DNA of 31,254 bases from a virus, in IMG/VR virus record IMGVR_UViG_3300009159_000209, positions 1 to 31,254 of that record. One strand, written 5' to 3'. Below the pieces are notes generated by a model, which was not told where the DNA came from, did not search any database, and worked only from the letters and a program-made list of their open reading frames with translations. Every line of letters begins with the position of its first letter. The stretch's first letter is position 1. This document shows positions 1 to 31,254 of the stretch, piece by piece. A program made the translations under genes and the position numbers.

Positions 1-653
1 AAGATCATTACACCCCTATCATCGTCTCCTGCATCCGCATAATTATGTGGGAAACAGTTTCCAATATAGGTGATATTCTTAGATGTCTGTCGTTTATGAA
101 AGTGCCCACTGAATACGTGATCAAATCCGGTAAAATGTTCGCTCTTAACATTGCCGTGATCGGGCATCTGAACCATAGCATTCATATAAAAATGCGGCAG
201 CTCAAAGTGCCCAAACATATATCTGCCAGTTAGCTTGGGTATGCGTTTATGATCATCGGCAACTAGCCAAGGAGCAATAACCACATCACCGGCATTGAAC
301 CAATCGTTGCAAATTTGTACGTTAGGAAGATGCCGTGCCCACTCAACTGACTGTACATCTCGCTTGTCGCGATAGTACAAATCGTGGTTGCCGGGAATAA
401 AATAAACTTGACTAAAATTGTCGTTTAAATGTTCCAGCGCCCTGAGGCTATACGATAGTGTAATTATGTTTATGGACGCCCGATTGTTGTGCCAGTCGCC
501 AAGAAAGAGTGCGGTGTCGCACCCTTCCTCTTTGGCTTTGGCAGTGGCCCATTTAACAAAATTTAAACAATCTTCGTTGTGTAGCTGACTGTTTGATTTA
601 AGTCCAAAGTGAATGTCCGTAAAAACGGCAGCCTTCTTGAATAAGTTTGTCAT
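1..653 (-). CDS. gp47: gp47-like recombination endonuclease subunit (Mre11/SbcD family), partial
   Basis: N-terminal 217 residues of a calcineurin-like metallophosphoesterase; the C-terminus runs off the left edge of the window. Translating the minus strand from the ATG at 653 shows the family metal-binding motifs in order: DIH (D13, H15), GDWHN (D53, H55), GNHD (N89-D91), GHFE (H149) and GHFH (H184, H186). In T4, gp47 pairs with the gp46 ATPase (an SbcCD/Mre11-Rad50 type complex) for DNA end resection in recombination-dependent replication. T4 gp47 is about 339 residues, so roughly a third is missing, and gp46 would be expected further left. It lies 43 bases downstream of gp55 on the same strand; that gap holds a short imperfect hairpin (665-680). 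The motif set is complete, so the family is secure; the specific gp47 name rests on motifs and the phage context. Confidence 0.9.
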   Translation of the reverse strand, partial: MTNLFKKAAVFTDIHFGLKSNSQLHNEDCLNFVKWATAKAKEEGCDTALFLGDWHNNRASINIITLSYSLRALEHLNDNFSQVYFIPGNHDLYYRDKRDVQSVEWARHLPNVQICNDWFNAGDVVIAPWLVADDHKRIPKLTGRYMFGHFELPHFYMNAMVQMPDHGNVKSEHFTGFDHVFSGHFHKRQTSKNITYIGNCFPHNYADAGDDDRGVMI

Positions 654-696
654 CTATATAGTATAGCAGGTTGTCCTACTAGAAATCAAATTTAAT

Positions 697-1554
697 TTAC
701 TCGTCGTGGTCGTAGTGCCCACCGCCGCCCATACCCTGTCGAGTATAACTAGGAGTCATATTATTCATTTCTAAAATATCATCACGTAGATTTTGATTAC
801 GCTTTTCGATGTTTAATACTCGAGTAAAGCTGTTAGTAATAGCGGCAGTGTAGTAGGCAAACGGGTTTGCCGACTTTGATTCGTCAAACTGTAGTCCAAT
901 TTGGCTAAGTTGTAGCAATGCTTGGCTACGCATTTCGTCATTGTATGTGTAACCCCGCCAGTTTGACCTAGTGGCATACCGCTCGCATAGCTTCATAAAC
1001 ATATGGGCTAGTTTTTTAGTCATTGCACCGTGGTCTCTGCACCATACCCCGCTGTCCAAATCGCCTTTCCAATGGCTTTTACCCACACAAACTGGTTCGC
1101 CTTCGTCGTTTACTTTATAGTGGTGGAACGGTGGAAAATTACATTTTACATATTTGGTAGGAACAACGACTTCTTCATCGTATTCTGTTAGAATAACTTC
1201 GTTTTCTTCTTCCTTTAGTGCTTTGGCAGTCTTACTAAGATCAACTGGCACGTGATCCCAGGTCATTACTCGAAACACTACATCTGTGTCTTTGATTTCT
1301 TTTAACTTAACTTCAAACTCTTCGAGCTTTCTCTTTTCGCCAGTTGCGGCCAGTGCTTCGTCGAATGCCAGCTTGGTTAAACGATCTGCCCTGTTTTGTC
1401 TGGCTTCTTTGATATTCTTTTTGTTAATCTGTTTTAATTCGTGAATAATCATATCATAATCACAGAACTCAGGAGATGTGTACGAGCAGTAGGTAGTTTT
1501 ACTTCGATGTATCTCCTTTAAAATATCTTTGTTGTTTAGGTAATTGTGTTTCAT
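697..1554 (-). CDS. gp55: gp55-like late-transcription sigma factor, enlarged
   Basis: Phage sigma factor that redirects host RNA polymerase to late promoters. The C-terminal core (about 196-256) aligns by eye with T4 gp55: a GYT motif, then DEM, FDESKSANPFAYYT (T4 has FDETKYKNPHAYIT) and a basic IEKRNQ helix. The N-terminus NYLNNKDIL also matches T4 NYVNNKELL. T4 gp55 has 185 residues and this one 285; the extra length lies between these blocks. The insertion has a charged, probably helical stretch (about 35-120) and a Cys/His-rich stretch (C138, H144, H145, C156, H161, C172, H175). The tail is GMGGGG followed by HYDHDE; acidic, but not visibly the hydrophobic clamp-binding end of T4 gp55. 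AGGA lies about 6 bases before the ATG. It is transcribed divergently from the structural genes, which carry AATAAATA-type boxes it would be expected to recognise. Confidence 0.87.
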   Translation of the reverse strand: MKHNYLNNKDILKEIHRSKTTYCSYTSPEFCDYDMIIHELKQINKKNIKEARQNRADRLTKLAFDEALAATGEKRKLEEFEVKLKEIKDTDVVFRVMTWDHVPVDLSKTAKALKEEENEVILTEYDEEVVVPTKYVKCNFPPFHHYKVNDEGEPVCVGKSHWKGDLDSGVWCRDHGAMTKKLAHMFMKLCERYATRSNWRGYTYNDEMRSQALLQLSQIGLQFDESKSANPFAYYTAAITNSFTRVLNIEKRNQNLRDDILEMNNMTPSYTRQGMGGGGHYDHDE

Positions 1555-1588
1555 CGGGGTCCTTATAAACTAAGCATATATTACACTG

Positions 1589-1596
1589 AATAAATA
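1589..1596 (+). promoter_or_regulatory. T4-type late promoter box
   Basis: AATAAATA, one base from the T4 late consensus TATAAATA, 21 bases before the ATG at 1618. It lies in the 63-base divergent gap between gp55 and the structural genes. An AAGAGG ribosome site (1605-1610) follows, 7 bases before the ATG. The same box at similar spacing occurs before gp6 and before the gene at 25256. Confidence 0.65.
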
Positions 1597-1617
1597 TAAA
1601 AAGCAAGAGGTTTAACT

Positions 1618-2481
1618 ATGGATTTTAGCTGGGACAGTATTAAAACGGGAATCGGAAGCGCAGCCAGTAAAGTTGGCAACGTATTAGATCCCAGTAACGC
1701 ACGACTAAGCATAGCCGGCCTATTAAAAGGCGGCCGTCGTGTGCCCGAAGCACCATACGAAAAAAGAATTGATTTTGTTAGCCAAAACAACTCTCCGGTT
1801 GGTCTTAAAGACGATTGGAAAGTGCGTGTTAGCGTAGGGGAAAGTAGTGGCATTTTTTATAATGGTACAGGGGATGTTGGTGTACTTGCTCCATTAAAAA
1901 GTACTCTAGGAGTAGTTTTTCCTTATACTCCTACAATTAGTACAAACTTCTCAGCTGACTATAGCTCAGTAAAGCCAACTCATAGTAACTATCCGTCATT
2001 CTTTTACGAATCAAGTCAGGTACAGGAAATTCAACTCAGTTGCCCATTCACGGTACAAAACTACCAGGAAGGGCAATACCTACTAGCTACTATTTATTTT
2101 TTTAGAGCTTGCACAAAAATGTTCTATGGATCGGGCGCCAATGCCGGAAACCCACCACCAATAGTTTTTTTAAATGGCTACGGAAGTCATTACCTGCCAA
2201 ATGTACCTTGCATAGTCACTGGCTTCACACACACAATGCCAGACGAAGCAGATTATTTAGAAGTTCCGATTGGAACAGCACCAGATGGCCCGCAACAGCT
2301 TGGATTTGGTTATGATATGAGTGATGCTACTACGCAACAGCCGGGCCCACAGATTACAAGACTACCAACCTACAGTGATATACAGGTTAGATTACAACCT
2401 GTTTATAGTAGGAATCGTGTTGCCGAGTTTGATTTGGAAAAATTTGCTCAAGGCAACCTACTAGATAAAGGCTTTATCTGA
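1618..2481 (+). CDS. gp48: Baseplate tail-tube cap/initiator protein, gp48/gp54-like
   Basis: 287-residue structural protein at the head of the tail operon. In T4, gp48 and gp54 sit on the hub and start the tail tube; they are paralogues related to the tube protein gp19. Here the tube-type fold is suggested by a long beta-rich core: VQEIQLSCPFT, then a helix (about 140-168, rich in Tyr and Ala), a YGSHYLPNVPCIV stretch, and the end block RLPTYSDIQVRLQPVYSR. That ending resembles the close of gp48/gp54-type proteins as I recall them from marine T4-like phages. The N-terminal 50 residues look like a loose, basic arm. It has its own late box and a good ribosome site, and its stop overlaps the next start (TGATG). 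I cannot separate gp48 from gp54 by eye; only one such gene is present here, against two in T4. Confidence 0.62.
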   Translation: MDFSWDSIKTGIGSAASKVGNVLDPSNARLSIAGLLKGGRRVPEAPYEKRIDFVSQNNSPVGLKDDWKVRVSVGESSGIFYNGTGDVGVLAPLKSTLGVVFPYTPTISTNFSADYSSVKPTHSNYPSFFYESSQVQEIQLSCPFTVQNYQEGQYLLATIYFFRACTKMFYGSGANAGNPPPIVFLNGYGSHYLPNVPCIVTGFTHTMPDEADYLEVPIGTAPDGPQQLGFGYDMSDATTQQPGPQITRLPTYSDIQVRLQPVYSRNRVAEFDLEKFAQGNLLDKGFI

Positions 2482-2780
2482 TGGCAACTTATTCCAAATC
2501 AAGTCCGTACTATGCTACGGGATCTATGGGATCATTTCTAGATCTATTAGAGTACAGAGATATTCCCAAAAACTCCAATGACGTGGAGTATGAGATTGAT
2601 GCAGTTTACAAATATCGACCCGACCTGCTGGCCTATGACCTTTATAGCAATGCTGGACTTTGGTGGGTGTTTGCAGTACGCAATCCCAATGTTCTTAAAG
2701 ATCCATTGTTTGATTTTTCTCCCGGCACTATTATTTTTATTCCAACAAAAGAAACGCTAGTGGCCACGTTAGGATTATAA
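2481..2780 (+). CDS. gp53: Baseplate wedge protein gp53-like, short form
   Basis: 99-residue protein. T4 gp53 (196 residues) joins the wedges to the central hub and holds a LysM-like fold. The conserved part seen here is DLLAYDLYSNAGLWWVFAVR, followed by NPNVLKDPL and GTIIFIPTKETL, the usual end of short gp53-type proteins: a helix with paired tryptophans followed by a LysM-like strand ending in a 'pxG..i.iP' motif. It is half the T4 length because the T4 outer domain is missing. Both boundaries are translationally coupled: the start shares one base with the upstream stop (TGATG), and its own stop shares one base with the next ATG (TAATG). The position between the tube cap and the hub genes fits the role. 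Confidence 0.72.
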   Translation: MATYSKSSPYYATGSMGSFLDLLEYRDIPKNSNDVEYEIDAVYKYRPDLLAYDLYSNAGLWWVFAVRNPNVLKDPLFDFSPGTIIFIPTKETLVATLGL

Positions 2781-5515
2781 TGGCAAACGGACAAGTTCAA
2801 ATTAAATTAGCCGCAGAGCGCCGAGCTAGGGAGCAGGCAGCGTCGCAGACTGCTGAGTCTTCATTTACCAACGTTGACCCGATGGGCAACTATGTTGGCG
2901 GCTATGATGAATTAGCACCCGAGACAGAACGGAAACTAAAATTAGCAAGCCAGGCAAGAAGTAATTTTGCAAGCCAGGACCCAAGAAGATTGGACATTGG
3001 CGACGGCGGAAAAGCGGCAATAGCAGCCACAGTGGCACAATCGGAACGACGTGACGCTGCCGCGGCAGCCGAAGAACAACGAAAAGCGGCAGAGGAAGCA
3101 AAAAAGCCGGCAGTAGTAGAGCAGGTCAGACCAGTTATTACCAGCTTTCCACCACAAGACAATCCATTATTTCAATACGCTGACTACACCTACAATTTAA
3201 GTTTGCACGTTATACCACCAAGCAAGTACAATGCATTGGCAACAATTCCTGGATACATTTATACCAATGATGACAACACAGTATTAATAGCCAGTGGCGG
3301 TAGACGCAATGATAGTAATTTCACACGTCATACAAAGTTTAAACAAGATTTTTATTTTGAAAATTTAAAGTTTACTACAATTGTTGGATTGAACAACAAA
3401 AGTAGAAATACCAATAGTATTGATCTCAGCTTTACTATAATTGAACCATATGGTGTTACTATGCTAAACCGTATGCGAGATCTAATGGACGAGTTAGATG
3501 TTAACAGTTGGATGCAATTGCCTTTTATGCTACAGATAGATTTTGTAGGCAACACTGACCAAGGAGAAGTGATGCACCCAATACCGGATACTACCAAATA
3601 TATTCCCGTTAGGTTAATTGGTTGCAAGATTAAGGTCACTAACAAAGGCGCAGAATATCAATTACAGGCAATTCCGTATAGCCATCAAGCGTTTAACGAG
3701 TCATCTGCAAGCACACCGGCACAGTTTGAAGTCACTGCCAAGACCATTGCTGATTTTTTTAGTTCTAGTGGAAATGCAGGACAAGCAGACAATGTTATAT
3801 CCACAGGAAATGCACTAGCTGAACGTAGAGAAGCTCTGTCTAAAGAATTAAAAGATGAAAAGTATAAGACTCCTGACGGAAAAAGAGAAGCAGAAAAGAA
3901 AAGTAAAGAATTTTTAGCAGTGCAACAGGGAGTAAGTAGCACAGGCTACGTAGTCGGCAGCTATAGCGCCGCAATAAACAGCTTTCAGAAACAACTACAA
4001 GCTAATAAGCAAACACAACATCCTGAGATTTATGAGTTTAAATTTCACAAAGATTTTGAATCATCAGAAATTGTTATTCCAAATAAAGTAGAAGCCAGGA
4101 ATACCAAGATGATTGACCCTACCACCAAGGCAGCAGTGGCAGCTATCAGGGCACAAGGGGGGATATCTACTGCTGGTATAGATATGACCAGCGAAAGATT
4201 TAGCATCAATGCAGGCACAAATGTTGTTGAAGTAATCAATATGGTTATGCGGGCCAGCAAATACATTAGAGATCAAATACCTGATCCGGCAACAGATGCA
4301 GTGGGTGGTGGGCAAGCGATTGCAGACAAACTTAAAAGACCGATTAATTGGTATAAAATTACTCCAGTGATTACCATTGGAGAATTTGATTTCAAGCGTG
4401 ATTGCTACAGTAAAAAAATTACATATCACGTAGAGCCTTACACTTATTATAATACTAAATTTAGAGATGCACCACAAAAACTACCCGACAGCTACAGCAA
4501 ATCTTACCAATATATGTATACTGGTAAGAATAGAGATATTATTAGTTTTGACATTGACTTTGACACAATGTTTTATACTAAAATAACTGCTGATCGAAGT
4601 AAAGCACAAAAAGATCGTACACAACCGCAGGCAGAGCAGTCGCAAGAAGATAACACAAACGCACCAAATCGTCCAAAACGTATAACCAATAATGTGGTAG
4701 TACCGGTCGCTGGGCAAGCTGGTGCACCAAACCCGGCCAGCGTGGACAGTAAGTCGGTGTTGGTCAATGATTTAACACAATCAATGATGAGCAGTAGTCG
4801 TGGTGATATGATCAATGTTAAATTAAAAATTGTAGGCGACCCAGAATTTATTAAACAAGACGATGTTTACTTCAACCCAACTAATAATCCTAGCCAACCT
4901 AACAAACGGTATGATAAAAATGGCAGTTTGATATTTGATGTCAGCGAAATTTTTGCATTGATTAAATTTAAAACGCCAGTGGATTTTAATGCTGAAACAG
5001 GATTAATGGAATTTGAAACCTGGGAAACATCTGTGTTCAGCGGCATTTACAAAATCATTACGGTAGAGAATGAATTTAGTCGAGGACAGTTTGTACAAAC
5101 ATTAGATTGTATCAGAATGTTTGATCAGCCCGATTACGATATTGTTCAACCGACACCCGACGACGGAAAAAAGAAAGCTCAAGAAGAACGAGCTCCGGAA
5201 GTTACCACATTAGAAGAACAAAAGAAACAAGAAGAGCCAGCACAGGAGTCAAGAAATATGACATTTGGCGAGGCCTTTAAACAAGCTAGAAAAGATTACG
5301 GTGGCGCAGGTGGAGTCTTTACTTGGAATGGCAAGCAATATCAAACAAACATAGTTGGCGAAGATTATGTGTCTAAACCAAAGTCTGTTTATAACGATAG
5401 CAGAGATCTAGGCAAAGTTGCAGTTACTCAACAGGCCAAATTAAAAGCCGACATAGCCAGCGCACCTACAGAAAATATCAATGACGGCAACATACAAGAT
5501 TATGGATTGGGTTAA
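2780..5515 (+). CDS. Large baseplate hub-type structural protein (possible gp27 counterpart)
   Basis: 911 residues, directly before gp5. In order: an Ala/Glu/Arg-rich, probably coiled-coil start (about 75-115); a first beta-rich domain (about 117-310) with YNLSLHVIPPSKY and MLQIDFVG; a helical Lys/Glu-rich linker (about 345-380); a second domain (about 410-600) with FKFHKDFESSEIVIP and ITYHVEPYTYYN; a low-complexity Gln/Asn/Pro linker; a third domain with MINVKLKIVGDPEFIKQDDV (from about 676) and SGIYKIITVENEFSRGQF (about 755-772); and a Lys/Glu-rich tail (about 790-830). The 'SG.Y.V..V...FS.G.F.Q.L' pattern is typical of hub or late-control-type proteins that bind the spike. T4 places gp27 (391 residues) beside gp5, so a hub role is likely from position and motif. 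I recognise no clear gp27 sequence match. AGGA lies about 6 bases before the ATG. Confidence 0.6.
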   Translation: MANGQVQIKLAAERRAREQAASQTAESSFTNVDPMGNYVGGYDELAPETERKLKLASQARSNFASQDPRRLDIGDGGKAAIAATVAQSERRDAAAAAEEQRKAAEEAKKPAVVEQVRPVITSFPPQDNPLFQYADYTYNLSLHVIPPSKYNALATIPGYIYTNDDNTVLIASGGRRNDSNFTRHTKFKQDFYFENLKFTTIVGLNNKSRNTNSIDLSFTIIEPYGVTMLNRMRDLMDELDVNSWMQLPFMLQIDFVGNTDQGEVMHPIPDTTKYIPVRLIGCKIKVTNKGAEYQLQAIPYSHQAFNESSASTPAQFEVTAKTIADFFSSSGNAGQADNVISTGNALAERREALSKELKDEKYKTPDGKREAEKKSKEFLAVQQGVSSTGYVVGSYSAAINSFQKQLQANKQTQHPEIYEFKFHKDFESSEIVIPNKVEARNTKMIDPTTKAAVAAIRAQGGISTAGIDMTSERFSINAGTNVVEVINMVMRASKYIRDQIPDPATDAVGGGQAIADKLKRPINWYKITPVITIGEFDFKRDCYSKKITYHVEPYTYYNTKFRDAPQKLPDSYSKSYQYMYTGKNRDIISFDIDFDTMFYTKITADRSKAQKDRTQPQAEQSQEDNTNAPNRPKRITNNVVVPVAGQAGAPNPASVDSKSVLVNDLTQSMMSSSRGDMINVKLKIVGDPEFIKQDDVYFNPTNNPSQPNKRYDKNGSLIFDVSEIFALIKFKTPVDFNAETGLMEFETWETSVFSGIYKIITVENEFSRGQFVQTLDCIRMFDQPDYDIVQPTPDDGKKKAQEERAPEVTTLEEQKKQEEPAQESRNMTFGEAFKQARKDYGGAGGVFTWNGKQYQTNIVGEDYVSKPKSVYNDSRDLGKVAVTQQAKLKADIASAPTENINDGNIQDYGLG

Positions 5516-5518
5516 TCG

Positions 5519-7675
5519 ATGGGAATGGATAAAAGACTAGGCCGAGAAGTATCGGACACATATAAAAGAGAATCGTCGGGCCTAAAGTTAGACTCTGGTC
5601 CTTTTATTGGCAAAGTAAAAAATAACTTAGACCCCACACGTGGCGGACGCCTGCAGGTATATATTCCAGACTTAAACACTGGCAATGAAAACGATCCTGA
5701 TAATTGGAGAACAGTAAGTTGGGCAAGCCCATTCTTTGGCACAACCAGTCAACCCGATACCAACAAGCAAAACTCGTTTAAGAAAGTTAGGCACAGCTAC
5801 GGAATGTGGATGGTCCCACCAGACATTGGCAATTTAGTGTTATGTACATTTGTACTGGGCGATCCTAACAGGGGTTTTTGGTTTGCCTGTATTCCAAACC
5901 AGCTTGGGCACCATATGATTCCCGGCATTGCCGGCAGTATCAATGTAGACGCTGGACAGATAAGCGATCCCAAAGTTAAATCCGGTTATAAAAACAATCC
6001 CACAGTGGTCAGTGAGTTTAACGAAAACGACGAAGCAATTGACTGGGCTAATTTTATTAACTTAAAAAAGCCCATACACGAAGAACAACTTAAGATATTA
6101 ATCAAGCAAGGGCTAGATGAAGATTACATCAGAGGAATTATTTCCAGCTCAAGTCAACGCGAAACTCCTAGTTTTGTATTTGGTATAAGCACACCCGGGC
6201 GCCCTGTCAATGATCCTGCAGAAGATCCCAACTATAAAGAAAAGTTACAGTCCGGGGACTTAAAAGAAAGCGACTATGCAGTTTCTGCACGTAAAGGTGG
6301 CCACCAGTTTGTAATGGACGATGGTAACTGGCAAGGCAAAGATCAATTAATAAGATTACGCACTGCCGGCGGGCACCAGATATTAATGAATGACAGCGAA
6401 CGTGTGATGTACATAGCCAACGGTGACGGCAGTGTATGGATGGAGTTCACAGGACCCGGGCATATCAACGTTTACTCTGGATCTGGTATTAACATTAGAA
6501 CACAAGGTGACTTAAACCTACACGCTGATAAGAATATTAATATCAATGCTGGGGAGAATATCAATGTAGCCGCCGGCAAAGAAATGACTACCCTTAGTCC
6601 GACTGTTAAATTTAATGCCACAGGCGAAATGCTGTTGTTTGGCGGTGATGTAAAAGTTGGCAGTTCTGGCCCAATGTCCTTTGTCAGTTCGGGCACAGCC
6701 AATTTGAATTCTGGCGGATCGTTGCATTTAGTGGGCAGTAACATTACGTTAAACGACGGTGGCGGTGCCACAGTTAATAGACCTACTCCGTTAAAATACA
6801 ATAAACTAACTGAAACAGGATACAAAGACGGTAGCTGGGCCTCTGTTGACGGAGGACTAAGCACCATTGTTCCTATTGCACCCGCACACGAACCTTGGGG
6901 ATTGCATAAAGGAACTGTGTTGGCCGGCGTGACCAGTGGCACAGGTATAAATGGGTCAACGTTTGGGGGTACTACCGGAACCGGCAACGGTGTAACGTCC
7001 GGGCCCGCACCAACCAAAGAGATACCAGTAGTGGAATGTAAAGGCGGTGCAATGCCAACAGATCCTGGTCCACAAGCGGCACAAAATGCCGGAGTAAAAA
7101 ATCCAGTTAACAAAAGCTACTTAAACAGAGCCGATAGCCCATCGCCAACAGAAGGTATAGGACCACTAACACCCGAACAAACCAAAGCATTGATAACACA
7201 AATAGGCTGGAACGAAAGCGGTTGGAAGTATAATATTGAAAATCAATACAACTACCTGGGAAAATATCAAACTGGAGCAGCCGCATTGGTAGATCAGGGA
7301 TACATCAAGCGAGATGCTTACCAATTGTACGGCAATAAAGCAGTCAACTATCCAACTAGCTGGACAGGCAAAGACGGAATCGGCAGTAAAGAATCATACC
7401 TGAACAGCGGCGGCGTACAAGAAAAAGTTATGCTCAATCTTTTAAAATCCAACTACAGTACTTTAATAAGAACAGGCGCAATAAAAGAAGGTGATGACCA
7501 GTGTGCCATTGCTGGTATGCTAGCCGCTAGTCACTTAATTGGTGCAGGTGGCGCCAAGAAATGGCGACAAACCGGTGGTGGTCAGGATGCCAATGGCACC
7601 ACAGGCACGGTATATTACAATATGGGACGGTATGCAGTCGATGTACTTGCGGCCCCGGCTACTGCACAGGCTTAA
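5519..7675 (+). CDS. gp5: Baseplate hub spike gp5 with C-terminal lysozyme-like domain
   Basis: 718-residue puncturing spike. An OB-fold N-terminus (about 27-140) has GPFIGKVKNN, GGRLQVYIPD, MVPPDIGNLVLCTFVLGDPN and GFWFACIPN, as in gp5/VgrG proteins. Residues about 250-300 carry the VgrG-like KGGHQFVMDDG and RTAGGHQILMND. The beta-helix needle (about 295-420) follows, with repeated short strands such as INIRTQGDLNLHADKNINI. After a Gly/Thr/Pro-rich linker (about 440-540), a helical domain (about 548-710) contains GWNESGW (E566 is the candidate acid), YNYLGKYQTGAAALVDQGYI and a SHLIGAGGA stretch, resembling lytic-transglycosylase-type lysins. T4 gp5 (575 residues) instead carries its lysozyme between the OB domain and the helix. 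The ATG at 5519 follows the upstream stop by 3 bases; a second in-frame ATG at 5525 is possible. No clear ribosome site is present. Confidence 0.88.
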   Translation: MGMDKRLGREVSDTYKRESSGLKLDSGPFIGKVKNNLDPTRGGRLQVYIPDLNTGNENDPDNWRTVSWASPFFGTTSQPDTNKQNSFKKVRHSYGMWMVPPDIGNLVLCTFVLGDPNRGFWFACIPNQLGHHMIPGIAGSINVDAGQISDPKVKSGYKNNPTVVSEFNENDEAIDWANFINLKKPIHEEQLKILIKQGLDEDYIRGIISSSSQRETPSFVFGISTPGRPVNDPAEDPNYKEKLQSGDLKESDYAVSARKGGHQFVMDDGNWQGKDQLIRLRTAGGHQILMNDSERVMYIANGDGSVWMEFTGPGHINVYSGSGINIRTQGDLNLHADKNININAGENINVAAGKEMTTLSPTVKFNATGEMLLFGGDVKVGSSGPMSFVSSGTANLNSGGSLHLVGSNITLNDGGGATVNRPTPLKYNKLTETGYKDGSWASVDGGLSTIVPIAPAHEPWGLHKGTVLAGVTSGTGINGSTFGGTTGTGNGVTSGPAPTKEIPVVECKGGAMPTDPGPQAAQNAGVKNPVNKSYLNRADSPSPTEGIGPLTPEQTKALITQIGWNESGWKYNIENQYNYLGKYQTGAAALVDQGYIKRDAYQLYGNKAVNYPTSWTGKDGIGSKESYLNSGGVQEKVMLNLLKSNYSTLIRTGAIKEGDDQCAIAGMLAASHLIGAGGAKKWRQTGGGQDANGTTGTVYYNMGRYAVDVLAAPATAQA

Positions 7676-7678
7676 ATA
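7671..7678 (+). promoter_or_regulatory. Possible late promoter box before gp25
   Basis: CTTAAATA spans the gp5 stop codon and ends 4 bases before the gp25 ATG. It keeps the TAAATA core of the other boxes. The spacing is much shorter than the 19-25 bases seen elsewhere, so it would give almost no leader. It may be chance, since gp25 could be read from the upstream transcript. Confidence 0.25.
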
Positions 7679-7682
7679 CTAT

Positions 7683-8057
7683 ATGGCAACATACAAAGGA
7701 TTCAGCACCTATAACAGGGTTAAAAAATTTAAGTTAACTGACTTTGACTTAGTTAAACAAGACCTGTTCAACCATTTTAACATTCGCAAAGGCGAAAAGT
7801 TAATGGATCCCAGCTTTGGAACGATCATATGGGGGTTATTATTTGAACCATTTACAGATGAATTAAAGCAATCTGTAATTAAAGACATCAATACCGTTAT
7901 AAATTATGATCCTAGGATAAACATAGACAACGTGGTAATAGCACAATACGAGTACGGTCTTCAAATTGATTTGGCATTAACTTATGTTCCTTATAACCAA
8001 ACAGAAACATTGCGAATCAAATTTGACCAAGAATCTCAAACTGCTAGTGTACGCTAA
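7683..8057 (+). CDS. gp25: Baseplate wedge protein gp25 (TssE-like)
   Basis: 124 residues (T4 gp25: 132). gp25 joins the wedge to the first sheath ring and is shared by contractile systems, including type VI secretion (TssE). The family signature is visible: GEKLMDPSFGT, then IIWGLLFEPFTDELKQ. The E-P pair of the usual EPR core is present, with Phe in place of Arg. The C-terminal half ends in alternating strands (YGLQIDLALTYVPYN, ETLRIKFDQ). The frame stays open upstream to 7539 inside gp5, but the ATG at 7683 gives the family length and begins MATYKGFSTYN, typical of the N-terminus. It starts 7 bases after the gp5 stop and is followed by a terminator-like hairpin. Confidence 0.92.
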   Translation: MATYKGFSTYNRVKKFKLTDFDLVKQDLFNHFNIRKGEKLMDPSFGTIIWGLLFEPFTDELKQSVIKDINTVINYDPRINIDNVVIAQYEYGLQIDLALTYVPYNQTETLRIKFDQESQTASVR

Positions 8058-8074
8058 TAAACGGCGTACATTTT
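8048..8074 (+). terminator. Rho-independent terminator-like hairpin after gp25
   Basis: A 7-bp perfect stem, TGTACGC (8048-8054) and GCGTACA (8064-8070), closes a 9-base loop and is followed by TTTT (8071-8074). The gp25 stop codon lies in the loop. It stands just before the gp6 late box, so it would separate the hub/gp25 transcript from the gp6 transcript. The T tract is short, so termination may be partial. Confidence 0.55.
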
Positions 8075-8080
8075 AAAACC

Positions 8081-8088
8081 GATAAATA
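8081..8088 (+). promoter_or_regulatory. T4-type late promoter box before gp6
   Basis: GATAAATA, one base from TATAAATA, 19 bases before the gp6 ATG. It sits between the hairpin after gp25 and gp6, in one of the few real intergenic gaps of the plus-strand block. It probably drives gp6 and the 12-kb gene behind it, since no box precedes the latter. Confidence 0.7.
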
Positions 8089-8107
8089 TTAAAAACGGGT
8101 AATATAG

Positions 8108-11100
8108 ATGGCAATCAATACAAGACAAAACAGTTTGCTGGTAGCAGAAAATTGGAAAAAGATCTATCAGACTTTCCAAGAGGCTGACTTCACTAGCTAT
8201 GATTTTGAAACTCTGCGTAAGAGTATGATTGATTACATCAAGCTCTACTACCCAGAAGATTTTAACGATTTTACTGAAAGCAGTGAGTTTATTGCTCTAA
8301 TAGACTTAATTGCTTTTATGGGCCAAGCATTGGCATTCCGTACAGATTTAAATGCTCGCGAAAACTTCATTGACACAGCAGAGCGTAGAGACAGCATTTT
8401 AAAGCTAGCACGATTAATCAGCTATAATCCCAAGCGTAACATTTCTTCTAGCGGTTTCTTAAAGATTGAAACTGTTAGCACCACAGAAACACTCTACGAC
8501 AGCAACGGATTTAATCTAAGCAACTTATCAGTCAACTGGAACGATTTAAGCAACGATAACTGGTTAGAACAGTTTACCACCATTGTTAATGCCGCATTGA
8601 TCAGCAGTCAAGTAATTGGTAAACCTGGAAATACACAGACAATTAACAGTGTCAGAACAGAAGAATACGGACTTAATTTGATCCCTAATGTTCTTGGCGT
8701 GTACAAGTTTCAAAGCGCCATTGAAGGCAACAATTTTGATTTTGAAATAGTAAGCCCTACCAGCATAGCTAAATCATATATCTACGAGCGCACTCCAAGT
8801 AAAAACGCACCGTTTAATATACTGTATCGCAATGACAATTATGGAAACACCAGCAATGACACTGGATTTTTTGTTTACTTTAAACAAGGCGCATTGGCTA
8901 GCCAAGAATTTACCTTAAGTGACAGTATTCCTAATAGAGTGGTTAATTTTAATTTTAGTAATATTAATAACACAGACGTTTGGTTATACAGTTTAGACAG
9001 CAACGGAGAATTAAACGAACTATGGACACAAGTTCCTGCAGTTGGCGGCGTAAACGTAATCTATAACAAGTCTCAAGAGCGTAACCTATATCAAGTTAAC
9101 ACCAAGGCCAACGATCAAATTGATTTGGTATTTGGCGATGGCAGCTTTGCCAACATTCCAACAGGATCTTACAGACTATATTATCGCACCAGTGCAGGCA
9201 TTGGCTACAAAATTACACCTGATGAAATGAAGGGCGTGGCAATATCCTTTAACTATGTCAGTAGAGATAACAGAGTAGAAACTCTTAACCTACGTGCCAG
9301 CTTGCAGTATACTGTAACTAACGCCAGCTCAAGAGAAACTACTGCGGATATTAAACAAAAAGCTCCTCAGCAATACTACACACAAAACCGTATGATCACT
9401 GGAGAGGATTATAACATCCTCCCTTACACAACATTTGGTAACGTACTAAAGGCTAAATCAGTTAACAGAACAAGTTCCGGGGTTAGTCGTTATCTGGACG
9501 TAATTGATCCAACTGCAAAGTATTCTAGTACAAATATTTTTTGCAGTGATGGCTTACTATACCAAGACAACTACATCCGTGCATTTAAATTTAATGCAAA
9601 TAGCAGTGGCGAGATATCTAAAGTTATCAACAATAATATTGTTAAAGATATTATTTTAAGTCAAGAACTACAGCATTTTTACTATGCCAATTATCCTCGC
9701 TTTCCTGGAGATAACACTACCAGTGTATTAAAAAATATAAACTGGAATTTAACAACTTTTGGTAGCAATACTGCCACAGGTTATTTTGTGTTAAATGGAA
9801 CTCCGGCTGTCATTGGCGGCGTTGCTAAAAACGAAACTCGATATCTACGTCAGGGTGCCATTATTAAGTTTGTTCCACGAGCAGGATATTATTTTGATAC
9901 AAGTAATAATATGATTCCTGGTACTGCGCCAATCGGCAGTAATACCAGCATATATGCCTGTGTTACCGTAGTCTACGGTAACGGAACAAACAACGGCACG
10001 GGAAATTTAGATGACGGCACAGGTCCAGTTATACTAAATGTTAAAGTGCCAACCGGCGCAGTGATAGCAGAAGTTATTCCTGTTTTTAAGAATGGCTTTA
10101 CTAGCTTTTACAACGAAGCAATTACTGGACTAATTAAAAGTTTTAAAAACTTTGGTCTGACCTTTGATGTTGAAAAGCAAATTTGGAAAATTATCTCTTC
10201 TGAGAATTTAAATACGTCTGGGCAGTTTAGTTTAACCAATCAAAATGATATTAGTGGAACTGGATTAGATGCCAGCTGGTTAATACGTTTTGAATACAAT
10301 CTTGATGGTTACATTGTCTATTACAGAGGCATCGAATATACCTTTGAAAGTGCCGGCCAAACTGGTTTCTTCTTTGATGATCGTGTCAAGGTGTACGATA
10401 CTAAGACAGGTACTGTGGTCAATGACCAAGTTACAGTACTAAAAACAAATAGACAGCCAGATTCAAATTTTTCATTGGCGCAAGATTGTTCTTGGAAGAT
10501 TTATAAAAATAGCGTTGGCAGCGACGGTTATGTGGACAAGAATAAAATATATGTAACTTTTGCCGATTCAAATAACGATGGAATTCCAGATAATCCAGAT
10601 TTGTTTAAATTGGTAGTTGACCCTACTGTTAATTCTGCAACTAAGTTTGTGTATTTTCAACGTGAAGCAGGATACCAACGTTTTCAAAATTTAATTCCGT
10701 TAGATAATAAAACTATTGTTAGTTTGTATGCCACAGCCAGCGACATTGCCGGAGTCAATAATTTATATCTATCAGGGCAACAATTTTATGCGTATGGCGA
10801 AAATGCTTTCTACAAATTGAATAGTGATAGAACATTGACAGCGATCACCGATTACACTGCTAGGATTGGCAGACAAGAATTGCAATTTCAATATAGACAT
10901 AACAGTCCCGATTACCGTCGCATCAATCCAAGCAATACAAATGTAATTGACCTTTACATATTAACTTCTGCATATGAAAGTGCCTACCGTGTTTGGATAC
11001 AGGATACCAGCGGCGCAACAGAACAACCATATGAGCCAACCACTGACAGTCTAAACGACGAGTTCAGTAAGTTAAACGATATTAAGAGTATCAGCGATAC

Positions 11101-11524
11101 TATAGTCTTTCAGAGTGCCAAGTTTAAACCAATATTTGGTTATAAAGCAAACAACTCGTTACAGGCTACATTTAAAGTGGTAAAGAATCCTTCAATTAGC
11201 ATCAGCGACAACGACATTAAGACTTCAGTTATTAATGCAATTAACAGTTACTTTGATATTACAAACTGGGACTTTGGTGAAACATTTTATTTCTCTGAGT
11301 TAAGCGCATACCTACACAGAGCACTAAGCCCAAATGTTGCCAGTATTATCATTGTGCCTGCTGACGCTGGTACTAGTTTTGGAACATTATATCAAATCAA
11401 TTGCGAGCCACACGAAATTATCGTTAGTGCCGCAACCGTGGAAAATGTTGAAGTTATTACATCGTTGACGGCTAATCAATTGAACCTAAGCGTGGCATCA
11501 TTGAATAAAGAAATTTTAATTTAA
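8108..11524 (+). CDS. gp6: Baseplate wedge protein gp6, enlarged
   Basis: 1138 residues; T4 gp6 has 660. gp6 dimers form the inner ring that ties the wedges together. The N-terminus is the clear match: residues about 18-100 carry FTSYDFETLRKSMIDYIK, YYPEDFNDFTESSEFIALID and DLNARENFIDTAERRDSI, as in gp6/baseplate-J proteins. The C-terminus (about 1035-1120) has the wedge-type ending with YFDITNWDFGETFYFSEL and INCEPHEIIVSA. The extra length lies in the middle (about 450-900), a beta-rich region with DSNNDGIPDNPD (about 820-831), a calcium-binding-type loop. The ATG follows a late box; only a weak GGGT lies before the start. The stop is 10 bases before the giant gene, matching T4 order 25-6-7. 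Confidence 0.92.
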   Translation: MAINTRQNSLLVAENWKKIYQTFQEADFTSYDFETLRKSMIDYIKLYYPEDFNDFTESSEFIALIDLIAFMGQALAFRTDLNARENFIDTAERRDSILKLARLISYNPKRNISSSGFLKIETVSTTETLYDSNGFNLSNLSVNWNDLSNDNWLEQFTTIVNAALISSQVIGKPGNTQTINSVRTEEYGLNLIPNVLGVYKFQSAIEGNNFDFEIVSPTSIAKSYIYERTPSKNAPFNILYRNDNYGNTSNDTGFFVYFKQGALASQEFTLSDSIPNRVVNFNFSNINNTDVWLYSLDSNGELNELWTQVPAVGGVNVIYNKSQERNLYQVNTKANDQIDLVFGDGSFANIPTGSYRLYYRTSAGIGYKITPDEMKGVAISFNYVSRDNRVETLNLRASLQYTVTNASSRETTADIKQKAPQQYYTQNRMITGEDYNILPYTTFGNVLKAKSVNRTSSGVSRYLDVIDPTAKYSSTNIFCSDGLLYQDNYIRAFKFNANSSGEISKVINNNIVKDIILSQELQHFYYANYPRFPGDNTTSVLKNINWNLTTFGSNTATGYFVLNGTPAVIGGVAKNETRYLRQGAIIKFVPRAGYYFDTSNNMIPGTAPIGSNTSIYACVTVVYGNGTNNGTGNLDDGTGPVILNVKVPTGAVIAEVIPVFKNGFTSFYNEAITGLIKSFKNFGLTFDVEKQIWKIISSENLNTSGQFSLTNQNDISGTGLDASWLIRFEYNLDGYIVYYRGIEYTFESAGQTGFFFDDRVKVYDTKTGTVVNDQVTVLKTNRQPDSNFSLAQDCSWKIYKNSVGSDGYVDKNKIYVTFADSNNDGIPDNPDLFKLVVDPTVNSATKFVYFQREAGYQRFQNLIPLDNKTIVSLYATASDIAGVNNLYLSGQQFYAYGENAFYKLNSDRTLTAITDYTARIGRQELQFQYRHNSPDYRRINPSNTNVIDLYILTSAYESAYRVWIQDTSGATEQPYEPTTDSLNDEFSKLNDIKSISDTIVFQSAKFKPIFGYKANNSLQATFKVVKNPSISISDNDIKTSVINAINSYFDITNWDFGETFYFSELSAYLHRALSPNVASIIIVPADAGTSFGTLYQINCEPHEIIVSAATVENVEVITSLTANQLNLSVASLNKEILI

Positions 11525-11534
11525 TTGGTAAAAT

Positions 11535-14500
11535 ATGGCAACCAGACGAACTCTAGATTTTTTACCAACAGTATTCCAAACCGATACTAACAAAAAGTTT
11601 TTACAAGCTACACTGGACCAATTGGTCAGTGAACCAAATTTTGATAGAATTGACGGATATGTTGGCAGACAGTTTGCACCAACTTACAAAGCTAATGATA
11701 GTTACATTAGCGAGGCCAATAAAGATCGCCAAAATTATCAACTTGAGCCCAGCGTATTAATCAAAGGCTCTTCTGGCGAAGCTACCTTTTACAGCAATTA
11801 CAGCGATCTTGCTAATAAGATTTCATACTATGGTGGAGTTACCAACGACCACCGTAGATTGTTTTCCAATGAATATTATACCTATACTGGTTTATTTGAC
11901 TTAGACAAGTTTGTTAACTTTAGCCAGTATTACTGGTTGCCAAATGGACCTAGTCCTATTGCAATCAGCAGTAAGCCTGTGAGCAGTCAAGCTACGTTTA
12001 CATTTACTAGAGACGAAGCTAACAATTCTTATACCGTGGCCGGACAGTCCTCGGGTAATCCTGAATTGGTTGTTGCACGTGGCGGTTTTTATAAATTTGT
12101 ATTGAACCAACCAAACAGCCGTTTCTACATTCAAACCGAGCCTGGTGTATCGGGCGTTAAACGATTGGCGTTGAATACAAGTACCAGAGACATCTATGGC
12201 ATTACAGCCAATGGAGTTGAGACTGGCACCATTGAATTTACTGTGCCATTGAACAATGTGCAAGACCGCTGGTTAAAAATACCATTGGTTGAGAACGTTG
12301 ATTATGCCACAGATGCACTCTATCAAGATCTTGTTGGCACTCCAGTTGACGAATTTAAAATTGACGGAAGCAATATTGGGTTGAATGGCAAGAACGTTAT
12401 TTTCTTAAATCCTGCAGACACTCACAAAGGTGTGTACAGAATAAGATTTGTCAACAATACAATTACATTTGATAAAATTAGAGATATTGATCCTGACAGT
12501 CGAGTATATGTTCGCTCGGGGCTAACATACAGCAACAACGAATATTATAAAACAGAAAACAATCAATGGGAAGCAATTCCTAGTCTAACAGCACAACTTG
12601 ATGTTTTATATTACCAAGATGCAACCAATCCAAATATGTTTGGAAAAATTAAAATCTTGGAAACGCCTGCCGAGCCATTGAATATAGATGAATTGGTCAT
12701 TGGAAAAACACAGTACACTACACAAGATGGTATACAATTTACCAATGGATTGGTAGTTAAGTTTGATGATTCTGTTTTACCGGCCAAGTATCAAAATAAA
12801 ACTTATATTGTTGAAGGCGTTGGCAGTAGCATTACATTAGTGGATTTTTCTTTACTGGTATTTCCTGAACCCAATGCACAAGTTAATACAGTTCCCTGGG
12901 ATGCTGTGCCCTATAGCTCCGGTACATTAGATGAACCGTTCCGTGGTCCGGCAATACCAGATTACTTTACCAGCAATCGTGCCAGCATTGATTTAAACGC
13001 CTGGGCAAGACATAACCGTTGGTTCCACTCGGATGTAATTGAATTGAGTGCCAAAGCGAATGGGTCAACGCCGTTGTTTGACCAGGCAGTTCGTGCTCAA
13101 CGTCCAATCATTGAAGCCGAACCTAATGTTCAACTGTTTCAATTTGGTCGAGTTGGCAAGCGTCCAGTAAACCACATTGATGTAACAACCACTGATGCAT
13201 TTAATCAAGTACAACATAGTAAATCTCTTTTAGTCAATGGAGTACGACTAAAAGAATTTGATCGTATATTATTTGCCAACGATAAAGATCCATTGGTACG
13301 CAGTCAAATTTATACAGTACGTTACCAATTACAAAACGAACCCAGTTATCGTAGTGTTTATGATGGCACCGGCCGTGGAAGTATTACAAGACGCATTGAC
13401 GGCCGCAATGATTATGTGGAAGTAATTGGCAGTGGCACAGACTTCACGTCGGAATTAGATGCTGGCAGTACACTATATGACGCAGAAGGCAACTACTTAG
13501 GTACAGTAACACAGGTTATGTCCAGTACTAGTTTGGGTCTAATAGACACACCCAATACGTTTACGGGAGTTAGTGTTTTCCAATATAGAAATCCCAAGAT
13601 ACAACTTACGCTCGGTGAGGCAGACGATGCTGTAGACAAGTTTGATTGCGTCGTTGCCATAGACGGCGAAAGCAAAGGAAAGACATATTGGTACAATGGA
13701 GACACCTGGCAATTAGCGCAACAAAAAAGTGAAACTAATCAAATTTTAAAATTTGATGCTTTTGACAATACTGATACAAGTTTTGGATCGTATAACGGAA
13801 CAAACTTTACAGGCACTAACATTTTTAGTTATAAGACTGGCTCGGGCAAAATAGACGCAGTGCTAGGACAAGCATTGGCCTATGAAAACACAACAAATAA
13901 CACTGCCGATTTAGTATTCGATAACAATTTTGATAACGATACATTTACCTACGTTGACGGAACACAACTGCTGACTAAGTCCATCAATTCGGGATACATT
14001 AGACAAAACGTCAATGGAACTGAATTTGTTAAACGTAATGTTTGGGCAAAAGTTGTTGAGGATACTAAACAATATCAAATCTTTAGTAAAACTTATACTG
14101 GAAAAACCAATCACATTGAAATTGACGTGTTGCCAGAATCTGAATTAGAGGTTCCAACAACAAAAGTTTTTGTCAACAACAAGTTATTGGAAAGCAGCCA
14201 ATACAGTTTTCAGAAAGTTGGAAAACGTAACACGGTAAAAGTTGTTGCTAGTAAATTAGCAGTTGATGATAAGATAGATGTTTTAATTTACAGTAAGTCT
14301 GCATCTAAACTTGGATATTATCAGGTACCGGCTAACCTTGAATACAATAGCCAGAATAAATCTTTTTCCAAGTTAACACTGGGACAAATTCGAAATCACT
14401 TGACTGCCACCGGACAAAATACAGATAAGGTGTCGGGATTGGTGCCTGGGCCAAGCAATCTTAGAGATTTAAATATTGCCAGACAGGGCGGCAATATTCT

Positions 14501-17500
14501 ACAACACAGCGCCCCAACAATTTACGCCAGCTTATTTTTAATTGATAAGCAGGCCAATTATGTCAATGGCATTGAGTACGCACGTAGAGAATATACAAAA
14601 TTTAAAAATAAATTCATTGAACTGGCCAGCACATTGCCTGGCTTGGATTTAGATAATGCTGGCGCCAGTGTAGACATAATATTGTCTAATATCAACGCCA
14701 TAAAAAATCCTAGCTTTAGTTGGCACTACAGCGATATGGTTCCATACGGCGATTGCCGTATCCTGACATATAAAATTAAAGATACAAATAGCTATCAATT
14801 TAAAATTGATTCAATTTTCAATGACAAACAGATACAGAACAGAGCTGTCTTGGTTTATCTAAACAATCAACAGTTAATAAAAGACATTGACTATACATTT
14901 GATCAAACCCGTCCTGCAGTAATTTTAAATGAACGCTTCTATCTAACCAATGAAGATGTAATTGAAATTAGAGACTATAAAAACACCGACGGCTGCTACA
15001 TACCAGAAACTCCAACCAAACTTGGATTACACCCTAAATTTAAACCAACGGTTTATCTAGACGACACGTACAGAGAAGCAGTGGAAGTTATTCAGGGACA
15101 CGATGGAAGTTTAACTCCTGTGTTTGGCGACTACAGAGATAGTTTCCTACTGGAACTAGAGTTACGTATATACAACAACATCAAAATTGATTGCAAAGTT
15201 CACCCTACTAGATACAGCCCCGGCCAATTTAGAACAATTGATTACACTCCACTGGAATGGAACAAAGTTTTAAACAGTAACTTTTTAAAGTGGGTGGGAC
15301 AAAATAAATTAGACTTCATTGCCAATGATTGGTTTGATCCTAACGATCCATTTACCTATAACTACAGATACAGTAAAGATAGTCTTAGCAACCAAAATTT
15401 AAATGGGTACTGGAGAGGGATTTATCGTTACTTCTACGACACTGACAGGCCTCACATAGCACCTTGGGAAATGCTAGGATTTAGCGAGCAACCAACTTGG
15501 TGGGAAAACATATATGGTCCTGCACCATATACCAAATATAACACACAATTGTGGTCTGACCTTGAAAATGGCGTAGTTGCCAGCGGCACACTGGCCGGGA
15601 TTGACTCTGCTTATATTAGGCCAGGATTAAGTAAAATTATCCCAGTGGATGAAAACGGTGGCTTACTGCATCCGTTGGCCATTGGTATTTCTACAGAATT
15701 TAATAGTGTACAAGCATCTAGTGGATATCAGATTGGTGACGGAGCGCCAATAGAAGCTGCCTGGCAGAGAACCAGCGAGTATCCGTATGCACTGCAACGT
15801 TCGTTGGCATTGACTCGCCCTGCCTGGTACTTTGGCACATTATTTGATGTCAATGGTTATGCCAAAGATGCGGCATTAGATCAGTATACTGTTGCCAATA
15901 CCAGTCGACGTGTTGCGCCCAAGGACATTGTAATCAACGGCGAAACAGTCAACAATCAAATAACACGGGCCAGCGGATACATAAATTGGATCACTGATTA
16001 TATGACCAGCTTGGGTCTGGACGCTCGCTCTAAACTTAGAAACAATTTAGACAACCTAACAGTTGAGTTAAGCTACAGAGTTGGTGGATTTACCGATAAG
16101 AACTATATTACAGTTTTGGCTGAACAATATAGTCCAACCAGTACCAATGCCAGCGTAGTGGTACCAAACGAAAGCTATTCGTTAATTCTTAATAAGAATG
16201 TACCTAAAGAGCGTGTTGCCTATAGTGCCGTAATTATAGAAAAAACTAGCACAGGCTTTGCTGTCAGCGGCTACAATCTTAACTATCCTTATTTTACAGT
16301 AGTGCCTAGTGACACTGCCGGAGAAAGTTATGCTATAACGCAAGACGGTCAAGCGGCAATGATCTATAAAGAATATAGAAAACAAAAGTTGGTAATTCCA
16401 TATGGTCACGAGTTTACCACTAAACAACAAGTAGTTGACTTCTTGGTAAGCCACCAACGCTACCTACTATCTCAGGGATTTATCTTTGATGAATTTGATG
16501 ATACACTGGCTAAAACCAAAGATTGGGTATTGAGCGCATACGAATTTCTAGGTTGGACTATCCAGGGATGGAAGCCGGGTAGTATATTAATTTTAAGTCC
16601 AGTAAGTACAAAAATTAAACTAATAACAGCCGATGGTGTAGTTGATGAAATTACCAATGAGAGTAATGGCACTAAAATATTAGATCCAAACTTCTCCGTA
16701 ATACGTCCGGTAAACTTTACCAGTGTACGTGAACCTGATCTGTTTACATTGGATACTATCAGTGGGCAAACTATTGCGTTCCTAGAGCTAGACATAGTTC
16801 AATACGAGCACGTATTGCGCTTTGACAACAGTACAGTTTTCAATGATATCATTTATCAACCTGAGTCAGGTAGCCGACAATTTAGATTAAAGATAGTTGG
16901 AAGCAAAACTGCCAATTGGACAGGAGCATTAAATCCTCCTGGATTTATATACAACAATCCAACGGTGCCCGAATGGAGACCAGGCAAAGATTATCTCAAA
17001 GGTGACATTGTTACATATAAGAGCCAATACTATACTGCGGCACAAAAGATCTCTGCACAAACAACTTTTGTACAAAGTTATTGGAAACAAATTGAAAAGA
17101 CACAGATTAAAACAGGGTTGTTGTCTAACTTTGCCAACAATGCTGGAAAATTTGTTGACGTCTATGATCCAGACAGTAGTCTACTAGATCATCAAATGGC
17201 ACGTATGAGTGCCGGATTAATAGGATTCCGTCAGAGAGCATATCTTGATGACTTTTATCTCGACACAACTACGCAATCTAAATTCTATCAAGGGTTTATT
17301 AAACAAAAAGGTACTAAGCAGGCCATTGATGCAATGCTTGGCGCACAATTTGGCGATTTACAAAACAACATACAGTTGCACGAAGAATGGGGTGTGCGGG
17401 TTGGAGAATACGGTGCATTATCCAGCAACCAAACAGTTGAAATTGTATTAAAAGAATCAGAGATTAAAAATAATCCCACAGGCATTACCATTGAAGAAAC

Positions 17501-20500
17501 ACCTGTTGAGGGACTAATCAATGTAACGGATAAGCAACTATGGTCCAGACCCCTTGACACCAAACCTATACGGTTTTTAAATCGTGTATCCAACGATAGG
17601 CAAGAAAATGATTTACAAACTGCTGGCTATGTTAACATAAATGATGTTGACGCTACATTGTTTAGTTCTGGCAATTATCAATTGCTCACACCAACTACAA
17701 AAAACGTTGGCAGCGGTTACATAGTTTGGGTGGCTAAAGATCATAATAAAGAGTGGAATGTTTATCGTGCCACAGAAACAGATGCCTCTGTATTAAGCAT
17801 TGAATACAGCTTGGATCAAGCAGGCAAAGTAACCACCAAGAATCCACATAAGTTAGAAGCTAACCAGACTGTGGTAATTAGAAACTTAAACAATGACTAC
17901 GACGGATTTTATATTATAAAGAGCGTTTTAGATAGACGCTCGTTTACCATTGGCTTAACTGAAGAAAAATCTAAAGCACTAAAACAAAATCCAGTAACTG
18001 GCGCCGGTATCCTATTCGTACTTGACAGCGTAAGATTTACTTACCCTGGATTGGTTAATGATTACACTCCGCCGCACGGTTGGAAAGACGGAGATATGGT
18101 CTGGGTAGACAATGCCGATGGTATGAACCGTTGGGCCGTTTATGAAAAAGACAGTCGCTGGCACTACATAGAACCAGAAGCTATTACTTTGGGCAGTTAC
18201 AAACCGGGTGGTAATTATGGTACAAATGTCAGAATTGATGACAACAATAGATTTGTTATAGTTAGCTCACCTGGCGCGGCACAAGCAGCCGGTAGACTAC
18301 ACGTATTTGATTATTACTACGGACAAAAAGAACGTGCAGTATTAAGCGGTGGTATTGAAGACACTGAAACATTGGGTACAAGTCTAGACATTGCACAGAA
18401 CATTATTGTTGCTGGCGCCCCAGATAGCAGAGTTCAAACTGGGTTAGTAATGATTTACGCTTTCAGCGAAGATTTATATTTTGAGCCAGTGCAGGTATTA
18501 ACATCTCCGGGTACAGGGGAAAATCCTGTGGCCACAGAACAAAACCTATTAGGCACACAAGTTGGCGCACGTTATGGTTTCAGTTTGGCACAGAGCAGAG
18601 ATTCTAATATTCTTTACGTTGGCAGCCCTGGCACCAATGAAGTTTTCATATATGCATATCACAGTGAAATTGAAACAAGATTTGATAGATTTAGTTTAGC
18701 CCAAGCGGCTACGGGGTGTACTTTACCCTACGAACTCAATGACGAGCGCAGTATAGCAGTATATCTACACGGTATTAAGCCAACTGCTGGTCAGTCCAAC
18801 ATTGGGCACAAGTTGTTAATACTAGGCGAAGATTATTCTGTTGTTGACAATACGGTGGTGTTTATGAGTCCACTAGTCACAGAAGACTACGACTCCTTTG
18901 TATTAGAAGACAATGAAGAAATATACTTTGGCAGCGAAGATTCTACCGGCAGTAGAGGGTATATTGTAATTCGTCGTCGTGGCTATTATGAATATGCTGG
19001 AAAAATTGCCGGTAATACCAATAGTAAATTTGGATACAGTGTTGCTACAGGCAACACCGGGGCATACGTAGTTATTGGCGCACCCGATCAAACCATAGAT
19101 AATATTCCGTATGCTGGTCAAGCTAGCATATACGCCACACGCATTAAGTGGATCGAGTCTAATGGCGTAATGAGACCCGATGCAGAATATGCCCTAGTAG
19201 AAAAGCTCACAGCAGAAACACCAACCTACAAAGCAAACTTTGGATATAGCGTTGAGATGGGAGTCACTGACTCTGTTGTTTTTGTTGGTGCTCCGGGATT
19301 CGCTACAGCAGCCTATGACGGAGGCACTGTATATAGATATATAAACTACGGAAAAGAATTTGGTACAATAGTTGGATCTGTCATTGACCCGGTTGTAGCA
19401 GCCGGGGATCTGATGGTTATCAACGAAATAGATGTACTCTTTACTGGCGGCGATTTAACTAAGATTATTAAAGATATTAACAATAAAAAAATAATTGGAG
19501 TTCAAGCATCTGCCACTGCCGATCGTCGATTGGTAATAAGTTCCATATTGCAAGCCAGTAACAATAAGCTAAACATTATTCCAACAGGTAATATTGTTGT
19601 CAAACTGGGAATTAAAATATTTGAAACTACACAAAAAATTAAGAGACCATCAACCACCGAAGGTGATAATTTTGGATCTCTTGTACGAGTAGACAATAGC
19701 GGAAAGACTTTAACAATTTCCAGTAGAACTGGTACAATCTACGATTATGCCACATACGACAACGAACAAACTACCTATGATGGAAATATAACTAGGTTTG
19801 TTGAAATAGTAAAAGGCAGCGGTGCTGTCTATATGTACAACTTGTTTGACAATCCAAACGATGCACCGGATCCATACGGTAATTATGTATTTGGTGAGGA
19901 ATTTAATGCGCCAGGAGTTGCACTTGGTGACAGGTTTGGTATTGGAGTAGATTTTAACAATAGTCAATTGTGGATTGGTGCTGCCTTCAATGACACCAAG
20001 GGCCAGAATGCAGGACAAGTCTACAAATATACAAACGAATCAGGCAACCCAAGTTGGTATAAAAAACGTGCCAAGTCTAAGAATGTAGACGTCAGTGGTA
20101 TTAACGGAATTAGCCTTTATAAGAAAACCACAGGCGAATTTATAACCAGCTTGGATTATATAGATCCGGTCAAAGGAAAGAACCTGGGCATTGCTGAACA
20201 AGACATTAGTTACAAAACCAGCAGAGACCCAGCAGTATACAACAACGGTTCTAAAGATATTGATTTCTACTGGAGTACACAGCAAGTTGGAGAAACCTGG
20301 TGGAATTTAGATCGTCTTCGATATATTGACTACGAACAGGAAGAATTATCCTACAGATTAAACAACTGGGGCCGTTTGTTTACAGGCAGCAAAGTAGAAG
20401 TCTATCAATGGATTGAAAGTGGTTACTTACCTAGCGAATATGTGGCCAATGGGCAGCCTGGGACTCCGCTAGCAGAAGACAATTCTTCTTATACAATGAC

Positions 20501-23500
20501 TACCTACGTTGATGTAGACACAGGTATTATCAAAACTCGCTACTATTACTGGGTCCGCGGAATCAGCACAGTACCAGTAAATTCTAGTAGAAAATTAAGT
20601 GCATTGGCCTTAGAGAATGTGCTGTTGAACCCACTGGCACAAAACTTGCCATATGCCGCTATCTTAGATGATCATAGTATTGGTATTTTTAATTGCGTTG
20701 GTTACTTAAACAGCAACGACACTATTTTGAGAATTGATTACGATAAAGAATTAAACAATAATTTAATTCATAGCGAATACGAATTAATTCAAGAGAACAA
20801 CCCGGATAGTGATCTGCCAGACCGTATATACAACAAACTAGTAGACAGTATCAGTGGCAGAGATAAAGAAAGACAGCGGGTACCAGACGTTAAACTACGC
20901 CCTAGTCAACAAGTTGGCTTAGAGTTGCGCCCCCGTCAAACCATTGTTTTAAACAGATATGCCGCGCTAAAGAATCTAGTAGAATATTGCAATCGTGTTT
21001 TTGCAGAAAAGACTATCGCTTACAAATTACAAAACAGCAAACCTTTTGTAAACAACTATTTCTTCCAAAAGGATCCGTTGCCCAGTAACGCTCATTATGA
21101 TTACCTGGTAGAGAATCTGACAGAGCGTGATTATGTAAAAACAGATGAAGGTATTCGGGTCTGTGTTAAGCACGACAGCAACTTCTTAGGTCTGTGGACA
21201 ATATACGAATACACTGATGGCGCTTATAAAGTAATTAAAAACCAAACGTTTGATACAACAATGGTTTGGGACTATGTAAATTGGTATGCCATTGACTTTG
21301 ATTCTAATACAAAAATAACGTACACTGTTGATTATGCTAAAGATTTAGAAAAGTTATATTTAAAAGCAGGTGACATTGTTAAAATAACCAATGGTAGCAA
21401 TGGTTACGAAATCTATCGCTATACCAGCAGTGATACCAGCGACTTGGTAGCAGTGGAAAACGGTACCGTTGCGCTAAGTTCTAAGCTATGGGACATTGAA
21501 GCCAATGATGTTGGATTTGACAGTAACGGTTTAGACAGCGTCGAGTTTGACCTGGACTACAGCACAGAAATTAGAAACGTCATCAACGGATTGCGAGAAA
21601 CAATTTTTGTTGACGATCTAATAGACCATAGAAATAAAGTACTATTCTCTTTAATTAATTATATCTATAGCGAACAGAAACAGGTTGATTGGATTTTTAA
21701 AACTAGTTTTGTTAGTGTTACGCACCAAATTAAACAATTAGATCAGTATCCAAACTTTAGTAAAGACAATCAAACCTATTACGAAGATTATATCAAAGAA
21801 GTTAAGCCTTACAGAACTAAGTTACGTGATTACAGATTGAAATATACTGGCACCGATACTGCCACCCTGAACGTTACAGACTTTGACATACCAGGACACT
21901 GGGATTCTGAACTTGGCCGCTTCCGTAGTCCCAGTGGAGAGATACCTGAAAAGGACTCAAAACTTTGGTTGAAGCCTGAATATCAGGATTGGGCCAACAA
22001 CTTTACATATGGCATTGAAACAATCACAATGTCCAGCACCGGTATAGGATACAATCAGCCTCCGGTGATTACCATTGTTTCCAATGGTGACAAAGGAGCG
22101 GGCGCAGTAGCAGAAGCAGTATTAGATTCAACCACCGGTGCAATAATTAAAATTAACGTTGTTAAGTCGGGTCAGGGATATAAAAATACCCCGTTGATAG
22201 TTATCAGTGGTGATGGCGCCGGGGCAGTGGCAGTGGCAACATTGGCCAATAACAAAATTCGTAGTATTAAAACTACATTGAAATTTGATAGAACGTCTTA
22301 CACTACATCTGTTCGCGAGTGGGTACCTTTTGCTATGTTTGGCATTGGTGACTTGGTTGCATACAAGGGTGTTGGATACAAAGCTATATCCAATGTACCA
22401 TCATTGGATAAATTTGATCCTAAGTATTTTGTTACAGTCAAGGACACAGAGCTGGTTAATGCCAATGATAGAATTGCTGTAAAATACCAACCTACTTCTT
22501 ATCAGATTCAACGAGATGTAAAAATTGACGGATCAATTGACTTAACTAGACTTATCCCCGGCACAGTATACGATGCACACAAAATTGACAGTACCATAGC
22601 TGTTAAGTCAGACACTGACTTTGACGTAATATTAGCTGAAAATAGTAATGAAATTCAACTTGGATTTGATACAAACATATCCGGTGGTGCTTTTTACGAT
22701 GAAGAAAAATCATATGCTCCTGAAGAATTAGTGCCAGGGGTAATGTACGATCATTTGGCTATGACGGTGATTACTGATATCACAGTTGATTCTCAAACAT
22801 CTCAGGTTGCCTATAGAATTAGCAAAGATATAAACAACAATGTTGATTACGAAGCTGTTGCCGGAATAGCAAGCACAACACTGGCACAAGATCTAGCCTG
22901 GGACGATACAAAAATATATGTAACAAGTTTAGATGGGTTAAGTGTTCCTAATCCAAGTAAAGGCAAGCCTTGTTATGTTTATGTCAATGGCGAAAAAATT
23001 AGTTATTACCAAATTGATCAGCAAGAGAACTATTTGCACCAAATTCGGCGCGGCATAGGCGGCACAGGAACACCACTGGTACACCAAGCGGATTCTAAGT
23101 TGTACAATGCCAGCTCGGATTTACGAATCCCAAATGTCATTGAAGATAAAAAAGACAACTACAAGTTTAATTCTAGCGACGCTAGATACACACCGTCTTT
23201 TACAGTCTTGAACAATCAAGATTTTGTAACCCGTGCGCTAACATTGTTTATCTCAGAAAACCAGCTGACTTACGGCAAAGACTACATTATTACATTAACT
23301 CCTAAGCCAAATACAACACAAGCTACCGCAAATGTTGTTTTTACAGACTCTGCTAAACAGCGATATGTTGAGGGACTGATCATTCGTGCTGTGTACACAG
23401 AGCACACAATATGGTTGAATCCGGGCATAAATTCGGTTACTGACGGCACAGGACTAGACGGTAGTACCACCGATACAGCTGAGTTTATTAAGGGATTTTC

Positions 23501-23510
23501 CTACTTTTAA
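11535..23510 (+). CDS. Giant multidomain virion protein (possible gp7 wedge-initiator counterpart)
   Basis: 3991 residues in one open frame, about four times T4 gp7 (1032). The N-terminus (RRTLDFLPTVFQTDTNKKFL, then EPNFDRIDGYVGR) is of a type I recall after gp6 in marine T4-like phages. Visible modules: a carbohydrate-binding-like unit near 1813-1856 (WRPGKDYLKGDIVTYKSQYY); FG-GAP-like blades near 2225-2836; a conserved helical block near 3330-3420 with HRNKVLFSLINYIYSEQKQ; paired Gly-rich 'GxGY..PPVI.I' repeats near 3501-3577; a second carbohydrate-binding-like unit near 3592-3637; and near 3788-3869 a strand-rich unit with VNGEKISYY and RGIGGTGTPLVHQ. It likely forms an outer baseplate or side-fibre body. 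The gp7 link rests on position after gp6 only. There is no ribosome site of note; it is probably coupled to gp6, 10 bases upstream. Confidence 0.8.
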   Translation: MATRRTLDFLPTVFQTDTNKKFLQATLDQLVSEPNFDRIDGYVGRQFAPTYKANDSYISEANKDRQNYQLEPSVLIKGSSGEATFYSNYSDLANKISYYGGVTNDHRRLFSNEYYTYTGLFDLDKFVNFSQYYWLPNGPSPIAISSKPVSSQATFTFTRDEANNSYTVAGQSSGNPELVVARGGFYKFVLNQPNSRFYIQTEPGVSGVKRLALNTSTRDIYGITANGVETGTIEFTVPLNNVQDRWLKIPLVENVDYATDALYQDLVGTPVDEFKIDGSNIGLNGKNVIFLNPADTHKGVYRIRFVNNTITFDKIRDIDPDSRVYVRSGLTYSNNEYYKTENNQWEAIPSLTAQLDVLYYQDATNPNMFGKIKILETPAEPLNIDELVIGKTQYTTQDGIQFTNGLVVKFDDSVLPAKYQNKTYIVEGVGSSITLVDFSLLVFPEPNAQVNTVPWDAVPYSSGTLDEPFRGPAIPDYFTSNRASIDLNAWARHNRWFHSDVIELSAKANGSTPLFDQAVRAQRPIIEAEPNVQLFQFGRVGKRPVNHIDVTTTDAFNQVQHSKSLLVNGVRLKEFDRILFANDKDPLVRSQIYTVRYQLQNEPSYRSVYDGTGRGSITRRIDGRNDYVEVIGSGTDFTSELDAGSTLYDAEGNYLGTVTQVMSSTSLGLIDTPNTFTGVSVFQYRNPKIQLTLGEADDAVDKFDCVVAIDGESKGKTYWYNGDTWQLAQQKSETNQILKFDAFDNTDTSFGSYNGTNFTGTNIFSYKTGSGKIDAVLGQALAYENTTNNTADLVFDNNFDNDTFTYVDGTQLLTKSINSGYIRQNVNGTEFVKRNVWAKVVEDTKQYQIFSKTYTGKTNHIEIDVLPESELEVPTTKVFVNNKLLESSQYSFQKVGKRNTVKVVASKLAVDDKIDVLIYSKSASKLGYYQVPANLEYNSQNKSFSKLTLGQIRNHLTATGQNTDKVSGLVPGPSNLRDLNIARQGGNILQHSAPTIYASLFLIDKQANYVNGIEYARREYTKFKNKFIELASTLPGLDLDNAGASVDIILSNINAIKNPSFSWHYSDMVPYGDCRILTYKIKDTNSYQFKIDSIFNDKQIQNRAVLVYLNNQQLIKDIDYTFDQTRPAVILNERFYLTNEDVIEIRDYKNTDGCYIPETPTKLGLHPKFKPTVYLDDTYREAVEVIQGHDGSLTPVFGDYRDSFLLELELRIYNNIKIDCKVHPTRYSPGQFRTIDYTPLEWNKVLNSNFLKWVGQNKLDFIANDWFDPNDPFTYNYRYSKDSLSNQNLNGYWRGIYRYFYDTDRPHIAPWEMLGFSEQPTWWENIYGPAPYTKYNTQLWSDLENGVVASGTLAGIDSAYIRPGLSKIIPVDENGGLLHPLAIGISTEFNSVQASSGYQIGDGAPIEAAWQRTSEYPYALQRSLALTRPAWYFGTLFDVNGYAKDAALDQYTVANTSRRVAPKDIVINGETVNNQITRASGYINWITDYMTSLGLDARSKLRNNLDNLTVELSYRVGGFTDKNYITVLAEQYSPTSTNASVVVPNESYSLILNKNVPKERVAYSAVIIEKTSTGFAVSGYNLNYPYFTVVPSDTAGESYAITQDGQAAMIYKEYRKQKLVIPYGHEFTTKQQVVDFLVSHQRYLLSQGFIFDEFDDTLAKTKDWVLSAYEFLGWTIQGWKPGSILILSPVSTKIKLITADGVVDEITNESNGTKILDPNFSVIRPVNFTSVREPDLFTLDTISGQTIAFLELDIVQYEHVLRFDNSTVFNDIIYQPESGSRQFRLKIVGSKTANWTGALNPPGFIYNNPTVPEWRPGKDYLKGDIVTYKSQYYTAAQKISAQTTFVQSYWKQIEKTQIKTGLLSNFANNAGKFVDVYDPDSSLLDHQMARMSAGLIGFRQRAYLDDFYLDTTTQSKFYQGFIKQKGTKQAIDAMLGAQFGDLQNNIQLHEEWGVRVGEYGALSSNQTVEIVLKESEIKNNPTGITIEETPVEGLINVTDKQLWSRPLDTKPIRFLNRVSNDRQENDLQTAGYVNINDVDATLFSSGNYQLLTPTTKNVGSGYIVWVAKDHNKEWNVYRATETDASVLSIEYSLDQAGKVTTKNPHKLEANQTVVIRNLNNDYDGFYIIKSVLDRRSFTIGLTEEKSKALKQNPVTGAGILFVLDSVRFTYPGLVNDYTPPHGWKDGDMVWVDNADGMNRWAVYEKDSRWHYIEPEAITLGSYKPGGNYGTNVRIDDNNRFVIVSSPGAAQAAGRLHVFDYYYGQKERAVLSGGIEDTETLGTSLDIAQNIIVAGAPDSRVQTGLVMIYAFSEDLYFEPVQVLTSPGTGENPVATEQNLLGTQVGARYGFSLAQSRDSNILYVGSPGTNEVFIYAYHSEIETRFDRFSLAQAATGCTLPYELNDERSIAVYLHGIKPTAGQSNIGHKLLILGEDYSVVDNTVVFMSPLVTEDYDSFVLEDNEEIYFGSEDSTGSRGYIVIRRRGYYEYAGKIAGNTNSKFGYSVATGNTGAYVVIGAPDQTIDNIPYAGQASIYATRIKWIESNGVMRPDAEYALVEKLTAETPTYKANFGYSVEMGVTDSVVFVGAPGFATAAYDGGTVYRYINYGKEFGTIVGSVIDPVVAAGDLMVINEIDVLFTGGDLTKIIKDINNKKIIGVQASATADRRLVISSILQASNNKLNIIPTGNIVVKLGIKIFETTQKIKRPSTTEGDNFGSLVRVDNSGKTLTISSRTGTIYDYATYDNEQTTYDGNITRFVEIVKGSGAVYMYNLFDNPNDAPDPYGNYVFGEEFNAPGVALGDRFGIGVDFNNSQLWIGAAFNDTKGQNAGQVYKYTNESGNPSWYKKRAKSKNVDVSGINGISLYKKTTGEFITSLDYIDPVKGKNLGIAEQDISYKTSRDPAVYNNGSKDIDFYWSTQQVGETWWNLDRLRYIDYEQEELSYRLNNWGRLFTGSKVEVYQWIESGYLPSEYVANGQPGTPLAEDNSSYTMTTYVDVDTGIIKTRYYYWVRGISTVPVNSSRKLSALALENVLLNPLAQNLPYAAILDDHSIGIFNCVGYLNSNDTILRIDYDKELNNNLIHSEYELIQENNPDSDLPDRIYNKLVDSISGRDKERQRVPDVKLRPSQQVGLELRPRQTIVLNRYAALKNLVEYCNRVFAEKTIAYKLQNSKPFVNNYFFQKDPLPSNAHYDYLVENLTERDYVKTDEGIRVCVKHDSNFLGLWTIYEYTDGAYKVIKNQTFDTTMVWDYVNWYAIDFDSNTKITYTVDYAKDLEKLYLKAGDIVKITNGSNGYEIYRYTSSDTSDLVAVENGTVALSSKLWDIEANDVGFDSNGLDSVEFDLDYSTEIRNVINGLRETIFVDDLIDHRNKVLFSLINYIYSEQKQVDWIFKTSFVSVTHQIKQLDQYPNFSKDNQTYYEDYIKEVKPYRTKLRDYRLKYTGTDTATLNVTDFDIPGHWDSELGRFRSPSGEIPEKDSKLWLKPEYQDWANNFTYGIETITMSSTGIGYNQPPVITIVSNGDKGAGAVAEAVLDSTTGAIIKINVVKSGQGYKNTPLIVISGDGAGAVAVATLANNKIRSIKTTLKFDRTSYTTSVREWVPFAMFGIGDLVAYKGVGYKAISNVPSLDKFDPKYFVTVKDTELVNANDRIAVKYQPTSYQIQRDVKIDGSIDLTRLIPGTVYDAHKIDSTIAVKSDTDFDVILAENSNEIQLGFDTNISGGAFYDEEKSYAPEELVPGVMYDHLAMTVITDITVDSQTSQVAYRISKDINNNVDYEAVAGIASTTLAQDLAWDDTKIYVTSLDGLSVPNPSKGKPCYVYVNGEKISYYQIDQQENYLHQIRRGIGGTGTPLVHQADSKLYNASSDLRIPNVIEDKKDNYKFNSSDARYTPSFTVLNNQDFVTRALTLFISENQLTYGKDYIITLTPKPNTTQATANVVFTDSAKQRYVEGLIIRAVYTEHTIWLNPGINSVTDGTGLDGSTTDTAEFIKGFSYF
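18207..20042 (+). repeat. Seven FG-GAP-like repeats within the giant protein
   Basis: Protein-level repeats (residues about 2225-2836). Each has '(F/Y)G.SV......(V/I).VGAP', then 'G.V..Y': NYGTNVRIDD..SSPG; LGTSLDIAQNIIVAGAPD; YGFSLAQS..LYVGSPG; FGYSVATG..VVIGAPD; FGYSVEMG..VFVGAPG; FGSLVRVD..ISSRTG; FGIGVDFN..LWIGAAF. Starts near 18207, 18375, 18565, 19018, 19230, 19657 and 19918. Known FG-GAP repeats (as in integrin alpha) are propeller blades; seven copies suit one seven-bladed propeller, with insertions after blades 3 and 5. Confidence 0.75.
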
Positions 23511-23515
23511 GACGT

Positions 23516-23523
23516 GATAAATA
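23516..23523 (+). promoter_or_regulatory. T4-type late promoter box, very close to the start
   Basis: GATAAATA, identical to the box before gp6, in the 18-base gap after the giant gene. It ends only 5 bases before the ATG at 23529. If transcription starts at the T4 distance (about 6 bases past the box), the message would begin at or next to the ATG. Confidence 0.55.
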
Positions 23524-23528
23524 ATACT

Positions 23529-24191
23529 ATGAACCAAGATCTTGACAAGAACGAGCCAAAATTAGAAGAAGAGCACAAGCCCGATGACCAGGCTGGTATT
23601 CATATTCGTGGACATATCAAAATCTTTGATCCAGAATCTGGCGAAGTTTTTATAGACAAGTCTAATGCTATTCATTACGAAAATATGAGCGAGGCTATTG
23701 CTAATAGCCTGGGAAATTTGGGTAACCAGTTTATATACGAAATGCATTTTGGTAACGGTGGAACCACTGTTGATCCTACTGGTGTTATTAATTACTTGCC
23801 ACCTAACGTAAAGACGCAGAACAGCGATTTATACAGTCCTACATATTTTAAGAACGTTGACGGAAATAGTGTGGATAACACAGACAAAACTAGAAATCGT
23901 ATGCAGGTTCGTCACGTACCCGGAACTGTGTACAGCGATATCTTAGTAAGCTGTTTATTGGATTATGGCGAGCCAGCTGGGCAAGAAGTATTTGATAACA
24001 GCCAGAATTTAGATGGTAATTTTATTTTTGATGAGCTAGGACTAAAAGGTTACACCGCAGAAGGTGCAGGCCTTGGAAAATTGTTAACTCACGTTGTTTT
24101 CCACCCAGTGCAAAAAAGTTTAAATCGTATCATTCAAGTTGACTATACCGTTAGAATTCAAACAATAACTAATTTAAGTAATACAGCGTAA
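23529..24191 (+). CDS. Conserved-type virion structural protein, unknown function
   Basis: 220 residues. I do not recognise a T4 equivalent; by position it could stand where gp8 lies in T4, but gp8 is longer (334) and no motif supports it. The start is acidic and polar (DKNEPKLEEEHKPDDQ) and likely flexible. The body is beta-rich: HIRGHIKIFDPESGEVFID, a helix with NMSEAIANSLGN, then IYEMHFGNGGT, VPGTVYSDILVSCLLDYGEP and a strand-rich end LNRIIQVDYTVRIQTI. This pattern is of a small baseplate or fibre-connector protein, which is inference. A GTG at 23514 is in frame, but it overlaps the promoter box; the ATG at 23529 is preferred. The next gene starts 1 base after the stop. Confidence 0.7.
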   Translation: MNQDLDKNEPKLEEEHKPDDQAGIHIRGHIKIFDPESGEVFIDKSNAIHYENMSEAIANSLGNLGNQFIYEMHFGNGGTTVDPTGVINYLPPNVKTQNSDLYSPTYFKNVDGNSVDNTDKTRNRMQVRHVPGTVYSDILVSCLLDYGEPAGQEVFDNSQNLDGNFIFDELGLKGYTAEGAGLGKLLTHVVFHPVQKSLNRIIQVDYTVRIQTITNLSNTA

Positions 24192-24192
24192 T

Positions 24193-25218
24193 ATGTCACA
24201 GCCCTATGTAATACGTCGTACCAATGGTAATAACTATATTATCATACAAGAAGGTACAGTTGATACTTCAACCGCAGTTAATCTAGTAGGTCGGGGCGTT
24301 CCTGGCTATGGTGGAATGATTGCGGAGAACTTTGTACGCTTAATAGAAAATTTTGCCAACGACTATCCACCACAAAACCCACTTGACGGGCAGCTTTGGT
24401 ATGATACTGTTGCTAAACGATTAAAATTTTGGTCAGAAGAAACCTGGACTAATTTTGCCGACGTTGGGCCAGTGGGCTCACAGGGTGCGACTGGTCCAAC
24501 CGGTCCGTTGGGTGCAACCGGTCCAACCGGTGATGCTGGACCCCGGGGCGCAACTGGTTTAACAGGCCCGCAGGGTGCAGATAGTACAGTACAAGGTCCA
24601 GATGGATCTACAGGGCCAATTGGCCCAGTGGGATACACAGGTAGCGTTGGCAATAGTGGCCCAATTGGACCAATTGGCTACACAGGCAGCAAAGGTGCCC
24701 AGGGCATTGGAATAGCTGGCGGAATTGGCGCAACCGGGCCGCAGGGTTCTACAGGCGTACAAGGACCACAAGGCGCCCAAGGTGATAAAGGTGACACTGG
24801 AGATACTGGCGCCACTGGCGCGAGAGGACCCGGTGCACAGGGCAATTTGTCAATCATTGATCATACAATCAACGGTTCAGTAAATAATCAAAACATTATT
24901 ATCAACCCGCTAGGCACAGGAGTACTTACAGTTAACCAACGTATTATTCCAGGTGCAAATGTCAGTTACGGGATTGGTGATAGTTCTAGGTACTGGACTA
25001 GCATTTATTGTACTGCTATACGTTTTGCCGACGGTAGCTTTTCAACAAGTAACAAATCAATTCAAGGAACAACAGCACCTAATTCGAGCAGAGGATCTCC
25101 GGGAGATTCAGCTGGTTTGATAGCGTTTACAACTAGTTATGTGTATTATTGCACAGGTCCGTATGACGGATTTACTAATATTTGGAGACGTGTGGCGTGG
25201 GACAATTCGACTTGGTAA
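24193..25218 (+). CDS. Collagen-like tail fibre protein
   Basis: 341 residues in three parts. Residues 1-90 are a module shared with the protein at 25256: GTVDTSTAVNLVGRGVPGYG, ENFVRLIENFAN and NPLDGQLWYDT. It probably anchors the fibre to the tail. Residues 92-217 are Gly-X-Y repeats rich in GAT, GPT and GPQ, with breaks near GADSTVQ and GIGIAG, expected to form a collagen-type trimeric stalk. Residues 218-341 form a tip with INPLGTGVLTVNQRIIPG, a GDSSRYWTSIYCTAIRFADG segment and an aromatic end (YVYYCTGPYDGFTNIWRRVA), where receptor contact may occur. It starts 1 base after the upstream stop, so coupling is likely. Function as a fibre is well supported by architecture; the receptor cannot be told. 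Confidence 0.82.
   Translation: MSQPYVIRRTNGNNYIIIQEGTVDTSTAVNLVGRGVPGYGGMIAENFVRLIENFANDYPPQNPLDGQLWYDTVAKRLKFWSEETWTNFADVGPVGSQGATGPTGPLGATGPTGDAGPRGATGLTGPQGADSTVQGPDGSTGPIGPVGYTGSVGNSGPIGPIGYTGSKGAQGIGIAGGIGATGPQGSTGVQGPQGAQGDKGDTGDTGATGARGPGAQGNLSIIDHTINGSVNNQNIIINPLGTGVLTVNQRIIPGANVSYGIGDSSRYWTSIYCTAIRFADGSFSTSNKSIQGTTAPNSSRGSPGDSAGLIAFTTSYVYYCTGPYDGFTNIWRRVAWDNSTW
24466..24843 (+). repeat. Collagen-like Gly-X-Y repeat tract
   Basis: Encodes residues 92-217 of the fibre protein as Gly-X-Y triplets. A 14-residue unit is nearly repeated: GPIGPVGYTGSVGN and GPIGPIGYTGSKGA. The register breaks at STVQ and again around GIGIAGG. Without prolyl hydroxylation, phage and bacterial collagen-like tracts still form trimers. 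The DNA is locally rich in GG and GC-containing codons compared with its neighbours. Confidence 0.85.
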
Positions 25219-25225
25219 ATATACA

Positions 25226-25233
25226 AATAAATA
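25226..25233 (+). promoter_or_regulatory. T4-type late promoter box
   Basis: AATAAATA, 22 bases before the ATG at 25256, in the 37-base gap after the collagen-like fibre gene. Same sequence and nearly the same spacing as the box at 1589. Confidence 0.62.
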
Positions 25234-25237
25234 ATTA

Positions 25238-25250
25238 ATTGCGGAGCAAT
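25238..25250 (+). promoter_or_regulatory. Ribosome site in a small hairpin loop
   Basis: ATTGC and GCAAT (5-bp stem) enclose GGA, so the GGAG ribosome site (25243-25246) lies at the loop of a small hairpin 9 bases before the ATG. It is the clearest Shine-Dalgarno in the fibre block. The hairpin may be chance. Confidence 0.4.
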
Positions 25251-25255
25251 ACAGA

Positions 25256-26530
25256 ATGGCTTATAATATAACACTATCCGACGGTTCACCGTTGGTAACT
25301 GTGGCAGATGGCACAGTTGACGTAAACTTTACTAGTTTAAACCTAGTAGGTAAAAACTTTGCTGGATACGGCGCATTGTTCAATGAAAACTTTGTGTATC
25401 TATTAGAGAACTTTGCCAACAACTCAGAACCTACCAACCCAGTTGTCGGACAATTGTGGTATGATACAAGTAAGAGAGTAATGAAAGTTTACACTACAAA
25501 TAATACTTGGAAAGTTATTAGCTCTGCACAAGCTAGTCCTACACAACCGCCAAACCCAGTGCTAGGTGACCAGTGGTGGGATACTACCAACGAACAGTTA
25601 AAAATTTGGAATAACACTGAGTGGAAACTAATAGGACCACTATGGTCGTTGGCGCAAGGATTAACTGGTGCGATCCCCGACACTATTATGGACTCGGACG
25701 GCAACAGTCGTGTTGTATTAAAGTTCTATGTTAAGAACGTTGTTACAGCTATATGGAGCCAAGAGTACGACTTTGATGTAGATCCTAGTGCTAATGTCCC
25801 TGGATTTACAGACGAAGACGATAATATGGTTCTCAAGACCGGTCTTACATTGGCCAACTTAGATCCATTGGCTAACATTATTCACGGTACCGCTGAAAAT
25901 GCGTTACTGTTAGATGGAATACCTGCAACTAGCTTTATTCGTAATGACATCACTGACGAACAACAAATCAGTGGACCAATTAATTTCCAACCCGATACCG
26001 ACGAGCAAATTGCTATTAAATTAGCTGGGCACGTTGTCATCGATGATACTAACAGTGAACTATTTGATGTTGGTAGCCCCGATGGTAAACTACGTACAAT
26101 CTATGCACAAAGTTTTGATGGTGTTGCTAGCTCAGCACGTTACGCCGACTTGGCAGAACGCTTTGAAGCAGACGTGGCCTACGAACCGGGTACAGTTGTT
26201 GAATTGGGCGGTGCTAAAGAAGTTACACAAGTTGGCGAAGAACTAAGCGACAATGTATTTGGCGTTATCAGTACCAAGGCTGCTTACTTAATGAACAGTG
26301 CTGCCGGCAATGATCAAACACATCCACCAATTGCTGTCAGCGGGCGTGTTCCAGTTAAAGTAAAAGGTAAAGTTACAAAAGGCGACCGTTTAGTCAGTGC
26401 TGGTAAAGGCATTGCTCGAGCCGCGACCAAAGAAGAAATTACACCTTGGAATGTTATTGGTCGTGCTCTGGCACACAAGACAGATGACGGACTAGGTACA
26501 GTAGAAGCAATCGTTAAACTAAGCTCTTAA
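25256..26530 (+). CDS. Tail fibre protein with repeated GQLWYDT module
   Basis: 424 residues. The N-terminus (about 1-85) matches the module of the preceding fibre: GTVDVNFTSLNLVGKNFAGYG, ENFVYLLENFAN, NPVVGQLWYDT. A second copy of the last part follows at about 96-125 (NPVLGDQWWDTTNEQLKIW). The middle (about 140-260) is beta-rich. The C-terminal region from about 294 (ARYADLAERFEADVAYEPGT, ISTKAAYLMNSAAGN, SGRVPVKVKGKVTKGDRLVS) resembles fibre C-terminal domains of the peptidase-G2 or intramolecular-chaperone kind, which release themselves after helping trimerisation; I see no motif that proves cleavage. It has its own late box and ribosome site. The next gene starts 1 base after the stop. 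A fibre or tail-adaptor role is likely. Confidence 0.75.
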   Translation: MAYNITLSDGSPLVTVADGTVDVNFTSLNLVGKNFAGYGALFNENFVYLLENFANNSEPTNPVVGQLWYDTSKRVMKVYTTNNTWKVISSAQASPTQPPNPVLGDQWWDTTNEQLKIWNNTEWKLIGPLWSLAQGLTGAIPDTIMDSDGNSRVVLKFYVKNVVTAIWSQEYDFDVDPSANVPGFTDEDDNMVLKTGLTLANLDPLANIIHGTAENALLLDGIPATSFIRNDITDEQQISGPINFQPDTDEQIAIKLAGHVVIDDTNSELFDVGSPDGKLRTIYAQSFDGVASSARYADLAERFEADVAYEPGTVVELGGAKEVTQVGEELSDNVFGVISTKAAYLMNSAAGNDQTHPPIAVSGRVPVKVKGKVTKGDRLVSAGKGIARAATKEEITPWNVIGRALAHKTDDGLGTVEAIVKLSS

Positions 26531-26531
26531 T

Positions 26532-27596
26532 ATGGCACAACTAGCACCAAATTACGTTTCGGGCAATGTTATACAGCACGAGGACTATGATCTTTTAGTC
26601 TCTGGCAGTACTACAGGCGCAGTAAACATTCAGAACCCTAGCATTGGGACAGTCTGGGGAACTGGATATGGCCGTTATGGATTTGGGCAAGATGATTTAT
26701 ATCTCGAACCTGTGCAAAAGGGCGACCTAGTCAGAGCACAGCATTGGGACAACATAGATGCCGCATTGAGCGCAGTAATCAAACACCAAGGCAATAACTA
26801 CAACGGGCTACCTGGCGAGACGATCCAAGCCGGTAGAAGAATTTCACCTATCCCGGCGTTTGATGCTTTAATCAAACAAGCATTTGGTGATGCCGGCAAG
26901 ATTTATGCTACCAGCGACACACCACCTTATAATACATCTTATACAGGGCTATGGGGTGACACTGGCCGCCGTGATTTAAAGTTTATTCAAACATTATCGT
27001 TTGCCAATGCAGACAAGGCACGTTACTTTTTTAATGCTGGCGGAAAAATTAAATTAAGTTTTTCTCGCACAGGCGGCGCCAACAAAGCACGTAACAGCGA
27101 TTGGTCAGGGCTGTGTGCGGCAGCAGGAACTGTTGAAATTGGATATCGCAATACCAGAAAAGTTCCTGGATCAGACGGCGGATATGGCGGCTACAGCTAT
27201 GGCGGCTACGATAACAATAATTACACTGCACTAGATCAAAACAACGGCGGATTCTGGGCCAATAGCCCAAACCTAATCAAGACGCATTTTAGACAAAATA
27301 GCAGTGGTTATGGACAATATTCCAACGCTGGCAATAATGGCTATACCGGAGACACCGCAGATTTTATCAAGGTTGAGCTTCGTGTTTACGGTAATACCGG
27401 AAACAATGGCGGTCTGGGTCTTGTAGTAGAAGTAACAACCACATTCGAAAATGGTGCAACAGCAACACCAAATAGCCAGGACACTATATCCGGAACGGCC
27501 AACACAGGCCTAGTACTGTCGTACCCAGGCGAAGACTATCTGGAATCCAATACCTGGGGAACCCCATCTTTTAATGGAGTGGTGTCCGCAGTCTGA
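26532..27596 (+). CDS. Virion structural protein, Gly/Tyr/Asn-rich, unknown function
   Basis: 354 residues; no T4 counterpart recognised. The N-terminal half has QKGDLVRAQHWDNIDAALSA and GETIQAGRRISPIPAFDALI, a helical segment. The middle has YFFNAGGKIKLSFSRTGG, a pattern I recall in tail proteins of marine T4-like phages. Residues about 214-285 are low-complexity and rich in Gly, Tyr, Asn and Ser (GGYGGYSYGGYDNNNY, SSGYGQYSNAGNNGYTG), suggesting a flexible or exposed surface. The end is beta-rich (FIKVELRVYGNTG, GLVVEVTTTFENGA). It follows the fibre gene by 1 base, so they are probably co-translated. It likely belongs to the tail tip or fibre; the exact role is unknown. Confidence 0.65.
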   Translation: MAQLAPNYVSGNVIQHEDYDLLVSGSTTGAVNIQNPSIGTVWGTGYGRYGFGQDDLYLEPVQKGDLVRAQHWDNIDAALSAVIKHQGNNYNGLPGETIQAGRRISPIPAFDALIKQAFGDAGKIYATSDTPPYNTSYTGLWGDTGRRDLKFIQTLSFANADKARYFFNAGGKIKLSFSRTGGANKARNSDWSGLCAAAGTVEIGYRNTRKVPGSDGGYGGYSYGGYDNNNYTALDQNNGGFWANSPNLIKTHFRQNSSGYGQYSNAGNNGYTGDTADFIKVELRVYGNTGNNGGLGLVVEVTTTFENGATATPNSQDTISGTANTGLVLSYPGEDYLESNTWGTPSFNGVVSAV

Positions 27597-27620
27597 TTAA
27601 ATACTTAATCTAAGTATTTT
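27596..27620 (+). promoter_or_regulatory. AT-rich perfect hairpin carrying a late-type box
   Basis: AAATACTTA (27599-27607) and TAAGTATTT (27611-27619) form a perfect 9-bp stem with an ATC loop. ATTAAATA (27596-27603) is a late-like box overlapping its left arm, 25 bases before the ATG at 27629. The other strand also reads AAATACTTA. It marks the border between the structural genes and the glycosyltransferase cassette. It could be a weak terminator, a promoter, or a regulator-binding palindrome. Confidence 0.5.
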
Positions 27621-27628
27621 AATCAACT

Positions 27629-27952
27629 ATGACCCCAGATGATCTCAAATCCCTTGCGGACTTTAATTTTGAACGCTCAATACATTTAAAAAATATACGC
27701 GAGTCTGCACACGCTAAATTAAATGTAACTTACAACGGTGGAACGTTTACAGCCACTGTTGACCTAATAGGATTTTTAAATGTATGGCCCGATGAAACTG
27801 TAATCATCAAAGACATTTACCTCAATCCTATAGAAGTAAAACGCACAGAACTTTTATCGCTGATTATCCCTGCCTACAAAAATAGTATGCAATGGTGGCT
27901 TGGCGAGTTTGACTCTGGCAATCGTACTAGCTGGCTTGGTCCCGATGTCTAA
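27629..27952 (+). CDS. Small hypothetical protein
   Basis: 107 residues, family not recognised. It begins with a charged helix (DDLKSLADFNFERSIHLKNI) and has two strand segments (AKLNVTYNGGTFTATVDLIG, DETVIIKDIYLNPIEV), then a helix ending in NSMQWWLGEFDSGN. There is no signal peptide or membrane span. It is the first gene after the hairpin and overlaps the next gene by 8 bases, so it is probably translated with the glycosyltransferase-like cassette. Its length and compact layout suggest a small structural or accessory protein, but nothing in it proves a role. Confidence 0.6.
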   Translation: MTPDDLKSLADFNFERSIHLKNIRESAHAKLNVTYNGGTFTATVDLIGFLNVWPDETVIIKDIYLNPIEVKRTELLSLIIPAYKNSMQWWLGEFDSGNRTSWLGPDV

Positions 27953-28778
27953 GGGTGTATTAATATTTGCCTATAATTCTAATTTAGACTATGTTGCTCT
28001 TGCCACAGTAGCCGCTAAGTTAGTTAAAAAGCATTTGGGCCTGCCGGTGACATTGGTCACTGATACAGACAATGTTGACTATTCTGTATTTGATCAAGTT
28101 ATACGCAAAGACCTTGATGGCAAAATTTTTGAACGTGTTTTTAATTTTGGCGGCCCCGGAAAAAAGATGCCCTGGCACAATCAAAATAGAAGCAGCGCAT
28201 ATGATCTAAGTCCGTATGATCAGACATTGTTGATTGATGCAGACTACTTAATTTTTTCCAACGACCTGAAAAAACTATTTGACACAAAATTAGAATTTGC
28301 CTGTTATAATAGTGTACAAGAAATATCCGGATGGGACGGATTGCAAAACGGTGCCCGAGTGGGCGTTCCTGGCATATCTATGCAATGGGCCACAGTGGTA
28401 TATTTTACTAAGGGTCATTTGGCACAAGGCGTGTTTAGTTATATGTCGATGATCAAAGAAAATTACAAATACTATGCTGCCGCGTTTAATTTTAAAACAG
28501 AATTGTTTCGTAATGACTACACTATTAGCATAGCATTACAGACATTAACAGGCTATAGCGACAGTAACTTTACTGCTATACCTGGGCAATTAATTTCTGC
28601 AAATACCACTGTTCAATTAGCCGAAGCTAACCCCAATGGACAGTTAGTGTTCACCTGGAGTAGTTCAGACGGGTCAAAGAACGTCACTGGTATTAAAAAC
28701 ACCAGCGTTCATATTATGAATAAAGAGATATTAACAAATCCAGAAATATTAGATCAACTTACGGAGCTGTCTAAATGA
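27945..28778 (+). CDS. Glycosyltransferase-like (GT-A fold) protein 1
   Basis: 277 residues. It starts with a Rossmann-like strand (SKGVLIFAYNSN), followed by LVKKHLGLPVTLVTDTD. The DxD-type motif is LIDADYLIF (D98-A-D100), expected to hold the metal and sugar nucleotide in GT-A enzymes. Later parts, SMQWATVVYFTKGHLAQGVF and FRNDYTISIALQTLTGY, resemble the acceptor half of GT-A proteins of the kind found in marine T4-like phages. The frame extends up to 27900, but the ATG at 27945 begins the conserved strand and is preferred. It overlaps the preceding gene by 8 bases; its stop shares ATGA with the next gene. The sugar and acceptor are unknown. Confidence 0.7.
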   Translation: MSKGVLIFAYNSNLDYVALATVAAKLVKKHLGLPVTLVTDTDNVDYSVFDQVIRKDLDGKIFERVFNFGGPGKKMPWHNQNRSSAYDLSPYDQTLLIDADYLIFSNDLKKLFDTKLEFACYNSVQEISGWDGLQNGARVGVPGISMQWATVVYFTKGHLAQGVFSYMSMIKENYKYYAAAFNFKTELFRNDYTISIALQTLTGYSDSNFTAIPGQLISANTTVQLAEANPNGQLVFTWSSSDGSKNVTGIKNTSVHIMNKEILTNPEILDQLTELSK

Positions 28779-29611
28779 GCCGCGGCTATCTAACGTTTGC
28801 ACAAAATAATAGTCAAACAGATTATTTAAATCTAGCCTATGTGCAAGCACTGAGTATCAAGGCTACTCAAACTATAAATTCTTGTGCAGTGGTAGTGGAT
28901 AAACACACAATGGAATTAGTCACTGACAAACACCGAGATGTGTTTGATTACATTATCCTTTTGCCAGGAATAGACAACTCATCTGATGATTTTTGGAAAT
29001 TAAAAAACGAGTGGAAAGCCTATGTCGCTAGCCCTTATCTTGAAACAGTAAAAATTGAAGCTGATATGCTGTTCACTGCCAATATAGATCATTGGTGGGA
29101 TATAATGAGTCAGAAAGATATTTGCTTTACCACCGATGTTGTAAACTTCCGTGGAGAAGTTTCAAATAGTAGATTGTACAGAAAATTATTTGATTTAAAT
29201 AACTTGCTTAACGTGTATAATGGATTTTTTTACTTTAAAAAAAGTTTGCTGGCAGAACAGTTTTTTAATTACGCAAAAGATATCTATGAGAATTGGGACT
29301 CTGTCAGGAAAGAAATATTAGTAGAAGCAGACACTGAGCAAGTGACAACAGATGTAGTTTTTGCTATAGCTTGTAAATTAATTGGCGAAGAAAAATGCTA
29401 TTTGCCAAATTGGAACGTTCCTAGATTTGCACATATGAAAGGCGCAATTAATGGATTCCACTCCACTGAGGATTGGAGAACAAAATTAATTTACCAATTT
29501 GATCAAAGTACGCTGACTGTTGGGTTTACTAGACAGGCTGTGCCGTTCCACTATCACTACAAAGATTTCATAACAAAAGAATTAGTAAGTCATTATGAGA
29601 CCCTCGCTTAA
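28775..29611 (+). CDS. Glycosyltransferase-like (GT-A fold) protein 2, EAD in place of DxD
   Basis: 278 residues, a diverged relative of the preceding protein. It shares the opening strand (SRGYLTFAQNN against SKGVLIFAYNS), the same spacing to the metal motif and a VYNGFFYFKKSLLAEQFF block that matches VVYFTKGHLAQGVF. The metal motif reads IEADMLF (E95-A-D97), with Glu for the first Asp, which may change or weaken metal binding. The C-terminal part has ADTEQVTTDVVFAIACKLIG and NVPRFAHMKGAINGFHS, the latter a possible acceptor-side histidine loop. GGAG (28763-28766) precedes the start, and ATGA couples it to the upstream gene. Likely a transferase, but it could have a new substrate or be inactive. 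Confidence 0.65.
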   Translation: MSRGYLTFAQNNSQTDYLNLAYVQALSIKATQTINSCAVVVDKHTMELVTDKHRDVFDYIILLPGIDNSSDDFWKLKNEWKAYVASPYLETVKIEADMLFTANIDHWWDIMSQKDICFTTDVVNFRGEVSNSRLYRKLFDLNNLLNVYNGFFYFKKSLLAEQFFNYAKDIYENWDSVRKEILVEADTEQVTTDVVFAIACKLIGEEKCYLPNWNVPRFAHMKGAINGFHSTEDWRTKLIYQFDQSTLTVGFTRQAVPFHYHYKDFITKELVSHYETLA

Positions 29612-29921
29612 AAGAAAACCTCTTGCTGAGATAATTTATAGAGTATACTATAATACAGATACCGGCGACTGTACGGAAAAGTCAATTAACCTGCTGTTGG
29701 GCAAAGACTTTATTTGTGTAGAAAAAGAAATATACGAATCAATTGAGTTTTGTAGTTATTTTAAAGTTGTTGATGGCAAGTTACGTAGGAAATCTAAGGA
29801 AAGTGCCAAACTCAATTTGAAATTAACAGACAGCGGGCAGTTTACTACAATAAAAAACAATATGCTATTTGTCGTAAATAATGACTATAAAGGATTAGTG
29901 GAGAATTGGGAGTATCAATGA
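29595..29921 (+). CDS. Small hypothetical protein between glycosyltransferase-like genes
   Basis: 108 residues, not recognised. It is basic at the start (MRPSLKRKPLAEIIYRVYY) and has TGDCTEKSINLLLGKDFICV, then KLRRKSKESAKLNLKLTDSG and NNMLFVVNNDYKGLVENW. It overlaps the upstream gene by 17 bases and shares ATGA with the next, so it is firmly embedded in the cassette and likely translated with it. No signal peptide or membrane span is seen. It may be a partner of the neighbouring transferases; this is inference from the layout only. Confidence 0.6.
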   Translation: MRPSLKRKPLAEIIYRVYYNTDTGDCTEKSINLLLGKDFICVEKEIYESIEFCSYFKVVDGKLRRKSKESAKLNLKLTDSGQFTTIKNNMLFVVNNDYKGLVENWEYQ

Positions 29922-30811
29922 ACATTGCAGATTTAGATTGCATATACTTAACCTACGACGAACCTCAAAAAGAAGAATTCTGGGTTAAAATTAAAGATAT
30001 AGCGCCTTGGGCAAAACGTGTAGACGGAGTCAAGGGCAGTGACGCCGCACACAAAGCGGCCGCCGCAGCCAGTAGTACAGACCGTTTTATCTTAATTGAC
30101 GGAGATAACATACCTAACGGCGAGTTCTTCGGTGAACAGTTAAATCTTAACGATGGTAATAAAGATTGCGTGTTCCGATGGAGAGCACGTAACGAAATAA
30201 ATGGGTTAGTATATGGTAACGGTGGTATCAGTTGTTGGACTCGCGACTATATAAACAATATGCGTACTCACGAAAACACCGACGGAAGAAACGAAACTGT
30301 AGTAGAATTTTGTTTTGACCCTAAGTACCTGCCAATGCATAACTGTTATTCAACTACATATCCTAACGGAACACCATTCCAGGCCTGGCGAGCAGGATTT
30401 AGAGAAGGTGTTAAAATGGCACTGGACAGAGGCCGTCGAACCTCTATGACAGAATTTTTAAATATGCGAAGATATCAAAATATTGAATATCTATCAATTT
30501 GGCACAATGTTGGCGCAGACGTTGAAAACGGATGGTGGGCTATGTACGGCGCCAGGCTAGGAACATACTTGACACTGCTCGACGAAAATTGGAATTACAC
30601 AGAAGTACAAGATTTCAATGCATTGAGATACATTTTTAAAAAAGTAGATTCAATTCCAGACACAACAAGGCAAAAGCATTATGCCAGGATATCCAATGAT
30701 CTTAGAGAAAAACTTCAATTGCCAATTATGGAAATGGATGCAGAACAAAGTGCATTTTTTAAAAAGTTTTACACAAGGCTTCACCAAAATAAAGGTATAA
30801 TGGACAGATGA
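29918..30811 (+). CDS. Glycosyltransferase-like protein 3 (DGD motif)
   Basis: 297 residues. Opens with a strand (DLDCIYLTYDEPQKEEFW), then APWAKRVDGVKGSDAAHKAA and TDRFILIDGDNIPNGEFF, where D61-G-D63 is a DxD-type metal motif. The layout (first strand, helix, second strand, DxD at about 60) fits a short GT-A enzyme. GNGGISCWTRDYINNM is a likely acceptor loop, and helices rich in Arg and aromatic residues follow (FQAWRAGFREGVKMALDRGR). The N-terminal order differs from the two preceding proteins, so it is probably a separate family. A TTG at 29906 is in frame, but the ATG at 29918 has GGGAG 6 bases upstream and shares ATGA with the preceding stop. Substrate unknown. Confidence 0.65.
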   Translation: MNIADLDCIYLTYDEPQKEEFWVKIKDIAPWAKRVDGVKGSDAAHKAAAAASSTDRFILIDGDNIPNGEFFGEQLNLNDGNKDCVFRWRARNEINGLVYGNGGISCWTRDYINNMRTHENTDGRNETVVEFCFDPKYLPMHNCYSTTYPNGTPFQAWRAGFREGVKMALDRGRRTSMTEFLNMRRYQNIEYLSIWHNVGADVENGWWAMYGARLGTYLTLLDENWNYTEVQDFNALRYIFKKVDSIPDTTRQKHYARISNDLREKLQLPIMEMDAEQSAFFKKFYTRLHQNKGIMDR

Positions 30812-31254
30812 AAAAAATAGAATATATGAAATTAGTACACAACGAACAGTCTTACAATGACTGGTTTGTGGTCAATTGGTGTTTAGGTAATACCTGCAAT
30901 TTTAGTTGCTCTTACTGCCCCGACAACTTACACGACGGTAGTAAAAAATGGCCAGAGTTGGAAACCATTAAACAGTTTATACTTAAAGTAAAAAATCAAC
31001 ACTCCGGTAAAAAGTTATATTTTGATTTCACTGGTGGAGAAGTTACTTTATACAAACACTTCATTGAGCTTTGTGAGTTTTGCAAAGAACAAGACGTACG
31101 AGTTGGTATGATTAGTAATGGTAGTCGTACACTACGTTGGTGGGAAGAAAATGCACACCTATTTGATCACGTGTGTTTGAGTTTCCACCCCGAGGAAGCT
31201 AAGCCGGATCATTATTTGGCAGTGGCTAAAATATTAGAAAATAAGTTTAGGTTA
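30808..31254 (+). CDS. Radical SAM enzyme, N-terminal part (truncated by window end)
   Basis: First 149 residues of an enzyme cut by the right edge. The radical SAM cluster motif is clear: C30-x3-C34-x2-C37 in TCNFSCSYC, followed by PDN. A glycine-rich FTGGEVTLY (G76-G77-E78) is the S-adenosylmethionine-binding GGE motif, and RVGMISNGSRTLRW is the next expected strand. The start ATG at 30808 shares ATGA with the preceding gene, so it belongs to the cassette. The rest, including any extra cluster or substrate domain, is beyond the window. Such enzymes modify peptides, sugars or cofactors; the neighbouring glycosyltransferase-like genes suggest a carbohydrate or glycoprotein substrate, as inference only. 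Confidence 0.85.
   Translation, partial: MKKIEYMKLVHNEQSYNDWFVVNWCLGNTCNFSCSYCPDNLHDGSKKWPELETIKQFILKVKNQHSGKKLYFDFTGGEVTLYKHFIELCEFCKEQDVRVGMISNGSRTLRWWEENAHLFDHVCLSFHPEEAKPDHYLAVAKILENKFRL

Follow-up and report, generated by a model that had tools for sequence, protein, structure and literature searches.

In integrin alpha chains, a propeller of seven FG-GAP blades carries DxDxDG calcium-binding loops, and the chain also possesses thigh and calf domains, a membrane anchor and a beta-chain partner. The integrin propeller has a further domain nested in it (the alpha-I domain), and the phage propeller described here likewise holds nested domains. Propellers are found in phages as well. They are described in the nozzles of T7 and SU10, the K1F endosialidase and a phAss-1 protein (PMC10607447), and in the tip of the T7 fibre (PMC11821841). 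Among the open-access papers found on FG-GAP and phages, no title or abstract opening reports an FG-GAP domain in a phage. The fold itself is not new in viruses, because phage and giant-virus models in BFVD match it and some of them are named FG-GAP repeat. The four phage entries (E 2.2e-32 to 3.6e-14) are Caudovirales A0A6J5L8L4 (piece 3) and A0A6J5S3H5 ('FG-GAP repeat'), the 'hemagglutinin' A0A2L0UZX4 of Agrobacterium phage Atu_ph07 and H6WG31 of cyanophage S-TIM5, and they are joined by several giant viruses. A0A6J5S3H5, A0A2L0UZX4 and H6WG31 differ from the giant protein studied here in their length (393-473 residues). The fourth, A0A6J5L8L4, seems to be a fragment of a long protein, possibly a member of the giant family. 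Neither the propeller of our locus nor a compact propeller from a relative (L061) found a match at 1e-3 by tblastn against 50,697 phage records. The protein that surrounds the propeller is better represented, since the jumbo phages PA5oct/Paride, RaK2, GAP32, Atu_ph07, Phosso, SCTP-2, Vibrio 2.275.O and XacN1 share its conserved middle. Because propellers have already been described in other phage parts, what is new here is the host protein and the graft site with its optional use, and what is known is the fold.

A giant virion protein encoded next to a baseplate wedge gene

We analyzed a stretch of DNA of 31,254 bases (the window) from an environmental T4-like phage, which is identical to IMG/VR contig 3300010885_011343 at 12 of 12 sampled points with a constant offset; a 612-residue query matched the same contig at 100% over its whole length. 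On the plus strand, the window encodes a baseplate hub or tail lysozyme-like protein (5519..7675; phrog_13211, 7.9e-43), a baseplate wedge subunit that we take to be gp25-like (7539..8057; phrog_261 and phrog_43), a gp6-like baseplate wedge subunit (8108..11524; phrog_10646, E=0, and phrog_219, 9.4e-23, both 'baseplate wedge subunit') and the propeller host, a giant virion protein of 3991 residues (11535..23510), which matches the virion structural protein family phrog_10938 with 1056 bits (E=0). Tail-fibre-like genes lie 3' of the giant gene, and 3' of these the ORFs 26532-27596 and 27900-28778 had no PHROG match at 1e-3.

The giant ORF stands directly 3' of the gp6-like wedge gene, so that in the order of T4 it occupies the position of gene 7, right after gp6. 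The gene just 5' of the giant gene is also annotated as baseplate wedge in six of eight inspected jumbo-phage records, the preceding genes of SCTP-2 and Vibrio 2.275.O being without this annotation. The sequence-only reading had assigned the propeller to a baseplate protein, and the gene order agrees with that assignment. Here, 'gp7' is a position label only, because the giant family does not align with gp7 (hhalign probability ≤ 0.2 against six gp7 sequences and 0.2 against T4 gp7 alone), and we dropped homology to gp7. In pelagimyophages, gp7 is reportedly absent and replaced by VrlC (PMC7029224). The VrlC of HTVC008M, the sole VrlC protein compared, did not match the giant family (hhalign E 0.85, hmmsearch E 10), and VrlC homology was likewise dropped. 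The wedge assignment therefore rests on gene order and on the names of the neighbours, as neither gp7 nor the tested VrlC shows homology in sequence. A neighbour of VrlC in HTVC008M, gp055, matches the giant-family profile by hmmsearch (5.7e-8, best columns 2727-2935) and, by hhalign, at 47.3% (1.9e-4).

The conserved middle part of the giant protein matches 60 phage records, and its profile (A1) found one weak match among PDB sequences, chitinase A1 (E 0.053). We also noticed a weak CBM_5_12 chitin-binding match at residues 1813-1852 (16971-17090; 23.7 bits, under the cut-off of 26.2). This match is weak in Paride too, and a neighbour protein of Vibrio phage 2.275.O carries that name.

Seven FG-GAP blades and a predicted integrin-type propeller

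The FG-GAP repeats occupy 18207-20042, which corresponds to residues 2225-2836 of ORF 11535-23510. The blade HMM used for their detection was trained on 28 blades that we cut by hand from four short relatives, with the window excluded. Within the domain, this HMM gave seven ordered matches above 4 bits (24.4 to 4.8 bits), starting at residues 2225, 2281, 2345, 2494, 2566, 2708 and 2798. The corresponding cores, all on the plus strand, are blade 1 (18207..18311, 11.3 bits), blade 2 (18375..18470, 13.5 bits), blade 3 (18567..18656, 24.4 bits), blade 4 (19014..19088, 18.2 bits), blade 5 (19230..19346, 18.0 bits), blade 6 together with part of its long B-C loop (19656..19778, 6.7 bits) and blade 7 (19926..20048, 4.8 bits). 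None of 2000 shuffles of the domain contained more than one match above 4 bits, and the best shuffle match (9.1 bits) exceeds the scores of the two weakest blades, 6 and 7. One off-site match of 4.3 bits falls in the same giant protein, at residues 1101-1127. The Pfam family FG-GAP_2 (PF14312) matched the full ORF at 3.3e-8 (34.0 bits) and the domain region at 6.9e-11 (42.6 bits), against a curated cut-off of 23. In the 93,878-base record, all three FG-GAP_2 matches fall within the giant ORF, and hmmsearch with the compact-propeller and blade HMMs over ORFs of at least 120 codons and under 1400 residues found no separate propeller protein elsewhere in the loci. The sole match in a separate ORF is a piece of the giant protein of L252, whose frame, through a sequence error or a real break, is interrupted within the propeller near position 6017.

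To model the fold, we ran AlphaFold2 on residues 2110-2900 with an alignment (A2) of the window and 44 relatives that have both anchors and 350-1000 residues; L029, L033 and L036, and then L017, L023 and L058, were removed, and L055 was excluded by its length. Every one of the 45 members has an FG-GAP_2 match at E ≤ 0.1 (best 2e-31), a count that speaks of chosen propeller bearers because the propeller-free L023, L029 and L055 were left out. The resulting model (pLDDT 83.1, pTM 0.83) is a seven-bladed propeller. In a Foldseek search of the PDB, ranks 1-22 are integrin heads (best E 5.4e-12) and other propeller complexes, such as Elongator and the SSU processome, appear from rank 23 on. The 50 matches listed by VIA are all integrin entries by title (Z 36.0-39.4), aligned over 343-371 residues at an rmsd of 2.6-3.2 Å and covering model residues 98-735. 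From this alignment to integrin heads, the propeller is predicted to be closed. The A2 profile found 24 PDB sequences at E ≤ 0.01, all of them integrin alpha (best 6.1e-14), and the window domain alone found no PDB match at E ≤ 1 by phmmer, so the integrins are reached by the family profile only. As drawn from the model, VIA and FG-GAP_2, the predicted propeller with its two nested domains spans 18150..20054 on the plus strand (residues 2206-2840); the fold, at approximately residues 2207-2844, is slightly wider than the repeat range.

Most of what the sequence-only reading had claimed for this region held up. Its count of seven blades is borne out by the seven ordered matches against at most one per shuffle, its proposal of a seven-bladed propeller of the integrin alpha type is supported by AlphaFold2, Foldseek, VIA and the A2 profile, and two of the checks that it had suggested, an FG-GAP profile search and a structure prediction, gave a PF14312 match above the curated cut-off and a model that aligns to integrin heads. 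The motif on which the count was based fared less well. (F/Y)G..V does occur seven times in residues 2200-2850, but just five of these start blades; the other two are FGTIV (2609, in insertion 2) and YGNYV (2781), and blades 2 (LGTSL, 2280) and 3 (YGFSL, 2347) start without the motif.

The window propeller thus shares with the integrin alpha propeller (alphaL, alphaM, alphaX, alphaV, alpha4, alpha5 and others) the seven FG-GAP blades and a fold match at Z scores of 36-39, and integrin alpha chains are the sole PDB sequences that the family profile found at E ≤ 0.01. It differs in having no DxDxDG calcium motif in the window, a motif which is also rare among 123 related propellers (8/123 with a loose pattern, 5/123 with a strict one), and in sitting in a hairpin of a phage protein, the surrounding chain matching a phage virion family. 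Its nested domains differ as well: they resemble other families and are placed between strands C and D in blades 3 and 5. Compared with FG-GAP_2 proteins, the window propeller matches the family, yet it is nested in a 3991-residue virion protein and holds two extra domains.

The propeller is placed in the turn of a conserved hairpin

The propeller is bordered by two short strands of the host protein, WAVYEK (18132..18149, plus strand; residues 2200-2205; DSSP E92-96, which are residues 2201-2205) and WYKKRA (20055..20072, plus strand; residues 2841-2846; DSSP E732-737). In relatives, the corresponding flanks join in a hairpin (W.VY ... W...R). Inspected by eye, the two halves of this hairpin are separated by a propeller in the window and L061, and by unrelated sequence in L023 and L029. 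Nothing separates them in L055 or, unlike in the window, in the four of the eight jumbo phages whose site was legible, namely Paride, SCTP-2, Atu_ph07 and Phosso; there the hairpin is bare. A model of the bare site of L055 shows two strands (115-119 and 124-129) connected by a four-residue turn; the model is poor overall (pLDDT 64.5, pTM 0.48), with values of ~73-76 around the hairpin.

For a survey of the site, we used 248 loci, which are all those fetched except L001, L002 and L091-L096. Among them, 182 had both flanks in order, 50 had the C flank only (mostly distant relatives, kept outside the site classes) and 16 had neither in that form. After merging identical flank pairs and counting blade matches above 3 bits, 142 distinct loci remained, of which 123 hold a propeller, 13 are bare (≤ 4 residues between the flank matches), three are short, two contain a YHYH domain and one (L006) is mis-anchored, its hairpin being bare by eye; these counts are not frequencies in nature, because the three scans kept the best 80 of 592, 594 and 578 relatives. 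The 123 propellers have five to eight blade matches each, with seven in 66. The YHYH domain (PF14240; L023:6387-8444, 3.4e-29, and L029:3059-4426, 6.2e-31) shares the site of the propeller, but belongs to a different domain family. Taken together, sequence comparison and models indicate a conserved beta-hairpin whose turn holds the grafted propeller.

Several relatives carry further sequence near the site. The propeller regions of L021, L025, L030 and L042 are far longer than the rest: the flanks stand 1226-1465 residues apart, and some 400 residues or more precede the first or second blade match. In L005 and L006 (Phosso and Atu_ph07), a long stretch with GxGY..PP.V-type repeats is seen by eye, ~1540 residues before the bare hairpin, and window residues 3454-3588 match several places in this stretch by BLAST. 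In L004 (SCTP-2), a LamG/concanavalin-like stretch is seen by eye 5' of the bare hairpin, where Pfam gave no match at E ≤ 0.1.

Two putative domains are nested in the propeller

Relative to the median of the compact propellers, the window is longer by 102 residues at the step after blade 3, by 88 at the step after blade 5 and by no more than 24 elsewhere, which confirms the two long insertions that had been placed there. Among 46 non-compact loci with exactly seven blade matches, of which the window is one, an excess of 30 residues or more follows blade 3 in 35, blade 4 in 35 and blade 5 in 35, against 1, 4, 5 and 3 of the 46 at the other four steps; the window is without the blade-4 insertion. 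Both insertions lie between strands C and D, as judged by eye from the comparison with L061 and the DSSP string. Insertion 1 (18663..18983, plus strand, borders approximate; ~107 residues, in blade 3) is a putative T7-fibre-head-like domain, and a profile built from 35 blade-3 insertions, that of the window included, matches residues 2367-2498 (2.5e-17). Insertion 2 (19350..19619, plus strand, borders approximate; ~90 residues, in blade 5) is a putative Flagellin_IN-like domain and contains DINNKKIIGVQASA at residues 2647-2660; a profile built from 35 blade-5 insertions, again including that of the window, matches residues 2592-2710 (1e-38). By hhalign, the insertions of blades 3 and 4 are related (96.7%), and those of blades 3 and 5 are not (0.4%). 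Flagellin_IN (PF07196) matches five of the 45 A2 members at E ≤ 0.1 (best 2.3e-4) and, in four of ten rescanned members, falls between blades 5 and 6, below the curated cut-off. The Phage_T7_tail N-terminal domain (PF03906) matches three of the 45, also at E ≤ 0.1 (best 1.8e-4), and was located in the blade-4 insertion of L074 at 16.2 bits (cut-off 25.2). The window itself is unmatched by either family. By these sequence comparisons, the insertions look like recurrent small domains rather than loops.

We compared conservation across 30 loci bearing all three insertions, taking 122 pairs with a C-flank identity of 50-90%. The window stands outside this comparison because it lacks the blade-4 insertion. 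The mean identities are 36.2% for the blade-3 insertion, the least conserved part, 43.6% for the blade-4 insertion, 52.8% for the blade-5 insertion, 36.9-61.2% for the blade cores, 50.5% for the N flank and 59.0% for the C flank, the last being favoured because the pairs were chosen by it. Blades 3-6 reach 46.8-61.2%, and blades 1, 2 and 7 are, with insertion 1, among the least conserved parts. The sequence-only reading had likened a stretch of the second insertion to a flagellin-type turn and had regarded both insertions as possible variable loops that carry specificity. The flagellin remark finds an echo in the weak PF07196 matches of five of 45 alignment members, but not in the window itself. 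Insertion 2 is about as conserved as the flanks, which weakens the idea of a specificity loop there; insertion 1, being less conserved, stays a candidate specificity element.

Proposed gain and loss of the propeller, and its divergence

We mapped the site states onto a tree built quickly from the downstream flank (141 rows, L006 being omitted as mis-anchored). The four states need seven changes; the propeller state alone needs six, three of them forced by well-supported branches. Five of the bare hairpins fall within a clade of 33 rows, the other 28 of which are propellers. The simplest reading of these sequences is that the propeller was gained once and then lost repeatedly, with one replacement, the direction of gain and loss being inferred because the tree has a midpoint root.

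The propeller appears to change faster than its surroundings. Among 22 compact relatives, its identity falls below that of the flanks in 228 of 231 pairs (mean 46.5 vs 56.7%). Loop variability differs weakly between the two faces of the propeller (p = 0.047), and we dropped face-specific hypervariability on account of this weak difference. In 59 longer propellers, distances of the propeller correlate with those of the flanks at rho 0.47-0.55, against 0.71-0.78 between the flanks. In 20 compact propellers, all distance correlations are low (0.07-0.42), and an earlier test on 22 gave a rho of 0.19, reached by 147 of 2000 permutations. Since the correlations are low throughout the compact set, exchange of propellers between relatives by recombination is unsupported.

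Possible role of the propeller

We consider it most likely, with a probability of roughly 0.6, that the closed seven-bladed FG-GAP propeller in the hairpin turn is an optional, outward-facing module that binds the host surface. According to this model, which builds on the repeats, fold, graft site, optional use and nested domains as read from the sequences or predicted, the chain would exit strand 1 of the hairpin, build the propeller, with the two small domains nested in the C-D turns of blades 3 and 5, and re-enter strand 2. Since some relatives have a bare hairpin or hold another module there, the propeller would be an optional outward-facing accessory that does not belong to the wedge core. 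We infer its exposure, orientation and ligand binding as follows: the conserved part (blades 3-6 and the Flagellin_IN-like insertion) may face the virion, the variable part (blades 1, 2, 7 and insertion 1) may face out, and the most likely job would be to bind a molecule of the host-cell surface as the baseplate lands. Contact with the host cell is favoured because the domain is optional, has the ligand-binding fold of integrins and changes faster than its flanks. Several results weigh against the model: the calcium motif of integrins is missing, insertion 2 is conserved, loop variability differs weakly between the faces, the bare-site model of L055 is poor, the wedge assignment comes from gene order and neighbour names, and the window sequence by itself matches no PDB entry at E ≤ 1.

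The strongest competitor, less probable though far from negligible, is that the propeller is a docking platform within the virion, which holds a tail fibre, a tailspike or a neighbouring wedge and never touches the cell. An inner contact fits blades 3-6 and insertion 2, whose conservation is roughly at the level of the flanks, as would be expected for a fixed protein partner, and there are tail-fibre-like genes 3' of the giant gene. However, the hairpin is bare in 13 and occupied by YHYH in two of the 142 distinct relatives from the best-80 scans, which makes a universal docking role unlikely, and conservation is at or near its lowest in blades 1, 2 and 7 and in insertion 1.

It is improbable that the propeller is an enzyme acting on the cell surface, such as a seven-bladed lactonase-like protein or another hydrolase. 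Lactonase (PF10282) matches four of the 45 A2 members weakly (best 2.1e-5), and YHYH, which takes the same site in two relatives, is a predicted metal-dependent hydrolase (PMC7824862), but FG-GAP_2 matches all 45 and does so more strongly (best 2e-31), and both the structure and the profile searches point to integrin alpha. That the repeats are a chance or low-complexity pattern with no propeller fold can hardly be entertained, even if (F/Y)G..V fits two places where no blade starts and the best shuffle match outscores blades 6 and 7: we dropped this explanation because of the seven ordered matches, which no shuffle approached, and the Pfam match and the structure model with its own matches speak against it too.

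A broader and more tentative suggestion concerns the site itself, one to which we give somewhat less than even odds. The hairpin turn may be a standing socket of the baseplate that receives a propeller, YHYH or nothing, so that the exchange of modules would retune the first contact with the cell. With similar reserve, the socket may extend over a large group of environmental T4-like phages, the nested domains being plugged in turn into the propeller. The finding puts an integrin-type fold, which binds ligands elsewhere, in what appears to be a core protein of a contractile baseplate, and it points to one constant position at which phages in nature have a whole domain, do without it or hold another in its stead. 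Should the propeller serve in adhesion, it would give these phages a means of host contact apart from the tail fibres, and nature would offer in it a template for the display of domains on baseplates; and if the socket is real, these phages would retune host contact inside a core structural protein, beyond the tail fibres alone.
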